Translations under genes and position numbers: made by a program
DNA from: Rhodospirillales bacterium
GTDB lineage: Bacteria > Pseudomonadota > Alphaproteobacteria > ATCC43930 > CGMCC-115725
Direction: 5' to 3'
NCBI GenBank assembly: GCA_027315365.1
Contig: DAHUYF010000146.1
Coordinates: 1 to 64,000, forward strand
Length of the DNA: 64,000 bases
Part shown: one piece after another, positions 1 through 64,000 of the stretch
How the letters are laid out: each line of letters begins with the position of its first letter
How positions within the stretch are numbered: position 1 is the stretch's first letter
The notes under the pieces: generated by a model
Databases searched by the model: none
The model's input: the letters and a program-made list of their open reading frames with translations, nothing else
What the model was told of the DNA's origin: nothing

Positions 1-1328
1 CGCTGCGCCTCCTCGTCGCCGAGCTCGCGCTCGCGCATCTGCGCCTGGAAGCGCGCGAGCTGGTCCTGGGGATCGTTGAGCTCGGAATAGGCGTTGGCGA
101 TTTCCCAGCCGTTGATGAAGGTCTCGAAGCGTTCGGTCAGGCGGGGATCGCTGCGGTCCGCCTTGGTCAGCGGCGAGACAGCGCGCGGGAAGCCGGTGAC
201 GTGGATCGGTTCGATCAGCAGGCTCTCGACCCGAGAATCGAAAACGGCATAGAGCGCGTGGCCCCAATCGGCGGTGTCCGCCAGCTCGATGCCGAGGCGG
301 CGCGCCGCTTCGCGCGCCTCGACGGCACCGTCGATGGCGAGGAAGTCGATGCCGGTGTGCTCCAGCACCAGCTCCGCCATCGGCGCCCGCCGCCACGGCG
401 CCTTGAGCTCGATCTCGCGCTCGCCGTAGACGATGTGCGTGGTTCCCTGCACCGCCCGCGCCGCCTCGGTGACGAGATGCTCGGCCATCTCCATCATCGC
501 CTCGTAATCGACATAAGCCTGGTAGAGCTCGAGCAGGGTGAATTCGGGATTGTGCCGCGGCGAGATGCCTTCGTTGCGGAAGTTGCGGTTGATCTCGAAC
601 AGCTTGTCCGACAGGCCGCCGACCAGCAGCCGCTTGAGGAACAGCTCCGGCGAGATGCGCAGATAGAGATCGAGGTCGAGCGCGTTGTGATGGGTGATGA
701 AGGGCTTGGCCGCGGCGCCGCCGGGGATCGTCTGAAGCATCGGCGTCTCGACCTCGAGAAAGCCACGCTCGATCAAGCGCTGGCGGATGGTCGTGACGAT
801 CTGCGAACGCCGGCGCAGCACCGTGCGGCTGTCCTCGTTGACGATCAGGTCGAGATAGCGCTGGCGGTAGCGCGTCTCGACATCGGCGAGGCCGTGATAC
901 TTCTCCGGCAACGGCAGCAGCGCCTTGGCCAGCACCTCGACGCGGGTCGCGTTCACCGTCAGCTCGCCGCGCTTGGTGCGCCGCACGATGCCCTCGACCC
1001 CGATGATGTCGCCGAGATCGAGCAGCCGTACCAGCGCGAGCTGCGGCTCGCTCAGCAGCTTCTTGTCGCTGAAGATCTGGATCTTGCCGCTGGCGTCATG
1101 GAGGTCGATGAACATGCCGCTGTTGCGGATGGCGCGGACGCGGCCGGCGACCGCGACGCGATCCTCCGTGACGCTGTCCGGGGCGAGGTCGGCGTGGCGC
1201 TGCTCGAGCACGGTCGCCTCGGCGCTGCGCGCGAAGGCATAGGGATAGGGATCGATGCCGAGCGCCTTGATCTGCGTCAGCTTCTCCAGCCGCGCCGCGC
1301 GGAATTGGTTGTCCTCGTCTTCCGTCAT
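1..1328 (-). CDS. lysS: Lysyl-tRNA synthetase, class II (3' end outside window)
   Basis: Charges tRNA-Lys with lysine in the cytoplasm. The reverse strand reads without a stop from ATG at 1328 to the window edge, giving about 442 of roughly 500 expected residues. The N-terminal part is an OB-fold anticodon-binding domain (VAGRVRAIRNSGMFIDLHD), and the class II core follows. Motif 2 is clear (FRNEGISPRHNPEFT), as is the upstream segment RQRYLDLIVNEDSR typical of LysRS. Motif 3 lies beyond the edge. The start MTEDEDNQFRAARLEKL fits the family. Everything encoded on the opposite strand here is a shadow. The neighbouring transporter operon is divergent. Confidence 0.95.
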   Translation of the reverse strand, partial: MTEDEDNQFRAARLEKLTQIKALGIDPYPYAFARSAEATVLEQRHADLAPDSVTEDRVAVAGRVRAIRNSGMFIDLHDASGKIQIFSDKKLLSEPQLALVRLLDLGDIIGVEGIVRRTKRGELTVNATRVEVLAKALLPLPEKYHGLADVETRYRQRYLDLIVNEDSRTVLRRRSQIVTTIRQRLIERGFLEVETPMLQTIPGGAAAKPFITHHNALDLDLYLRISPELFLKRLLVGGLSDKLFEINRNFRNEGISPRHNPEFTLLELYQAYVDYEAMMEMAEHLVTEAARAVQGTTHIVYGEREIELKAPWRRAPMAELVLEHTGIDFLAIDGAVEAREAARRLGIELADTADWGHALYAVFDSRVESLLIEPIHVTGFPRAVSPLTKADRSDPRLTERFETFINGWEIANAYSELNDPQDQLARFQAQMRERELGDEEAQ

Positions 1329-1435
1329 GTCCGTCGATCCTCGTGCGGGGGCCTGTTGTAACGGGTCGCCGGCAAAGCGCAACCGCGCCGCGCGGCAGGT
1401 AGTAACAACAAGGTAATATTGTATAAGTCTTTCTA

Positions 1436-1464
1436 TTGACGCGACGTTGCTGGTAGATTAGTTT
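1436..1464 (+). promoter_or_regulatory. Sigma-70-type promoter for the riboswitch-controlled ABC operon
   Basis: A TTGACG -35 element (1436-1441) and a TAGTTT -10 element (1459-1464) are separated by 17 bases, in a locally AT-rich stretch just upstream of the SAM-II-like aptamer. The position would start transcription a few bases before the aptamer P1 stem. This is a sequence match only. Confidence 0.5.
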
Positions 1465-1470
1465 TTAGCC

Positions 1471-1527
1471 AGCGCCGATTTGAGCTTCAGCTTGCGGGCG
1501 CTTTAGAAATGCGGCTAAAGCGAGGGG
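1471..1527 (+). promoter_or_regulatory. SAM-II riboswitch aptamer
   Basis: The RNA matches the SAM-II pattern: P1 stem AGCGCC (1471-1476) pairs with GGCGCU (1497-1502), the P1 loop starts GAUUU, and a conserved tail follows with AAAUGC, GCUAAA and a purine-rich GAGGGG. The pseudoknot can form by GCUU (1483-1486) pairing with AAGC (1518-1521). SAM-II elements bind S-adenosylmethionine and normally repress methionine or sulfur genes in Alphaproteobacteria. Here the element lies in the leader of an SsuABC-like importer, so it probably turns the importer off when SAM is plentiful. The assignment is by eye, without a covariance model. Confidence 0.8.
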
Positions 1528-1563
1528 CGATCCGCCCCGGCGACAGCTGCGGCGGGTTTTTTT
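1524..1563 (+). terminator. Terminator and competing antiterminator hairpin (riboswitch expression platform)
   Basis: A stem 1530-1536/1551-1557 is followed by a seven-T run (1557-1563), as in an intrinsic terminator. A second hairpin, GGGGCG-ATC-CGCCCC (1524-1538), uses the same left-arm bases and so excludes the terminator. Its 5' arm overlaps the purine tail of the SAM-II aptamer. SAM binding would therefore be expected to block the antiterminator and stop transcription before the ATG at 1611. The structures are seen in the sequence; the switching direction is inferred. Confidence 0.6.
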
Positions 1564-1610
1564 GCCCGCTGGCACCCCCGTCCAGACCGCTTTCAAGGGA
1601 GATCGGGACC

Positions 1611-2609
1611 ATGCCGACCGTCGCTCGCCGCGCCTCGCCGTCGCTCCTGGGGGTGCTGCTGCTGGCGCTCGCAGCGTTGCCGGCCGGCGCCGCCGACAAG
1701 CCCGCCACCTTGCGGATGGACTATGCCTATTACAACCCGGTGAGCCTCGTGCTCCGGGAGCAGGGGCTGATCGAGAAGGAATTCGCCCGGGACGGCATCA
1801 AGGTCGAGTGGGTGCTAAGCCTCGGCAGCAACAAGGCGCTCGAGTTCCTCAGCGGCAGCAGCGTCGATTTCGGCTCGAGCGCCGGCGCCGCCGCGCTCCT
1901 CGCCCGGGCCAACGGCAACCCGATCAAGAGCATCTATGTCTACTCCAAGCCGGAATGGACCGCGCTCGTCACCCTCAAGGATTCGCCGATCCACAGCGTT
2001 GCCGATCTCCGCGGCAAGCGCGTCGCCGTCACCAAAGGCACCGATCCCTACATCTTCCTGGTACGCGCTCTGGCCAGCCACGGGCTCAAGGTTCAGGACG
2101 TGAAGACCGTGCTGCTGCAGCACCCCGACGGCAAGGTGGCGCTGGAGCGCGGCGATGTCGACGCCTGGGCCGGGCTCGATCCCTATATGGCACAGACCGA
2201 GCTCGAGGCCGGCGCGCGCCTGTTCTATCGCAACCCCGACTTCAACACCTATGGCGTGCTCGACGTGCGCGAGGATTTCGCCGCCGCACACCCCGATATC
2301 GTCGAGCGCGTGCTCGCCGTCTACGAGAAGGCGCGGATCTGGTCGCTGGCGCATCCCGACGCGCTCAGGGCCATCCTCGCCCGGGCGGAAAAGCAGAGCG
2401 ACGCGGTGGTTGCCAAGCAGCTCGAGCGCAACGATCTCTCCAGCGGCCTCATCGGCGCGCGCCAGCGCAACACCATCGTCGCTGCCGGCGAGGTGCTGAA
2501 GGAGAGCGGCGCGATGCCGGCCGATACCGACGTCGGCAAGGTCGCTGCCGCGCTGATCGACCCGCATTTCATCGAGCGCGTGGTCGACCCGGCGCAGGCC
2601 GAGCCGTGA
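1611..2609 (+). CDS. ABC transporter periplasmic substrate-binding protein, SsuA/TauA/NMT1-like
   Basis: Binds a small ligand in the periplasm for the importer encoded directly downstream. The 332-residue protein starts with a signal peptide (hydrophobic core LLGVLLLALAALPAGA, cleavage near residue 27). A type II periplasmic-binding fold of the aliphatic sulfonate family follows, with LSLGSNKALEFLSGSSVDFG and SVADLRGKRVAVTKGT as typical segments. ATG 1611 is chosen because AAGGGAG lies ten bases upstream and the signal peptide begins there; an upstream in-frame start at 1509 would fall inside the riboswitch. The stop overlaps the permease GTG. The SAM-II leader suggests a sulfur compound or methionine precursor as ligand; that is inference. 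Confidence 0.85.
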   Translation: MPTVARRASPSLLGVLLLALAALPAGAADKPATLRMDYAYYNPVSLVLREQGLIEKEFARDGIKVEWVLSLGSNKALEFLSGSSVDFGSSAGAAALLARANGNPIKSIYVYSKPEWTALVTLKDSPIHSVADLRGKRVAVTKGTDPYIFLVRALASHGLKVQDVKTVLLQHPDGKVALERGDVDAWAGLDPYMAQTELEAGARLFYRNPDFNTYGVLDVREDFAAAHPDIVERVLAVYEKARIWSLAHPDALRAILARAEKQSDAVVAKQLERNDLSSGLIGARQRNTIVAAGEVLKESGAMPADTDVGKVAAALIDPHFIERVVDPAQAEP

Positions 2610-3433
2610 GCCTGCGCGCCCGCCTCGCCGCGAGCGGCGGCGCCGGCCTGGTGCTGCCGGCGCTGCTGCTGGCGCTGTGGGGCGCGCTGACGCGCTTCGG
2701 CCTGGTGCCGCCGAACCTGCTGCCGGCGCCGCTCGCGGTGCTGCGGGCGTTCCGCGATCTCTGGCTCTCCGGCGAGCTCTGGGAGCATATCGAGGTCACG
2801 CTGCTGCGGGTGCTGCTGGGCTTTCTGCTCGGCACCGCGGCGGGTACGGTGGTGGGCGCGCTCTCGGGCTATTCCGTGCCGTGGCGGCGCCTGCTCGACC
2901 CGACCTTCCAGGCGCTGCGCAGCATCCCGTCTTTCGCCTGGATACCGCTCTTCGTGCTCTGGCTCGGCATCTTCGAGGCCTCGAAGCTGACGCTGATCGC
3001 GCTGGGCGCGTTCTTTCCGGTCTATCTCAACACCATGGCCGGCATCCAGCAGGTCGACCGCAAGCTGGTGGAGGTGGCGCGCATTCACGGCTATGGCGGC
3101 GTGGCGCTGGTGCGGCGCGTGCTGCTGCCGGCGACCTTGCCGGCCTATATCACGGGCCTGCGCGGCGGGCTCGGACTCGCCTGGATGTTCGTCGTCGCCG
3201 CCGAATTCATGGGCGCCAGCGAAGGGCTGGGCTTTCTGCTGATCGACGGCCAGCAGACCGGACGGCCCGCCAACATCATCGCCGCGGTGATGCTCTTCGC
3301 CGTCTTCGGCAAGGCGAGCGATGTCGCGCTCGCGGCGCTCGGCCGGCACTTCGTTTCCTGGCAGGACAGCTTCCAGAGCGCGCAAGAGAGAACAGCCGAT
3401 GCTGCAGATCCGTCGCGTCTCCAAGAGGTTTGA
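2606..3433 (+). CDS. ABC transporter permease, SsuC/TauC-like
   Basis: Inner-membrane channel subunit of the SsuABC-like importer, 275 residues with about six membrane segments. The BPD_transp_1 coupling segment is visible in the C-terminal half (EVARIHGYGGVALVRRVLLP), the region that docks on the ATPase. GTG 2606 overlaps the upstream stop in GTGA, indicating translational coupling. The next gene begins inside this one, at 3399. The family includes sulfonate, nitrate, taurine and thiamine-precursor permeases, so the substrate is not determined by this protein alone. Confidence 0.85.
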   Translation: MSLRARLAASGGAGLVLPALLLALWGALTRFGLVPPNLLPAPLAVLRAFRDLWLSGELWEHIEVTLLRVLLGFLLGTAAGTVVGALSGYSVPWRRLLDPTFQALRSIPSFAWIPLFVLWLGIFEASKLTLIALGAFFPVYLNTMAGIQQVDRKLVEVARIHGYGGVALVRRVLLPATLPAYITGLRGGLGLAWMFVVAAEFMGASEGLGFLLIDGQQTGRPANIIAAVMLFAVFGKASDVALAALGRHFVSWQDSFQSAQERTADAADPSRLQEV

Positions 3434-4157
3434 GGGGTTCGCCGCGCTGGGCGAGATCGACCTCGCCGTCGACCGCGGCGAGATCACCGGCATCGTTGGC
3501 ACCAGCGGCTGCGGCAAGAGCACGCTGCTGCGCATCGTCGGCGGCCTCGAAACGCCGTCCTCCGGCAGCGTCGTGCTCGACGGCGTCACGGTCGCCGGCC
3601 CGCGGCCCGAGGTCGGGCTCGTCTTCCAGGAACCGCGCCTGATGCCCTGGCTCAGCGTGCGCGAGAACGTCGAATTCGCGCTTGCCCGGCACCCGCGCGG
3701 GCAGCGCCGCCCGCTCGCCGAAGCGGCGCTCGCCCGCGTCGGTCTCGGCGCCGTCGCCGAGGTGCTGCCGCAAGCGCTCTCCGGCGGCATGGCGCAGCGC
3801 GCCGCCATCGCCCGCGCGCTGGTGGCGCGACCGCAGGTGCTGCTGCTCGACGAGCCTTTCAGCGCGCTCGACGCCTTCACCCGCTTCGGATTGCAGGATC
3901 ACCTGCTCGACATCTGGCGCACCGACCGGCCCACCATGCTGTTCGTGACGCACGACATCGAGGAGGCGCTGGTGCTGAGCGACCGCGTGGTGGTGATGCG
4001 CGCCAGGCCCGGCCGCATCCACGCGCAATACCGCATCGACCTGCCGCGCCCGCGCCCGCGCACGGAAGCGCGGCTGCAGGCCTGGAAGGAGCGCATCCTC
4101 GAGGACCTCGACCTCGCCGTCAAAACCGACGCCCCCGATCCGGAATTCGCCATCTGA
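3399..4157 (+). CDS. ABC transporter ATP-binding protein, SsuB/TauB-like
   Basis: Cytoplasmic ATPase that powers the importer, 252 residues. All ABC motifs are present: Walker A GTSGCGKST (residues 34-42), Q-loop FQEPRLMPW, signature LSGGMAQR, Walker B VLLLDEPFSALD and the H-loop in FVTHDIEEA. The PRLMPW segment is typical of nitrate/sulfonate/taurine ATPases. ATG 3399 has AAGAGAG upstream and overlaps the permease 3' end by 35 bases. A perfect hairpin at 4173-4197 follows the stop. Confidence 0.9.
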   Translation: MLQIRRVSKRFEGFAALGEIDLAVDRGEITGIVGTSGCGKSTLLRIVGGLETPSSGSVVLDGVTVAGPRPEVGLVFQEPRLMPWLSVRENVEFALARHPRGQRRPLAEAALARVGLGAVAEVLPQALSGGMAQRAAIARALVARPQVLLLDEPFSALDAFTRFGLQDHLLDIWRTDRPTMLFVTHDIEEALVLSDRVVVMRARPGRIHAQYRIDLPRPRPRTEARLQAWKERILEDLDLAVKTDAPDPEFAI

Positions 4158-4172
4158 TCCGGCGCCGGAGCG

Positions 4173-4197
4173 GCGGTGATTTCGCTAAAATCACCGC
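4173..4197 (+). terminator. Perfect 10-bp inverted repeat after the ABC importer operon
   Basis: GCGGTGATTT (4173-4182) and AAATCACCGC (4188-4197) form a perfect stem with a five-base loop, 15 bases after the ATPase stop. There is no downstream T run, so it may stabilise the mRNA 3' end or be a small palindromic repeat instead of a classic terminator. Confidence 0.4.
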
Positions 4198-4295
4198 GGC
4201 ATAAGCGGTGCGTTCTAGGCGATTTCGCTGGTATGACATCGTCGCCGCCGTAGAATGACGGCCTCTTCGAACGATCGAAGTGCGGAGGTGCGTCG

Positions 4296-4460
4296 ATGTC
4301 GCGATATGACTGCGGGATCCTCGCCCGACGCGACGGCACGACGGCGATCGAATACTCGCTGATTGCGGGCCTGGTCTCGATCATCATCGTCGGCCTTCTT
4401 ACCGTCATCGGCTCGACGATCTCGAACAACTTCTTCGGCCCGATCGTCGGCGCGCTCTGA
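4296..4460 (+). CDS. Flp/Fap family type IVb pilin
   Basis: Small pilin of 54 residues, too short for most ORF filters. A charged leader of about 14 residues precedes the Flp signature TTAIEYSLIAG; the conserved Glu after the prepilin peptidase site is within AIEY. One hydrophobic helix follows (LVSIIIVGLLTVIG). GGAGGTG lies just upstream of ATG 4296. Flp pilins form bundled adhesive pili through a Tad/Cpa secretion machine, none of which is in this window. A second pilin follows at 4621. Confidence 0.85.
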   Translation: MSRYDCGILARRDGTTAIEYSLIAGLVSIIIVGLLTVIGSTISNNFFGPIVGAL

Positions 4461-4620
4461 GCGAGCCGATCGCGCAGATATGCCGCGGGTTTAGCCGGCG
4501 TTTGAGCGGCAGTGTAAGCGATCGCGCTACGCTGTTGCGGCCGGCGATGATAATCCTTGCTCATGGTCGCCCATGGCGAACTGCGGCCTCCGTAGAGTAT
4601 CACCAGAGGAGTTGAAAACG

Positions 4621-4791
4621 ATGCTTGCGGCACTTTCCAGGCTCGTCCGCGACGAGAGCGGCGCCACGGCCATCGAATACGGGCTGATCGCCGCACTGAT
4701 CTCCGTGGTAATCATCGCCGCCATCACCACGGTCGGCACCAGTCTCTCCACCGTGTTCAGCACCATCGCCACCGATCTCAACGCAAACTGA
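4621..4791 (+). CDS. Flp/Fap family type IVb pilin
   Basis: Second Flp pilin, 56 residues, with leader MLAALSRLVRDESGA, the signature TAIEYGLIAALIS and one hydrophobic helix. It parallels the pilin at 4296 but differs in its C-terminus (STVFSTIATDLNAN). ATG 4621 is preferred over the in-frame ATG at 4573 because AGAGGAG lies about 12 bases upstream and because Flp leaders are short. The long inverted repeat at 4804-4892 follows. Confidence 0.85.
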   Translation: MLAALSRLVRDESGATAIEYGLIAALISVVIIAAITTVGTSLSTVFSTIATDLNAN

Positions 4792-4803
4792 CGCTCGCGC
4801 CGG

Positions 4804-4892
4804 GCTAGTGTTCCGACACCAACAAACTCAAAGAGTTGCGTTGCGGCTTCGACGCCTGATCGGGAATCACGCGTCGACGCCGCAACACTAGC
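4804..4892. repeat. Large nested inverted repeat between convergent genes
   Basis: Outer arms GCTAGTGTT (4804-4812) and AACACTAGC (4884-4892) are perfect. Inner arms of 16 bases (4840-4855 and 4871-4886) match with one mismatch around a 15-base loop. It lies between the second pilin and the convergent ABC exporter, and the exporter stop codon (4888-4890) is inside its right arm. It is a plausible bidirectional terminator or a genomic palindromic repeat. Confidence 0.55.
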
Positions 4893-6630
4893 CGGCGGCG
4901 GGGAGGGCCTTCTCCTCGCGGTCGATGGCGGCCGCGAGCGGCAGCACGCGGTCGTGGAACGCGCGCAGCGTGCTGCGATGGCCGACGCTCACCATCGCGG
5001 GCCGCCACGGCACCTCGCGCAGCAGCGCGTAGAGCGCCGCCTCGGCCTTCTCGTCCAGCGCCGAGGTCGCCTCGTCGAGGAAGAGGGTGGCGGGCTCGGT
5101 GAGCAGAATCCGGGCAAAGGCGAGGCGCTGCTGCTCGCCCAGCGACAGCCGCTGCGCCCAATTATCGACGGTGTCGAGCTTGTCGGCAAAGGTGCCGAGA
5201 CCGACCTCGCGCAGCACTTCCTCGAGCCGTTCCTTCGCCACCGCCCGATCCTCCTCGGGATAGAGCAGCGCCGTGTGCAGGCTGCCCAGCGGCAGATAGG
5301 GCCGCTGCGGCACGAACAGCGTGCGGCCCTCGCCGAGACGGATATGGCCGCGGCCGTACGGCCAGATGCCGGCGAGCGCGCGTAGCAGAGTGCTCTTGCC
5401 GGTGCCGGTCGGCGCGGAGATCAGCACGGAGTCGCCGGGTGCGAGGTCGAGCGTCACGCCGCGCAGCAGCGGCGTGCCGTCGGGGAGATCGATGTCGAGG
5501 TTGGCGACGGCGAGGCCGGTGCCGCCGCGGATCAACTCGATCGATTGCGGGGCGCGCGCCGCCGCGGCAATGGCGCGGGCGCGCTGGTCGAATCCCGAAA
5601 GCCGCTGCACCACGGATTGCCATTCGGCGATGTCGGCATAGGAATTGACGATGAAGGACAGCGAGGTCTGCACTTGGCCGAAGGCATCCGCCGTCTGCTG
5701 CAGCACGCCGAAACTGATCTGCTTGGCAAAATAGCGGGGCGCCGCGACCAGGTAGGGGAAGACGATGGCGAGCTGGGTATAGCCGCTGGTGTACCAGTTG
5801 AGCCGCTTCACCCGCTTCATGATGCTCCAGAAATTGCCGACCACGTGGCCGAAGCGATCGACGAAGTTGCGGCGCTCGCGGCCCTCGCCGCCATAGAGCG
5901 CGATGCTCTCGGTGTTCTCGCGCAGCCGTACCATGCTGAAGCGGAAATCGGCCTCGTAGCGCTGCTGGTCGAAATTGAGCCGCACCAGCGGCCGGCCGAT
6001 CTTGAAGGTGAGCCAGGTGCCGCCCACGGCGTAGATCAGCGCGAACCACACCATGTAGCCGGGGATCTCGACCTTGCCCAGCGGGCCCAGCGGGATGGCC
6101 GCCGATCCGGACAGTCCCCAGAGGATGCCGAGGAAGGAAACCAGCGTGACGCCGGCGTTGAGGAAGCCGCTGGTGCCGATGGTGAGCGCGATGGACGAGC
6201 GGGTGAAGCGATCGAGGTCGTCGGAGATGCGCTGGTCCGGGTTGTCGGTGCCGCCGCCCTCGAGCTGCAGCCGGTAGTAGGCGCGCTCGTCGAGCCAGAG
6301 ATCGACATACCGCCGCGTCAGCCAGCGTCGCCAGCGGATCTGCAGCATCTGCTGCAGGTAGACCTGGTAGACGGTGACGACGATCGCCGAGACGGCGATC
6401 ACGCCGAACACCATGAACTGGTACTTGAACGCCGCCCAGTTGTATTCCTGGATGGCGTTGAAGAAGTCGCGATTCCACATGTTGAAGCGGACGTTGATGT
6501 AGACCGAGGTGAGGTTGAGGGCGACGACGGCGATCAGCAGCGCCCAGGCCCGCCATCGGTCCTCCGATGACCAATAGGGCTTGGCGAGACGCCAGGCATC
6601 GTGCAAAAAGTTACGCTTCTTCTCGCTCAT
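4888..6630 (-). CDS. ABC transporter, fused permease/ATPase, BacA/YddA (ABCD-like) family
   Basis: A 580-residue half-transporter in the inner membrane. The N-terminal half is an SbmA/BacA-type membrane domain (FNMWNRDFFNAIQEYNW and RWRRWLTRRYVDLWL are family hallmarks). The C-terminal ATPase has Walker A SAPTGTGKST, signature LSLGEQQRLAFARI, Walker B TLFLDEATSALD and VGHRSTL. Relatives export or import peptides, cobalamin or long-chain fatty acyl compounds; the substrate here is unknown. B12 transport has been shown for a mycobacterial relative, which is tempting next to a B12 cluster but not evidence. The gene is divergent from mmcB and converges on the inverted repeat. Confidence 0.85.
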   Translation of the reverse strand: MSEKKRNFLHDAWRLAKPYWSSEDRWRAWALLIAVVALNLTSVYINVRFNMWNRDFFNAIQEYNWAAFKYQFMVFGVIAVSAIVVTVYQVYLQQMLQIRWRRWLTRRYVDLWLDERAYYRLQLEGGGTDNPDQRISDDLDRFTRSSIALTIGTSGFLNAGVTLVSFLGILWGLSGSAAIPLGPLGKVEIPGYMVWFALIYAVGGTWLTFKIGRPLVRLNFDQQRYEADFRFSMVRLRENTESIALYGGEGRERRNFVDRFGHVVGNFWSIMKRVKRLNWYTSGYTQLAIVFPYLVAAPRYFAKQISFGVLQQTADAFGQVQTSLSFIVNSYADIAEWQSVVQRLSGFDQRARAIAAAARAPQSIELIRGGTGLAVANLDIDLPDGTPLLRGVTLDLAPGDSVLISAPTGTGKSTLLRALAGIWPYGRGHIRLGEGRTLFVPQRPYLPLGSLHTALLYPEEDRAVAKERLEEVLREVGLGTFADKLDTVDNWAQRLSLGEQQRLAFARILLTEPATLFLDEATSALDEKAEAALYALLREVPWRPAMVSVGHRSTLRAFHDRVLPLAAAIDREEKALPAAG

Positions 6631-6653
6631 CGCTCACACTCCTCAAGCCGGTC

Positions 6654-7103
6654 ATGTCAGACCCACGCGAATTTCCCAGGGAGCTTTGCCGCGGCGTCTG
6701 CCGCGCGCTTGCCCATCGCGGTTTCGCCACCTTGCCGGAGGTCTCGCTCGCCAACGGCCGCCGGGCGGACGTGCTCGCGCTCGGGCGCGACGGCGAGCTC
6801 GTCATCGTCGAGATCAAATCCTCGGTAGCGGATTTCAAGAGCGACCGCAAATGGCCGGAATATCGCGACTACTGCGATCGCCTCTACTTCGCGGTGTCCG
6901 ACGCCTTCCCGCAGGAGCTTATCCCGCAGGAGTGCGGCCTGATCGTGGCCGACGGTTACGGCGCCGCGTTCCTGCGCGAGGGACGCTCCGAGCCGCTGGC
7001 GGCGGCGCGCCGGCGCGCCGTGCTGCTGCGCTTTGCCGCGCTGGCGGCCGGCCGCCTGCGCCGCCTGCTCGATCCCGACATCGATGAGGGGAGCGGTCAG
7101 TGA
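6654..7103 (+). CDS. MmcB-family DNA repair protein
   Basis: A 149-residue protein of the MmcB family (formerly DUF1052), a restriction-endonuclease-like fold linked in Caulobacter to DNA damage tolerance. The core shows the nuclease-like pattern GRRADVLALGRDGELVIVEIKSS, with the D and ExK residues of a PD-(D/E)XK site. WPEYRDYCDRLYFAV follows, typical of the family. ATG 6654 (MSDPREFP) is chosen because family members begin close to this point. The gene is divergent from the ABC exporter and converges on hldE with a 15-base gap. Confidence 0.85.
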   Translation: MSDPREFPRELCRGVCRALAHRGFATLPEVSLANGRRADVLALGRDGELVIVEIKSSVADFKSDRKWPEYRDYCDRLYFAVSDAFPQELIPQECGLIVADGYGAAFLREGRSEPLAAARRRAVLLRFAALAAGRLRRLLDPDIDEGSGQ

Positions 7104-7118
7104 TCACCGACAACTTTC

Positions 7119-8612
7119 TTATCTCGCCAGCCGCGCGATCGTCGCCGTGGTGCTGAAGCCCGGGAGCAGCTCCGCCAGCATCACCTTGCCGCCATAGGCC
7201 TCGACGATCTCGACGCCGACCACTTCGTCGTGGCGGTAATCGGCGCCCTTCACCAGCAGCTCGGGCTTGATCTCGGCGATGAGCGAGAGCGGCGTGTTCT
7301 CGTCGAAGATCACCACGAGATCGACCGAAGCGAGCGAGGCGAGGACGGCGGCGCGCGCCTGCTCGCTCTGCACCGGGCGGCCGGGGCCCTTGAGGCGCAC
7401 CACCGAGGCGTCGCTGTTGAGTCCGACCACCAGCCGGTCGCATTGCGCGCGCGCCTGCGACAGCAGCGAGACGTGGCCGGGATGCAGCAGGTCGAAGCAG
7501 CCATTGGTGAAGCCGATCCGCAGGCCCTTGCGCCGCCAGCGCGCGAGTTCGTCGAGCGCCAGCGGCAACGGCAGCACCTTGCGCGTCGCCAGCGCGTCGC
7601 GGTCGATCAGCGTCTCGATCAGTTCGTTGGCGTGCACCACGGCGGTGCCGACCTTGCCGACGACGATGCCGGCCGCGACATTGGCGAGCCGCGCCGCGTC
7701 GGGCATCGGCGCGCCGGCGGCGAGCGCCGCCGCCAGCACCGCGATCACCGTGTCGCCGGCGCCGGAGACGTCGTAGACCTCGCGCGCCTGGGCGGCGAGC
7801 TTGGTGGTGGCGCCTGACGCCTCCACCAGCAGCATGCCGTCCTGGCTCAGCGACACCAGCACCGCGCCGAAGCCATGCTCGCCGATCAGCACGCGCGCCG
7901 CCTCGACCACCTCCGCCTCGCTACCGACCGGCCGCGTCGTCGCCTCGCCGAGCTCGCGCCGGTTGGGCTTGAGCACGCTGGCGCCGCGGTAGATGCCGTA
8001 ATCCCTGCCCTTGGGGTCGACCACGACGCGGTGGCCGGCCTGCACCGCCGCGGCGATGATCTCCGCCGCGATCCCTTCGGTCAGCACGCCCTTGGCATAG
8101 TCGGAGAGCACGGTGACCTGGTAGTGCGGCAGCACCTCCTCGACCATGCGCTGGAAATCCTCGCGCAGGCTGTCCTTGAGCGGCGCGCTCTGCTCGCGGT
8201 CGGCGCGCAGCATCTGCTGCGTCTCGGCGATATAGCGGGTCTTGATCGTCGTCGTGCGGCCGCGCTCGCTCAGCACATGCGCCTCGACGCCGGGCAGTCC
8301 CGCCACCAGCTTGCTCACCTCGCGCCCGGCGTCGTCGCCGCCGGTCACCGAAACAAAACAACCCTGCGCGCCCAGCGCGTGCAGATTGCTCAGGACATTG
8401 CCGGCGCCGCCCAGCTTGCGGATCTCGCGTTCGACGCGCAGCACCGGAATCGGCGCTTCGGGCGAGACGCGCTCGACCCGGCCGTAGACGTAATGATCGA
8501 GCATGACGTCGCCGACGCAGAGCACCCGCGAGCGCGCCAGCGCCTCGACCAGGGGGATGAGATCGGTCTCGGACACGGCCTTGGTCTTAAGGCCGGGGGC
8601 GGCGCCTGGCAA
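7119..8612 (-). CDS. hldE: Bifunctional heptose-7-phosphate kinase / heptose-1-phosphate adenylyltransferase
   Basis: Makes ADP-heptose for the LPS inner core in the cytoplasm. The 497 residues contain both activities. The N-terminal ribokinase-type domain has GGAGNVLSNL and the catalytic DVSGAGDT motif near residue 280. The C-terminal nucleotidyltransferase domain has NGCFDLLHPGH near residue 370 and KGADYRHDEVVG. Length and order match full-length HldE. About 12 residues precede the usual start (a later start near residue 13 is possible). The glycosyltransferase at 8625-9788 lies just upstream on the same strand, consistent with an envelope polysaccharide operon. Confidence 0.95.
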   Translation of the reverse strand: MPGAAPGLKTKAVSETDLIPLVEALARSRVLCVGDVMLDHYVYGRVERVSPEAPIPVLRVEREIRKLGGAGNVLSNLHALGAQGCFVSVTGGDDAGREVSKLVAGLPGVEAHVLSERGRTTTIKTRYIAETQQMLRADREQSAPLKDSLREDFQRMVEEVLPHYQVTVLSDYAKGVLTEGIAAEIIAAAVQAGHRVVVDPKGRDYGIYRGASVLKPNRRELGEATTRPVGSEAEVVEAARVLIGEHGFGAVLVSLSQDGMLLVEASGATTKLAAQAREVYDVSGAGDTVIAVLAAALAAGAPMPDAARLANVAAGIVVGKVGTAVVHANELIETLIDRDALATRKVLPLPLALDELARWRRKGLRIGFTNGCFDLLHPGHVSLLSQARAQCDRLVVGLNSDASVVRLKGPGRPVQSEQARAAVLASLASVDLVVIFDENTPLSLIAEIKPELLVKGADYRHDEVVGVEIVEAYGGKVMLAELLPGFSTTATIARLAR

Positions 8613-8624
8613 GGGGCTTGGGGT

Positions 8625-9788
8625 TCAGGCGGCGGCCGCATCCATGAGCGGCGCCGGCCGGAGGCCGAGTGCCCGCTCGAGCGCGCGGAAGACCCGCTCC
8701 TTGTCGTGGTAGTCCTGCGCTGCCCGGCGCGCCGCGGCGGCGCGGCGGCCGCGCTCCTCCGGCTGCGCCGCCAGCGCGACCAGCGCGGCCGCAAGCCCCT
8801 CGGCATCGGCCGCCATCGGCAGCACCGCTGCCGCCAGTTCTGGCGGCACCGCGCCGGTCGCGACCACCGGTCGGCCGCTGGCCAGCAGCGCCGCCAGCCG
8901 CGCCGGGAACAGCGGGTCGGGTGCCGCCAGCCCGGCCGGCAGGACGTGGATGTCGGCTAGCGCTAGGAGAGCGTTGAGGTTGGCGGCGCGCGGCCAGGGC
9001 AGCAGGCGCAACGGCAGGTGGTGCGTGGCCGCTGCGAGCATCGGCCAGCAGGCGCCGCGCCCGGCGAGCACGAAGACGACGGCGCCGTTGGCCGGCAGGC
9101 GCCGCGCCGCCGCGATCATCCGCTCGACGCCCTGAGAGTCCTCGAGGCTGCCGGCATAGAGTGCGACGATGCTGTCGGGCTCGATCCCGAGGCTGTCGCG
9201 CAGCGGGCTCAGCGGCAGCGGATGGATCGTGCGGCTGTCGACCCAGCTCGGCAGCGCGAGGCGCCGCGTCTCGGCGATGCCGCACGCGGCGAGCCGCGCC
9301 TCGGCGCCGACCGCCGCCAGCGAGACATGGCCGACGCGGCCGAGCAGCGGCACGGCGAGCAGCCGCTCCTCGCTCACATGCACCCAGCTCGACGCCCGGG
9401 CGCGGCGCGCGGCGAGCAGCAGTGTCGGCAGGGCGGCGCCGGCGGGATCGACCCCGACGATGAGCCACGGGCGGAAGCGGCGCGCGCGGCCGAGCAGCGC
9501 CGGCGCGCTCGCCAGCGCGAAGGAGAGGTGCTGAAGCTGCTCGCCGATGCCGCCCGGCAGTGCTGCACGGCGGCGCGGGCAGCGAGTGATGCGGATGCCG
9601 TGGCGCTCCTCGCCGCTCCACCATGCCGCGGATTCGCCGGCGCGCGTACCGGCGGCCGCCACTGCCTCCACCGCGTGGCCGCGGGCGGCGAACCACAGCG
9701 CCAGCTCTTCGGCGACGCTGCCGGGCGCGAAATTCTCCGCGTAGAACAGAATGCGCCGCGCCGTCGCGGGGCGGGTGGCCGGCGCCAT
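8625..9788 (-). CDS. Glycosyltransferase family 4 (WcaI-like)
   Basis: A 387-residue GT-B-fold protein that probably transfers a sugar to a polysaccharide or LPS precursor at the cytoplasmic face. The N-terminus RILFYAENFAPGSVAEELALWFAARGHAV is typical of WcaI-like GT4 enzymes. The C-terminal half holds ALYAGSLEDSQGVERMI and an EX7E-like region (DPLFPARLAALLASGRPVVATG), where the usual first Glu is an Asp. Donor and acceptor are unknown. Neighbouring hldE supports a cell-envelope role. The gap to the upstream EAL-like gene is only 11 bases. Confidence 0.75.
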   Translation of the reverse strand: MAPATRPATARRILFYAENFAPGSVAEELALWFAARGHAVEAVAAAGTRAGESAAWWSGEERHGIRITRCPRRRAALPGGIGEQLQHLSFALASAPALLGRARRFRPWLIVGVDPAGAALPTLLLAARRARASSWVHVSEERLLAVPLLGRVGHVSLAAVGAEARLAACGIAETRRLALPSWVDSRTIHPLPLSPLRDSLGIEPDSIVALYAGSLEDSQGVERMIAAARRLPANGAVVFVLAGRGACWPMLAAATHHLPLRLLPWPRAANLNALLALADIHVLPAGLAAPDPLFPARLAALLASGRPVVATGAVPPELAAAVLPMAADAEGLAAALVALAAQPEERGRRAAAARRAAQDYHDKERVFRALERALGLRPAPLMDAAAA

Positions 9789-9799
9789 CGGTGGAAGTC

Positions 9800-11080
9800 C
9801 TAGCCTTGCCGCGGTCGCGCGCCGGCGACGCTGAGCAGCCGGTCGATGTGGCGGCCCTGGAACAGGCGCAGCCCGACCGACTGCCCAAAGGCGACGGCCT
9901 CTTCGCTGTCGCAGCGCGCCAGGATGATGCGCGAGCGGCCGGTGCGGTCGATCGCGTCGCGGAAGGCGGTGGTGCGCTCGGTGCGCAGCGGGTCGGCCAT
10001 GTCGGGCGACCAGAACATCTTGACGAGATCGAGGCCGAGCCGTTCGCGCTCGATGTATGCCAGGGTCACCGCCGAGACGCCGTCGAGGCAGACGCGGTAG
10101 CCGCGCTCCTTGAGGAAGTCGCGCGCGAAGATATAGGCGCCGAGATCGGCGAAGATGTCCATCTTCTGCAGCTCGATGACGATGCTGCCGCGCGCCCCGG
10201 CGCGCAGGCTCTGGTCGAACTGGTGGAATTCCTGCGACAGCAGCGTCGAAATGTTGAGGTTGAGGCTGTAGGAATGGGCGATCGCCTGGTCGTCGTTCTT
10301 GCGCAGCATGGCGAGCACGCGCCGGTCGAGATGCTGCGTCAGGTGCTGGAACAGCCAGCGGTCGGAGGCGATGTCACGTTTCGGCATGACGCTGTCGCGC
10401 AGATCCGGGATCGAAATGTAGATCTCGCGGAACACCGGCTTCGGGGTCTCGTCGCCGAGGATGGCGCAGATCGATTGCCGGCGCATGACGTTGGCGAGGT
10501 CGGCGCGCTGGATGATGGCGACCAGTTCGGCCAGGCCCTGCGGGTCCATCGGCTGGCGCTCGGCGCGCGGGCCGCCGCCGGCGATGGCGGCGATGCGCTT
10601 CTTGCGCTTCAGCTCCTGCTCGTGCATCGCCTCGACCAGCGCCAGAAATTCCTGGTAGTCGCGCTCGATGTCGTACCAGGTGGCGAAGCGGTCGGGGCCG
10701 CTCTCGTCGAGTTCGGCCGCGAGCGGATCGTCGCCGAAGAGATAGCGCAGCCGCATGATCGCCTCGTCGATCACGGCGATGCTCGCATCCTTGCAGATGA
10801 AGATGATGTCGGCGTTCTGGAGCAGGAAGATCTGGCCGTCGAACTGCTTGACCAGCGCCTCGAAGGTGTTGGCGGCGATGCGGATGTGGTGCGCCCGGCG
10901 GTTGTCGGGTCTGAGCCGCGACAAATGGATGACGATGGCGCGGCGGCCGAGCGGATGGCGGCCGAGCCGGCGGGCGTAATCGACCAGCAGGGTCTCGATG
11001 CCGGTCGGCTGATCGTCCGTCGTCTGCTGCGTGGATCTCGGTGGTGCCATGTCCGTCGTCGCCGGCTGCTGCGCCATCAT
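9800..11080 (-). CDS. Degenerate GGDEF/EAL-type signalling protein
   Basis: A 426-residue cytoplasmic protein with no membrane segments. The N-terminal part (RAIVIHLSRLRPDNRRAHHI to FGDD) resembles a nucleotide-cyclase-like fold but has NADIIF where a GGDEF motif would be. The C-terminal part follows the EAL barrel, but the catalytic ExL position reads IELQKMD, and other metal-binding residues of active phosphodiesterases are not evident. It is likely a sensor or binding protein, not an enzyme. ATGATG gives two possible starts three bases apart. It is divergent from the phosphatase at 11178. Confidence 0.6.
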   Translation of the reverse strand: MMAQQPATTDMAPPRSTQQTTDDQPTGIETLLVDYARRLGRHPLGRRAIVIHLSRLRPDNRRAHHIRIAANTFEALVKQFDGQIFLLQNADIIFICKDASIAVIDEAIMRLRYLFGDDPLAAELDESGPDRFATWYDIERDYQEFLALVEAMHEQELKRKKRIAAIAGGGPRAERQPMDPQGLAELVAIIQRADLANVMRRQSICAILGDETPKPVFREIYISIPDLRDSVMPKRDIASDRWLFQHLTQHLDRRVLAMLRKNDDQAIAHSYSLNLNISTLLSQEFHQFDQSLRAGARGSIVIELQKMDIFADLGAYIFARDFLKERGYRVCLDGVSAVTLAYIERERLGLDLVKMFWSPDMADPLRTERTTAFRDAIDRTGRSRIILARCDSEEAVAFGQSVGLRLFQGRHIDRLLSVAGARPRQG

Positions 11081-11177
11081 TGCCGGTCAACTCCTACGGA
11101 TTGGTTAACGGCTTCCTAAAATCGGCGGCAGGCCAAAGCGGTGGCGCTCGGCCGCCGGCGGCCCCATATTCGCTCGC

Positions 11178-11945
11178 ATGATCACCCGCCTCCTCGGCCG
11201 GTCGCGCCTCCAACCGCAGCAAGCGGTGGCGCCCGAGGCGCCCGCCGACAGTCGCATCTATGCCTTCGGCGACATCCACGGCCGGGCCGATCTGTTGCGC
11301 CGGTTGCACGCCCTCGTCCATGACGACGCCTATCGCCGCCAGGCGCCGCGCAACGTCGCGGTTTATCTCGGCGACTACATCGACCGGGGCGAGGACTCGC
11401 CGGCGGTGATCGACCTGCTGCTCGACGAGCCGCTGCCCGGGTTCGAGACCATTACCCTGAAGGGTAATCACGAGGACAGCCTGCTGCGCTTCCTCGAGGA
11501 TACCGCCATCGGCCCGGCCTGGCTGCTCTATGGCGGCAGAGAAACGCTGGCGAGCTACGGCGTCCGGCCGCCGGCCCCCGGCGCCGACGAACGCGACTTC
11601 GAGCGGGCGCGGCAGGAACTGCGCGTCCGGCTGCCCGAGCGCCACCGCCGTTTTTTCGCCGGCCTCAAGCTCAGCCATGAGGAAGGCGACTATCTCTTCG
11701 CCCACGCGGGCGTGCGTCCGGGGGTGCCGCTCGACCGGCAGGCGGAGGACGATCTGCTGTGGATCCGCGACGAGTTCCTGTTCTCGGACGCGGAGTTCGG
11801 CAAGATCGTGGTGCACGGCCACACCATCAGCGAGCGCCCGGACGTGCAGCGCAACCGCATCGGCATCGACACCGGCGCCTTCGCCAGCGGCCGGCTCACC
11901 TGCCTGGTGCTGGAAGGAACCGACTGGGCTTTCCTGCAGACCTGA
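11178..11945 (+). CDS. PPP-family metallophosphoesterase (serine/threonine phosphatase-like)
   Basis: A 255-residue cytoplasmic phosphatase of the PPP superfamily. The metal- and phosphate-binding motifs occur in order: GDIHGR, GDYIDRGEDS, KGNHED, a histidine in FAHAGVRPG, and VVHGHTI. These cover the dinuclear metal site of PrpA/ApaH-like enzymes. The substrate (phosphoprotein or diadenosine polyphosphate) cannot be told from sequence. Length and full motif set suggest an active enzyme. Confidence 0.88.
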   Translation: MITRLLGRSRLQPQQAVAPEAPADSRIYAFGDIHGRADLLRRLHALVHDDAYRRQAPRNVAVYLGDYIDRGEDSPAVIDLLLDEPLPGFETITLKGNHEDSLLRFLEDTAIGPAWLLYGGRETLASYGVRPPAPGADERDFERARQELRVRLPERHRRFFAGLKLSHEEGDYLFAHAGVRPGVPLDRQAEDDLLWIRDEFLFSDAEFGKIVVHGHTISERPDVQRNRIGIDTGAFASGRLTCLVLEGTDWAFLQT

Positions 11946-11967
11946 GAGGCGGATTCCGAGAGGGCTC

Positions 11968-12687
11968 TCAGTCGGCGTCGAGTTCCGGGTAATGCCGGAA
12001 AATGCCTTGCTCGTTGAACGGCAGGCGCCGGTCGGAGGCGAGATAGGCCGCGATGCGCGGGCGCTCGGCGACGCGGTCGTGGAGCGCCGCCACCCGCCAA
12101 TGCTTCCGGTCCAGCCGCCGCATCGCGCGCGGGAAGGCGTAGCGCAGGCCGGCGACGATCTGGAACAGCGACAGGTCGGGATAGGTCAGCCGCGCGCCGA
12201 CGAGATGCTTCTCGCCTTTGGAGTTGCGCTCGAGCACGCGCTCGAAATAGCCCAGGAATTTGGGCGCGCGTTGCGCCAGGAAATCGCCGGCGCGGCGCTT
12301 CGCCTCGCGCCGCTGATCCTCGTAATAGAGGCCGCCGGCGATCGGGTGATGCGTGTCATGCGCCTCGACCACGAGATCGGCGATGGTAAGCTGCAGCTGG
12401 TGCGCCCAGAGCCGGCCGGGCTCGTCGGCGGGCGCCAGGCGATGGCGCGATCCCAGGTAGAGCAGGATGTTGGCGGTCTGACCGATGAGCAGGCGGCCGG
12501 CCTTGAGAAAGGGCGGCGCGTAGGACGGCCGGGCGACGCGCTTGCCGTCGAGCAGGCGCAGCATCGCGTCCATCCCACCCTTGCACCGCGCCACGTCGAC
12601 GTAGTCCGCGCCAGCCTCTTCGAGCGCCATGCGCACGAACTCGCCGCGCCCCTGGATCGACGGCCAGTAGTAGAGTTCGTATCGCAT
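11968..12687 (-). CDS. Glutathione S-transferase family protein
   Basis: A 239-residue GST-fold protein. It begins MRYELYYWPSIQGRGEFVRMALEEAGADY, the N-terminal thioredoxin-like glutathione domain, where a Tyr near residue 7 can be the catalytic residue. The all-helical C-terminal domain contains LTYPDLSLFQIVAGLRYAFP. ATG 12687 is chosen because it starts this conserved segment and follows the SDR stop by 11 bases. It probably belongs to the catabolic or detoxification operon with the SDR and the Liv-type transporter. Confidence 0.85.
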   Translation of the reverse strand: MRYELYYWPSIQGRGEFVRMALEEAGADYVDVARCKGGMDAMLRLLDGKRVARPSYAPPFLKAGRLLIGQTANILLYLGSRHRLAPADEPGRLWAHQLQLTIADLVVEAHDTHHPIAGGLYYEDQRREAKRRAGDFLAQRAPKFLGYFERVLERNSKGEKHLVGARLTYPDLSLFQIVAGLRYAFPRAMRRLDRKHWRVAALHDRVAERPRIAAYLASDRRLPFNEQGIFRHYPELDAD

Positions 12688-12698
12688 CGCCCGCTCCC

Positions 12699-13484
12699 TT
12701 ACAGCGTCCGCGTGGCGCCGCCGTCGATGTCGATCAGCGCGCCTTGGAGATAGTGGGCGCGCGCGCTGGCGAGGAACGCCACGGCGTCGCCGATCTCCTC
12801 CGCCCGGCCGAAGCGCTCGACCCCCATCTCGCGCGCCAGCATACTCCGCGCCTCGTCGAGCGCGATGCCCTTCTCCTCGGCGTGACGGTCGAGCCGCGCC
12901 AGCAGCCGGTCGGTTTCGATCGCGCCGGGGTTGATGGCGTTGACCCGCACGCCGTCCCTGATGCCGATCTCCGCCATGGTCTTGGTGAAGGCGAGCAGCC
13001 CGGCATTGACCGAGCCGCCGATGGCGAATTCGGCGCCCGGCGTGCGCCCGCCGATGCCGATGATGTTGATAACGGTGCCGCGTGCCGATTTGAGCAGCGG
13101 CCAGGCCGCCCGCGTCATGCGGACGTAACCGAAGAATTTGAGCGCGAAACCTTCCTGCCAATCCGCCTCGCCGAGCGCGAAGACATCGCCGCGCCGGGTG
13201 GTGCCGGCATTGTTGACCAGGACGTCGAGACGGCGAAATTCCTGCTCGGCGGTACCGATGGCGCGGGCCACGCCGTCGCTCTCGCGCAGATCGGCGACGC
13301 ACGGCACCACCTGCCGGCCGGTCTCGCGTCCGAGGTTGTCGGCAAGCGCCTGCAGTCTCTCGGCGCTGCGCGCCGCCACCACCACTGCGCAGCCTTCGCG
13401 CGCCAGCGCCTCGGCGACGGCGCGGCCGATGCCGCGGCTGGCGCCGGTGACCAGCGCCACCTTGCCGGCAAGGCCGAGATCCAT
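12699..13484 (-). CDS. SDR-family protein lacking the classical catalytic triad
   Basis: A 261-residue Rossmann-fold protein. Cofactor-binding TGASRGIG (residues 13-20) and NNAG (91-94) are intact, and VNAINPGAIETDR near 181-193 is normal. The catalytic Ser, Tyr and Lys are missing: the Ser region reads NIIGIGG, and the YxxxK site reads IGGSV (residues 155-159), giving Ile and Val in place of Tyr and Lys. It may bind NAD(P)H without dehydrogenase chemistry or use another mechanism. ATG 13484 starts right at the conserved MDLGLAGKVALVTG. Confidence 0.8.
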   Translation of the reverse strand: MDLGLAGKVALVTGASRGIGRAVAEALAREGCAVVVAARSAERLQALADNLGRETGRQVVPCVADLRESDGVARAIGTAEQEFRRLDVLVNNAGTTRRGDVFALGEADWQEGFALKFFGYVRMTRAAWPLLKSARGTVINIIGIGGRTPGAEFAIGGSVNAGLLAFTKTMAEIGIRDGVRVNAINPGAIETDRLLARLDRHAEEKGIALDEARSMLAREMGVERFGRAEEIGDAVAFLASARAHYLQGALIDIDGGATRTL

Positions 13485-13556
13485 CGGACGATCCTCCCGG
13501 ACGCGAGTGTGCCGCGCGCGGGATCGCCGGCGCAAGCCGGGGCGGCGGGTGCATCG

Positions 13557-14312
13557 TTACCCTTCCGTCGGGGCGCCCGCCCATTCCGGGGTCGCGAGGC
13601 CGCCGACATAGGCGGAGACCACCCGGCGGTCGGCGATGAGCGCCTTCGCTTCGCCCTGCGCCGTGATGCGGCCGTCTTCGAACACGACACCGCGCCCGGC
13701 GAAGCGAAGCGCGGCGCGCGCATTCTGCTCGACGACCAGGACGGCGAGCCCGGTGCCGAGCAGCGAGGCGAGCGAGGCGTAGAGCTCGGCGACCACCCGC
13801 GGCGCGAGCCCGGTCGAGGGCTCGTCGAGCAACAGCAGGCGGGGCTCGCCCATGAGCGCGCGCGCGATCGCGACCATCTGCTGCTCGCCGCCCGAGAGAT
13901 AGCCGCAATGCGTGCGGCGCAGCGCTGCGAGCTTGGGGAAAATCCCGAACATGCGCTCGATCCGCTTCCGGCGCTCGGCCGGCCGCGCGCGAGCCGCCCC
14001 CATCTCCAGATTTTCGTCGACGCTCATGCCTGGAAAGAGCTGGCGGCCTTCGGGCGCGTAGCCGATGCCGAGGCGCGTGCGATGATAGGTGGGAAACCGC
14101 GCCAGCGTCCTGCCCTCGAACGCGATCTCGCCGCCGGTGAGCGCGATCTGCCCCATGATGGCGCGCAGCAGCGTCGACTTGCCGGCGCCGTTCGCGCCGA
14201 CGACGGCGAGCGTTTCGCCGCGGGCGAGCGACAGGTCGATGCCGTGGAGCACCGCGACCTCGCCGTAGCCGGCGCGGACGCCTTTGAGCGACAGGATCTC
14301 AGGCGGCGCCAT
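13557..14312 (-). CDS. livF: Branched-chain-type ABC transporter ATPase, LivF-like
   Basis: A 251-residue ATPase of a HAAT-type importer. Motifs: Walker A GANGAGKST, IGYAPEGRQLFPGMSV (the LivF-specific Q-loop region), signature LSGGEQQM, Walker B LLLLDEPSTGL, then VEQNARAAL. It overlaps the LivM-LivG fusion gene by 14 bases. Liv-type systems import branched-chain amino acids, but also amides, aromatic acids and other carboxylates; the catabolic neighbours suggest the latter. Confidence 0.9.
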   Translation of the reverse strand: MAPPEILSLKGVRAGYGEVAVLHGIDLSLARGETLAVVGANGAGKSTLLRAIMGQIALTGGEIAFEGRTLARFPTYHRTRLGIGYAPEGRQLFPGMSVDENLEMGAARARPAERRKRIERMFGIFPKLAALRRTHCGYLSGGEQQMVAIARALMGEPRLLLLDEPSTGLAPRVVAELYASLASLLGTGLAVLVVEQNARAALRFAGRGVVFEDGRITAQGEAKALIADRRVVSAYVGGLATPEWAGAPTEG

Positions 14313-16029
14313 GAACCGGCTCCTGGTCGTCGACGCCCATATAGGCCTCGATCACCACCGGGTCGTTCATCACCTGGTGCGGCACCCCCTCGGCGATGGT
14401 CTGCCCGAAATCGAGCACATGGACGCGGGCGGCGAGCGGAGCGATCGCGGGCAGCACATGCTCGATCGCGACGATGCTGCAGCCGCGGCGCATGGCGCCG
14501 CGCAGCGCCGCATGCACGCGCTCGATCTCCTGCGCCGACATCCCGGCCATCGCCTCGTCGAGCAGCAGCACGCGCGGGCGAAGGGCGAGCGCGCGGGCGA
14601 TCTCCAAGAGGCGCTGACGGCCCGGCGGCAGCGTGTCCGGCAGGTCGGCCCACTGCTCCCAGAGACCGATTTCGGCGAGGATGCGGCGGGTCTCGGCCAT
14701 GGCGGCGGCGCGGCTGCGGCCGACGGAGGCGGCGGCGAGCAGCACCGTCTCCCAGACGCAGAGCGACCGGAACAGCCGGCTCGTCTGGAAGGTGCGCGCG
14801 ATGCCCGACCGCGCCAGCAGGTGCGGGTGCAGGGCGGCCAGCGTTTCGCCGGCGAAGACGACGTCGCCCTGGGTAGCGCGGGTGAAACCGGAAATGAGGT
14901 TGAACAGCGTGCTCTTGCCGGCGCCGTTGGGCCCGATTACCGCCAGCATCTCGGCGGGACGCGCCTCGATGCTGACCCCTTTCACCGCGACGACGCCGCC
15001 GAAAGCCACGCCGAGCGAGCGGCAGCTCAGGATCGGCCCGCCGCCGCGTGCCGCCGCCTCGGCCGCGGGCGCCGCTTCGGCCGGCGCCGCGACATCGGGC
15101 GCGCAGATCGGTTGGCGCCGAACGATTCCGATGCGGCCGAGGGCGGCCATGATGCCGCCGGGCATGGCCACGGCGATGCCCATGGTGAGCGCGCCGAGCA
15201 CGATCTGCTGTTCCATCGGGAACCGCGCCCACAGCGCCGTGCTCAGCAGCGAAATGAGCACGCCGCCAACCAGCGGTCCCCACACCGTCCCGATCCCGCC
15301 GGCGAGCACCATGAGCACGGTCTGCAGCTCGATGGTGCCGTTGAACGCGCTGTTGGGATCGAGATATCCCACGTTCCAGACGTAGAGCGCGCCGCCGACG
15401 GCGCCGAGACCGGCGCTGATGCAGAAAGCGGTCACGCGCACCGCCGCGGTGTCGACTCCGGCGGCCTGCGCCGCCACTGCATCGTCGCGCAGCGCCATCA
15501 GCCGCAGCCCGAGGCGCGTGCGCATCAGCGCGTAGGTGCCGACGAGCGCCGCGCCCGCCGCCAGCACCATCACCAGCGCGCACTCGTTGACGGAGTCGGC
15601 GACGGCGACGGTGGTGCCCATCGCGCCGCCGGTGATGTCGAGCGAGCTCGCGACGATCTGCAGGATGCGCGCCAGGCCGAACATGCCGAGGGCGAAGAAG
15701 ATTCCCTGCAGCCGCAGCATGACCCAGCCGAGCGGCAGCGCCAGGACGATGCCGCCGAGCGCGGCGACCGCGGCGGCGCCATACCACGGCGCATCGAGAT
15801 GGATCATGGCGAGCGCGCCGACATAGGCGCCGACGCCGAAGAAGCTCACCTGGCCGAAGGAGACATAGCCGGTGAAGCCGCTGATGACGTTCCAGCCGGT
15901 CGCCAGCAGGATGAACAGCGCTGCGGTGAACAGTGTCTGCGCCTGATAGCCCGAACCGAAGGCGGCGATCGCGATGCCGATCGTCAGCACCAGCGCGAAG
16001 CCACTCCACTCGATGATTCGGTCTCTCAT
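14299..16029 (-). CDS. Fused LivM permease - LivG ATPase of a branched-chain-type ABC transporter
   Basis: A 576-residue fusion of two importer subunits. Residues 1 to about 310 are a LivM-like permease with many hydrophobic helices (SGFTGYVSFGQVSFFGVGAY is the family signature). An Ala/Pro-rich linker follows (APDVAAPAEAAPAAEAAA). The C-terminal LivG-like ATPase begins ILSCRSLGVAFGG and has Walker A GPNGAGKST, Walker B VLLLDEAMAGM and VIEAYMG near the end. The ABC signature is unusual (LPPGRQR in place of LSYGxQR). ATG 16029 overlaps the livH stop in an ATGA, indicating coupling. Confidence 0.88.
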   Translation of the reverse strand: MRDRIIEWSGFALVLTIGIAIAAFGSGYQAQTLFTAALFILLATGWNVISGFTGYVSFGQVSFFGVGAYVGALAMIHLDAPWYGAAAVAALGGIVLALPLGWVMLRLQGIFFALGMFGLARILQIVASSLDITGGAMGTTVAVADSVNECALVMVLAAGAALVGTYALMRTRLGLRLMALRDDAVAAQAAGVDTAAVRVTAFCISAGLGAVGGALYVWNVGYLDPNSAFNGTIELQTVLMVLAGGIGTVWGPLVGGVLISLLSTALWARFPMEQQIVLGALTMGIAVAMPGGIMAALGRIGIVRRQPICAPDVAAPAEAAPAAEAAARGGGPILSCRSLGVAFGGVVAVKGVSIEARPAEMLAVIGPNGAGKSTLFNLISGFTRATQGDVVFAGETLAALHPHLLARSGIARTFQTSRLFRSLCVWETVLLAAASVGRSRAAAMAETRRILAEIGLWEQWADLPDTLPPGRQRLLEIARALALRPRVLLLDEAMAGMSAQEIERVHAALRGAMRRGCSIVAIEHVLPAIAPLAARVHVLDFGQTIAEGVPHQVMNDPVVIEAYMGVDDQEPVHGAA

Positions 16030-16898
16030 ACCCGCCCGACCCGGCCGAGCAGGCCCTGCGGGCGGAAGATCAGGACGCCGATGAACACGACATAGACGAC
16101 CGCGCTCGCCGCGTTCGAGCCGAGGTAATACTGGGTGAAGACCTCGGTGAGCCCGAGGAGCTCGGCGGCGAGCCAGGCGCCGGGATAGTTGCCGAGGCCG
16201 CCCAGCGCGATCAGCGTGAAGGCCTGCACCGTGAGATCGCCGCCGGTCGAGGTCTGGAAGGGGATGAGCGAAATCACCAGCGCGCCGGCGCCGCCGGCCA
16301 TAGCGGAGCCGAGCGCGAAGGCGAGCGTCCGGATGCGGCGGATATTGAGGCCGCAGCTCGCCGCTCCGAGCGCGGATTGGGCGGTGGCATGCACCGATTT
16401 GCCGGTGATGGTCCGGGTGAGCCAGACATGCACGAGAAGCGCCACGCCGAAGGCGAGGAGCGAGCAGACCAGCAAGCCTTCCGGCACGGCGATCGGTCCG
16501 GCCTGAACCGCGCCTTGCAGGAACGGGATCGACTGGAACTGCGATCCCCAGAGCAGGAAGCTCGCATTGGCGACGACATAGGACAGGCCGAAGGTGGCGA
16601 GCAGGGTGCGCAGCTCGCCCTCCGGCCCTTGCGCGGTGATCTGTTCCAGCACGCCGAGCTGAACCGCCATGCCGATGAGGAAGAGCAGCCCCGCCGCGAT
16701 CGGGAAGGCCGCGATCGGCGTCAGTCCGCCGCGCTCGAACAGCGAGAAGGCGAGCAGGCCGCCGAGCACGATGAAGTCGCCATGCGCGAGATTGACCACC
16801 TTCATGACGCCGTAGATCAGATTGAGCCCTTCGGCCATGAGGAGATAGACCCCGCCCCACAGCAGGCCGAGGACGCAGAGTGTGGCAAAGGTGATCAT
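16026..16898 (-). CDS. livH: Branched-chain-type ABC transporter permease, LivH-like
   Basis: A 290-residue inner-membrane permease with eight or so hydrophobic segments. MAEGLNLIYGVMKVVNLAHGDF near the N-terminus is the LivH hallmark, and IALGGLGNYPGAWLAAELLG near the end is the coupling region. It pairs with the LivM half of the fused neighbour. It lies 66 bases after livK and overlaps the fusion gene by four bases. Confidence 0.9.
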   Translation of the reverse strand: MITFATLCVLGLLWGGVYLLMAEGLNLIYGVMKVVNLAHGDFIVLGGLLAFSLFERGGLTPIAAFPIAAGLLFLIGMAVQLGVLEQITAQGPEGELRTLLATFGLSYVVANASFLLWGSQFQSIPFLQGAVQAGPIAVPEGLLVCSLLAFGVALLVHVWLTRTITGKSVHATAQSALGAASCGLNIRRIRTLAFALGSAMAGGAGALVISLIPFQTSTGGDLTVQAFTLIALGGLGNYPGAWLAAELLGLTEVFTQYYLGSNAASAVVYVVFIGVLIFRPQGLLGRVGRV

Positions 16899-16964
16899 GG
16901 CGCGCCGCTCGGACCCGGCGGCGAAGCGCCCGAGGCGCGCCGCCGCCGTGCTCCGCTCATGCCC

Positions 16965-18167
16965 TCATTTCCACGCCGGATGCGGGATGATCGGCGTCGC
17001 CGTGGCCGCGCCTTCCGGCCAGACGAGCTGCTGCTTGCCGCCCTGCCATTGCAGCGCATAGCTGTTGTAGCCGATCTGGATGCCGGTCTTGTCCACCTGG
17101 AAATGGCCGGCCACCGTATCCTCGGAGGTCTGCAGCAGCGCGTCGCGGATCTTGGTCTGGTCGAGGCTGCCGACCTTGGCGACGGCGCCGGCGAGTACCT
17201 TGAAGCTGGCATAGGCCAGTGCCGCGTGATAGGTCGGCTGGCGCCCGAACTTGTCGGCGAATGCCTTGACGAAAGCGGGATTGCCCTTGGTGTGCAGCGT
17301 CGGGAAGTAGAGCGTGGTGCCGAACACGGCGTCGGCGGCGTCGCCGAGCGCCTTGTCGAATTCCGGCTCGACCGGGCCGATGCTGAAGGCGAACATCTTG
17401 GCGTCGATGTTCTGCGCCCGGGCGGCGCGCATGATGCCTTCGGAATCCGCGAGATATGTGGCGCCGACGATGATGTCGGGATGTGACTCGGCCGCCTTCA
17501 GCACGAGCGCGCTGAAATCGGTCGTGGTGTTGGCGTAGGATTCCTTGAAGACGACCTTGATGCCCTTGGCCGCCGCTTCCTTCTCGACGCCTTCGGCAAG
17601 CTGCTGCGGAAACTGCGTGTTCTGCACCAGCAGCGACAGCGTCTTGTAGCCCTTCTGCGCGGCGAGGTCGACGACCGGTACCATGTAGCGCGAGGTCTGC
17701 GTCATCGCCTGGATGAGATAGGGATACTTGCCGCCGAACGCCTCGATGTTGGCGGCGAGGCAGGGCATCACGCGCCGCGCGCGGTTGACGACGGGCGCTA
17801 CCGCCGAGGTGAGGTCGGTCTGGTAGGGGCTGAGCAGCAGGTCGACATCGTCGTCGGTGATCAGCTTCTGATAGAGCTGCACCGCCGTCGAGGGATTGCC
17901 CTGATCGTCGTACTTGACCAGGGTCACCGGACGGCCGAGCAGGCCGCCTGCCTGGTTGATCTCCTCGACGGCGAGTTCGTAGCCTTGCAGCTCATAGACC
18001 GCCGGCGGCGAATAGGGGCCGGTCTGGGTGATGGCCAGGCCGACCTTGATCGGCTCCGTGGCCGAGGCCCCCGGCGCTGCCGCCAGTGCCGTCGCCAGCG
18101 CTCCGGCGGCGACGGCGACAAGCCGCGCCGCGCGAGCGATCGATCTCCGTTGCAGCCCCTGGAGCAT
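16965..18167 (-). CDS. Branched-chain-type ABC transporter substrate-binding protein, LivK-like
   Basis: Periplasmic ligand-binding protein of the Liv-type importer, 400 residues. A signal peptide (RAARLVAVAAGALATALAAAPGASA) is followed by IKVGLAITQTGPYSPP and the type I periplasmic-binding fold. The ligand is not predictable. ATG 18167 has GGAGGAG about six bases upstream; the longer in-frame reading to 18413 would lack a signal peptide at its N-terminus. The 278-base upstream region holds a palindrome at 18274-18291 and a motif shared with other genes of this cluster at 18407-18431. Confidence 0.88.
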   Translation of the reverse strand: MLQGLQRRSIARAARLVAVAAGALATALAAAPGASATEPIKVGLAITQTGPYSPPAVYELQGYELAVEEINQAGGLLGRPVTLVKYDDQGNPSTAVQLYQKLITDDDVDLLLSPYQTDLTSAVAPVVNRARRVMPCLAANIEAFGGKYPYLIQAMTQTSRYMVPVVDLAAQKGYKTLSLLVQNTQFPQQLAEGVEKEAAAKGIKVVFKESYANTTTDFSALVLKAAESHPDIIVGATYLADSEGIMRAARAQNIDAKMFAFSIGPVEPEFDKALGDAADAVFGTTLYFPTLHTKGNPAFVKAFADKFGRQPTYHAALAYASFKVLAGAVAKVGSLDQTKIRDALLQTSEDTVAGHFQVDKTGIQIGYNSYALQWQGGKQQLVWPEGAATATPIIPHPAWK

Positions 18168-18273
18168 GTCGTCTCCTCCGTTCTTTCGGCCGGCCTCGAG
18201 GCCGTGCCGCCGCCCTGCCGCATGCCTTCTGCCCGTCGCGGTGGTCCCGGAGGGGAAGGCATATTTTTTCACA

Positions 18274-18291
18274 TGGCAAACGCTTTTGCCA
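18274..18291. promoter_or_regulatory. Perfect 7-bp-arm palindrome upstream of livK (possible operator)
   Basis: TGGCAAA (18274-18280) and TTTGCCA (18285-18291) are perfect inverted arms around CGCT, about 110 bases upstream of the livK ATG in an AT-richer stretch. The size fits a dimeric regulator such as LacI or IclR type. The IclR-family gene is immediately upstream. Function is inferred. Confidence 0.4.
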
Positions 18292-18406
18292 CGATATTCA
18301 ATAACGCGCAAGGAGATGATCGATCGGCCGGCGGAGAATCTGCGACGCGGCGCCGGGCGCCCGCTTCGGCGCCGGCCCGTGACCGGAGCACGCCGGGCAA
18401 GCCGGC

Positions 18407-18431
18407 GCGACATCTCACATCATCAAATCAT
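18407..18431 (+). promoter_or_regulatory. Shared motif GCGACAT-N9-TCAAATCAT upstream of livK
   Basis: GCGACAT (18407-18413) and TCAAATCAT (18423-18431) are separated by nine bases. The same arrangement with the same spacing occurs at 20867-20891, at the aldehyde dehydrogenase promoter, and a compressed form occurs at 20997-21014. It is a candidate binding site for the IclR-family protein encoded at 18446-19309. Confidence 0.4.
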
Positions 18432-18445
18432 GCCGCGGTGGCGGC

Positions 18446-19309
18446 TCACGCCTTGGCGCGTGCCACCCGCCGCTCGGCCCGGGTCTCGCCGGCGCAGCCG
18501 AGCTTGCGCGACAGCTCGGCGGCGATCTCGCGCACCTGCTGCGCCTTCTCCTGCAGCGCCTGGATGGACAGCCGCCAGATCGGTCCGGAAATGCCGATGG
18601 CGCCGGCGACCTCGCCGGTGAAATCGTGCACCGGCACGGCGACGCAGCGCGCCTCGGCGTCGAACTCGCCATCATCGAAGCCGATCCCGTTGCGCCGTAC
18701 CGTCTCCAGCTCGCGCCGCAGCGCGTCCGGCTCGACGATGGTTTTCGCCGTGAAGGCGCGGAACTCGTGGGTGCGGAGATAGCGGTCGAGCTGCTCGGAG
18801 GAGAAGGCGGCGAGCAGCACTTTGCCGAGCGCGGTGGAATGGGCGGGGCGGACGACGCCGACCTGGTCGGCCATCTGGAACATGCCGGTGCCGGCGGTCT
18901 TGGCCAGCACTATCACGTTGTCGCCCGACCGGACGGCGAAATGGCTGCATTCGCCGGTGAGCTGCGTCAGCTTCTCGAGCAGGGGCGTGGCGAGGCTCAC
19001 CAGTTCGATCTCGTTGAGCGCGCCGGCGGCGAGGGCGAAGAGATGGCGGCCGATGCGGTAGCGCTTGGAATCGCGGATCTGCTGGATATAGCCCAGCGAG
19101 ACCATCGTCTTGACCAGATGGAAGGTGGTGCTGTTGTGCAGTCCGACGCGCTTGCTGAGCTCGGCCAGGCTGATGCCGTCGCGGTTGCGGGCGACCTCTT
19201 CGAGAATGGCGAAGGCGCGTTCGAGCGACTGGATGCCGCCGCGCTCGCGCCCGCCTTCCGCGCCGGCCTCGTCGCGATCGGCACCCGCCGCCTTGTCCAA
19301 ATCCGCCAC
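18446..19309 (-). CDS. IclR-family transcriptional regulator
   Basis: A 287-residue DNA-binding regulator. The N-terminal winged helix (residues about 25-95) has IQSLERAFAILEEVARN and LAELSKRVGLHNSTTFHLVKTM. The C-terminal IclR effector domain includes PAHSTALGKVLLAAF and GIGFDDGEFDAEARCVAVPV, the region that binds a small carboxylate in characterised members. It sits between the Liv-type importer and the aldehyde dehydrogenase, both on the same strand, so it most likely controls this catabolic cluster. The effector is unknown. Confidence 0.9.
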   Translation of the reverse strand: MADLDKAAGADRDEAGAEGGRERGGIQSLERAFAILEEVARNRDGISLAELSKRVGLHNSTTFHLVKTMVSLGYIQQIRDSKRYRIGRHLFALAAGALNEIELVSLATPLLEKLTQLTGECSHFAVRSGDNVIVLAKTAGTGMFQMADQVGVVRPAHSTALGKVLLAAFSSEQLDRYLRTHEFRAFTAKTIVEPDALRRELETVRRNGIGFDDGEFDAEARCVAVPVHDFTGEVAGAIGISGPIWRLSIQALQEKAQQVREIAAELSRKLGCAGETRAERRVARAKA

Positions 19310-19355
19310 CTGTTCTGCCCCCGTCGCGTCCGGGCCAGTATAGCCCAGGGCGCGG

Positions 19356-20813
19356 CTATAGGTTAAATACCACCAGCCGCTCCTCCGTCATGTCGCGGAT
19401 GGCATAGCGCGGCCCCTCGCGGCCGATGCCGCTTGCCTTGATCCCGCCATAGGGGAGCTGATCGGTGCGCCAGGTCGACGTGCCGCCGAGAATGACGCCG
19501 CCCACCCGCAGCGAGCGGACGGCGCGAATCGCGACATCCAGAGACCGGGTGAAGACGCCACACTGAAGGCCATAGGCGCTGTCGCTGATCTGCGCGAAGA
19601 GCGGATCGAGGTCGCGATAGGGCTGCACCGTCACCACCGGCCCGAACACCTCATCGCAGACGACGCGCATCGTCGGCGCGACATCAACCAGCACGGTCGG
19701 CGCATAGAGCGCGCCCTCGCGCCGGCCGCCGGTCAGCACGCGCGCACCCTCGGCCGCGGCCTCGTCGACCCAGCTTTCGACCCGTCGGGCCGCGGCGGCG
19801 TCGATCAGCGTGCCGACATCGGTGCGCTCGTCGAGGGGGTCGCCCGTCCTGAGCGCGCGCACCTCGGCGACCAGGCGCTCGACGAAGCTCTCATAGAGCG
19901 TCTCGTGCACATGGACGTTCTGGACGGAGATGCAGCTCTGGCCGGCAAGCCGCATGGCGTTGCGGGCGCACAGCGCCGCCGCCTCGTCGACGACGGCATC
20001 CTCATGCACCAGGGTGGGGCCGTTGCCGCCGAGTTCGAGTGCCACCCGCTTCAGCCCGGCGGCCGCCCTGATCTCGGCGCCGACCCGGCTCGAGCCGGTG
20101 AAGCTGATGAAATCGACGCGGGGATCGCGCACCAGCGCCGGCCCGACCGCATGGCCGAACAGCAGGTTGACGGCGCCGGGCGGCGCCCCGGCCGCGGCGA
20201 AGAGCTCGACCAGCCGGCTCGCCACCCAGGGCGCTTGCGGCGGCGCCTTCAGCACGATGGCATTGCCGGCTGCCAGCGCCGGCGCGATCTTGTGGCAGGC
20301 GAGATTGAACGGCGCATTGAAGGGCGTGATGCCTGCGACCACGCCGACCGGGAAGCGCAGCAGGAGGGCGATCTTGCCGCTGCCCATCGGCGTGCCGTCG
20401 AGCGGCACGTGCTCGCCCTCGATGCGGATCGCCTCCTCGGCGGCGAACGAAAGGGTGTCTTGCGAACGCACCACTTCGGACCGGGAATCCTTGATCGCCT
20501 TGCCGGTCTCGCGCGCCATGATCCCGGCGATCTCTTCCGCCTGCCCGGCCAGCAGGCCGCCGACCCGGCGCAGCAGAGCGGCGCGCTCGTAGCCCGGCAT
20601 GGCGGCCATGTGGCGCCGCGCCGCCACGGCCGCGGCGAGCGCGTCGTCGAGGTCCGCGAGCGAGGAATCCGGCGCCCGCGCCACCGTCTCGCCGCGATAG
20701 GGATCGATGATGTCGCTTGCCGCGGTGCCGTCGCGCCAGGCGCCGCCGATCAGCATCCGCAGGCGCGCCGGACCGCCGGTGTGCGGGCGTTCCTCGGCTC
20801 GAGACTGTGCCAT
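19356..20813 (-). CDS. NAD(P)-dependent aldehyde dehydrogenase
   Basis: Oxidises an aldehyde to a carboxylate; 485 residues from the chosen start. The general base lies in ELGGNGP, and the catalytic Cys in GQSCISVQ. TPFNAPFNLACHKIAPALAAGN and FISFTGSSRVG are cofactor-domain landmarks. ATG 20813 is preferred because GAGG lies six bases upstream and the conserved LRMLIGGAWRDG follows. An ATG at 20873 adds 20 residues but overlaps the operator-like palindrome and lacks a ribosome-binding site. Sequence type resembles succinate-semialdehyde or lactaldehyde enzymes; the substrate is unknown. Confidence 0.9.
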   Translation of the reverse strand: MAQSRAEERPHTGGPARLRMLIGGAWRDGTAASDIIDPYRGETVARAPDSSLADLDDALAAAVAARRHMAAMPGYERAALLRRVGGLLAGQAEEIAGIMARETGKAIKDSRSEVVRSQDTLSFAAEEAIRIEGEHVPLDGTPMGSGKIALLLRFPVGVVAGITPFNAPFNLACHKIAPALAAGNAIVLKAPPQAPWVASRLVELFAAAGAPPGAVNLLFGHAVGPALVRDPRVDFISFTGSSRVGAEIRAAAGLKRVALELGGNGPTLVHEDAVVDEAAALCARNAMRLAGQSCISVQNVHVHETLYESFVERLVAEVRALRTGDPLDERTDVGTLIDAAAARRVESWVDEAAAEGARVLTGGRREGALYAPTVLVDVAPTMRVVCDEVFGPVVTVQPYRDLDPLFAQISDSAYGLQCGVFTRSLDVAIRAVRSLRVGGVILGGTSTWRTDQLPYGGIKASGIGREGPRYAIRDMTEERLVVFNL

Positions 20814-20866
20814 CGCGGCCTCGCGGGTCGGGCGGCGGGAAGCCGCGGAGGGATTGAGGTTATTAT

Positions 20867-20891
20867 GCGACATTGTCGCAGGTCAATTCAT
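20867..20891 (+). promoter_or_regulatory. Operator-like site at the aldehyde dehydrogenase promoter
   Basis: Contains the perfect palindrome GCGACATTGTCGC (20867-20879) and the longer motif GCGACAT-N9-TCAATTCAT, which matches the site at 18407 in sequence and spacing. On the minus strand a TTGACC -35-like element (20881-20886) and TAATAA (20860-20865) flank the palindrome with a short 15-base spacer, an arrangement where a bound regulator could act on RNA polymerase. Confidence 0.45.
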
Positions 20892-20996
20892 AATATCGCC
20901 TATTTCACGAGATGCACGACCGCGATTGCCGCGGGGAGCGATACGCAATTCCGTCCTCCTGCTCGTCACCGCCACGCGCGCCGGGGCTTGCCAAGT

Positions 20997-21029
20997 GCGA
21001 CATCATCAATTCATATGCGGATATATGAA
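20997..21029 (+). promoter_or_regulatory. Operator-like site upstream of the first flavoprotein gene
   Basis: Holds GCGACAT-N2-TCAATTCAT (20997-21014), a compressed form of the motif at 18407 and 20867. It overlaps an inverted repeat TTCATAT-N6-ATATGAA (21010-21029). It lies about 50 bases upstream of the ATG at 21078. Binding by the IclR-family protein is a guess from location and repetition. Confidence 0.4.
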
Positions 21030-21077
21030 ATAATGTCCCGCCTGCTCGCCAGGCGGGGCCGGCTTCGAGGACAAGAC

Positions 21078-22574
21078 ATGCTTCCGACGATGGTGGATGT
21101 GGTGGTGGTGGGTGGCGGCAACGCGGCGTTGTGCGCGGCGCTTTCGGCGGCCGAGCAGCAGGCGTCGGTGCTGGTGCTGGAGCGTGCGCCGGAGAGCGAG
21201 GCGGGCGGCAACAGCCGCTTCACTGCCGGCGCCATCCGCTGCGTCTATGACGGCGTCGACGATCTGCGCGCGCTCATGCCCGACCTCTCCGAGGAGATGA
21301 TCAAGATCACCGATTTCGGCCGCTACGGCGAGGACCAGTTCTTCGACGATATGGGCCGGGTCACCGAGTATCGCGCCGATCCTGACATGGTCGAACTGCT
21401 GGTGCGGCGCAGCCGCGAGACGCTGCGCTGGATGCGCGGTAAGGGCGTGCGCTTTGCCCCCATCTATGGCCGCCAAGCCTTCAAGGTCGACGGCCGTTTC
21501 AAGTTCTGGGGCGGGCTCACCGTCGAGGCGGTGGGCGGCGGCCCCGGCCTCGTCACCGCACTCACCGAGGCGGCGCAGAAGAACGGCGTCACCGTCGCCT
21601 ATGGCGCCCGCGCGCTCGGCCTCGTCGCCGATGATGCGGGGGTGCAGGGCGTGCGCGTCAAGCAGGCGGGCAAGACGCGCGAGGTGCGCTGCAAGGCGGT
21701 GGTGCTCGCCGCCGGCGGCTTCCAGGCCAATACCGAATGGCGCACGCGCTATCTCGGGCCCGGCTGGGACCTCGCCAAGGTGCGCGGCACCCGCTTCAAT
21801 ACCGGCGACGGTATCCGCATGGCGCTCGAGGTGGGCGCGCTTCCCTGGGGCAACTGGTCGGGCTGTCACGCGGTCGGCTGGGATCGCAACGCGCCGCCCT
21901 TCGGCGATCTCGCGGTGGGCGACAATTTTCAGAAGCATTCCTACCCCTTCAGCATCATGCTCAATGCAAGGGGCGAGCGCTTCGTCGACGAGGGCGCCGA
22001 TTTCCGCAACTACACCTATGCCAAATACGGCCGCGTCATTCTGAGCCAGCCCGGCCAGTTCGCTTGGCAGGTCTTCGACAAGAAGGTGCTGCATCTGCTG
22101 CGCGACGAATACCGCATCCGGCAGGTCACCAAGGTATCGGCGCCGACGCTCGAGGAACTCGTGCAGAAGCTCGAGGATGTCGACCCGGTCCAGGCGCTGG
22201 CGACGATCAAGGCATACAACGAAGCGGTCCGGCGGGAGGTCCCCTTCAATCCCAACGTCAAGGACGGGCGCGGGACGGTCGGGCTGGCTATCCCGAAATC
22301 GAACTGGGCCAACACCATCGAGGAGCCGCCCTTCGAGGCCTACGCCGTGACCTGCGGCGTGACCTTCACCTTCGGCGGCGTCAAGGTGACGACCGACGCA
22401 CAGGTGGTGGACACCGAGGGCGAGGCGATCGCCGGCCTTTATGCGGCGGGCGAGATGGTGGGCGGAATCTTCTACTTCAACTATCCCGGCGGCACTGGCC
22501 TCATGGCCGGCGCGGTCTTCGGCAAGATCGCCGGCGCCAGCGCCGGACGCGCCGCGACGCGCGCCAACCGCTGA
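21078..22574 (+). CDS. FAD-dependent dehydrogenase, tricarballylate dehydrogenase (TcuA)-like
   Basis: A 498-residue flavoprotein of the fumarate reductase/succinate dehydrogenase family. The FAD-binding N-terminus is MVDVVVVGGGNAALCAALSA, and GGNSRFTAGAIRC resembles TcuA of tricarballylate catabolism. The C-terminal FAD signature IAGLYAAGEMVGGIFYFNYPGG is intact. TcuA works with the electron-transfer protein TcuB; no TcuB is in the window. ATG 21078 has GAGG upstream and sits a few residues before the nucleotide-binding fold. It is divergent from the aldehyde dehydrogenase and followed after 12 bases by another flavoprotein. Confidence 0.8.
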   Translation: MLPTMVDVVVVGGGNAALCAALSAAEQQASVLVLERAPESEAGGNSRFTAGAIRCVYDGVDDLRALMPDLSEEMIKITDFGRYGEDQFFDDMGRVTEYRADPDMVELLVRRSRETLRWMRGKGVRFAPIYGRQAFKVDGRFKFWGGLTVEAVGGGPGLVTALTEAAQKNGVTVAYGARALGLVADDAGVQGVRVKQAGKTREVRCKAVVLAAGGFQANTEWRTRYLGPGWDLAKVRGTRFNTGDGIRMALEVGALPWGNWSGCHAVGWDRNAPPFGDLAVGDNFQKHSYPFSIMLNARGERFVDEGADFRNYTYAKYGRVILSQPGQFAWQVFDKKVLHLLRDEYRIRQVTKVSAPTLEELVQKLEDVDPVQALATIKAYNEAVRREVPFNPNVKDGRGTVGLAIPKSNWANTIEEPPFEAYAVTCGVTFTFGGVKVTTDAQVVDTEGEAIAGLYAAGEMVGGIFYFNYPGGTGLMAGAVFGKIAGASAGRAATRANR

Positions 22575-22586
22575 ACGCGGGCGCCG

Positions 22587-24089
22587 ATGGCCGCGGACGT
22601 CGCGCAAGAGACGTTCGATGTCGTCGTGGTGGGCGGCGGCGGCGCCGGCCTCGCTGCCGCGATCGAAGCGCGCACAGCGGGACGCAGCGTGGCGCTCCTC
22701 GAAAAGAACCCCGCGCTGGGCGGCTCGACCGCCTGGTCGATCGGATCGATCACCGCCACCGGCACGCCGCATCAGCGCCGGCACGGCATCGAGGACAATC
22801 CGCACGACCACTGGGCCGACATGCCGTTCTTCGCCGAGCCGGGCTTGGCCGCGCGCGACAACGACGCGCTGCGGCGCATCCTCTGCGACGAGGTGCCGGA
22901 CGCAGTCCGCTGGCTGATGTCGTTGGGCGTGCGTTTCCATGGGCCGATGCCGGAGCCGCCGCATCGCCGGCCGCGCATGCACAATGTGCTGCCCAATTCG
23001 CGCTCCTACATCTTTCATCTCGAGCGCCGAGCCCGTCGCATCGGCGTCGATATCCGGCTCGGCCTGCGGGCGCGCGAGCTTCTCAGCGAGGGCGGCCGCG
23101 TCGTCGCTGTCGAATGCGCGCAAGGCGGTGCGCGACGGCGCTTCACCGCGCGCGGCGGCATCATCCTCGCCGCCGGCGACTTCACCAACGGCGCCGAGCT
23201 CAAGGCCCGCTACATGGGAGCGCAAGCGGCCAAGGTCGAAGCGGTGAACCCCACGGCAACCGGCGACGGCCATCTGCTGGCCTTGCCGCTGGGCGCACGC
23301 ATCCTCAACGGCGATCTCGCGCTCGGCCCGGAGGTCCGCTTCATCGCGCCGGCGCACGAGACCCTGGTCCGCCGGCTACCGCCCTGGCGGCTGCTCGCGA
23401 ACGTCATGCGCTGGTCGCTCGACCACATGCCGGCGGCGATCCTGCGGCCGTTCATGATGGGTTTTCTCACCACCGCGCTGGCACCGTCGCCGGCGCTCTT
23501 CGCCGCGGGCGCGCGGCTGATCAACCGCCGCGGAGAGCGCTTCTGCGACGAGCTCGATCGGCCGGCCCACGCGCTCCCCGATCAGCCGGAAAAGCTGGCC
23601 TACATCCTGCTCGACGGTCGCATCGCGCGGCAGTTCTCGGCCTGGCCGAATTTCGTCTCGACGGCGCCCGGCATCGCCTACGCCTATATCGGCGACTATC
23701 GGCGCAATCGCCGCGAGGTCTATCGCCAGGCTGCGACGCCCGAGGCGCTGGCGCGTGCGCTCGGCATGGACCCGGCGGCGCTGCGGCGCGCGCTCGGTGC
23801 GGTGACCGAGCGGCGCGGCGCCGATCATGCGCCGCCGCCGCTCGGCGAAGCGCCTTTCATCGCGCTCGGCCCGGTGCGCGCCGTCTTCGTCCACAATGAG
23901 GGCGGACTCGCCGTCGATCGCGAGCACCGCGTGCTCGACGGCGCCGACCGGCCGATCCCAGGGCTTTACGCCGCCGGCGCGACCGGCCAGGGCGGGCTAT
24001 TGCTGAAAGGCCACGGCCATCATCTCGCCTGGGCTTTCGTCTCGGGCCGCCGCGCCGGGCGGCTCGCCGCCGCTGCCTGCGGCTCTTAG
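22587..24089 (+). CDS. FAD-binding oxidoreductase, fumarate reductase / ketosteroid dehydrogenase-like
   Basis: A second, distinct flavoprotein of 500 residues. It opens FDVVVVGGGGAGLAAAIEARTAG, then GGSTAWSIGSITATGT, a loop typical of fumarate-reductase-type and 3-ketosteroid-dehydrogenase-type enzymes, and ends with IPGLYAAGATGQGGLLLKGHGHH. It is probably cotranscribed with the TcuA-like gene. Substrate unknown; the pair may act on successive unsaturated or saturated carboxylates. It converges on the cupin gene with a four-base overlap. Confidence 0.8.
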   Translation: MAADVAQETFDVVVVGGGGAGLAAAIEARTAGRSVALLEKNPALGGSTAWSIGSITATGTPHQRRHGIEDNPHDHWADMPFFAEPGLAARDNDALRRILCDEVPDAVRWLMSLGVRFHGPMPEPPHRRPRMHNVLPNSRSYIFHLERRARRIGVDIRLGLRARELLSEGGRVVAVECAQGGARRRFTARGGIILAAGDFTNGAELKARYMGAQAAKVEAVNPTATGDGHLLALPLGARILNGDLALGPEVRFIAPAHETLVRRLPPWRLLANVMRWSLDHMPAAILRPFMMGFLTTALAPSPALFAAGARLINRRGERFCDELDRPAHALPDQPEKLAYILLDGRIARQFSAWPNFVSTAPGIAYAYIGDYRRNRREVYRQAATPEALARALGMDPAALRRALGAVTERRGADHAPPPLGEAPFIALGPVRAVFVHNEGGLAVDREHRVLDGADRPIPGLYAAGATGQGGLLLKGHGHHLAWAFVSGRRAGRLAAAACGS

Positions 24090-24475
24090 ACCGCGATCGG
24101 AACTTCGTCGCTCACCGGCGTGGTGATGACGAGAAAGGTGAGCGGGCCGAGACCGGTGTTGTAGAGCGCATGCTCCACCCCCGGCGGGATGAAGATGAAG
24201 TCATGCCGGCGCACCACTTGGCGCTGGCCTGCGATCTCCATCAGGCCCTCGCCGTCCAGCACGTGATAGACCTGTTCCTGGATCTTGTGGGTGTGCGGCG
24301 CCACGTAGGCCTTCGGCTGGTATGTCGAAATGCGGTGATCGACGTGACGCGAGCCGGTGGTCTCGGGATGGACCAGCAGCTTCGACAGAGCGCCGCCGAA
24401 ATGGCCGGGCAGCTCGTCCCACGGCACTTCCGCGATGTTGCGGATCACGGCTTCGCGCTTCACCGTCCTGCTCAT
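24086..24475 (-). CDS. Cupin-domain protein
   Basis: A 129-residue single-cupin protein. Metal-binding histidines appear in APHTHKIQEQVYHVLDGEG (cupin motif 1) and HDFIFIPPGVEHALYNTG (motif 2). It could be a small isomerase, dioxygenase or ligand sensor. It is placed 26 bases after the TPP-enzyme gene and is probably in its operon. ATG 24475 (MSRTVKREAVIRN) is the natural start; longer readings enter the neighbouring gene in the wrong frame. Confidence 0.8.
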   Translation of the reverse strand: MSRTVKREAVIRNIAEVPWDELPGHFGGALSKLLVHPETTGSRHVDHRISTYQPKAYVAPHTHKIQEQVYHVLDGEGLMEIAGQRQVVRRHDFIFIPPGVEHALYNTGLGPLTFLVITTPVSDEVPIAV

Positions 24476-24501
24476 GGCACTCTCCTGTTCCGGCCGGCGT
24501 C

Positions 24502-26298
24502 TCAGTTTCCCGACGGCGCCTGCTGCACATATTTGCCGCCGAAGACCGGCTCCTTGTGCGGCGTCGGCGGCAGCGACCAGGTGCCGATCGCCGGCGGCCG
24601 GATGTTGGCGTCGACATGGACGTCGAGCAGGCAGGGCTTGTTGAGCTTGATCGCATGCTCGAGCGCGCCTTTGAAATCCTCGGATCGGGTGACGGTGATG
24701 CCCTCGACGCCGCAGGCGCGCGCCCAGGCGGCGAAATCGGGATTGTAGGGCTTGTTGTTGGGCCCTTGATAGAAGGCGGTGCCGAGCTCGCGACCGTTGA
24801 ACAGCCCGTATTGAATGTCGCGGATCGCCGCCCAGGAGAAATTGTTCCACACCACCCAGACGGCGGGGATGTCGTATTCGACCGCGGTGCACAGCACATG
24901 CGGCACCATGGTGAAGCCGCCATCGCCGCAGACCGCGACGCAAGGCCGGTCGGGCGCGGCGAGCTTGGCGCCGAGGATCGCGCTCGGCCCGAAGCCCATG
25001 CCGGAGAAGCCCCAGGTGTTGAGCATGGTCTGTGGCCGGCGCGCTTCCCAGAACTGCATGTACCAATTGTGGTGGACGCCGGAATCGAGCGACAGGATCG
25101 CATCGTCCGGCAGCACCGCGCGGCAATCGGCCACCACCCGCTCGGGCCGGAGCGGCGAGGCATGGATCTCGAAATTGGGCCGGGTATAGACGTCCCATTC
25201 CTCGCGCCAGCGCGCGATCTCGGCGTGCCAGGCGGCGAGGCGGCCGCCCTTTCTGACGGCGCGCCGCTCGATCTCGGCGAGCAGCTGGCGCAGGAAGGTG
25301 CGGGCGTCGGCGAGAATGCCGAGATCCGGCGTGTAGTTGCGGCCGAGCTCGGCATGGTCGACATCGACCTGGATGAGCTTGGTGACCGGAAAATTCCAGG
25401 AATATCCCGGCAGCCAGGAGGAGGAGGAGCGGTCGTCGAAGCGCGCGCCGATGGCCAGCACCAGATCCGCATGGCGACCCGCCTGGTTCGCGGGGAAGGT
25501 GCCGTTGCGGCCGATGAAGCCGAGCGACAGCGGATCGCCCATCGGCAGACAGCCCATGCCGTTGGGCGAGCTCAGCACGGGGATCTCGAGGAGACGGACG
25601 AGTTCGGTGAGCTCCGCGCTCGCCTCCGACAGCGCGACGCCATGGCCGATGAAGATCGCTGGGCGCTGGGCGGCGAGGATCATGTCGGCCGCGGTCGCGA
25701 CATCCTCGGGCGAGGCGCCGCTGCGGCGCGCGTTGAAGCCGTTCCAGACCGGTTCGAACTCGAGATCGGCCTCTTCCTGGAAGAGATTGAACGGCACGTC
25801 GACATTGACCGGGCCGGCGCGCCCGCTGGTCATCGTCGTCACCGCCTGGCGCAGCGCCAGCGGCAGCATGTCGACGCGCGAGGGCTGGAAGCTGCGCTTC
25901 ACCACCGGGCGGATGACGTTGGGGAAGTCCGCCTGATTATGCCGGTTCAGCTCCTGGAAGGGGCTGCGATTGAACTGCGAGGTCGGCACGTTCGCGGTGA
26001 TCGCCAGCAGGGCCGAGGAATCGGTCTGCGCCACCGCGAGCGCCATCACCAGATTGGCCGAGCCGGGGCCGCAGGAGGTGAGCGTCGCCACCGCCTCGTG
26101 CTTGACGCGGAAATAGCCGTCCGCCATGTGCGCGGCGGTCTGCTCATGGCGCGGCGAGACCAGCTTGATCTTGTCGCGGACGGCGTAGAGCGCGTCGAGG
26201 ATGCCGACATTGCCGTGACCGCAGATGCCGAAAATGTAGGGGATCTTCTCGCGGATCAGGAACTCGGCAATGAATTCCCCGCCCTTCATGCGCGCCAT
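24502..26298 (-). CDS. Thiamine-diphosphate-dependent enzyme, acetolactate synthase-like
   Basis: A 598-residue TPP enzyme with the three usual domains. The catalytic Glu is residue 52 in SPRHEQTAAHMADGY; TSCGPGSANLVMALA follows. The C-terminal TPP-binding GDG...NN motif is in VAVCGDGGFTMVPHVL through VWNNFSW. It is likely a decarboxylase or carboligase acting on a 2-oxo acid, not the biosynthetic acetolactate synthase (no small subunit nearby). ATG 26298 has GGGAGG upstream. A strong promoter lies at 26382-26410. Confidence 0.82.
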   Translation of the reverse strand: MARMKGGEFIAEFLIREKIPYIFGICGHGNVGILDALYAVRDKIKLVSPRHEQTAAHMADGYFRVKHEAVATLTSCGPGSANLVMALAVAQTDSSALLAITANVPTSQFNRSPFQELNRHNQADFPNVIRPVVKRSFQPSRVDMLPLALRQAVTTMTSGRAGPVNVDVPFNLFQEEADLEFEPVWNGFNARRSGASPEDVATAADMILAAQRPAIFIGHGVALSEASAELTELVRLLEIPVLSSPNGMGCLPMGDPLSLGFIGRNGTFPANQAGRHADLVLAIGARFDDRSSSSWLPGYSWNFPVTKLIQVDVDHAELGRNYTPDLGILADARTFLRQLLAEIERRAVRKGGRLAAWHAEIARWREEWDVYTRPNFEIHASPLRPERVVADCRAVLPDDAILSLDSGVHHNWYMQFWEARRPQTMLNTWGFSGMGFGPSAILGAKLAAPDRPCVAVCGDGGFTMVPHVLCTAVEYDIPAVWVVWNNFSWAAIRDIQYGLFNGRELGTAFYQGPNNKPYNPDFAAWARACGVEGITVTRSEDFKGALEHAIKLNKPCLLDVHVDANIRPPAIGTWSLPPTPHKEPVFGGKYVQQAPSGN

Positions 26299-26381
26299 GC
26301 CGCCGACCTCCCGATACGCCGCGTGCCCCGGCTCTCGCGGCGACGCCATCGGCGCGGAACGCGGCAGGGCCGTTCGGTCCC

Positions 26382-26410
26382 TTATAAAATTCTATATTGT
26401 GGCATGTCAA
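26382..26410 (-). promoter_or_regulatory. Near-consensus sigma-70 promoter for the TPP-enzyme gene
   Basis: On the minus strand, TTGACA (26410-26405), a 17-base spacer and TTATAA (26387-26382) point toward the TPP-enzyme ATG at 26298. It lies in the 312-base AT-rich gap 26299-26610 between this gene and the GST at 26611. On the plus strand the same gap has an extended -10 candidate, TGCTACAAT (26549-26557). I see no further gene in the gap. Confidence 0.6.
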
Positions 26411-26610
26411 CCGACGATATCAGAAAACGAGCGTCGAACCACTGGCGCCTCGGGCGTTGATTTGCCGAGAGAGCAGCAGCTTGGGCGGCCTTGCCGTGCC
26501 TGATCTTAAAAAATTAAGCGCTGTTGGAGGTTTTCATATTGAGAAATTTGCTACAATAATGTCGGATATGGGGCCGGCTGGATTGCCGGCTGCCGCCGAC
26601 AGAGAGTCTC

Positions 26611-27219
26611 ATGCCGCTGACGCTGCGCTATTCCCCGGCTTCGCCTTTCGTGCGCAAGGTGCTGGTGTTCGCCGACGAGGCGGGGCTGGCCGACCGCATC
26701 GAGCGGGTGGCGACCGACGTCTGGGCGCCGGACACCGACATCTTCCGCGACAATCCGCTCGGCAAGGTGCCGACGCTGGTGAGCGAGGACGGCACCTTCG
26801 TCGGCTCGCTCCTGTGCTGCGAGTATCTCGACAGCCTGCAGGCCGGGCGCCGGCTGATCCCGAGCGCGCCCGCTGAACGCTGGCCAGTGTTGCGGCGCCA
26901 CGCCCTCGCGGACGGCATCATCGAGGCCGCCGTCGCCTATGTGGTCGAGCAGCTCCGGCGGCCGCCGGCGTTCGTGCATCAGGGCTTTCTCGACCGCCAG
27001 GCGGACAAGATCCGGCGCGCGCTCGATGCTCTCGAAGCCCAGGCGGGCGCGTTCGGGCAGGGCGCCGATCTCGCGACCGTGACGCTGGGCTGCGCCTTGG
27101 GCTATCTCGATTTCCGCCTGCCCGCGCTCGACTGGCGGCGGGCGCGGCCGGCGCTCACGCACTGGGAGGCGGATTTCGGCGCGCGGTCGTCGATGGTTGC
27201 GACCCGGCCGCATCTCTGA
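26611..27219 (+). CDS. Glutathione S-transferase family protein
   Basis: A 202-residue GST. The thioredoxin-like N-terminus is LTLRYSPASPFVRKVLVFADEAGL (Ser-Pro-Phe-Val-Arg-Lys as in many bacterial beta- and zeta-like GSTs); the cis-Pro segment is NPLGKVPTLVSEDG, and the C-terminal domain is helical. It differs from the GST at 11968. It may add or remove glutathione from an intermediate of the cluster; inference only. The Gfo/Idh/MocA gene follows after 32 bases. Confidence 0.85.
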   Translation: MPLTLRYSPASPFVRKVLVFADEAGLADRIERVATDVWAPDTDIFRDNPLGKVPTLVSEDGTFVGSLLCCEYLDSLQAGRRLIPSAPAERWPVLRRHALADGIIEAAVAYVVEQLRRPPAFVHQGFLDRQADKIRRALDALEAQAGAFGQGADLATVTLGCALGYLDFRLPALDWRRARPALTHWEADFGARSSMVATRPHL

Positions 27220-27251
27220 CCTCAGGCAACCGCAAACAGGGAGTTCCATCG

Positions 27252-28226
27252 GTGATCAAGGCAGCGCTCGTCGGCACTGGCGATTGGGGCCAGCGGCTGG
27301 TGACATCGGTCCAGGGCAAGAGCGAGCTCATCCGCTTCACCGCGGCCGTCACCCGCACTCCGGCAAAGGGCGCCGGCTTCGCTCTCCAGCACGGGCTGAC
27401 GCTGCATGACGACTATCGCCGGGTCCTGGCGGATCCGACGATCGACGCGGTCGTGCTGGCGACGCCGCACAGCCAGCATGGCCGGCAGGTGATCGACGCG
27501 GCCGAAGCGGGCAAGCCGGTCTTCGTCGAAAAGCCGTTCACCCTGGACAAGGCGAGCGCCGCGGCCGCGGTCGAGGCCTGCCGCCGCCGGGGCGTCGTGC
27601 TCGCCTTCGGCCACAACCGGCGCTTTCTGCCGGCGGTGCAGGCGCTGAAGCGGATGGTCGAGGAAGGCCGCATCGGCAAGCTGCTTCAGGTCGAGGGTAA
27701 TTTCTCGTCGAGCTCGGGCTATCGCCACGGCCGCGAGTCCTGGCGCGCCAGCCCCAGCGAGGCGCCGGCTGGCGGCATGACCGCGCTCGGCATCCACGTG
27801 GTCGACGCCCTGATCCATCTCTGCGGCGCGGTCGAGCAGGTCCAGGCCAAAAGCCGGCACAACGTGCTGCCGATCGATGTCGACGACGCCACGACCATCC
27901 TGATGAGCTTCGCCAGCGGCGCCCTGGGCTATCTCGGCACCTGCTTCGCCTCGGCGCCCTATTGGCGCCTCCATCTCTTCGGCTCCGAGGGCTGGGTGGA
28001 AATGCACGGCCAGGAGACGCTGCTCATCGCCGGCCGCGACGGCCGGACCGAGGAGCGCAAATTCCCGCCGCGCGACATCGAGCGCGCCGAGCTCGAGGCC
28101 TTTGCCGACGCGATCGCCGGCCGCGCGGCGTTTCCCGTGCCGGCCGAGGAGGCGATCCACGGCGTGGCCGTGCTCGAGGCGATCGCCCGCTCGGCGCAAA
28201 CCGAGAGCGCCATGCCGGTCGCCTGA
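27252..28226 (+). CDS. Gfo/Idh/MocA-family NAD(P)-dependent oxidoreductase
   Basis: A 324-residue dehydrogenase. The N-terminal Rossmann motif is AALVGTGDWGQRLV; the family landmark EKPFTLDKASA contains the conserved Lys of the EKP motif. GGMTALGIHVVDALIHLCG contains the histidine of the active-site region. Substrates in this family are sugars, inositols and related polyols. Start GTG 27252 has AGGGAG upstream. It is likely cotranscribed with the GST. Confidence 0.88.
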   Translation: MIKAALVGTGDWGQRLVTSVQGKSELIRFTAAVTRTPAKGAGFALQHGLTLHDDYRRVLADPTIDAVVLATPHSQHGRQVIDAAEAGKPVFVEKPFTLDKASAAAAVEACRRRGVVLAFGHNRRFLPAVQALKRMVEEGRIGKLLQVEGNFSSSSGYRHGRESWRASPSEAPAGGMTALGIHVVDALIHLCGAVEQVQAKSRHNVLPIDVDDATTILMSFASGALGYLGTCFASAPYWRLHLFGSEGWVEMHGQETLLIAGRDGRTEERKFPPRDIERAELEAFADAIAGRAAFPVPAEEAIHGVAVLEAIARSAQTESAMPVA

Positions 28227-28321
28227 TCCGCGGAGGCCGGGGTTTCGTGCCCGAGCCGGCACAAAGCATTTTGCAACATCGAGATTCACGATACGTTCCG
28301 GCTGCGAGGTCGGAGCACCGC

Positions 28322-30127
28322 ATGGGCAAGCGCCTGAATCTTCAGTTGCAGCTGACCGGCTTACCCCGCCTCTCCGTTGGCTTTCCGGCAGTTGATCATG
28401 AACGTGTGCGTGAGCTGGCATGCGATGCACCGGAGCGCGACCGGTTGGGCTTCGCACGGACATTCGCGCACGCGATCGTTTGTGCGGCGTGGCGAGCACG
28501 GCAGATGCCGGCGGGGCCCGCGCCTCTCCCGCAAGCTCTCGAAGCCGTCGCCTTGTCCATCGAGGCGGAGCGCTGGGCCGAGCAGTTTGGCGAAGCCGCT
28601 GCCGAATGCGATTCGCGCTCGCTCGCGCATCTGATCGGCGCCGTCTATACGACGGCGCTGCCCGATCCCTACCGTGCATCGCACGGCGTCTTCTATACCC
28701 CGCCGGAACTGATCGACCGGCTTTTGACAATGGCCGAGGAGGCCGGCATAAGCTGGCGGACAGCCCGTGTTCTGGATCCCGCCTGCGGCGGCGGGGCGTT
28801 CCTGCTGGCGATTGCACGTCGGATGGTGGAGGCTCTGGCCGACACGGCGCCGACCTTCGTTCTGCAACAGCTCGGCGCTCGGTTGCGGGGCGTCGATATC
28901 GATCCCTTTGGCGCGTGGCTGGCGCAAACCATGCTCGAGGTGACGCTGCGCGACGTCGCGTCCGTCGCGCGCAAATCCGTCCCGCACATGGTGGAGTCGC
29001 GCGACAGCCTGGAACCGGGACTGATCGCCGAATCCGCCTACGATCTCGTTATCGGCAATCCGCCCTACGGTCGCGTCTCTCTGTCGGCGGAGCGTCGCAG
29101 CCGGTTCGCGCGGAGCCTTCACGGACATGCGAATCTCTATGGGCTCTTTACCGATGCGGCGCTGCGCTGGACGAAGCGGGGCGGGGTAATCGGATATGTT
29201 ACGCCGACCTCGATGCTGTCGGGGCTCTACTACAAATCCCTCAGGGCTCTGCTTGCGACCGAAGCGCCGCCGCTTGCCGTCAATTTCGTCAGCGAACGTG
29301 GGGGCGTATTCACCGGTGTGCTCCAGGAGACGATGCTTGCGACCTACCGGCGGGACGCGGTTGCGTGCGGTGGCACGGTTGGATTTATAGCGATCGGATC
29401 GCACGGCGCTCGCTGTTGCAAAGCGGGAAGGATATCGCTGCCGTCGCGTCCCGAGGCGCCATGGCTGCTGCCCCGGTCGGCCGATCAGGCGGGTTTCGTG
29501 CGCCGGCTTGGCGCGATGCCGCGCCGGCTTGCCGATTACGGCTACGGCGTCTCGACCGGCCCGCTCGTGTGGAATCGGTTCAAGACGCAGTTCCGCCGCG
29601 ACAGGGGGCCGGCGGCCTATCCAGTGATCTGGGCAGAGGCCGTGACCGCCGACGGCCGGTTCTCTTGGCGCAGCGAGAAACGCAATCATGCACCATGGTT
29701 CGTCGCCAACCGTCCCAAGGATGATTGGCTGATCGTCGATCGGCCGTGCGTGCTCTTGCAGCGAACGACGGCGAAGGAGCAATCACGCCGTCTGATCGCC
29801 GCTGAATTGCCCGTCGAGTTCATCCGTCGCTACAAGGGCGTCGCGATCGAAAATCACCTCAACATGGTGCGCGCGCTCGATCCCGGCCCGACGGTGCCGC
29901 CCGCGGTCATCGCTGCACTGCTCAACAGTGCCGTGGTCGACGAAGCTTTCCGATGTATCAGCGGATCCGTCGCCGTCTCGGCATTTGAGCTCGAGGAGTT
30001 GCCTCTTCCGTCGCCGCCGGTACTCGACAGATTGAGCAAATTGCTCAATGCCTCGGCACCAAGCGACAAAATCGAAGCGGTAATCTCGGCAGCCTACAAG
30101 CGAGACGACGCTGCCGGCGCTGCCTGA
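28322..30127 (+). CDS. Adenine-specific DNA methyltransferase (BsuBI/PstI-type R-M system)
   Basis: A 601-residue N6-adenine methyltransferase. The SAM-binding motif is DPACGGGAF (near residue 153) and the catalytic motif is NPPY (near 246). The C-terminal part is a target-recognition-like region (VEFIRRYKGVAIENHLNMVRALD). ATG 28322 has GGAG about eight bases upstream. The following broken gene is a BsuBI/PstI-family endonuclease, so this was half of a type II system, probably protecting CTGCAG if it keeps family specificity. Base composition and codon use look less GC-biased than the neighbours, in line with horizontal transfer. Confidence 0.85.
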   Translation: MGKRLNLQLQLTGLPRLSVGFPAVDHERVRELACDAPERDRLGFARTFAHAIVCAAWRARQMPAGPAPLPQALEAVALSIEAERWAEQFGEAAAECDSRSLAHLIGAVYTTALPDPYRASHGVFYTPPELIDRLLTMAEEAGISWRTARVLDPACGGGAFLLAIARRMVEALADTAPTFVLQQLGARLRGVDIDPFGAWLAQTMLEVTLRDVASVARKSVPHMVESRDSLEPGLIAESAYDLVIGNPPYGRVSLSAERRSRFARSLHGHANLYGLFTDAALRWTKRGGVIGYVTPTSMLSGLYYKSLRALLATEAPPLAVNFVSERGGVFTGVLQETMLATYRRDAVACGGTVGFIAIGSHGARCCKAGRISLPSRPEAPWLLPRSADQAGFVRRLGAMPRRLADYGYGVSTGPLVWNRFKTQFRRDRGPAAYPVIWAEAVTADGRFSWRSEKRNHAPWFVANRPKDDWLIVDRPCVLLQRTTAKEQSRRLIAAELPVEFIRRYKGVAIENHLNMVRALDPGPTVPPAVIAALLNSAVVDEAFRCISGSVAVSAFELEELPLPSPPVLDRLSKLLNASAPSDKIEAVISAAYKRDDAAGAA

Positions 30128-31182
30128 CGTCGAGACCATTCGCGAGCGGCTTCAGGTCATCTTCCCTGAGGGGACGCCCGAGCGGACGAGATGTACGAGC
30201 CTGGCCGCGGCGCGAACCATCTTCACGATGCTCTATGTCGGTGCGATCGAGGGGGGTGAATGGCTGGCGCCCAAATTCGTTTATCGGAGGGCAGCAGTCA
30301 GGCTGCCAAAACCAGCGACGCCGCCCGTGTCGCCTATCTCGCGGCCGTCGAGCGGCCAGGCACGCCCGAGCCGGCGGACCGGTGGTACAAGGAAAATACG
30401 CGCGAGTCGATCCGTGACGATACGCTGCGCTACGGGCTGGTGGCGATAGGCGCCGTTCTGGTGAAGTCCGATGTGCCGACTACGTCGAGGAAGGGGCGAT
30501 ACGTCTTGCACCGCGATCTGGCGGTCCTCTTCGATCCGGGTCTCGACGAGGCGGAATTTGACGCTGCTGCCGCGGCGTGGCGCGACAAACACCTGACGCG
30601 AAACGCGTTGGCAACCGTCCGGGTACTGCAGATCGCGGCGGCGGGCGCCGAGTCCAAGGTGCCCGTCGCCCTGCCGAACGGCGAAGTGCGGGTCATGGCT
30701 CCCGGACTTTCCTCGATCATCACCAAGGCCGTTGTCGAGGTGTTCGCGCCGCGATTTCTCATCAACCCGGCAGTTCCGTGGATTTCCGAAAGCGGAAAGA
30801 AGGTCGTCGAGAAGGACGACAAGCTGCTGAGGATCCTCGGCATTGAGATCAAGCCGAGAAGCTGCTGCCGGATGTCATCCTTGCTGATACCGGCGAGAGC
30901 GAGATTTTGTTCGTGTTCGTCGAGGTCGTGGCGACGGATGGGCCGATGCACGAGGATCGGCGGCGGCAATTTCTTGACATTATTTCGACCGCCGGTTTCA
31001 ATCCATCTCAGGCGCTCTTCCTCACGGCGTTTCGGAGCCGCGATCACCCGGCCTTCAAAAAGTCCGTTGCCAGCCTCGCATGGGGGTCTTTCGCCTGGTG
31101 CTTCTCTGAACCCGACCACCTGATCGCGTTCGACGGGGCGACACGCAGCCTACGCTACTTTGGCGGCGGCCCCGGACGATAG
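30111..31182 (+). pseudogene. BsuBI/PstI-family restriction endonuclease, broken by two frameshifts
   Basis: Three reading frames together spell one endonuclease. Frame A (about 30111-30288) gives IRERLQVIFPEGTPERTRCT and MLYVGAIEGGEWLAPKFVYR, the N-terminal helix-turn-helix domain. Frame B (about 30290-30855) gives QAAKTSDAARVAYL through KKVVEKDDKLLRILGIEI. Frame C (about 30858-31182) gives LLPDVILADTGESEI, FVFVEVVATDGPMHEDRRRQ and PAFKKSVASLAWGSFAW, the catalytic domain. Each step is explained by loss of one base. No ATG or GTG opens frame A, where ACG or CTG codons stand. The enzyme is almost certainly not made; sequencing error is the alternative. Confidence 0.85.
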
Positions 31183-31251
31183 GGCGACCATCCATAGTCT
31201 AAGCCCGGCGTTGATCGCTACTCCGCGGCGGCTCGGCGAAGAGCCCGCCGT

Positions 31252-31842
31252 TCAGTTCCGCGGTGCGTGCTTGCCGAGGATGCGCTGCAGCGTGCGGCGG
31301 TGCATCTTGAGCCGCCGCGCAGTCTCCGAGACGTTGCGGTCGCACTGCTCGTAGACGCGCTGGATGTGCTCCCAGCGCACCCGGTCGGCGGACATCGGGT
31401 CTTCCGGCGGCGGCGGCAGCAGCGCGTCGCTCGCCAGCAGCGCGCGCTCGACCGCATCGGCATCGGCCGGCTTCGGCAGGTAGTCGAGCGCGCCGGCCTT
31501 CACCGCCGCCACCGCGGTAGCGATGTTGCCGTAGCCGGTGAGCATGACGATGCGCGCGCCGGGCCGTGCCTTGCGCAGCGCCTTGACGATCTCGAGCCCG
31601 CTGCCGTCGGCCAGCCTGAGATCGACCACCGCGAAGGCCGGGGCGTTGGCGCTCACCGCTGCGATCCCGGAGGATACGCTGTCGGCGGTGGCGACGATGA
31701 AGCCGCGCCGCTCCATGGCGCGCGCCAGCCGCTGGCACAGCGGCGCGTCGTCGTCGACCAGCAGCAGGCTGCGCTCGGATTCCGGCCAGCCCTCGATCAC
31801 CGAGGGCGCGGCCATCGCCGGGGGATGCGTGTCGTCCATCAT
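31252..31842 (-). CDS. regA: Redox response regulator RegA/PrrA/ActR
   Basis: A 196-residue response regulator. The receiver domain has SLLLVDDDAPLCQRL, phosphoacceptor Asp near residue 74 (AVVDLRLADGSG) and LTGYGNIATAV. The C-terminal Fis-type helix-turn-helix is NVSETARRLKMHRRTLQRIL, almost invariant in RegA orthologues. It controls respiration, carbon and nitrogen metabolism in response to redox state. The ATG at 31842 overlaps the regB stop (ATGA), and GGAG lies upstream. The sensor gene precedes it in the same operon. Confidence 0.95.
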   Translation of the reverse strand: MMDDTHPPAMAAPSVIEGWPESERSLLLVDDDAPLCQRLARAMERRGFIVATADSVSSGIAAVSANAPAFAVVDLRLADGSGLEIVKALRKARPGARIVMLTGYGNIATAVAAVKAGALDYLPKPADADAVERALLASDALLPPPPEDPMSADRVRWEHIQRVYEQCDRNVSETARRLKMHRRTLQRILGKHAPRN

Positions 31843-33188
31843 TCTCCAACCTCTTTCAACGCGGTCTTGCCGTCCATGCCTTCGAGTACGAAGCGGCGCC
31901 ATTCCACCACCACCTGCGCGCCGCCATCGGGCAGATTGGCGTAGCTGACGCGCGCGCCGGTGCGCTCCAGCAGGCTCTGGGCGATGAAGATGCCGAGCCC
32001 CATATGCTCGCCGGACTCGCCGCTCCGACCGGAAATATAGGGCTCGCCGATGCGGGCGAGAACCGCCTGCGGAAAACCCGGTCCGTCATCGACGATGTCG
32101 ACCGCCACCGTCTCCTCGCTCCAGGTGGTGGTGACGTCGACGGCGCGGCTGGCGAATTGCGCGGCGTTCTGGATGAGATTGCCCAGCCCGTGCATGATCT
32201 CGGGGCTGCGCGCCACCAGCGGCTCCTCCACCGGCATGCCCTCGGCGTCGCGTCCGGCGGCGGTGGCGTAGGTGACGTTCTTGTCCTCGGTGCGGTAGGG
32301 CTCGCCCGCCGCCTCGACCAGCGCCGAGAACGGCAGCCGGGTGGTGAAGGGCGAGCCGGTCTCGGCGTCGCGCTGCTGCGCGAGATCCGCGAGGATGGTG
32401 CGGCAACGCTCGCTCTGGCTCAGCAGCAACAGCGCGTCCTCGGCATAGGGGCTGCCCGGCGGCAGGTCGCGCACCAGCTCCCTGGCGACCACCGCGATGG
32501 TGGCGAGCGGCGAGCCCAGCTGATGCGCCGCGGCGGCGGCGATGCCGCCCACCGCCGAAACGCGCTGCTCGCGCGCCAGCGCCAGCTGCGTCGCGGTATA
32601 GGCATCGCGCATGCGCCGCGCCTCCTCGGCCACGTTCCAGGTGTAGCCGGCGACGAACACGGTGGCGAGCACCAGCGCCGTCCAGACGCCGAAGATATAG
32701 AGCGGCGGCGGCGGCAGCGGCGCCTCGCGCCAGGGCAGCGGCATGTGGAACACGGCAATCAGGCTGATCGCCGCCACGGTGAGCGCCGACAGCCAGAACA
32801 CGCTGCGCCGCGACAGGATGGTCGCCGCCACCGTCACCGGCGCCATCATCAGCATGGCGAAGGGGTTCTGCAGGCCGCCGGTCAGGAACAGCAGCATGCC
32901 GAGCTGCAGCATGTCATAGGCGAGATAGAACGACGCCTCGCGGTCGCCCAGCCGCGCCGAGGCGCGCCGCGGCCAGCTCGCGGCGATGTTGAGCGCCGCC
33001 GAGGTGGCGACGACGGCAAGCGCGCCGTCGATCGGCAGCACGAAACCCAGCCCGTAATGCACCAGCAGGATGGTCGCCGCTTGCCCGGCCACCACCACCC
33101 AGCGGATGAGCACGAGCATGCGCAGGCTGACCGAGACGTCGGTGCCCGGCCGCTGCGTCGCCCGCGGCATCTGGCCGTAATACGCCAT
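31839..33188 (-). CDS. regB: Redox sensor histidine kinase RegB/PrrB/ActS
   Basis: Membrane histidine kinase of 449 residues with about six N-terminal helices. The quinone-binding heptapeptide GGLQNPF is at residues 104-110, the phospho-His is H222 in AAAHQLGSPLATI (most orthologues have HELGTPL), and the redox-active Cys is C262 in SERCRTIL. The ATP-binding domain has N-box NLIQNAAQF and G-box DDGPGFP and GLGIFIA. It phosphorylates RegA under reducing conditions. ATG 33188 is close to a GAGG site; the longer reading to 33269 has no support. Confidence 0.95.
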   Translation of the reverse strand: MAYYGQMPRATQRPGTDVSVSLRMLVLIRWVVVAGQAATILLVHYGLGFVLPIDGALAVVATSAALNIAASWPRRASARLGDREASFYLAYDMLQLGMLLFLTGGLQNPFAMLMMAPVTVAATILSRRSVFWLSALTVAAISLIAVFHMPLPWREAPLPPPPLYIFGVWTALVLATVFVAGYTWNVAEEARRMRDAYTATQLALAREQRVSAVGGIAAAAAHQLGSPLATIAVVARELVRDLPPGSPYAEDALLLLSQSERCRTILADLAQQRDAETGSPFTTRLPFSALVEAAGEPYRTEDKNVTYATAAGRDAEGMPVEEPLVARSPEIMHGLGNLIQNAAQFASRAVDVTTTWSEETVAVDIVDDGPGFPQAVLARIGEPYISGRSGESGEHMGLGIFIAQSLLERTGARVSYANLPDGGAQVVVEWRRFVLEGMDGKTALKEVGE

Positions 33189-33351
33189 CCGCTCCTCGCC
33201 TCGCCCGCGGGAACCGTCGCCCCACGCTCGGCGCGTATTATAGGGTAGGAACGTGCCGTCCGCTGCCAAGCCGCACCTCCCTCGAACTTCCCGGATTGCC
33301 GCTCATCCCCGGCGCTTTGCCCCGGGGCTGCGATCCGCCATAGTGCGCCGC

Positions 33352-34110
33352 GTGTCCCGCCCCGTCATCGAAGTCTCGGCGCTGACCAAGCGCTTCGGCG
33401 CCACGCTCGCCGTCGACGGCATCGATTTCGCCGTGCCGGCGGGCACCACCGCGGCGCTGCTTGGCGGCAACGGCGCGGGCAAGACCACCACGCTGTCGAT
33501 GCTGCTCGGCCTGCTGCTGCCGACGGCGGGGCGCATCCGCATCTTCGGCGAAGACATGTTGCGCCATCGTTACCGGGTTTTGCCGCGGATGAACTTTTCA
33601 TCCCCTTACGTCGACCTGCCGCATCGCCTGACTGTGCGCCAGAACCTCACCGTCTACGGCCGGCTCTACGGCATTGCCGGCCTGGGCGCGCGCATCGAGG
33701 CGCTGGCGCAGGACCTGCAGATCGCGGATTTTCTGTCGACCCAAACCGGCAAGTTGAGTGCCGGGCAGAAGACTCGCGTGGCGCTCGCCAAGGCGCTGCT
33801 CAACGCGCCCGAGCTGCTGCTGCTCGACGAGCCCACCGCCTCGCTCGATCCCGATACCGGCGATTGGGTGCGCGGATATCTCGAGCGCTACCGCGAGCGC
33901 AGCGGCGCCACCATCCTCCTCGCCTCGCACAACATGGCCGAGGTGGAGCGGCTCTGCTCCGAGGTGATGATGATGCGCGAGGGCCGCATCGTCGATCGCG
34001 GCAGTCCGCGCGCGCTGATCCGGCGCTACGGCCGCGAGACGCTGGAGCAGGTGTTCCTCGAGATCGCCCGCGCCGACGGCCGCGGCGCGGAGCTGCGGGC
34101 GGCGCCGTGA
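33352..34110 (+). CDS. ABC-2 type transporter ATP-binding protein
   Basis: Cytoplasmic ATPase of an exporter, about 252 residues. Walker A GGNGAGKTT, signature LSAGQKTRVALAKAL, Walker B LLLLDEPTASLD and the switch His in LASHNMAEVE are intact. The start is uncertain: GTG codons at 33253, 33343 and 33352 are in frame, and 33352 is chosen because the conserved domain starts right after it (VIEVSALTKRF). It is coupled to the permease by a GTGA overlap. Relatives export polysaccharides, drugs or antibiotics; the substrate is unknown. Confidence 0.85.
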   Translation: MSRPVIEVSALTKRFGATLAVDGIDFAVPAGTTAALLGGNGAGKTTTLSMLLGLLLPTAGRIRIFGEDMLRHRYRVLPRMNFSSPYVDLPHRLTVRQNLTVYGRLYGIAGLGARIEALAQDLQIADFLSTQTGKLSAGQKTRVALAKALLNAPELLLLDEPTASLDPDTGDWVRGYLERYRERSGATILLASHNMAEVERLCSEVMMMREGRIVDRGSPRALIRRYGRETLEQVFLEIARADGRGAELRAAP

Positions 34111-34925
34111 GCGCGCGCGGCGAGCCCCGGGGTTTCTCGCCCGGCCGCGTCGGCGCCATGCTGCTGCGCTATCTCTACCTGCTGCGAAGCTCCTGGCCGC
34201 GCGCGCTCGAGCTGGTCTACTGGCCGGCGATCCAGATGGTGCTGTGGGGCTTCACCAGCCAGTTCCTGATGACCAACAGTTCCTATGTCGCCCGCGCCGG
34301 CGGCGTGCTGCTGGCGGCGGTGATGCTGTGGGACGTGATGTTCCGCGGCCAGCTCGGCGTCTGCGTCCCCTTCCTCGAGGAGCTGTGGTCGCGCAATCTC
34401 GGCCATCTCTTCGTCACCCCGCTCAGGCCCTATGAATGGATGATCGCGCTCCTCAGCATGAGCCTGATCCGCGTCCTGATCGGGGTCGGGCCGGCGATGC
34501 TGCTGGCGATCCCGCTCTACCATTATTCGATCTTCTCGCTGGGCCCGCCGCTGCTGGCGTTCTTCCTGCTGCTGCTGGCGATGGGCTGGGGCCTCGGCCT
34601 GATGGTCGATGCCATGCTGCTGCGTCACGGGCTCGGCGCCGAGAGCCTCGCCTGGCTCGCGGTCTTCCTGCTGGCGCCGGCCAGCGCCGTCTATTACCCG
34701 GTCTCGGTGCTGCCGTCCTGGCTGCAGGACGTGGCCTTCCTGCTGCCCTCGGCGCATGTCTTCGAGGGCATGCGCGCGGTGATGTTCCAGCACGTCTTCC
34801 GTCTCGATCATTTCATCGCCGCCGCACTGCTCGACGCGGTCTATCTCACCCTTGGCGGCGCCATCTTCCTCTACGCCTTCCGCGGCGCCCGCCGCCGCGG
34901 CGCGCTGCTGATGGTCGGCGAGTGA
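34107..34925 (+). CDS. ABC-2 type transporter permease
   Basis: A 272-residue inner-membrane protein with six hydrophobic segments, of the NodJ/ABC-2 family. SRNLGHLFVTPLRPYEWM and SAVYYPVSVLPSWLQDVAFLLPSAHVFEGMR are characteristic. GTG 34107 overlaps the ATPase stop (GTGA), so the two are made together. No accessory protein is nearby, so export substrate cannot be guessed. Confidence 0.85.
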   Translation: MSARGEPRGFSPGRVGAMLLRYLYLLRSSWPRALELVYWPAIQMVLWGFTSQFLMTNSSYVARAGGVLLAAVMLWDVMFRGQLGVCVPFLEELWSRNLGHLFVTPLRPYEWMIALLSMSLIRVLIGVGPAMLLAIPLYHYSIFSLGPPLLAFFLLLLAMGWGLGLMVDAMLLRHGLGAESLAWLAVFLLAPASAVYYPVSVLPSWLQDVAFLLPSAHVFEGMRAVMFQHVFRLDHFIAAALLDAVYLTLGGAIFLYAFRGARRRGALLMVGE

Positions 34926-34939
34926 ACAGCGGCGCACCG

Positions 34940-34967
34940 TTGACAAAAATGTTGATATCAACATAAT
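34940..34967 (+). promoter_or_regulatory. Near-consensus promoter containing a perfect 16-bp palindrome
   Basis: TTGACA (34940-34945), a 16-base spacer and CATAAT (34962-34967) form a strong sigma-70 promoter pointing to the VOC gene at 35042. The spacer and first bases of the -10 are covered by a perfect palindrome, ATGTTGATATCAACAT (34949-34964). A repressor bound there would block polymerase. Site style suits ArsR, MarR or TetR family repressors; none is encoded next to it. Confidence 0.65.
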
Positions 34968-35041
34968 TGGCGGCAGGCCCGGATGCTGGTCCAAGGCCGG
35001 AGAGCGAACACCTCGCCACGATGCGGCGGAAGGGCACTCCC

Positions 35042-35455
35042 ATGGAAGTTCAGACCTATCTGTTCTTCGACGGCCGCTGCGACGAGGCCATCGCCTTCTA
35101 CCGCCGCGTCCTCGGCGCCGAAATCGACATGCTGATGCGCTTCAAGGACCATCCCGGAGGCATGCAGCCGGGCATGATTCCGCCCGGCGCCGAAGAGAAA
35201 GTGATGCATGCGAGTTTCCGCATCGGCGACACCACGATCCTGGCGTCCGATGGCCGCTGCCTGGGGAAGCCGAGCTTCCAGGGCTTCGCGCTGGCGCTTT
35301 CCGTGGCGACCGATGCCGAGGCCGAGCGGGTCTTCGCCGCGCTCGGCGATGGCGGCCAGGTGCAGATGCCGCTGGCGAAGACGTTTTTCTCCTCGCGCTT
35401 CGGCACGGTTGCCGACCGCTTCGGCGTGTCGTGGATGGTCCTCGTCCGGGCTTGA
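35042..35455 (+). CDS. VOC-family protein (PhnB/glyoxalase-like)
   Basis: A 137-residue vicinal-oxygen-chelate protein of the PhnB-like group. Typical segments are YLFFDGRCDEAIAFYRRVLGAEI, KVMHASFRIGDTTILASDG and RFGTVADRFGVSWMVL. Members bind small ligands or antibiotics, or are enzymes of unknown activity; the name 3-demethylubiquinone methyltransferase used for some is unsupported. ATG 35042 matches the conserved start METQxYLxF. It is a single gene under its own regulated promoter. Confidence 0.88.
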   Translation: MEVQTYLFFDGRCDEAIAFYRRVLGAEIDMLMRFKDHPGGMQPGMIPPGAEEKVMHASFRIGDTTILASDGRCLGKPSFQGFALALSVATDAEAERVFAALGDGGQVQMPLAKTFFSSRFGTVADRFGVSWMVLVRA

Positions 35456-35461
35456 GGGCTT

Positions 35462-36490
35462 CTAATCCTCTTTTCCGCTCACCCCGGCCTCTGCGAAGGT
35501 CGCCATGCCGGTGTGGCAGGCGAGCGCGGATTTGAGGATGCCGATCGCCAGCGTCGCGCCCGAGGCCTCGCCCAGCCGCATGCCGAGATCGAAGAGCGGC
35601 GCCTTGCCCAGCGCCTGCAGCAGCCGCGTATGGCCGGGCTCGGCCGAGCGGTGCGCGACGATGCAATGGTCGAGCGCGCGCCGGTCGAGCGCGAAGAGCA
35701 CGGCGGCGGCGGCGGTCGTGGCATAGCCGTCGAGCACCACCGGCACGCGGGCGCGGCGCGCGGCGATGATGGCGCCGGTGATCGCGGCGAGCTCGCGCCC
35801 GCCGAGGCGCCGCAGCAGATCGAAGGCGTCGGTCGCCTCGCCGCGATGGCGCCCCACCGCCTCGCCGACCACCGCGACCTTGCGCTCCAGCACGGCGCCG
35901 GCGACGCCGGTGCCGGGGCCGACCCACTCGGCGGCGCTGCCGCCGAAGAGGGCGCAGCACAGCGCCGCGGCGGCGGTGGTGTTGGCGATGCCCATCTCGC
36001 CCAGCGCCAGCAGGTCGATGCCGGGCTCGACCGCCATCATGCCGTAGGCCAGCGCCAGCGCGCAGTCCTCGTCGCTCATCGCCGGCGCGGTGGTGAAATC
36101 CGCGGTCGGCTCGTCGAGCGCCATCTCGTAGACGCGCAGATCGGCGCTGACGGCCTCGCAGAGCTGGTTCACCGCGGCGCCGCCGCGGATGAAGTTCTGC
36201 ACCATCTGCGCCGTGACATCCGCGGGAAAGGCCGAGACGCCGCGCGCCGCGACGCCGTGATTGCCGGCGAAGACCGCGGTGCGGGGATGCTCGATCGTGG
36301 GCGGGTGCTTGCCCTGCCAGGTTGCCATCCACTGCACCAGCTCCTCGAGCCGGCCGAGCGCGCCCGCCGGCTTGGTGAGCTGCGCCTCGCGCGCGGCGGC
36401 GGCGGTGCCGGCCTCGAGATCCGGGCCGGGCAGATGCGCCATCAGCGCGCGCATCTCGTCGAGCGTGGCGAGCGGCTTTTCTTCCGCCAT
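35462..36490 (-). CDS. cobT: Nicotinate-nucleotide-dimethylbenzimidazole phosphoribosyltransferase
   Basis: Makes alpha-ribazole phosphate for the lower ligand of cobalamin (CobT of Salmonella, CobU of Pseudomonas denitrificans). It has 342 residues, the usual length. Landmarks are TAVFAGNHGVAARGVSAFP, LALGEMGIANTTAAAAL, DLGMRLGEASGATLAIGIL and the C-terminal MATFAEAGV with the catalytic Glu. It is divergent from cobS at 36601 with a 110-base shared upstream region. Confidence 0.95.
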   Translation of the reverse strand: MAEEKPLATLDEMRALMAHLPGPDLEAGTAAAAREAQLTKPAGALGRLEELVQWMATWQGKHPPTIEHPRTAVFAGNHGVAARGVSAFPADVTAQMVQNFIRGGAAVNQLCEAVSADLRVYEMALDEPTADFTTAPAMSDEDCALALAYGMMAVEPGIDLLALGEMGIANTTAAAALCCALFGGSAAEWVGPGTGVAGAVLERKVAVVGEAVGRHRGEATDAFDLLRRLGGRELAAITGAIIAARRARVPVVLDGYATTAAAAVLFALDRRALDHCIVAHRSAEPGHTRLLQALGKAPLFDLGMRLGEASGATLAIGILKSALACHTGMATFAEAGVSGKED

Positions 36491-36600
36491 GATGTCCCCC
36501 CGGGCTCCCGTTCAGCGGGCCGCACTCTCCCCCATCGCCGGCGTCGCGCCAAGCGAAAACCGCCGTGGTGCCGGCGCGCGGCTTGCGCTAAAACTCCGCC

Positions 36601-37386
36601 ATGGCCGACCTGCCGCCGCGCTGGAGCGACGCCGCCCGCTGGTGGGGCGAGTTCTGCCGCGCCGCCTCCTTTCTCACCCGCCTGCCGCTGCCGGTACCCC
36701 CCGTCCGGGCCGCAGCACCGCTGGCCGAGGCGGGCTGGGCCTTTCCGCTGGTCGGCATCGTCGTCGGGCTCCTGAGCGGCATCGCCTATGGGGTCGCCGT
36801 CTACCTCCATCTGCCGCCGCTCGCCGCGGCGCTGATCGCGCTGGGATTGGGGGTGCGGCTTACCGGCGGGCTGCATGAGGACGGGCTCGCCGACACCGCC
36901 GACGGGCTCGGCGGCGGCAGCGATCCCGCCGAGAAGCTCGCCATCATGCGCGACAGCCGCATCGGCACCTTCGGCGTGCTGGCCCTCATCTTCAGCGTGG
37001 GTCTGCGCGCCACGGCGATCGCCGGCATCGCCGCCACCGGCCCGGTCATCGTCGCGCTGATCGCCGCCCATGCGGTGGCGCGCGGCCTGCTGCCGCTGGT
37101 GCCGCGCGCGCTCGAGCCGGCGCGCAAGGACGGGCTCGGCGCCGCGGCCGGCACGCCCTCGGCGGCGGTCGCCTGGAGCGCGGCCGGGCTGGGCGCGGTG
37201 ATCGCGCTCTTCGCTCTCGATTTCCTGCCCGGCCTCGTCGCGCTGATCGCCGCCGCGCTGGTGATGTCGGCGCGCGCCGTGCTTGCCCAGCGCCAGCTCG
37301 GCGGCTACACCGGCGACGTGCTCGGCGCGGTCGAGCAGGGCGGCGAGACGGTGGTTCTGTTGGTGGCGGCGGCATGGGCGACGTGA
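36601..37386 (+). CDS. cobS: Adenosylcobinamide-GDP ribazoletransferase
   Basis: Membrane enzyme joining adenosylcobinamide-GDP and alpha-ribazole, the last assembly step of the nucleotide loop (CobS; CobV in Pseudomonas). The 261 residues have several hydrophobic helices. The signature FLTRLPLP near the N-terminus and LTGGLHEDGLADTADGLGGG with the acidic active site are clear, as is the MRDSRIGTFGVLAL segment. It overlaps the phosphatase gene by 13 bases. Confidence 0.95.
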   Translation: MADLPPRWSDAARWWGEFCRAASFLTRLPLPVPPVRAAAPLAEAGWAFPLVGIVVGLLSGIAYGVAVYLHLPPLAAALIALGLGVRLTGGLHEDGLADTADGLGGGSDPAEKLAIMRDSRIGTFGVLALIFSVGLRATAIAGIAATGPVIVALIAAHAVARGLLPLVPRALEPARKDGLGAAAGTPSAAVAWSAAGLGAVIALFALDFLPGLVALIAAALVMSARAVLAQRQLGGYTGDVLGAVEQGGETVVLLVAAAWAT

Positions 37387-38012
37387 CGCGGTGGTGGTGG
37401 GTGCGGCACGCGCCGGTGACGGTGAACGAGGGTCGCTGCTACGGCCAGACCGACCATCCCTGCGACGTGACAGACGCTGCCGCCTTCGCCGGGCTGGCGC
37501 AGAAGCTGCCGCGGGACGCGGTGTGGATCACCAGCCCGCTGCAGCGCACGCATATGACCGCGACCGGCATCGTCCGCGCCGGCCTGCCCGGTCCCGATCC
37601 CATTCCCGGCCCCGGCGTGCTGGTCGAGCCCGATCTCATCGAGCAGCATTTCGGCGACTGGCAGGGCCGTTCCTATGCCGAGCTGGCGCAGCTGAACGGC
37701 AATCTCTGGCCGCGCTTCTGGCTCGGCGCGGCGCATGAGAGGCCGCCCGGCGGCGAGAGCTTCGTCGATCTCATGGCGCGCGCGCATCCCGCCATCGAGC
37801 GGCTGTCGCGCGCGCATGCCGGGCGCGACATCATTGCGGTCACCCATGGCGGCACCATCCGCGCGGCGGTGGCGCAGGCGCTCGGCCTCACGCCCGAGGC
37901 GTCGCTGGCGCTCAGCATCGACAACCTGTCGCTGACCCGGATCGAGCACTTCCCCGGCTCGGACACCGCGCATCCCTGGCGCGTCGCCGCGGTCAACCAG
38001 ACGCCGGTGTAG
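37374..38012 (+). CDS. CobC-like histidine phosphatase
   Basis: Phosphoglycerate-mutase-type phosphatase of 212 residues. The catalytic His is in WVRHAPV; the second His is in THGGTIRAA; IEQHFGDWQGRSYAEL is the acid-containing loop. In this context it likely dephosphorylates alpha-ribazole 5'-phosphate or adenosylcobalamin 5'-phosphate. The start overlaps the cobS end, which supports a role in lower-ligand assembly. Confidence 0.88.
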   Translation: MGDVTRWWWVRHAPVTVNEGRCYGQTDHPCDVTDAAAFAGLAQKLPRDAVWITSPLQRTHMTATGIVRAGLPGPDPIPGPGVLVEPDLIEQHFGDWQGRSYAELAQLNGNLWPRFWLGAAHERPPGGESFVDLMARAHPAIERLSRAHAGRDIIAVTHGGTIRAAVAQALGLTPEASLALSIDNLSLTRIEHFPGSDTAHPWRVAAVNQTPV

Positions 38013-38021
38013 GCGCTTCCT

Positions 38022-38135
38022 CTAAGGCCGCACCAGGAAGACGATCAGCACCGCGACGCCGCCGGCGATCAGCGTGTAGCCGAGGGTCGGCGTCGTGCCG
38101 CAATTCAGGAACAGATTGTCGATGACCGAGCACAT
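38022..38135 (-). CDS. Small single-helix membrane protein, unknown function
   Basis: A 37-residue open frame, below usual length cutoffs. It has a short polar N-terminus with two Cys (residues 2 and 12), then one hydrophobic helix (LGYTLIAGGVAVLIVFLVRP). A well-placed GGAGG lies six bases upstream of ATG 38135, which is the main reason to call it. It converges on the cobC-like gene with a nine-base gap. No family is recognised. Confidence 0.5.
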   Translation of the reverse strand: MCSVIDNLFLNCGTTPTLGYTLIAGGVAVLIVFLVRP

Positions 38136-38377
38136 GGGCTGCCTCCACCGCGTCGGCGCCGCCATCGCACAGCCTGCGGGCTTTGCTCTCTATCTGGTGG
38201 CGGCATAAAGCGGTCCCCAGAAGAATCGCCGGTGATTCGCGGGAGGTTTTAGTCGAGGCCTGCGCGCTGTCCTTTGCCGTCGCCGCCGTCGATTTGACGA
38301 GCACGCCAAATCGCCCCGCCCACGACTTCGTTTCCCCCTCGCTGGCTTCCTGCCGTCTGCCGTGCTAGCGTCGGCCT

Positions 38378-38528
38378 CGCGACGAGACAGGGAAGTCCGG
38401 TGCGATGCCGGCGCTGCCCCCGCAACTGTAAGCGGCGAGATCGCGGCAAAGACAGCCACTGGCCGGTGCGAGCCGGCCGGGAAGGCGCCGCGGTCGACGA
38501 CCCCGAGCCAGGAGACCTCCTCGTTGCG
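38378..38528 (+). promoter_or_regulatory. Cobalamin riboswitch
   Basis: Adenosylcobalamin-binding RNA in the cobU leader. Conserved blocks occur in order: GGGAAGTCCGGTG (near 38390), GCCCCCGCAACTGTAAGCGG, GCCACTGG, GGGAAGGCGCC, and the B12 box GAGCCAGGAGACC (ending 38517). P1 can form between CGCGACGAG (38378-38386) and CTCGTTGCG (38520-38528). It should repress the cobU-cobW-cobN-cobO-cobQ operon when cobalamin is abundant. The rest of the gap 38136-38377 shows no gene. Confidence 0.95.
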
Positions 38529-38564
38529 CCCTTGCAACCGATGATCCTCGGGCGGAGGAACGTC

Positions 38565-39122
38565 TTGCCGGAACGAGCCGATGTGTCTTCGCCGTCTGCG
38601 CCGCCGCCGCGCCTGTCGCTGGTGCTGGGCGGTGCGCGCTCGGGCAAGAGCCGCTACGCCGAAGGCCTGATCGAGGCGGCCTCCGAGCGGGCGCTCTATC
38701 TCGCCACCGCCGAGGCGCGCGATGCCGAGATGCAGGACCGCATCCGCCGCCACCGCGCGCGGCGCGGGCCGCGCTGGACGACGCTCGAGGAGCCCTTCGC
38801 CCTCGCCGACCGGCTGCCGGCCGAGGCGCGTCCCGATCGCCCGATCCTGGTCGACTGCCTCACCCTGTGGCTCTCCAACCATCTGCTCGCCGGGCACGAT
38901 ATCGACGCCGAGATCGCGGCGCTCGACGCCGCGCTGCCCGGCCTCGGCGGGCCGGTGGTGTTCGTCGCCAACGAGGTCGGCCTCGGCATCGTGCCGGAGA
39001 ACGCGCTCGCCCGCGCCTTCCGCGACCATGCCGGCCGGCTCAACCAGACCGTCGCAGCGCGCGCCGACCGCGTCGTCTTCATCGCCGCCGGGCTGCCGCT
39101 CGTGCTCAAGGAACCCAATTGA
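38565..39122 (+). CDS. cobU: Adenosylcobinamide kinase / guanylyltransferase
   Basis: Phosphorylates adenosylcobinamide and adds GMP (CobU; CobP in Pseudomonas). The P-loop GGARSGKSR and ALYLATAEARDAEMQDRI, LVDCLTLWLSN and VANEVGLGIVPENALARAFRD are all present. TTG 38565 is chosen because GGAGG lies seven bases upstream and it gives 185 residues, close to the family norm; ATG 38541 (eight residues longer) is the alternative. It is the first gene after the cobalamin riboswitch; its stop overlaps the cobW ATG. Confidence 0.93.
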   Translation: MPERADVSSPSAPPPRLSLVLGGARSGKSRYAEGLIEAASERALYLATAEARDAEMQDRIRRHRARRGPRWTTLEEPFALADRLPAEARPDRPILVDCLTLWLSNHLLAGHDIDAEIAALDAALPGLGGPVVFVANEVGLGIVPENALARAFRDHAGRLNQTVAARADRVVFIAAGLPLVLKEPN

Positions 39123-40147
39123 TGCGCAAGATTCCCGCGACCATCGTCACCGGCTTTTTGGGCGCCGGCAAGACCAGCCTCATCCGCCATCTCCTCGCCC
39201 GGGCCGGGGGCCGCCGCATCGCGCTGATCATCAACGAGTTCGGCGAGCTCGGCATCGACCGCGAGATCCTGCTCGGCTGCGGCGTCGAGAGCTGCGGCGA
39301 AGAGGATGTGATCGAACTGGCCAATGGCTGCATCTGCTGCACCGTCGCCGAAGATTTCCTGCCGACCATCGCGGCGCTGCTGGCACGCCCGGCGCCGCCC
39401 GAGCACATTGTCATCGAGACTTCGGGCCTCGCGCTGCCCAAGCCGCTGGTGCAGGCCTTCGCCTGGCCCGAGGTAAAGGCGCGGGTCACCGTCGACGGCG
39501 TCGTCGCGGTGATCGACGCGGCGGCAGTGGCGGCCGGGCGCTTTGCCGCCGATCCCGCGGCCCTCGCCGCGCAGCGCGCCGCCGATCCCGCGCTCGACCA
39601 CGACAATCCGCTGGAAGAAGTGTTCGGCGACCAGCTCGCCTGCGCCGATCTCGTCGTGCTCAACAAGAGCGATCTGCTCACCGCCGACGACCTGGCCGCG
39701 GTCGAAAGCGCGACGCGCGCGCGGCTGCGGCCGGCGGTGAAGCTGCTGCGCGCCACCGCGGGCGCCGTGGCGCCGGCGCTGCTGCTCGGGCTCGCCGCCG
39801 CCGCCGAGGACGATCTCGCCGCGCGGCCCTCGCATCACGATCTCGAGGGCACGCATGATCACGAGGATTTCGAGAGTTTCGTCGTCGCGCGCGGGCCGGT
39901 CGCCGATCCCCAGCGCTTCCTCGACCGGCTCGGCGCCGTCATCGCCGCGCATGACGTGCTGCGCTTGAAGGGCTTCCTCGACGTGCCCGGCAAGGAGTTC
40001 CGCCAGGTGGTGCAGGGCGTCGGAGCGCGGCTGCAGTATTATTTCGACCGGCCCTGGCGCGCCGGCGAGCCGCGCCGCAGCCATCTCGTCGTCATCGGCC
40101 GCAAAGGCCTCGACCGCGCCGCGATCTCCGCGGCGCTGCTGGCATGA
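39122..40147 (+). CDS. cobW: CobW-family metal chaperone GTPase
   Basis: A 341-residue G3E GTPase thought to supply cobalt to the CobNST chelatase. G1 is FLGAGKTSL, the metal-binding CxCC motif is NGCICCTV, G3 is ETSGLA and G4 is NKSD. A His-containing linker (SHHDLEGTHDHED) precedes the C-terminal CobW domain. ATG 39122 overlaps the cobU stop (TGATG). It lies immediately before cobN, the usual alphaproteobacterial order. Confidence 0.95.
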   Translation: MRKIPATIVTGFLGAGKTSLIRHLLARAGGRRIALIINEFGELGIDREILLGCGVESCGEEDVIELANGCICCTVAEDFLPTIAALLARPAPPEHIVIETSGLALPKPLVQAFAWPEVKARVTVDGVVAVIDAAAVAAGRFAADPAALAAQRAADPALDHDNPLEEVFGDQLACADLVVLNKSDLLTADDLAAVESATRARLRPAVKLLRATAGAVAPALLLGLAAAAEDDLAARPSHHDLEGTHDHEDFESFVVARGPVADPQRFLDRLGAVIAAHDVLRLKGFLDVPGKEFRQVVQGVGARLQYYFDRPWRAGEPRRSHLVVIGRKGLDRAAISAALLA

Positions 40148-40177
40148 CGTCGTCGCGCCTCGCTTACCGATCGGCCC

Positions 40178-40202
40178 CCCCTCCCCCTCAAGGGGGGAGG
40201 GG
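40178..40202 (+). repeat. GC hairpin between cobW and cobN
   Basis: A 10-bp perfect stem (40178-40187 with 40193-40202) with a five-base loop, made of C and G runs. It occupies most of the 70-base cobW-cobN gap and ends 15 bases before the cobN ATG, overlapping the G-rich stretch that would serve as ribosome-binding site. It may be a dispersed palindrome or affect cobN translation. Confidence 0.4.
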
Positions 40203-40217
40203 ATATGAAGCCTCGCC

Positions 40218-43200
40218 ATGCATCTCCTAGCCGCGCAATCCGGCAGCATCGGCGACGGCGCCGCGGCGGTCGAGCTCGGCCAGACGCCGGGCGACATTGT
40301 CGTGCTGTCGGCGGCGGATAGCGAGATCGCCTGCCTCGCCGCGGCGCAGCGCCGGCGCGTCGCGGACGATCCCGCCGCGCCCAGCCTCCGGCTCGCCAGC
40401 CTGCTGCGCCTTGGCCACAATTATTCCGTCGACCGCCATGTCGAGACCGTGCTGTCGCGGGCGCGGCTTGTCATCGTTCGGCTGCTGGGCGGCAGCGGCT
40501 ATTGGCGCTACGGCGTCGAGCGTCTCGCCGAGCTGGCGCGCGGCCGCGGCCTCTTGCTGGCCTTGCTGCCGGGCGACGACCAGCCCGATGCCGAGCTGGC
40601 GCAGCTGTCGACGCTCGCCCCCGAGGCGATGCACCGGCTCTGGCGCTACCTCGCCGAAGGCGGTGCCGGCAATGCCGAGCAGTTCCTGCGCTATGCCGCG
40701 AGCCTGATCGGCGGTACGGCCGCCTGGCGCGAGCCCGCGCCCTTGCTGCGCGCCGGGATTTACTGGCCGGGGCGGGAGAGCGTCGACCTCGCCGCGTTGC
40801 GCGCGCAGTGGCGGCCCGAGGCGCCGGTGGCGGCGGTCGTCTTTTATCGCGCGCTGGTGCAGGCGGCGAACACCGCGCCGGTCGATGCGCTGATCGCCGC
40901 GCTTCAGGCGCGCGGCCTCAACCCGCTGCCGCTCTATGCGCAAAGCCTCAAGGACGCGCAGGCGGCGGCGATCCTCGGCCAGGCGCTGGCCGCGGCGGCG
41001 CCCGACATCGTGCTGAACGCCACCGGCTTCGCCGTCTCGGCGCCGGGCGAGCCGCATCGTCCGGGCGTGCTCGACGCCGCCGACTGCCCGGTGCTGCAGG
41101 TGATCTTCGCCGGCGGTGAGGAGAGCGCCTGGCGCCAGGGCACGCGCGGCCTCGATGCCCGCGACATCGCCATGAACGTGGCGCTGCCCGAGATCGACGG
41201 CCGCATCATCACCCGCGCGCTCTCGTTCAAGGCGGCAGCGCGCCGCGATCCCCTGACCGAGGCCGATCTCGTCTGCTATGCGCCGGTGGCGGACCGCATC
41301 GGTTTCGTCGCCGATCTCGCGCGCAACTGGGTGCGGCTGCGCCGCACGCCGCCGGAAGAGCGCCGGATCGCGCTGGTGCTGGCGAACTATCCCGGGCGCG
41401 ACGGCCGCATCGGCAACGGCGTCGGCCTCGACACTCCGCAATCGGTGATCGTGGCGCTGCGCGCGCTGGCCGAGGCGGGGTACCGCGTCGGCGAGATCCC
41501 GCCGGACGGCGATGCGCTGATTGGCGCGCTGCGCGCCGGCCCGACCAACAGCGCCGACGGCCGCCGCCGCGCCGCCGAGGAGGGCTTCTCGCGCGCCGAT
41601 TACGCCGCCTATTTCGCGGTGCTGCCGCGCACGGCGCAGGACGCGGTGACCGCGCGCTGGGGTGCGCCGGAACGCGATCCCGCCTTCCGCGAGAGCCGCC
41701 TCGATTGCGGCAGCTTCGCCATCCCGGCGCTGCGCTTCGGCAATGTCGCGGTGGCGATCCAGCCGTCGCGCGGCTACGACATCGACCCCGCCGCGAGCTA
41801 TCACGCGCCCGATCTGGTGCCGCCGCACGGCTATCTCGCTTTCTACGCCTGGCTCGCCGACGGCTTGCGCGCCCAGGCGGTGGTGCATATGGGCAAGCAC
41901 GGAAATCTCGAATGGCTGCCGGGCAAGGCGCTGGCGCTCTCGGCCGAATGCTTCCCCGAGGCGGCGCTCGGGCCGTTGCCGCATCTCTACCCCTTCATCG
42001 TCAACGATCCCGGCGAGGGGACGCAAGCCAAGCGCCGCGCCCAGGCGGTGATCGTCGATCACCTGACGCCGCCGCTGACCCGCGCCGAGAGCTATGGTCG
42101 CCTCGCCGAGCTGGAACGCCTGGTCGACGAGTATTACGCCGCCGCGGCCGGCGATCCGCGCCGGCTGCCGGTGCTCGGCGCCGAGATCGTCGAGCTGGTG
42201 CGCGCCACCGGGCTCGACCGCGATTGCGGCATCTCGCTGAGCGACGGCCGCGACGCGGCGCTGGGCAAGCTCGACGCCTATCTCTGCGAGCTGAAGGAGA
42301 TGCAGATCCGCGACGGCCTGCACGTCTTCGGCCGCGCCCCGGACGGCGCGCAGCTCGCCGATCTGCTGGTGGCGCTGACGCGCCTGCCGCGCGGGAAGGC
42401 GCCGGGCCAGGCCTCGCTGATCCGCGCGCTGGCCGCCGATCTCGCCCTCGATTTCGACCCGCTCGACGCGGCGCTCGGCGCGCCCTGGACCGGGCCGCGG
42501 CCGGCGGCGCTTGCCGGCGACGCGCCCTGGCGCAGCGCCGGCGACACGGTGGAGCGGCTGGAGCTTCTGGCGCTGCGCCTGGTGACCGGCGAGGCCGCGC
42601 CGGAGGGCGTGTGGACGCGCACCCGCGCCGTGCTCGACGCCATCGCGCGCGAGATCAAGCCGGCGGTCGAGGCCTGCGGCGCGGCCGAGCTCGACGGGCT
42701 GCTGTGCGGGCTCGCCGGGCGCTTTGTCGCACCCGGCCCCTCGGGCGCGCCGACGCGCGGCCGGCCCGAGGTGCTGCCGACGGGGCGCAATTTCTATTCG
42801 CTCGACAGCCGCGCGGTGCCGACGCCGGCGGCCTGGCAGCTCGGCTGGAAATCGGCGCAGCTTCTGGTCGAACGTCATGCACAGGAGCATGGGAGATATC
42901 CCCGCCGCCTCGCGCTTTCCGCCTGGGGCACCGCCAACATGCGCACCGGCGGCGACGACGTGGCGCAGGCGCTGGCGCTGATGGGCGTGCGGCCGCAATG
43001 GGAAGCGAAGACCGGCCGCGTCCAGGGATTCGAAGTCCTGCCGGCGCGCCTGCTCGACCGGCCGCGGGTCGACGTCACCTTGCGCGTCTCGGGCTTCTTC
43101 CGCGACGCCTTCCCCAATCTCATCGCGCTGGTCGACAGCGCCGCGCGTGCCGTGGCGGCGCTCGACGAGCCCGCCGAGGTCAATCCGCTCGCCGACCGCG

Positions 43201-43970
43201 TCGCCGCCGACCGCGCCCGGCTGGAAGCGGCGGGCGTCGATGCCGAGACCGCTTTGCTTCGCGCCGGCTATCGCGTCTTCGGCGCCAAGCCCGGTGCCTA
43301 TGGCGCGGGGCTGCAGGCGCTGATCGACGAGCGCGGCTGGCAGGACGAGCGCGACCTCGCCGAGGCCTATCTTGCCTGGGGCGGCTTTGCCTATGGTGCC
43401 GGCGCCGAGGGCGCGGCGGAGCCGGCGCTCTTCCGCGAGCGCCTGGAGCATGTCGAGGCGGTGGTGCAGAACCAGGACAATCGCGAGCACGACCTGCTCG
43501 ACAGCGACGACTACTATCAGTTCGAAGGCGGGCTTGCGGTCGCCGTGCGCCACCTCTCGGGTGCCGCGCCGGTGGTCTATCACAACGACCATTCGCGCCC
43601 CGAGAGCCCGCGCATCCGCACCCTCGAGGAAGAGATCGGCCGCGTTCTCCATGCCCGCGTGGTCAATCCCAAATGGCTTAAGGGCGTGATGCGCCACGGC
43701 TACAAGGGCGGCTTCGAGATGGCGGCGACGGTGGATTATCTCTTCGCCTTTGCCGCCACGACGCGCGCGGTCCGGGACCATCATTTCGACGCGGTCTACG
43801 AGGCCTATCTCGAAAACGCCGAGAGTCGCGGCTTTCTCGCGGCGCACAATCCCGACGCGCTCGCCGAGATCGCGGAGCGCCTGGGCGAGGCGATCGACCG
43901 GGGCCTGTGGCGACCGCGGCGCAACAGCGTGCGCGAGGCGCTTGCGGCGCTGGCGGCGGGGCGGCGATGA
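40218..43970 (+). CDS. cobN: Cobaltochelatase subunit CobN
   Basis: Large subunit (1250 residues) of the ATP-dependent cobaltochelatase that inserts cobalt into hydrogenobyrinic acid a,c-diamide in the aerobic pathway. Family landmarks include ALVLANYPGRDGRIGNGVGLDTP, VHMGKHGNLEWLPGKALALS and GMRHGYKGGFEMAATVDYLF-like sequence near the end. It works with CobS/CobT ATPase subunits, which are not in the window. The next gene, cobO, overlaps by four bases. Confidence 0.96.
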   Translation: MHLLAAQSGSIGDGAAAVELGQTPGDIVVLSAADSEIACLAAAQRRRVADDPAAPSLRLASLLRLGHNYSVDRHVETVLSRARLVIVRLLGGSGYWRYGVERLAELARGRGLLLALLPGDDQPDAELAQLSTLAPEAMHRLWRYLAEGGAGNAEQFLRYAASLIGGTAAWREPAPLLRAGIYWPGRESVDLAALRAQWRPEAPVAAVVFYRALVQAANTAPVDALIAALQARGLNPLPLYAQSLKDAQAAAILGQALAAAAPDIVLNATGFAVSAPGEPHRPGVLDAADCPVLQVIFAGGEESAWRQGTRGLDARDIAMNVALPEIDGRIITRALSFKAAARRDPLTEADLVCYAPVADRIGFVADLARNWVRLRRTPPEERRIALVLANYPGRDGRIGNGVGLDTPQSVIVALRALAEAGYRVGEIPPDGDALIGALRAGPTNSADGRRRAAEEGFSRADYAAYFAVLPRTAQDAVTARWGAPERDPAFRESRLDCGSFAIPALRFGNVAVAIQPSRGYDIDPAASYHAPDLVPPHGYLAFYAWLADGLRAQAVVHMGKHGNLEWLPGKALALSAECFPEAALGPLPHLYPFIVNDPGEGTQAKRRAQAVIVDHLTPPLTRAESYGRLAELERLVDEYYAAAAGDPRRLPVLGAEIVELVRATGLDRDCGISLSDGRDAALGKLDAYLCELKEMQIRDGLHVFGRAPDGAQLADLLVALTRLPRGKAPGQASLIRALAADLALDFDPLDAALGAPWTGPRPAALAGDAPWRSAGDTVERLELLALRLVTGEAAPEGVWTRTRAVLDAIAREIKPAVEACGAAELDGLLCGLAGRFVAPGPSGAPTRGRPEVLPTGRNFYSLDSRAVPTPAAWQLGWKSAQLLVERHAQEHGRYPRRLALSAWGTANMRTGGDDVAQALALMGVRPQWEAKTGRVQGFEVLPARLLDRPRVDVTLRVSGFFRDAFPNLIALVDSAARAVAALDEPAEVNPLADRVAADRARLEAAGVDAETALLRAGYRVFGAKPGAYGAGLQALIDERGWQDERDLAEAYLAWGGFAYGAGAEGAAEPALFRERLEHVEAVVQNQDNREHDLLDSDDYYQFEGGLAVAVRHLSGAAPVVYHNDHSRPESPRIRTLEEEIGRVLHARVVNPKWLKGVMRHGYKGGFEMAATVDYLFAFAATTRAVRDHHFDAVYEAYLENAESRGFLAAHNPDALAEIAERLGEAIDRGLWRPRRNSVREALAALAAGRR

Positions 43971-44590
43971 GCGAGCCCTCCGAGAGCGAGGCCGATCTCA
44001 ACCGCCGCCATGCCGAGAAGATGGCCAAGCGCAAGGCGGCGCGCGCCAAGATGCTGGCGACCAAGACCGAGGAGCGCGGCCTGGTCATCGTCCATACCGG
44101 CACCGGCAAGGGCAAATCCACCGCCGCCTTCGGCATGGTCATGCGCTGCCTCGGCCACGGCATGCGCGTCGGCATCGTGCAGTTCATCAAGGGCGCCTGG
44201 AATACCGGCGAACGCCACGTGCTCGATCGCTTCCCCGATCTCGTCACCTGCCGCGCCATGGGCGAGGGCTTCACCTGGGACACGCAGGACCGTGCCCGCG
44301 ACATCGCCGCGGCGCGCGCCGCCTGGGCGGCGGCCAAGACGATGATCGCCGATCCCGCCTATCGCCTGGTGCTGCTCGACGAACTCAATATCGTGCTGCG
44401 CTACGACTACCTCGACATCGCCGAGGTGGTCGAGACGCTGCAGCGCAAGCCGCGCGACCTCCACGTCGTCGTCACCGGCCGCAACGCCAAGCCGGAGCTG
44501 ATCGCGATCGCCGATCTCGTCACCGAGATGACGCTGGTGAAGCATCCCTTCCGCGGCGGCGTCAAGGCACAGGCCGGGATCGAATTCTGA
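43967..44590 (+). CDS. cobO: Cob(I)yrinic acid a,c-diamide adenosyltransferase
   Basis: Adds the adenosyl group to Co(I) corrinoids (CobO/CobA/BtuR type). The 207-residue protein has a Lys/Arg-rich N-terminus, P-loop [27 protein letters not shown] and the Walker-B-like [20 protein letters not shown] 43967 overlaps the cobN stop (ATGA). cobQ begins one base after the stop. Confidence 0.95.
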
Positions 44591-44591
44591 G

Positions 44592-46067
44592 ATGCCGCGC
44601 CGCACCCCCGCGCTGATGCTGCAAGGCACCGGCTCCGATGTCGGCAAGTCGCTGCTGGTGGCGGGGCTGGCGCGCGCGCTGACGCGGCGCGGCCTCGCGG
44701 TGCGGCCGTTCAAGCCGCAGAACATGTCGAACAACGCTGCGGTCACCGGACAGGGCGGCGAGATCGGCCGCGCCCAGGCGCTGCAGGCGCGTGCTTGCGG
44801 CGTGCCGCCCAGCGCCGACATGAATCCGGTGCTGCTCAAGCCGCAATCGGAGCAAGGCGCGCAGGTGGTGGTGGAAGGCCGGCTCTTCGGCGCGGCAAGC
44901 GCGCGCGACTATCACGCGCTGAAGCCGGTGCTTTTGCCGCGCGTTCTGGCAAGCTTCGAGCGGCTCTCGGCGGCGGCCGACATCGTGCTGGTCGAAGGTG
45001 CGGGCAGCGCCGCGGAGGTCAATCTGCGCGCCGGCGACATCGCCAATATGGGCTTTGCCGAGGCGGCGGACGTGCCGGTGGTGCTGGTCGGCGACATCGA
45101 CCGCGGCGGCGTCATCGCCGCGCTGGTCGGCACGCAGGCGCTGCTGGCGCCGGCCGAATGCGATCGCCTCAAGGGCTACATCGTCAACAAATTCCGCGGC
45201 GATCCCCGCCTGTTCGACGGTGCGCTCGACGTCCTGCGCGCCCGCACCGGCCTCGACTGCCTGGGCGTCGTGCCGTTCTTCGCCGCGGCGCGCGACCTCC
45301 CGGCCGAGGATGGCGTGGCGCTCGACGGCTGGACGCGGCTGGCGCGGCGCGAGGGCGCGCTCCGCATCGTCGTGCCGCGGCTGCCGCGCATCGCCAATTT
45401 CGACGATCTCGATCCGCTCGCCGCCGAGCCTGGCGTGGCGCTCGATCTGGTGGCGCCCGGCCGTGCCCTGCCGCCGGCCGATCTCGTGCTGCTGCCGGGC
45501 TCGAAGGCGACGCTCGCCGATCTCGCCGCGCTGCGCGGCGAAGGCTGGGACATCGACCTCCTCGCCCATGCACGGCGCGGCGGCGCGGTGCTCGGCCTCT
45601 GCGCCGGCTACCAGATGCTCGGCCGCCGCATCGCCGATCCCCTGGGGATCGAGGGTGCAGCCGGCGAGGCGCCCGGGCTCGGCCTGCTCGAGGTCGAGAC
45701 CGTGCTGACCGGCGACAAGATCCTCGCCGCGGCCGAGGGCGTCGAATTGGCGAGCGGCGCTCCGGTCGCCGGCTACGAGATGCATGTCGGGCGCACCGCC
45801 GGACCCGGTATGGCGCGGCCGATGCTGCGCCTGGGCGGGCGCGACGACGGCGCCGTCTCGGCCGACGGCCGCATCGCCGGTTGCCATCTGCACGGGGTGT
45901 TCGCCGGCGACGCCTTCCGCCGCGCCTTCCTGGCGCGGCTCGGCGGCGTCGGCGACGCCGCGCTCGATTACCAGGCGCGCGTCGAGGCCACCCTCGACGC
46001 GCTCGCGACGCATCTCGAAGCCAGCCTCGACATCCCCCGCCTGCTGGAGATCGCCCGTGCGCGGTAG
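44592..46067 (+). CDS. cobQ: Cobyric acid synthase
   Basis: Amidates positions b, d, e and g of adenosylcobyrinic acid a,c-diamide using glutamine. It has 491 residues. The N-terminal dethiobiotin-synthetase-like ATPase domain has [16 protein letters not shown] and [13 protein letters not shown]; the C-terminal glutaminase domain has the nucleophile Cys in [12 protein letters not shown] and HLHGVF with the catalytic His. It ends the riboswitch-controlled operon; an inverted repeat follows. Confidence 0.96.
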
Positions 46068-46094
46068 GGCGGCTGTCCGGTGGATCGACGTCCT

Positions 46095-46207
46095 GCGTCC
46101 TTTGACTGCTCGCTGCGCTCGCGCTCAGGATGAGGCACTTTTCTTTGTGCCACCTGCCATCTTCCTCATCCTGAGCTTGCGCCCGGAGGGCGCATGTCGA
46201 AGGACGC
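46095..46207. repeat. REP-like inverted repeat between cobQ and cbiB
   Basis: The 172-base gap between the convergent cobQ and cbiB genes holds two inverted pairs: GCGTCCTTTGAC (46095-46106) with GTCGAAGGACGC (46196-46207), and CTCAGGATGAGG (46124-46135) with CCTCATCCTGAG (46164-46175). The CTCATCCTGAG core and CGAAGGA end resemble a palindromic repeat widespread in Alphaproteobacteria. It may also terminate both transcripts. Confidence 0.6.
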
Positions 46208-46239
46208 ACTGCACCTATGCAGCGGGAACTGGCGCCGAC

Positions 46240-47238
46240 TCAAAACGCCGCGCCGCGCAGTGCGAGATAGGCGCCGAGCACCGCCAGGGCCTGCAGCAGG
46301 CAGGCGATCATGTAGAGGCGCAGCGCGCGGCCGATATCGGCGATGGTGGCGCGGGCGCGGCCGTCGCCAAGCCAGGGATCGTCGACCACCACGCCGTGGT
46401 AGCGCCGCGGCCCGGCCAGCGCCAGGTCGAGCGCGCCGGCGGTCGCCGCCTCGGGCCAGCCGGCATTGGGCGAGCGATGCTTGCCCGCGTCGCGCAGCAT
46501 GATGCGAAAGGCAGGCGCCACGCGCGCCTCAGGCACCGCCAGCGCCGCGGCGGCGAGCAGCAGCCCGCTCAGCCGCGCCGGTACCAGGTTCAGGAGATCG
46601 TCGAACCGCGCCGCCGCCCAGCCGAAATGCCGATAGCGCGGCGTCTTGTGGCCGATCATGCTGTCGAGCGTGTTGGCCGTCTTGTAGACAAAGATGCCGG
46701 GCAGGCCGAACAGCGCATAGAACAGCGCCGGCGCCACCACCCCGTCGCTGAAATTCTCCGCCAGCGATTCGATCGCGGCGCGCGCCACGCCGTAAGCGTC
46801 GAGGCTGAGCGGGTCGCGGCCGACGATGTGCCGCACCGCTTCGCGGCCGCCGGCGATGCCGCCTTGGGTCAGTGCCTTGCCGACCGCGGCGACGTGGTCG
46901 AAAAGGCTGCGCTGCGCCAGCAGCACCGCCACCAGCAGCACCTCGACCGCCCAGCCGAAGCGCGCTGCGCGCAGCGCCAAGCCGAGCACTTCGCCGGTCG
47001 CGGCGGCGGCCAGCACCAGCGCCGCGACGGCCAGCACCCCGCGCACGCGCCGGGTGCGCGGATCGCGCCGCTCGCGGTTGAGCCGGCGGTCGAACCAGTC
47101 GACGGCGCGCCCGACCAGCGCCACCGGATGCGGCAGGAAGCGGAAAGCGCCGGGCAGGTCGCCGACGATCATGTCGAGGGCGAGCGCCGCCAGCAGCAGC
47201 AGCAGCGGATCGAGCCCGGGCGCGGGGAAGAGCAGCAT
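46240..47238 (-). CDS. cbiB: Adenosylcobinamide-phosphate synthase
   Basis: Membrane enzyme attaching the aminopropanol arm to adenosylcobyric acid (CbiB; CobD in Pseudomonas). The 332 residues have several hydrophobic helices. Signatures: LALDMIVGDLPGAFRFLPHPVALVG-type start, SLAENFSDGVVAPALFYALFG, YKTANTLDSMIGHKTPRYRHFGWAAARFDD and a C-terminal NAGWPEA. ATG 47238 is chosen at the start of the first helix. It is divergent from cbiX (62-base gap). Confidence 0.95.
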   Translation of the reverse strand: MLLFPAPGLDPLLLLLAALALDMIVGDLPGAFRFLPHPVALVGRAVDWFDRRLNRERRDPRTRRVRGVLAVAALVLAAAATGEVLGLALRAARFGWAVEVLLVAVLLAQRSLFDHVAAVGKALTQGGIAGGREAVRHIVGRDPLSLDAYGVARAAIESLAENFSDGVVAPALFYALFGLPGIFVYKTANTLDSMIGHKTPRYRHFGWAAARFDDLLNLVPARLSGLLLAAAALAVPEARVAPAFRIMLRDAGKHRSPNAGWPEAATAGALDLALAGPRRYHGVVVDDPWLGDGRARATIADIGRALRLYMIACLLQALAVLGAYLALRGAAF

Positions 47239-47300
47239 CGGCCGCGAGCATTGGCCGGGGGGTGCCGCGGCGTCAACTGCGGGCAAGCACAGGAGCAAAA

Positions 47301-48269
47301 ATGGACACAGCAATAATGATATGCGGCCATGGCAGCCGGGACGGCGACGCGCTCGTCGAGTTCGAGCGGCTGGCGGCGGGGCTGCGCGCGCGGCTGCCGG
47401 GGCGCGACATCGCCACGGGCTATCTCGAATTCGCCCGCCCAACCATCCGCGACGGGCTCGAGGCGTTGAAGGCACGCGGCGCCCGGCGCATCCTGGCGGT
47501 CCCCGGCATGCTCTTCGCCGCGAGCCATGTGAAGAACGATCTCCCTTGGGAGATCAACAGCTTCGCCGCCGCCAATCCGGGTCTGGAGCTGCGCTTCGGG
47601 CGCGAACTCGCGATCGAGCCCAAGCTGCTGCGCGCAGCAGCCGAGCGCATCGCCGAGGCCGAGGCGCGCAGCACCCGCGCCGTCCCGCGCGGCGACAGCC
47701 TGCTGCTGGTGGTCGGGCGCGGCACCAACGATCCCGACGCCAATTCCAACATCGCCAAGCTCACCCGCATGCTGTGGGAGGGGATGGGCTTCGGCTGGGC
47801 CGAGACCGCCTTCAGCGGCGTCGCCTATCCGCTGGTCGAGCCGGGGCTGAAGCAGGCGCTGCGCCTCGGCTTCTCCCGCATCGTCGTCTTCCCCTATTTC
47901 CTCTTCACCGGCGTGCTGGTGAAGCGCATCCACGGCGCGGTCGACCGCGTCGCCGCGGCGCATCCCGAGATCGAGCTGCTCAAGGCCTCCTATCTCAGCG
48001 ACCATCCGCTGGTGCTCGACAGCTTCGCCGACCGGGTCGCGGAGACGCTCGACGGCGAGCCGGCGATGAATTGCCGGCTGTGCAAATACCGCGCCCAGGT
48101 GGTGGGCTACGAGGCGGATCACCTGGCGCCGCAGGCGGCGCACCACCATCACGTCCGCGGCATCGGCGCCGATGCCGACCATGATCACGACCACGACCAC
48201 GACCATGGCGATCACCACCATCATCACGGCAACGGCCATCGCCATCCCCACGATCATCGCGGCGACTGA
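47301..48269 (+). CDS. cbiX: Sirohydrochlorin cobaltochelatase-like protein, CbiX long form
   Basis: A two-domain class II chelatase of 322 residues. Repeat 1 has CGHGSRDGDALVEF, repeat 2 LLVVGRGTNDPDANSN; VPGMLFAASHVKNDLP holds the metal-site His. A MxCxxC motif (MNCRLC, near residue 255) matches the Fe-S site of long CbiX proteins. The tail is extremely His/Asp-rich (from about residue 276), a metal store. AGGAG precedes ATG 47301. In the anaerobic pathway it inserts cobalt early, which conflicts with late insertion by CobN here. It heads the second cob operon. Confidence 0.9.
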   Translation: MDTAIMICGHGSRDGDALVEFERLAAGLRARLPGRDIATGYLEFARPTIRDGLEALKARGARRILAVPGMLFAASHVKNDLPWEINSFAAANPGLELRFGRELAIEPKLLRAAAERIAEAEARSTRAVPRGDSLLLVVGRGTNDPDANSNIAKLTRMLWEGMGFGWAETAFSGVAYPLVEPGLKQALRLGFSRIVVFPYFLFTGVLVKRIHGAVDRVAAAHPEIELLKASYLSDHPLVLDSFADRVAETLDGEPAMNCRLCKYRAQVVGYEADHLAPQAAHHHHVRGIGADADHDHDHDHDHGDHHHHHGNGHRHPHDHRGD

Positions 48270-48272
48270 TCC

Positions 48273-49841
48273 TTGCCCGAAGCACCCCTCTTCGACGCCT
48301 ACCTCATGGTCGATTGGAGCGCCGCCGCGAAGCCGCAGCTGGGCAAGGACAGCATTTGGATATGTCACCTGCGTCGGGTGAAAGGCGAGCTTCGACAAGC
48401 CGTGTCGATCAATGTGCCGACGCGTCTCGAGGCGCGAGTTCGATTGCTGGAGCTGCTCGAAGCGAACCTCGCCGCGGGTCTCTCAAGCCTGATCGGGTTC
48501 GATTTTCCGTTCGGATATCCCGATGGATTCGCCGCTCGACTGCGGCTCGGCGGATCGCCTTGGCGTGCCATTTGGCAGCTGCTTGCGGCGCGCATCGAAG
48601 AGAAGCCTGGGAACGGCAACAATCGCTTCTCCGTCGCGGCGGCGTTGAACCGGCAGGTCAGCGGCCGCCCGGCGCCCTTCTGGGGCTGCCCGGCGGCCGC
48701 GGCCGGACCGTTCCTGCAGCCGAAGCGTCATTGGCAGCACGACGCGTTTGGTCTTTCCGAGAAGCGGCTTGCCGATGCGCGCATCAAAGGCCCGCAGCCG
48801 GTCTGGAAGCTTTACGGCCATGGTGCCGTGGGGAGTCAAGCGCTGACCGGCATTCCCGTCGTGCATTGGCTGCGCAACCATCCGGGCCTCGCCGCGGCCT
48901 CGCTCGTCTGGCCTTTCGAAACCGGGCTTTCGGTGCGCGATCGGAAGGAAGGTGCGGGCATCGTCTTCGCCGAAATCTATCCGTCTCTGGTGCCGTCGAT
49001 CCCGCAGGGCGGCGAGGTGAAGGATGAAGCGCAAGTGCGCACGATCGCCCGGCATTTTGCGCAACTCGACGAGTCCGGACGGCTTGCGCGCCTGTTCGCC
49101 GGCGATCCCGATCTGACGGCGGCGCAACGTGCCCGCATCGAAGCAGAGGAGGGCTGGATTCTGGGCGTGCCCAAGGATGAATCGACCCGGCCGGCGGAAA
49201 AACCGGCGCCGCCGCGCTATGCCTATCTGCGCGACCCCGTGGAGATTTACCGCGAATCCTTCGAGCGCATCCGCCAAGAGGTCGATCTCTCGCGCTTGCC
49301 GGACGAGCTCCGCCCGCTCGCCTTGCGCCTCGTCCATGCCGCGGGCGAGCCCGAGCTGGTCGCCGGGCTGCGCTGGTCGGCGGGCGCGATACCGGCCGGG
49401 CGCGCCGCGCTCGCCGCCGGCGCGCCGATCCTGGTCGACGCCGCCATGGTGGCGGCCGGCATCATCGCCCCGCGCCTGCCGCGCCGGAACAAGGTGCTGT
49501 GCTTCCTCGGCGACCGGCGCGTGCCGGCGCTGGCGCGCCGCCTCGGCACCACCCGCTCGGCCGCGGCGGTCGAGCTGTGGCGTCCGCATCTCGCCGGCGC
49601 TATCGTCGCCATCGGCAATGCGCCGACGGCGCTCTTTCACCTGCTCGAGATCATCGCCGCCGGCGCGCCGCCGCCGGCGCTGGTGTTCGGCTTTCCCGTG
49701 GGCTTCGTCGGCGCCGCCGAGGCCAAGGCGGCGCTGGCCGGGAACCGCCTCGGCCTCGCCTTCGTGGCGCTCGCCGGACGCCGCGGCGGCAGCGCGCTGG
49801 CAGCCGCAGCGGTGAACGCGCTCGCAGGAGACACCCCATGA
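48273..49841 (+). CDS. cobH: Fusion of DUF429-like domain and precorrin-8X methylmutase
   Basis: A 522-residue two-domain protein. Residues 1 to about 300 resemble DUF429/RNase-H-like proteins (YLMVDWSAAAKP, SLIGFDFPFGYPDG); their role is unknown. Residues from about 315 are CobH, which moves the C11 methyl to C12 to give hydrogenobyrinic acid: IYRESFERIRQE, LVHAAG with the catalytic His, ILVDAAMVAAGI, AIGNAPTALFHLLE and FPVGFVGAAEAK. The start is uncertain: TTG 48273 has no clear ribosome-binding site, and ATG 48306 at YLMVDW is possible. Coupled to cobL by an ATGA overlap. Confidence 0.88.
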   Translation: MPEAPLFDAYLMVDWSAAAKPQLGKDSIWICHLRRVKGELRQAVSINVPTRLEARVRLLELLEANLAAGLSSLIGFDFPFGYPDGFAARLRLGGSPWRAIWQLLAARIEEKPGNGNNRFSVAAALNRQVSGRPAPFWGCPAAAAGPFLQPKRHWQHDAFGLSEKRLADARIKGPQPVWKLYGHGAVGSQALTGIPVVHWLRNHPGLAAASLVWPFETGLSVRDRKEGAGIVFAEIYPSLVPSIPQGGEVKDEAQVRTIARHFAQLDESGRLARLFAGDPDLTAAQRARIEAEEGWILGVPKDESTRPAEKPAPPRYAYLRDPVEIYRESFERIRQEVDLSRLPDELRPLALRLVHAAGEPELVAGLRWSAGAIPAGRAALAAGAPILVDAAMVAAGIIAPRLPRRNKVLCFLGDRRVPALARRLGTTRSAAAVELWRPHLAGAIVAIGNAPTALFHLLEIIAAGAPPPALVFGFPVGFVGAAEAKAALAGNRLGLAFVALAGRRGGSALAAAAVNALAGDTP

Positions 49842-51058
49842 CCCCCTGGCTTTCGGTGATCGGCATCGGCGAGGACGGGCTCGCCGGCCTTTCCGCCGCC
49901 GCGCGCGCGCTGATCGACGCAGCCCTGCTGCTGGTCGGCGGCGAGCGCCATCTGGCGCTGGTGCCCGATGCCGAGGCGGAGCGCCTCGCCTGGCGCCAGC
50001 CGCTCGCCGACACCGTCGCCGAGATCCTGCGGCGGCGCGGCAGCCCGGTCGTCGTGCTGGCGAGCGGCGATCCCCTGTGCTACGGCGTCGCCGCCACGCT
50101 GGCGCGCCATGTTGCCGCCGCCGAGATGGCGGTGCTGCCGCAGCCCAGCGCCTTCAGTCTCGCCGCGGCGCGCCTGCTCTGGCCGCTCGAGGACTGCGTC
50201 AGCCTGAGCCTGCACGGTCGCCCCGTCGAGGCGCTGCGCCTCCATCTCGTCCCCGGCGCGCGCATCCTCGCGCTCACCACCGACGGCGACGCGCCGGTGC
50301 AGCTGGCCAAGCTGCTGAGCGACGCCGGCTGGGGCCCCAGCGCGATGACCGTCTTCGCCCATATGGGCGGCGAGCGCGAGCGGCGGATCGACGCCACCGC
50401 CGAGACCTGGCCGCTGGGCCGCATCGCCGCGCTCAACACGCTCGCCATCGAGTGCCGGCCGGGTCCCACGGCGCGGCCGCTGTCGCGGCTGCCGGGCCTG
50501 CCCGACGACGCCTTCGAGCATGACGGCCAGATCACCAAGCGCGAGACCCGCGCCGCGACGCTGGCGGTGCTGGCGCCGCTGCCGGGCGAGCTGCTGTGGG
50601 ATGTGGGAGCCGGCTGCGGCTCGGTGGCCATCGAATGGCTGCGCGCCGGCCGCAGCTCGCGTGCCATCGCCGTCGAGCGCGACGCCATGCGCTGCGCCAT
50701 CATCGCGCGCAACGCCGCGGCGCTGGGCGTGCCGGGACTGCGCGTCGTCCACGGGCAGGCGCCGGCGGCACTCGCCGAGCTGCCGGCGCCCGATGCCGTC
50801 TTTCTCGGCGGCGGCGTCGGCGAGGCGCGGCTCTGGGAGGCGCTGTGGTCGGCGCTGAAGCCCGGCGGCCGGCTGGTCGCCAACGCGGTGACGCTGGAAG
50901 GCGAAGCGCAGCTGCTGCGCTGGCAGGCGCAGGCGGGCGGCGAACTGGTGCGGATCGCCGTCTCGCGCGTCGAGCCGGTGGGCAGCCGCCGCGGCTGGCG
51001 TCCGCTGCGGCCGGTGACGCAGCTCGCGCTGGCAAAACCGCGCGCCGTCCCGTCATGA
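49838..51058 (+). CDS. cobL: Precorrin-6Y C5,15-methyltransferase (decarboxylating)
   Basis: Methylates C5 and C15 and decarboxylates the C12 acetate side chain. The 406 residues fuse CbiE (residues 1 to about 205, SVIGIGEDGLAGLS and VVLASGDPLCYGVA) and CbiT (about 235 onward, with the SAM motif LLWDVGAGCGSVAIEW and FLGGGVGEARLW). GCAGGAG lies upstream of ATG 49838, which overlaps the preceding stop. The glycosyltransferase gene overlaps its 3' end by four bases. Confidence 0.95.
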   Translation: MTPWLSVIGIGEDGLAGLSAAARALIDAALLLVGGERHLALVPDAEAERLAWRQPLADTVAEILRRRGSPVVVLASGDPLCYGVAATLARHVAAAEMAVLPQPSAFSLAAARLLWPLEDCVSLSLHGRPVEALRLHLVPGARILALTTDGDAPVQLAKLLSDAGWGPSAMTVFAHMGGERERRIDATAETWPLGRIAALNTLAIECRPGPTARPLSRLPGLPDDAFEHDGQITKRETRAATLAVLAPLPGELLWDVGAGCGSVAIEWLRAGRSSRAIAVERDAMRCAIIARNAAALGVPGLRVVHGQAPAALAELPAPDAVFLGGGVGEARLWEALWSALKPGGRLVANAVTLEGEAQLLRWQAQAGGELVRIAVSRVEPVGSRRGWRPLRPVTQLALAKPRAVPS

Positions 51059-52707
51059 TCGCGCGCTGGAGCGCCGGCTGGCGGCCCTACGCGCTGCTGA
51101 CACTCCTCTGCCTCGGGCTCTACCTGCCGGGCCTCGCGGCGCTGCCGGTGCTCGACCGCGACGAGGCGCGCTTCGCCCAGGCGACGCGGCAGATGCTGGA
51201 GAGCGGCGACTATCTGCGCATCCGCTTTCAGGACGAGGCGCGCAACAAGAAGCCGGCGGGCATCTACTGGCTGCAAAGCGCAGCGGTGGCGGCGCTCAGC
51301 ACCGCCGGCAGCAGCGCTATCTGGCCCTACCGCCTGCCGTCGCTGCTCGGTGCGCTCGCCGCCGTGCTGGTCACCTTCGCGCTCGGCCGGGCGCTGGTCG
51401 GAAACGAAGCGGCGCTGCTCGGCGCCGCGCTGCTGGCGAGCGCGCTGGGGGTGGTTGCCGAGGCGCATCTCGCCAAGACCGACGCGGTGCTGCTCGCCAC
51501 CGCCGCGGCGGCGCAGGGCGCGCTCGCCCTCCTCTATCGCGACGCGCGGCGGGGGGCCGCGCCGTTGCGGCGCTGGGCGCTGCTGTTCTGGACGGCGCAG
51601 GGCGTCGCCATCCTGGTCAAGGGGCCGGTGGTGCCGCTGCTGAGCCTGCTTACCGCGGGCAGCCTGACGCTCGCCGACCGCGACGCGCGCTGGCTCGGCC
51701 GCCTGCGCCCGCTCTGGGGCGTGCCGCTGATGCTCGCCATCGCGCTGCCCTGGTTCATCGCCATCACCTCCGCCACCGGCGGCGCCTTCATGGGCGAGGC
51801 GATCGGCCACGACTTCCTCGGCAAGCTGGCGGGCACGCAAGAGGCGCATGGCGCCTGGCCCGGGACCTATCTGCTGCTGCTCTTTCTCAGCTTCTGGCCG
51901 GGCTCGCTGCTGCTGGCGCCGGCGGCGTCCTGGGCCTGGCAGGCGCGCGCCCAGCCGGCGGAGCGCTTCCTCATCGCCTGGGCGGTGCCGTTCTGGCTGG
52001 CGCTCGAGCTGGTGCCGACCAAGCTGCCGCATTACCTGCTGCCGGCATATCCTGCGCTCGCGCTGCTGGCGGCGCGCGGCTGCTTGGCGCTCGCCGACGG
52101 CAGCCTGCCGCGGCGGCGCTGGCCCGAGCGCGTCGGCGTCGCACTCTTCCTCGCCGCCTCGTTGCTGCTGGCGCTAGCGCTGGCGCTGGCGCCGCTGCGT
52201 TTCGGTCGCGGACCCGACATCGCCGGCATCGTCGCGGCCGCCATCATCCTGGTCTTCGGCAGCCGGCTCGCGCTCGCGGCGCTGCGCCGCGCCGGCGCCG
52301 GTCTTGCCGCGCGCGCGGCGGTGCTGGCGCTGCTGGTGCTGCCGGCGGGCTTCGCGCTGGTGGCGCCGGGCCTCGACGGGCTCTGGCTCAGCCGCTCGGC
52401 GGCGATCATGGTCGCGCGCTACCGCCCGCCGCGCGACGCGCCGGTGGCGGCGGTGGGCTACAGCGAGCCGAGCCTGGTATTCCTGCTCGGTACCGCGACG
52501 CGCTCGCTCACGCCCGAGGCGGCGGCGCAATACCTGACCAGCGCGCGGGGTGCGGCGGCGCTGGTGAGCGGCGGCGACGACGCGGCGTTCCGCCAGGCGC
52601 TGCAGCGGCGCGGCTGGCAGCCGCGCGCCGTCGGGCGCACCGCCGGGCTCGACTATTCCAACGGCAAGGCGCTGACGCTCACCCTCTACACCGGCGTGCC
52701 GGGATGA
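51055..52707 (+). CDS. ArnT-like membrane glycosyltransferase (GT83/GT39-like)
   Basis: A 550-residue polytopic membrane protein with about 12 helices. The GT-C acidic motif is LDRDEARFAQATRQML (residues 34-37), followed by the ArnT-like NKKPAGIYWLQSA and, further on, VPTKLPHYLLPAYPALALL. Such enzymes move a sugar from a lipid-phosphate donor to lipid A or another envelope acceptor in the periplasm. It overlaps both cobL (ATGA) and cobI (ATGA), so it is translated within the cob operon although it has no evident role in corrin synthesis. Confidence 0.85.
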   Translation: MIARWSAGWRPYALLTLLCLGLYLPGLAALPVLDRDEARFAQATRQMLESGDYLRIRFQDEARNKKPAGIYWLQSAAVAALSTAGSSAIWPYRLPSLLGALAAVLVTFALGRALVGNEAALLGAALLASALGVVAEAHLAKTDAVLLATAAAAQGALALLYRDARRGAAPLRRWALLFWTAQGVAILVKGPVVPLLSLLTAGSLTLADRDARWLGRLRPLWGVPLMLAIALPWFIAITSATGGAFMGEAIGHDFLGKLAGTQEAHGAWPGTYLLLLFLSFWPGSLLLAPAASWAWQARAQPAERFLIAWAVPFWLALELVPTKLPHYLLPAYPALALLAARGCLALADGSLPRRRWPERVGVALFLAASLLLALALALAPLRFGRGPDIAGIVAAAIILVFGSRLALAALRRAGAGLAARAAVLALLVLPAGFALVAPGLDGLWLSRSAAIMVARYRPPRDAPVAAVGYSEPSLVFLLGTATRSLTPEAAAQYLTSARGAAALVSGGDDAAFRQALQRRGWQPRAVGRTAGLDYSNGKALTLTLYTGVPG

Positions 52708-53408
52708 GCGCCACGGTGTTCGGCCTCGGCCTCGGGCCCGGCGATCCCGAACTCGTCACCTTGAAGGCGCTGCGCCTGCTGCGCGCCTGCGCGGTGGTGG
52801 CCTATCCCGCGCCGGTCGGCGCGCCGAGCTTCGCACGCGCCATCGTCGCGCGCTGGCTCTCGCCGGCGCAGCGCGAGATCGTGATCTCCGTGCCGATGGA
52901 GAGCGCGCGCTTCCCGGCGCAGGCGGTCTATGACCGCGCCGCCGGCGAGATCGGCGCCGAGCTGGCGGCCGGGCGCGACGTCGCCGTGCTCTGTCAGGGC
53001 GATCCCTTCTTCTACGGCTCCTTCATGTATCTTTTCGGCCGGCTCGCCGAGCGCCATCCGGTCCAGGTCGTGCCCGGCGTCTCGTCGCTGACCGCGTGCG
53101 CGGCCGCCGCCGGGACGCCGCTCGCCGCGCGCGACGACACGCTCATGGTGCTGCCGGCCTCGCTCTCCGAGCAGGTGCTGCTCTGCCGCCTCGCCGAGAC
53201 CGATGCCGCCGCGATCATCAAGCTCGGCCGCCATTTCCCCAAGGTGCGCACGGTGCTGGAACGCCTTGGCCTCGCTGCCGGCGCCCGCTATGTCGAGCGC
53301 GGCAGCCTCGCCAGCGAGCGCGTGCTGCCGCTCGATGCCGTGAACGAGGCGGAGGTGCCGTATTTTTCGATGATCCTGCTGCATCGGCGCGGCGAGGCCT
53401 GGCGGTGA
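52704..53408 (+). CDS. cobI: Precorrin-2 C20-methyltransferase
   Basis: Methylates C20 of precorrin-2 (234 residues, class III SAM methyltransferase). [20 protein letters not shown] is the SAM-binding start; [19 protein letters not shown] and [19 protein letters not shown] are family motifs. Four-base overlap with the glycosyltransferase and a GTGA overlap with the next gene. Confidence 0.95.
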
Positions 53409-55222
53409 GCGAGGTCCTGCCACAAGGCGCCGCCATCCTGGTGCTCGGGCCGGGCGCGCTGCCGCTGGCGCTGCGGCTGCGCGCGCTGCTGCCGGCATCC
53501 CGCATTCACGCGCCGGCGGGCAGCGGCATCGCGGCCGATCACCTCTTCGACCGCGCCGCGCCGGCGATCGGAGCACTATTCGCCGCCGGCACGCCGATTG
53601 TCGGTCTCTGCGCCGCCGGCATCCTCATCCGCGCCGTGGCGCCGTTGCTGCAAGACAAGCGCCGCGAGCCGCCGGTTGTCGCGGTGGCCGAGGATGGTTC
53701 GGCAGCGGTGCCGCTGCTCGGCGGGCATCGCGGCGCCAACGCCATCGCCCGTGCCGCGGCGACGCTGATCGGCGCTGCCGCCGCGATCACCACCGCCGGC
53801 GATCTCCGCCTAGGCTTCGCGCTCGACGAGCCGCCGCCCGGCTGGCGGGTCGCCAATCCCGCGCGCGCCAAGGCGGTGGCGGCGGCGCTGCTCGCGGGAC
53901 AGCCGGCGGCACTGACGATCGAAGCCGGCAGCGCCGACTGGCTTGCCGGCGGCGGCCAGCGCTTCGTCGCCGGCGCGCCGCTGTCGATCCGCGTCACCGA
54001 TCGCGCCATCGCCGCCGACGAGTCCGCGCTGGTGCTGCATCCGCCGGTGCTGGCGCTGGGCGTCGGCTGCGAGCGCGGCTGCGCGCCATCGGAGCTGGCC
54101 GATCTCGCGCTGGCGGTGCTGGCGGAGGCCGGGCTGGCGACGGGCGCGGTTGCCGCGGTGGTGTCGCTCGATCTCAAGGCGGACGAGCCGGCGGTCGAGG
54201 CGTTGGCCGCGCGTCTCGACGTTCCCGCGCGCTTCTTCTCCGCCGCCGAGCTGCTGGGCGAGACGCCGCGCCTCGCCACGCCCTCCGATTCCGTCGTCCC
54301 CGAGACCGGCTGCTACGGCGTCGCCGAAGGGGCGGCGCTGGCGGCGGCGGGGGCGGCGGGCGAGCTGCTCGTGCCCAAGCGCAAATCGGCGCGCGCCACC
54401 TGCGCCGTCGCCCGCGCGCGCGCGCCGCTCGACGCGCAGGCCCTCGGCCGGCCCCGCGGCAGGCTCGCGGTCATCGGCATCGGTCCCGGCGATGCGCGCT
54501 GGCGCACGCGCGAGGCCGAGGCGGCGCTGGCGGCGGCGAGCGACGTCGTCGGCTATGGGCTCTATCTCGACCTGCTCGGCGCGGCCATCGCCGGCAAGAC
54601 GCGCCACCAGAGCGCGCTCGGCGCCGAGGAGGCGCGGGCGCGAACGGCGCTCGATCTCGCCGCCGCGGGGCGCAGCGTGGCGCTGGTCTCCTCGGGCGAT
54701 GCCGGGATCTACGGACTCGCCGCGCTGGTCTTCGAATTGATCGACCGCGAGGCGCGGCCGGACTGGCGCCGCGCGTCGATCTCGGTGGTGCCGGGCCTCT
54801 CGGCGCTGCAGGCGGCGGCGGCGCGGCTGGGCGCGCCGCTCGGCCACGATTTCTGCGCCGTGTCGCTGTCGGATCTGCTGACCCCCTGGGAGGTGATCGA
54901 GCGCCGGCTCGCCGCCGCGGCGGCCGGCGATTTCGTCGTCGCGCTCTACAATCCGCGCTCCGAGCGCCGCCGCCGACAGCTCGACCGCGCGCGCGAGATC
55001 CTGCTGGGATATCGCGCGGCGGCGACGCCGGTGGCGCTGGCGCGCAATCTTGGCCGCGACGGCGAAAGCATCCGGCTGACCACCCTCGAGGATCTCGCCG
55101 GCGAGGAGGTCGACATGCTGACGCTGGTGCTGGTCGGCAGCAGCGCCACGCGCCTCATCCCCGGCGAGCCGGCGCGGCTCTACACGCCGCGCGGCTACGC
55201 GGCCAAGCGCCAGCCGTCATGA
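53405..55222 (+). CDS. cobJ: Fused CbiG (CobE-like) - precorrin-3B C17-methyltransferase CobJ
   Basis: A 605-residue fusion. The N-terminal half is CbiG-like: [35 protein letters not shown], and the CobE-type C-domain [13 protein letters not shown], then [13 protein letters not shown]. From about residue 353 it is CobJ/Cbi[47 protein letters not shown] and [12 protein letters not shown]. It performs C17 methylation and ring contraction, with CbiG opening the delta-lactone in anaerobic organisms. GTG 53405 overlaps the cobI stop. Confidence 0.92.
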
Positions 55223-55980
55223 GCGTCCACTTCATCGGCGCCGGACCCGGCGCCGCCGATCTCATCACGCTGCGCGGCTTGCGCCTCATCGAGCGCTGTC
55301 CGGTCTGCCTCTACGCCGGCTCGCTGGTGCCGCCGGAGATCGTGGCCGCGGCGCCGGCGGGCGCGCGACTCATCGACACGGCGCCGCTGACCCTCGACGA
55401 GATCGTCGCCGAGATGGCGGCGGCGCACGCCGCCGGACACGAGGTCGCGCGCGTCCATTCCGGCGACATCTCGCTCTACGGCGCTGTCGCCGAGCAGATG
55501 CGCCGGCTTGCCGCGCTCGGCATTCCCTATGATTTGACGCCGGGGGTGCCGGCCTTTGCCGCCGCCGCCGCCGCGCTCGGCTGCGAGCTGACGCTGCCGG
55601 AGCTGGCGCAGACGGTGATCCTGACGCGGACCTCGGTGCGCGCCTCGCCGATGCCGGCGGGCGAGGACCTCGCCACGCTGGGCGCCAGCGGCGCCACGCT
55701 GGTGCTGCATCTCTCGATCAACAATCTGGCCAAGGTGGTGCGCGAGCTGACACCGCTCTATGGCGGCGACTGTCCGGTAGCGGTGGTGTGGCGCGCGAGC
55801 TGGCCGGACCAGGCGATCCTGCGCGGCACGCTCGCCACCATCCGCGACCAGGTCAAGGCGGCGGGCTTCACCCGTACCGCGCTCATCCTGGTCGGCCGCG
55901 TGCTGGCCGCGCCGGAGGCATCCGAGAGCCGCCTCTACGCCGCCGCGCATCACCATGTGCTGCGCCCGCGGCGGCTATGA
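55219..55980 (+). CDS. cobM: Precorrin-4 C11-methyltransferase
   Basis: Methylates C11 of precorrin-4 (CobM/CbiF), 253 residues. The start is [51 protein letters not shown] and [12 protein letters not shown] are diagnostic. ATG 55219 overlaps the CobJ stop by four bases. It is the last cob gene of this operon. Confidence 0.96.
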
Positions 55981-56041
55981 GCCGCGGCGCGTCAGGGGGG
56001 CCATTCTATCGGGTGCCGGCGTTTGACAGGAGGAGACGAGC

Positions 56042-56248
56042 ATGAGCGAGGATGCCCGGGCCGGCGATGCCGGGAGGATCGCGATCGGCCAGATCTATGT
56101 CGACGCCAAGCCGCCGCGCCGGGAGTGGCGGGTGACCGAGGCGCATGGCGATCATTTCACGGTGGAGCGCGTCGACCAGGCGGGCGCGTTCCGCTTCCTG
56201 GACGCCGCCGCGCTGGGCGACCGGAGCCGATACCGGAAAAAGCGCTAG
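56042..56248 (+). CDS. Small conserved-looking hypothetical protein
   Basis: A 68-residue soluble protein with a strong AGGAGGAG site upstream of ATG 56042. The sequence has an SH3-like or beta-rich look: GQIYVDAKPPRREWRVTE, DHFTVERVDQAGAFRFLDAAAL, ending in a basic RYRKKR. No family is recognised. It sits 61 bases after cobM and 76 before pepN on the same strand, possibly in either transcript. Confidence 0.7.
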   Translation: MSEDARAGDAGRIAIGQIYVDAKPPRREWRVTEAHGDHFTVERVDQAGAFRFLDAAALGDRSRYRKKR

Positions 56249-56324
56249 GATGGCGTGAAGGCCGCGGCGAGCCTCGCCGTCGGCCGCAGAAGCACGTCAT
56301 CATCCCATCGAGGCCAGGACGCGC

Positions 56325-58991
56325 ATGACCGAGCCGCAGACCCAGACCGCGCATCAACCCGTCCGGCGGGCGGATTACCGGCCGCCGGATTATCGCATCG
56401 AGACGGTGGCGCTCGATGTCGACCTTGCGCCCGAGACCACCCGGGTCAAGGCGACGCTGCGCCTCAGCGCCGTCCATGACCGCGCCGACGGCGTCCGGCC
56501 GCTGGTGCTCGACGGCGAGAAGCTCGAGCTGCTGTCCATCGCGCTGGACGGCAAGAGCCTCGGTGCCGACGACTATGCCGTCGACGAGAAGAGCCTCACG
56601 CTGCACCGCCCGCCGGCCTCGTTCACGCTGGCGATCGAGACCGCGATCCATCCCGCGGCGAACACCCAGCTCTCGGGGCTCTATGTTTCGAAGGGCGTGT
56701 TCTGCACCCAATGCGAGGCCGAAGGGTTTCGCCGCATCACCTATTTCCTCGACCGGCCGGATGTGATGGCGGTCTACCGTACCACCATCCGCGCCCCGCG
56801 CGCCGCCTGTCCGGTGCTGCTCTCGAACGGCAACCTCGTCGAGGAAGGCGCGCTCGCCGACGGGCGGCATTATGCGGTGTGGCACGATCCCTTCGCCAAG
56901 CCCTCCTATCTCTTCGCCCTGGTGGCCGGCGACCTCGCCTGGCGCGAGGACGCCTTCACGACGCGCTCGGGCCGCAGCGTGCGGCTGCGCATCTTCGTCG
57001 AGCACGGCAAGGAGGCGCGCACCCGCTATGCGATGGATGCGCTCAAGCGCGCGATGGCCTGGGATGAGACGCGCTTCGGCCTCGAATACGATCTCGACGG
57101 CTTCAACATCGTCGCGGTCAGCGACTTCAACATGGGCGCGATGGAGAACAAGAGCCTCAACATCTTCAACGACAGATACGTCCTCGCCGATCCCGAGACC
57201 GCGACCGACGCCGACTATGCCGGCATCGAGACCGTGGTCGCGCACGAGTATTTCCACAACTGGACTGGCGATCGCATCACCTGCCGCGACTGGTTCCAGC
57301 TCAGCCTCAAGGAAGGGCTGACCGTGTTCCGCGACCAGGAGTTCTCCTCCGACATGCGCTCGCGCCCGGTGGAGCGCATCGGCGCGGTGCGCGCGCTGCG
57401 CGGGCGCCAGTTCGCCGAGGACGCCGGCCCGCTGGCGCATCCGGTGCGGCCCGATTCCTACATCGAGATCAACAATTTCTATACCGCGACGGTGTACCAG
57501 AAGGGCGCCGAGGTGATCCGCATGATGCACACCATCCTCGGCGAGGACGGGTTCCAGAAGGGCATGCGGCTCTATGTCGAGCGGCATGACGGAGAGGCGG
57601 TCACCTGCGACGATTTCGCGGCCGCGATGGCGGATGCGAACCGGGTGGATTTCACCCAGTTCAAGCTCTGGTACAGCCAGGCGGGAACGCCGGAGGTCGA
57701 GATCGCCGGCCGCTACGACAAGGCCGCCGGCGCCTATGAGCTCAGCGTGGCGCAGCATTGCAAGCCTACTCCGGGCCAGCCCGAGAAGGCGCCGATGCAC
57801 ATTCCTCTCGCGGTCGGGCTGCTCGACGCGCAGGGGCGCAGCATCGCGCTGCGCCTCGAGGGCGAGCCTGCCGCCGCCGCCGCGGCGGAGCGGGTGCTGA
57901 ACCTCACCGCGGCGCGGCAGAGCTTCCGCTTCGTCAACCTGCCGGCGCCCAAAGCCCTCTCGCTCAACCGCGGCTTCTCGGCGCCGGTCGTCGTCAAGGC
58001 GGCGCAGGACGCCGAGGAGCGCGCCTTCCTGATGAGGCATGATCCGGACCCGTTCGCGCGCTGGGAAGCCGGCCAGCAATACGCGAGCGAACTGCTGCTG
58101 CGCGCCGTGGCGGCGCGCGGACAGGGCGGCGCCATGGCCTTCGATCGGGAATTCGTCGCGGCGCTGCGCGAGATCCTGCAGGATCGGGCGCTCGAGCCCG
58201 CCTTTGCCGCCGAGGCCATCACGCTGCCCGGCGAGGACTATCTCGCCGAGCGCATGGCGGTCGTCGACGCCGAGGGCATCCATGCGGCGCGCGAGGCGCT
58301 CCGGCGGACGGTTGCGGGCGCGCTCCAGGACGAGCTGTCGCGGGTTTATGCCGCCCATCCGGCGAGCGGTCCCTATAGCCCCGACGCGGCGCAGGCCGGG
58401 CGACGGGCGCTCAAGAACGCGGCGCTCGCCTATCTCGCGGCGCTGGCCGAGGACGATGCGAGCCTCGGCGCGGCGATCGTCGGCCAGTATCGACGCGCCG
58501 ACAACATGACCGACCGCATCGCCGCGCTGCGCCTCCTCGTCGATCTCGACGGGCCGGAGCGGCAGGCGGCGCTCGACGATTTCTACGCGCGCTTCCGCGG
58601 CGATCCGCTGGTGGTCGACAAATGGCTGGCGCTGCAGGCCGTCTCGTCGCGCCCCGATACGCTCCGGCGGGTGACGGAGCTGCTCGCGCATGATGCCTTC
58701 TCGCTGCGCAATCCCAACAAGGTGCGGGCGCTGATCGGCGGCTTCACCAGCGGCAATCCGCTGCACTATCACGCCGCCGACGGCTCCGGCTACGACTTCC
58801 ACGCGGCGCGCACGATCGAGCTCGACGCGATCAATCCCCAGGTCGCGGCCCGATTGCTCGCGCCGCTCGGGCGCTGGCGCCGCTTCGATGCGGGACGCCA
58901 GGCGAAGATGAAAGCGGCGCTCGAGCGGATCCTCGCCGCGCCGGCGCTGTCGCGCGACGTCTACGAGATCGCCAGCAAGTCGCTGTCGTAG
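56325..58991 (+). CDS. pepN: Aminopeptidase N (M1 family)
   Basis: Zinc metallopeptidase of 888 residues that removes N-terminal amino acids from peptides in the cytoplasm. The exopeptidase motif GAMENKSLN is near residue 270, the zinc site HEYFHNWTGDR near 306 with the third ligand Glu in LSLKEGLTVFRDQEFS. The long C-terminal helical domain matches the E. coli-type enzyme. ATG 56325 begins shortly before the conserved RRADYRPPDYRIETVALDV. Confidence 0.97.
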   Translation: MTEPQTQTAHQPVRRADYRPPDYRIETVALDVDLAPETTRVKATLRLSAVHDRADGVRPLVLDGEKLELLSIALDGKSLGADDYAVDEKSLTLHRPPASFTLAIETAIHPAANTQLSGLYVSKGVFCTQCEAEGFRRITYFLDRPDVMAVYRTTIRAPRAACPVLLSNGNLVEEGALADGRHYAVWHDPFAKPSYLFALVAGDLAWREDAFTTRSGRSVRLRIFVEHGKEARTRYAMDALKRAMAWDETRFGLEYDLDGFNIVAVSDFNMGAMENKSLNIFNDRYVLADPETATDADYAGIETVVAHEYFHNWTGDRITCRDWFQLSLKEGLTVFRDQEFSSDMRSRPVERIGAVRALRGRQFAEDAGPLAHPVRPDSYIEINNFYTATVYQKGAEVIRMMHTILGEDGFQKGMRLYVERHDGEAVTCDDFAAAMADANRVDFTQFKLWYSQAGTPEVEIAGRYDKAAGAYELSVAQHCKPTPGQPEKAPMHIPLAVGLLDAQGRSIALRLEGEPAAAAAAERVLNLTAARQSFRFVNLPAPKALSLNRGFSAPVVVKAAQDAEERAFLMRHDPDPFARWEAGQQYASELLLRAVAARGQGGAMAFDREFVAALREILQDRALEPAFAAEAITLPGEDYLAERMAVVDAEGIHAAREALRRTVAGALQDELSRVYAAHPASGPYSPDAAQAGRRALKNAALAYLAALAEDDASLGAAIVGQYRRADNMTDRIAALRLLVDLDGPERQAALDDFYARFRGDPLVVDKWLALQAVSSRPDTLRRVTELLAHDAFSLRNPNKVRALIGGFTSGNPLHYHAADGSGYDFHAARTIELDAINPQVAARLLAPLGRWRRFDAGRQAKMKAALERILAAPALSRDVYEIASKSLS

Positions 58992-58997
58992 CGCCGC

Positions 58998-59372
58998 TCA
59001 GGAGGCGGCGAGGACGCGGGCGACGGTCGCGATCAGCTCGTCGGGGCGGAAGGGCTTGGCGAGCGCGGCGTGGGCGCCGAAGGTCTTCGCCATGTCGAGG
59101 AACATCAGGTTCTGCGAGCCGCCGCCGCCGGAGATGGCGATGATCTTGGTGCCGGGCGAGCGGTCGAGCACCTCGCGGATCGTCTCGATCCCCTCCTTCT
59201 GCGGCATCAGGATGTCGGTGATGATGAGGTCGGGCTTGGCGTCCGTCATCCGCGCCATGCCCACATGGCCGTTCTCCGCCTCCAGCAGCACATGGCCGCC
59301 GGCGCGGAGCACGCGCAGGATGAGCCGCCGCATCGCCGGGTCGTCATCGATCACCAGTATCGTCGCCATCAT
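58998..59372 (-). CDS. Single-domain response regulator (CheY-like)
   Basis: A 124-residue receiver domain with no output domain. ILVIDDDPAMRRLILRVL carries the acidic pocket, the phosphoacceptor Asp is in LIITDILMPQKEG, and the conserved Lys is in LAKPFRPDEL. IIAISGGGG replaces the usual T/S-loop with a Gly-rich turn. ATGATG gives two starts three bases apart. The partner kinase is not adjacent. It is convergent with pepN (six-base gap). Confidence 0.88.
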   Translation of the reverse strand: MMATILVIDDDPAMRRLILRVLRAGGHVLLEAENGHVGMARMTDAKPDLIITDILMPQKEGIETIREVLDRSPGTKIIAISGGGGSQNLMFLDMAKTFGAHAALAKPFRPDELIATVARVLAAS

Positions 59373-59513
59373 CGGCCTTCGCTGCCGTTGGGGCCGGCGC
59401 GAGGATGGTAGATCAATTGCGGCGGACGCACACCCCCGCGCATGGTTTCCGGCGGAACTGTGATCAAATGGTGTGCGGTGTCGCATGCGGTTGCATGCTG
59501 CCGTGATCTCCTC

Positions 59514-60083
59514 CTATTCCGACCGCGCCGTCTGCAGCGCGCGCAGCGCGTTGGGACGGCCCGCGGCGTAGCTGCTCGCGTCGTGGCCGCTGAAATCCTG
59601 CTTCCTGGGATCGGCGCCGGCCTTGAGCAGCGCCTTCACCGCCGCCCCCTGGTTGGCGCCCGCCGCCAGCATCAGCGGCGTGATGCCCTGCTGGTTGCCG
59701 GCGTCGACCGGCGCCTTGGCGTGGAGCAGCAGGGCGATCGCGTCGAGCTGGCCGGCTTCCGCCGCCCAATGCAGCGGCGTCGAGCCGGTCTTGTCGCGGA
59801 AGTCGGTGCGCGCGCCGCCATCGAGCAGCATCTGGATCATCACCATGTTGCCGAAGCCCGCGGCGTAGTCGAGCGGCGAGCGGCCCTGGCTGTCGACGAA
59901 GTTCGGACTGTCGCCGCGATGCACGAAGGCGGCGACCTCGTCGGTCTTGTTCTGCGCCGCGACCGTCGCCATGGTCGAAAAATCGAACATCTTCTGCTGC
60001 TCCTGCGCCGTCACCGGTGCCGCGCCGAGCGCCAGGACGAGCGCCGCCGCCAGCGCCGCGCCACGAATGTCTACCGCCTTCAT
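59514..60083 (-). CDS. Exported ankyrin-repeat protein
   Basis: A 189-residue protein with a signal peptide (RGAALAAALVLALGAAPVTAQ) followed by about four ankyrin repeats (GRSPLDYAAGFGNMVMIQMLLDGGA, GSTPLHWAAEAGQLDAIALLLHAKA, GITPLMLAAGANQGAAVKALLKAGA). It is predicted periplasmic and likely binds a protein partner. ATG 60083 overlaps the cobK stop by four bases, so it may be translated with the cbiD-cobK transcript. Confidence 0.85.
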   Translation of the reverse strand: MKAVDIRGAALAAALVLALGAAPVTAQEQQKMFDFSTMATVAAQNKTDEVAAFVHRGDSPNFVDSQGRSPLDYAAGFGNMVMIQMLLDGGARTDFRDKTGSTPLHWAAEAGQLDAIALLLHAKAPVDAGNQQGITPLMLAAGANQGAAVKALLKAGADPRKQDFSGHDASSYAAGRPNALRALQTARSE

Positions 60084-60880
60084 CGCATGACCTCCTCTTT
60101 CCGGTTGCCGGCCGCCGCGGCGAGCCGCGACGCCAGCCAGTCGAGCGCCGCCGCCACGCCGTCGACGCGCTCACCGGGCGTCGGCGGCGGCCGGCGGACC
60201 ATCACCACCGGCAGCTCGCGCTCGCGCGCGGCGACGAGCTTGGCCTCGGTGGCTGCACCGCCGCTCGCCTTGGCGACCAGGACCTCGATCGCATGGCGCC
60301 GTAAGATACGCCGTTCCTCCTCCAGGTTGAAAGGGCCGCGTCCCAGCAGGACGTCGCACTGGGCGAGCGGCAGGGGCTCGCCTGGCGGGTCGACGAGCCG
60401 CACCAGGAAGCGATGCTGCGTCAGCCCGGCGAAGACGCCGAGCTCGCGCCGCCCGACGGTGAGCCAGACGCGGCGGCCGAGCTGCGGCAGCACGCGCGCC
60501 GCGCCGGCGAGATCCTCGACCTCGATCCAGCGGTCGAGCGGATGGCGCGGCCATTCCGGCCGCAGCAGCAGCAGGCGCGGCACGCCGGCGGCGGCGCAGG
60601 CCGCCGCCGCCTGCGCCGAGATCTGCGCGGCGAAGGGATGGGTGGCGTCGATCACGAGATCGACGCGTTCGGCGGCGAGATAGCGGGCGAGCCCCTCGCT
60701 GCCGCCGAAGCCGCCGATGCGCACCCGGCCGGCGATCGCCGCCGGATGCTCGGTGCGCCCGGCGAGCGAGGTGGTGACGGCGAGACGCGGCGCGAGACGC
60801 GGCGCCGCCGCGGCCAGCGCCGCGGCCTCGGCGGTGCCGCCGAGGATGAGGAGATGCGCCGCGCGCTCAGACCCCGGCAC
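60080..60880 (-). CDS. cobK: Precorrin-6A reductase
   Basis: NADPH-dependent reductase converting precorrin-6A to 6B (CobK/CbiJ), 266 residues. The N-terminus is LLILGGTAEAAALAAA, and LVIDATHPFAAQISAQAAAA, WLTVGRRELGVF, LGRGPFNLEEE and LVAKASGG(A)ATEAKL are diagnostic. There is no ATG near the N-terminus; GTG 60880 fits the conserved start and overlaps the cbiD 3' end by 14 bases. Confidence 0.93.
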   Translation of the reverse strand: MPGSERAAHLLILGGTAEAAALAAAAPRLAPRLAVTTSLAGRTEHPAAIAGRVRIGGFGGSEGLARYLAAERVDLVIDATHPFAAQISAQAAAACAAAGVPRLLLLRPEWPRHPLDRWIEVEDLAGAARVLPQLGRRVWLTVGRRELGVFAGLTQHRFLVRLVDPPGEPLPLAQCDVLLGRGPFNLEEERRILRRHAIEVLVAKASGGAATEAKLVAARERELPVVMVRRPPPTPGERVDGVAAALDWLASRLAAAAGNRKEEVMR

Positions 60881-61958
60881 GGGCCAGCGCCTCGCCCTGC
60901 CGGTCGAAGACGACGACATCGACATCGACGCCACCGGCCAGCGTCGCCAGCGCCACCTCGCGCGCCGCGCCGGCGACGCGCCGGGCGAGCTCTCCCCGCC
61001 GCGCGCCGGCGAGCGCCAGCACCTCGCCGGCGCCGCCGGCCGCCCGCGCTGCGGCGATGGCGGCGGCATCGCAGCCGAGCTGCTCCAGCATCAGGGCGAG
61101 CGCCGCGGCATCGATCCGGCTCCGCCCGGAATGGAGATCGAGATGCCCGGCGGCAAGCTTCGCCAGCTTGGCGAAGCCGCCGGCCAGCGTCAGCCGCGGC
61201 ACCGGATGGCGGCGCAGGTATTTGAGCGTGCCGCCGACGAAATCGCCCATGTCGATGAGCGCCGTCTCGGGCAGGTCGTAGAGGCGCTGCACCGCCTTTT
61301 CCGAGGTCGAGCCGGTGGCGGCGGCGAGATGCTCGAGCCCGGCCGCGCGCGCGACGTCGATGCCGCGATGGATCGAGTGGATCCAGGCGGCGCAGGAATA
61401 GGGCGTGACGATGCCGCTGGTGCCGAGGATGGAGAGACCGCCGATGATGCCGAGCCGTGCGTTGAGCGTCTTGGCCGCGAGATCCTCGCCGCCGGGGATC
61501 GAGAGCCGCACCACGAGATCGGCCGGCAGCTCGCTCTCGGCCGCCTCGGCGGCGTCCTCCAGCGCCTCCGCGATCATGGCGCGCGGCCCGGCGGTGATCG
61601 CCGGCTCGCCGACCTCCAGCGGCAGGCCCGGCCGCGTCACCCGGCCGACGCCCGGGCCAGCCTCGAAGCGCAGCCCGCTGCCGGCGCGGCCGCGGGCGAT
61701 CTCGGCGACCACCAGCGCGCCATGGGTCACGTCGGGGTCGTCGCCGGCGTCCTTGACGATGCCGGCGCGCGCCGTCTCTCCCCGGCGCTCCTTCAGCGCC
61801 AGCGCGAAGCTCGGCCGCTCGCCGCCGGGCAGCCGGATGGCGACGGGATCGGGGAAGGCGCCGGTGAGCAGCGCCTCCAGCGCCGCCCGCGCCGCCGCCG
61901 CGGCGCAGGCGCCGGTGGTCCAGCCGCGCCGCAAGCTCCCGGTCGGTCGCCGTGCCAT
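60867..61958 (-). CDS. cbiD: Cobalt-precorrin-5B C1-methyltransferase, CbiD
   Basis: Methylates C1 of precorrin-5B, the anaerobic-pathway counterpart of CobF. The 363 residues begin LRRGWTTGACAAAAARAALEALL, the CbiD hallmark, followed by KDAGDDPDVTHGALV, LGIIGGLSILGTSGIVTPYS and HLDLHSGRSRID. No CobF is seen in the window, so CbiD probably fills this step. ATG 61958 has 70 bases between it and the divergent cobA. Confidence 0.95.
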   Translation of the reverse strand: MARRPTGSLRRGWTTGACAAAAARAALEALLTGAFPDPVAIRLPGGERPSFALALKERRGETARAGIVKDAGDDPDVTHGALVVAEIARGRAGSGLRFEAGPGVGRVTRPGLPLEVGEPAITAGPRAMIAEALEDAAEAAESELPADLVVRLSIPGGEDLAAKTLNARLGIIGGLSILGTSGIVTPYSCAAWIHSIHRGIDVARAAGLEHLAAATGSTSEKAVQRLYDLPETALIDMGDFVGGTLKYLRRHPVPRLTLAGGFAKLAKLAAGHLDLHSGRSRIDAAALALMLEQLGCDAAAIAAARAAGGAGEVLALAGARRGELARRVAGAAREVALATLAGGVDVDVVVFDRQGEALARAGV

Positions 61959-62028
61959 GGGCCGATATCCTATGGGATCGCCGGTGCCGTGACTACCCGC
62001 GCCGGCCGCCGTGCGGTAGTCTCCGGCG

Positions 62029-62835
62029 ATGGAGCTGCCGCCGCTGGATCTGCCGGAATTCGCGCCGGGCTCGGTCTGGCTGGTCGGTGCCGGGCCGGGC
62101 GATCCCGGGCTGTTGTCGCTGCTGGCGCTGCACGCGCTGCGCCATGCCGATGTCGTGGTCTATGACGCGCTGGTCGACGACCGCATCCTGGCGCTGGCGC
62201 GGCCGGAGGCGGTGCTCGACTTCGCCGGCAAGCGCGGCGGCAGGCCCTCGCCGCAGCAGCCCGCCATCTCCGGGCGGCTGGTGCAGCTGGCGCGGGCCGG
62301 GCGCCGCGTGCTGCGCCTCAAGGGCGGCGACCCCTTCGTCTTCGGCCGCGGCGGCGAGGAGGCGCTGGCGCTGGTCGCTGCGGGCATTCCCTTCCGCGTG
62401 GTGCCGGGCATCACCGCGGCCATCGGCGGCCTCGCCTATGCCGGCATTCCCGCCACCCATCGCAGCATCAACTCGGCGGTGACCTTCGTCACCGGCCATG
62501 CCAGCGACGGCGAGCCGCCGGACGGCCTCGACTGGACGGCGCTGGCGAAGGGTGCGCCGGTGCTGGTGCTCTACATGGCCTTGAAGCATCTCGACGCCAT
62601 CGCGCGGCGCCTGATCGCCGCCGGCCGGCGGCCGGACGAGCCGGTGGCGGTGGTCAGCAAGGCGACCACCCCCGCCCAGCGCGTGCTCGTGACCACGCTC
62701 GCCCGTGCCGCCGCCGACGTCGCCGCCGCCAGCATCGAGCCGCCGGCCATCGTCGCGGTCGGCGAGGCGGTGCGGCTGCGCGCCAGCCTTGACTGGCTTG
62801 CCGCCGCGCCGTCCGAGCCGAGCGCCGCCCGCTGA
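62029..62835 (+). CDS. cobA: Uroporphyrinogen-III C-methyltransferase
   Basis: Makes precorrin-2 by methylating C2 and C7 of uroporphyrinogen III, the entry to cobalamin and siroheme. The 268-residue protein is the stand-alone SUMT form without CysG domains. SVWLVGAGPGDPGLLSLLALHAL, VVYDALVDDRIL, RLKGGDPFVFGRGGEEAL and VVPGITAAIGGLAYAGIPATHR are present. It is divergent from cbiD. Confidence 0.97.
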   Translation: MELPPLDLPEFAPGSVWLVGAGPGDPGLLSLLALHALRHADVVVYDALVDDRILALARPEAVLDFAGKRGGRPSPQQPAISGRLVQLARAGRRVLRLKGGDPFVFGRGGEEALALVAAGIPFRVVPGITAAIGGLAYAGIPATHRSINSAVTFVTGHASDGEPPDGLDWTALAKGAPVLVLYMALKHLDAIARRLIAAGRRPDEPVAVVSKATTPAQRVLVTTLARAAADVAAASIEPPAIVAVGEAVRLRASLDWLAAAPSEPSAAR

Positions 62836-62887
62836 ACCTCGCGCCGCCGCCGCTCGTTTCCCAGGGAGACGGCAACGGAGTGGCATC

Positions 62888-63427
62888 ATGGCCGAGACGA
62901 CGATGCGCGAGGCGGTTGCAGCCTTCGACGATCCGGCGGCGCTCGAGGCCGCGGTCTCGGAGCTGCAGGGCAGCGGCTTCAACCGCGCCGATATCAGCTT
63001 GCTCGCCCGCGACGGGCTGACCGCCGCCCATGCCGAGGCGCCGGCGGTCGAGGACGATCCCGCGGCGCCGCACGCGGCGGTGATCGACGAAACCGACATC
63101 CGCCAGCGCCGCACCCTCGAGGTCGGCATGGCGGCGACCATCGCCGCCTTCGCCGCGGCCGGCTTCACCGTCATGAGCGGCGGCGCCACGCTGGCGGCGG
63201 CGGGCGCCGCGTCGGCGGCGATGGGCGGCGTCGGCGGGCTCGGCGCGCTCATCGGCAAGGCCTGGGGCGCGGGGCAGCAGGCCTTCCTGCGCGAGCAGCT
63301 CGAGCGCGGCGGCATCCTGCTCTGGGTGCGCACCCCCGACGCCGATGCCGAGGCGCGCGCCTGCGCCGTGCTGCGCCGCCACGCCGCGCACGATGTGCAT
63401 GTGCACGAGGTGACGGCGGGGCGATAA
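62888..63427 (+). CDS. Membrane-associated protein, general-stress-protein (YflT/DUF1269)-like
   Basis: A 179-residue protein. The N-terminal part resembles the GSP17M/YflT-type ferredoxin-like domain (VAAFDDPAALEAAVSELQGSGFNRADISLLA). The centre is a Gly/Ala-rich hydrophobic hairpin typical of DUF1269-like proteins (MAATIAAFAAAGFTVMSGG to GGLGALIGKAWG). A C-terminal domain repeats the first fold pattern and ends in HDVHVHEV. Function is unknown; membrane stress protection is suggested for relatives. A GGAG motif lies 11 bases upstream of ATG 62888. Confidence 0.65.
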   Translation: MAETTMREAVAAFDDPAALEAAVSELQGSGFNRADISLLARDGLTAAHAEAPAVEDDPAAPHAAVIDETDIRQRRTLEVGMAATIAAFAAAGFTVMSGGATLAAAGAASAAMGGVGGLGALIGKAWGAGQQAFLREQLERGGILLWVRTPDADAEARACAVLRRHAAHDVHVHEVTAGR

Positions 63428-63470
63428 GGGGGCTGGTCAGCTCGCGCGGCGGCGGCCAAGATGCGGCTCC

Positions 63471-63800
63471 ATGACCCTCGCCGGCGGAAACCTCTTCGCC
63501 GCTCTGCCGCCGCCCGCCCCGGCCGAGGAGATCGTCGCGCTGCTGGAGGCACCGGGTCTGCGCCTCGAGCGCATCGTCTCCACCGGCCAGGCGACGCCGG
63601 CCGGCGACTGGCTGGAGCAGGAGCACGACGAGTGGGTGGTGCTGCTGCGCGGTGCCGCCGGGCTGCGCCTTGACGGCGAGGCCCATCCCCGCCTGCTCGC
63701 GGCCGGCGACTATCTGCGCATTCCCGCCCATTGCCGGCACCGGGTGGAATGGACCGCGCCCGGCGAAGCGACGGTCTGGCTCGCGCTTCACGTCCGCTGA
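63471..63800 (+). CDS. Cupin-domain protein
   Basis: A 109-residue single-cupin protein. WLEQEHDEWVVLLRGAAGLRLDGE is cupin motif 1 (His and Glu ligands), and LAAGDYLRIPAHCRHRVEWT is motif 2 with the last His. Related small cupins are annotated phosphoribosylaminoimidazole carboxylase-like or simply cupin; no function is assigned. It is a separate gene 44 bases after the stress-type protein. Confidence 0.82.
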   Translation: MTLAGGNLFAALPPPAPAEEIVALLEAPGLRLERIVSTGQATPAGDWLEQEHDEWVVLLRGAAGLRLDGEAHPRLLAAGDYLRIPAHCRHRVEWTAPGEATVWLALHVR

Positions 63801-63822
63801 CGCGCTACCGATTGTCGGCACC

Positions 63823-64000
63823 CTACAGGAAGCCGATCGACAGCCACGGCGCCGCGGCGACAAGGATCAGCGCCAGCAGCAGCGCACCGAGATAGGGCCA
63901 GATCCGGATCATCGCCGCCTCGGGCGCGACCCGGCCGATGGCGCAGGCGGCGTAGAATCCCACGCCGAAGGGCGGCGCGAAGAGGCCGATCCCCATGGCG
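63823..64000 (-). CDS. TRAP transporter large permease (DctM), C-terminal end
   Basis: The reverse strand reads open from the window edge to a stop at 63823. The 59 visible residues include GIGLFAPPFGVGFYAACAIG and two hydrophobic helices ending in LALILVAAAPWLSIGF, matching the C-terminus of DctM-type large permeases of tripartite carboxylate transporters. The start and the partner DctP/DctQ genes lie outside the window. Confidence 0.8.
   Translation of the reverse strand, partial: AMGIGLFAPPFGVGFYAACAIGRVAPEAAMIRIWPYLGALLLALILVAAAPWLSIGFL

Follow-up and report, generated by a model that had tools for sequence, protein, structure and literature searches.

Organization of the locus

The window, by which we mean the whole 64,000-nucleotide stretch of DNA analysed here, is part of contig C146, which belongs to a draft genome of 4.97 Mb comprising 215 contigs and estimated at 99.25% completeness. 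It contains an adenine methyltransferase gene (M) and, following it, an endonuclease gene (R) of the BsuBI/PstI type that is broken as assembled. The features of the locus are collected in Table 1.

Table 1 Features of the M–R locus and its surroundings (window positions)
Feature	Position	Strand	Basis
Insertion of 17.7 kb, compared with a genome of the same genus; M and R at its right edge	13545..31245	.	12703-13544 and 31246-33177 adjoin each other in L096 of G002
M, gamma-type N6-adenine DNA methyltransferase, 601 aa	28322..30127	+	Pfam, PDB sequence matches, invariant columns
R, N-terminal part with the beginning of the HTH domain	30108..30287	+	tblastn frame 3, 68% to L008; PF17728 positions 2-42
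R, first frameshift joint, net -1 nt	30288..30289	+	frame 3 match stops at 30287, frame 2 starts at 30290, one residue absent
R, middle part: remainder of HTH domain and nuclease-domain positions 1-66	30290..30856	+	PF17728 46-136, PF06616 1-66; 69% to L008, 189 aa
R, second frameshift joint, net -1 nt	30853..30857	+	frames 2 and 1 overlap by one base, homologues continuous
R, C-terminal part, presumed PD-(D/E)XK-type catalytic residues, stop 31180-31182	30856..31182	+	PF06616, 67% to L008
regA/actR, adjoining the M–R pair	31252-31902	-	

The methyltransferase

The methyltransferase frame had been described as intact in an earlier note on this DNA, and we find it so: M occupies a single open reading frame, in which all 87 columns that are invariant among 22 homologues are unchanged. 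The protein matches the Pfam families Eco57I (1.2e-13) and N6_Mtase (1.9e-10) as well as the PDB sequences of M.TaqI (2.7e-10) and M.BseCI (1.6e-9), and the motifs DPACGGGAF and NPPYG are legible in its sequence. M thus appears structurally whole and probably remains active in methylating adenine within the site of the pair. It is the sole copy in its own genome, where the one other match is weak (32% over part of M, on contig C177). In a homologous pair (PLXO01000078.1, L009:5001-6743), NVPF replaces NPPY and DPAAGGG replaces DPACGGG in M beside a full-length, one-frame R; that methyltransferase may be impaired, or that sequence may be faulty.

The endonuclease

In tblastn searches with intact homologues, R needs three frames, the C-terminal part being matched from about 30850/30856 to 31137. 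The identities of the pieces to the intact BsuBI/PstI-type homologue L008 are 67.9, 69.3 and 66.7% over 84, 189 and 96 positions, respectively, with an E-value of 2.6e-135, so that the resemblance across three frames is above chance. Profile searches return PF17728 at 3.7e-16, whereas PF06616 is split between frames and scores 1.2e-13 in one and 2.8e-17 in the other; in the C-terminal part PF06616 is covered from position 83 to 153 (30907-31179), and from 65 to 153 in the genome-wide search. The second joint lies directly upstream of an LPD...FVEVV stretch, which aligns, via L008, with the corresponding stretch of SdaI (PDB entry 2ixs) and whose residues would accordingly be the catalytic ones.

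The start codon of R has been lost as well. ACG (30108-30110) occupies the position at which the homologues start, and the stretch that runs from the in-frame stop upstream of it to the conserved FPEG motif offers no ATG, GTG or TTG. Of the 18 intact homologues, 16 could be surveyed (L112 and L115 are unmatched by the search motif), and all of these start 22-26 codons before the end of FPEG(T), 15 with ATG and L015 with GTG or TTG. An in-frame ATG does occur further inside R, at 30228; its product would drop about 40 residues and then meet the first shift. The two single-base net shifts both fall within the short intervals in which the earlier note had placed them, and the absence of a normal start that it reported is borne out. 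No long homopolymer or tandem tract of the kind expected of a phase-variable restriction-modification system lies at either joint.

Both R domains are present above the cut-off, though divided between frames, and an N6-adenine methyltransferase is adjacent, whereas an expressible one-frame endonuclease with a start is absent from the assembled locus. Because of the three frames and the lost start, the pair is a member of the BsuBI/PstI family by descent and not a working system as assembled. With this family searched across the 99.25%-complete draft, the broken R is the only family copy in the genome, and neither another R nor a close M was found elsewhere. M is in this sense the orphan methyltransferase that had been proposed.

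Genomic slot, composition and distribution

The two blocks that flank the insertion correspond to 802-1655 and 1654-3582 of L096, and the left one is a short-chain dehydrogenase gene. In another genome of the genus (G003) the slot left of regA/actR holds a different gene, M16-peptidase-like by eye, and in G001 the contig stops near the slot; neither the slot of G002 nor that of G003 contains M. This lineage-specific insertion is also absent from three genomes of other genera (L098, L099 and L103). Apart from the pair, it consists of a transport and oxidoreductase cluster. A frame of 889 aa at 19905-22574 (+) of the window has an FAD-binding domain confined to its second half; its N-terminal 365 aa match no Pfam family.

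The GC3 of M and R is 0.73-0.79, and that of 39 of the 49 called ORFs outside the pair is at least 0.85 (median 0.89). Since M and R fall below most other ORFs of the window in this respect, they seem to have arrived independently of their surroundings. Within the genus R and M each occur in one of four genomes, in both cases that of the window, the other three being 78-82% complete; across the order, R is found in five and M in six of 43 genomes. This distribution speaks against a conserved regulatory role of M, and the genus-wide conservation that marks a regulatory orphan of the Dam or CcrM kind is not seen, with M in one of four genus genomes.

Recognition site

By homology, the site of the pair is probably CTGCAG or a longer one around TGCA. 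The nearest solved structure, that of SdaI, belongs to an enzyme with the recognition site CCTGCAGG; as this site is longer, that of the family is not fixed as CTGCAG. In 358 kb of its own genome CTGCAG was seen 191 times against 202 expected (ratio 0.95), and at this level it is not avoided and gives no sign of long restriction, a result equally compatible with CTGCAG and with another site as the target of the pair. The observed/expected ratios are 0.82 and 0.79 in two genomes with an intact R (G039 and G005, 200 kb each). The contrast fits the direction expected of past restriction, although a comparison of three genomes that presupposes the site is not decisive. For E. coli RM13514, which carries a BsuBI/PstI cassette, an excerpt of the published report gives 98.8% of CTGCAG sites as methylated (PMC3893438).

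Conservation of R and reality of the lesions

Apart from its three lesions, R is well preserved. It keeps 61 of the 61 residues that are invariant in the 18 intact homologues, as well as 24 of 25 that are nearly invariant, while each of those homologues, when compared with the other 17, has lost between 0 and 7 invariant residues. Furthermore, R shows a higher identity to each of eight outgroups than the intact L008 protein does. Either R broke very recently, therefore, having been under selection until then, or the lesions are partly an artefact, and the word 'decayed', which had been applied to the system, overstates its condition. If about 20 substitutions had accompanied the lesions, the chance that none fell on the 61 codons would be about 0.08, assuming that 75% change the amino acid; for neutral decay it is thus slightly odd that two indels occur while no invariant site has suffered a missense change.

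The most serious alternative is that sequencing or assembly errors have split a truly intact R, in which case the pair would be a working restriction-modification system. The retention of every invariant residue would be expected in this case, the assembly is a draft in 215 contigs and both indels share size and sign. Nevertheless, three separate errors would be required, including a substitution in the start codon, and neither joint lies within a long homopolymer. The error rate can be gauged from 358 kb of the same genome, containing 32.0 kb of homologue-covered coding sequence. A scan with 620 start-to-stop coding-like queries raised six flags, of which four lie on the R joints (L009 and L010) and two coincide with presumed artefacts from a scan of the window. 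That scan likewise flagged six frame switches, two being the R joints; the candidates at 33313-33597, 6650-6868, 36231-36560 and 36634-37416 were judged from their position to be antisense or stop-to-stop artefacts. Beyond the two joints, no frame switch in the 32.0 kb was judged real, which makes an artefact less likely. Two randomly scattered switches would both land in R with a probability of about 0.001, and at the 95% upper error rate of the scan at least two errors in R have a probability of about 0.005. We consider the artefact unlikely, and the lesions are probably real.

The state of R in relatives, plasmids and viral contigs

The earlier note had proposed a search of relatives for an intact endonuclease, and such relatives exist: 18 intact BsuBI/PstI-type endonucleases were used in the comparisons above. 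Of 385 genomes sampled from the class, 14 match PF06616 and 13 match PF17728; the family count is 13, leaving out a doubtful genome (G301, E-value 4.8e-4, below the cut-off). Both R domains stand in one open frame in ten of these 13, and R is broken in three, namely the genome of the window, G226 and G312, with M in one open frame beside each. In G226 (L101, G226:C11, - strand, near 113851-114390), whose pair belongs to the same subfamily as that of the window, the catalytic core of R has been removed by an in-frame deletion, and the start, HTH domain and C-terminal tail are retained. In G312 (L100, G312:C39, about 48089-48654), a distant BsuBI/PstI-type R is interrupted by stops and a frameshift and has lost its core by deletion.

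With M as the query at 1e-40, ten of the 385 class genomes match; eight have a full-length one-frame R and two, those of the window and G226, do not. Six of 398 genomes in a phylum sample match M: that of the window, three with a full-length one-frame R and two distant ones (G093 and G141, where M is counted as a match that is not necessarily full length) in which no R match to the queries occurs within the 1.5-kb flanks of M. For the M match in G481, one scan reports a single TGA and tblastn over residues 67-598 shows none. Three sequences (L007, L011 and L017) stop at or before R, L007 probably being the M match reported in G016, and L012 is uncounted owing to two N's in R that alter the frame there. 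In a Pedobacter MAG (L013:6816-7373), an M of the subfamily has no BsuBI-type R in its flanks; it is followed by an unrelated frame of 186 aa that may encode a different nuclease.

Among full-length copies, the closest M found (63% identity) lies on a viral-collection contig (L174:2905-5308, IMGVR_UViG_3300047496_000262), where R is reduced to an open frame of 211 aa containing just the HTH domain. The lesions of the window are absent there, so this loss of R is judged independent. This contig was the only match when the viral collection was searched with M; the same collection searched with R of L008 gave none, and phage records searched with M at 1e-20 gave no match. A phage origin was set aside. 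The flanks on L174 give only a weak tail-sheath match (E-value 0.004), so the contig is putatively viral.

Since the lesions in G226, G312 and L174 differ, these cases are judged independent: the loss of R recurs in this family, with the frame of M staying open. The loci can be arranged as a series of steps, from point lesions (the window) through loss of the core with an open HTH frame (G226 and L174) to heavy erosion (G312). A joint reading of them, in which R is repeatedly disarmed along such a series and its HTH remnant is kept as a DNA-binding partner of the orphan M, is quite doubtful.

Discussion

A probable account of the locus is that a BsuBI/PstI-type pair was acquired horizontally, that three small lesions very recently put its R out of action, and that M is a whole but passive leftover. 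The pair would have entered the chromosome at a variable slot next to regA/actR, and R would later have lost its start codon and suffered two net deletions of one base each. M would go on methylating adenine in the site of the pair, and the host cell, released from restriction and addiction, would for now retain M without deriving a benefit from it. In type II systems, the loss of M before R is lethal. The first lesion must therefore fall in R in any case, and the probability that the later two also fall there by length alone (R 1.1 kb, M 1.8 kb) is about 0.14; three lesions in R and none in M do not require selection on M.

The opposite has been suggested, namely that selection keeps M after the loss of R, either because its methylation serves as an epigenetic signal or because it shields the cell from invading pairs that recognise an identical site. 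Infection with a similar system is plausible, since plasmids commonly carry this family: there are 92 plasmid records with M, 65 of them predicted to be conjugative, and 147 with R. The frame of M is also open at four of the four broken-R loci seen. In the window itself, the break in R is too recent for the state of M to be informative, and an intact M at such an age gives no evidence of selection for methylation. M was found in none of the three other genomes of the genus (78-82% complete), and genus-level conservation is given, in an excerpt of Blow et al. (2016), as 57% for orphan methyltransferases and 9% for those of restriction-modification systems (PMC4752239). A selected role for M seems to us very unlikely. 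That the fragments of R yield a useful protein, either a 287-aa middle frame from ATG 30260 or a frameshifted product, with a role in DNA binding or as a split nuclease, can hardly be credited: a G-rich stretch precedes this ATG and two other loci have an open HTH domain with no nuclease core, but in the window the first joint is inside the HTH domain and cuts PF17728 between positions 42 and 46, and in the C-terminal part neither ATG nor GTG nor TTG occurs from the upstream stop to the LPD motif, its first start being TTG 30907, past the motif.

Comparison with known systems

The probable, very recent disabling of R beside an M that would persist passively bears on the origin of orphan methyltransferases, which is disputed. 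According to an excerpt of Oliveira et al. (2014), solitary genes seldom arise by the degradation of complete systems (PMC4176335). If the lesions are real, the locus would be a fresh intermediate representing the first step of this degradation route that has been called rare, and with further cases such as G226, G312 and L174 the rate and order of R loss become measurable. One broken endonuclease alone is routine; the loss of R is an ordinary fate of such pairs, here caught unusually early.

With BsuBI/PstI-type systems, the pair shares the gene order of M then R, both R domains (PF17728 and PF06616) and the class of M, a gamma-type m6A enzyme. The end of M overlaps the start position of R by 20 nt, as in the BsuBI/PstI-type L008. 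Unlike these systems, R of the window has two frameshifts and lacks a start codon. The nearest solved structure by sequence to L008 is SdaI, a distant one (E-value 1.4e-17), and the match includes the PD...E stretch. The E. coli cassette mentioned above bears the same family name and has adenine methylated at CTGCAG, but it is intact and of another lineage. With orphan, or solitary, methyltransferases the common feature is an M with no working cognate R. Unlike those orphans that the excerpt of Blow et al. describes as often conserved within genera, M of the window is lineage-specific in the sample and still accompanied by a fresh remnant of its endonuclease.
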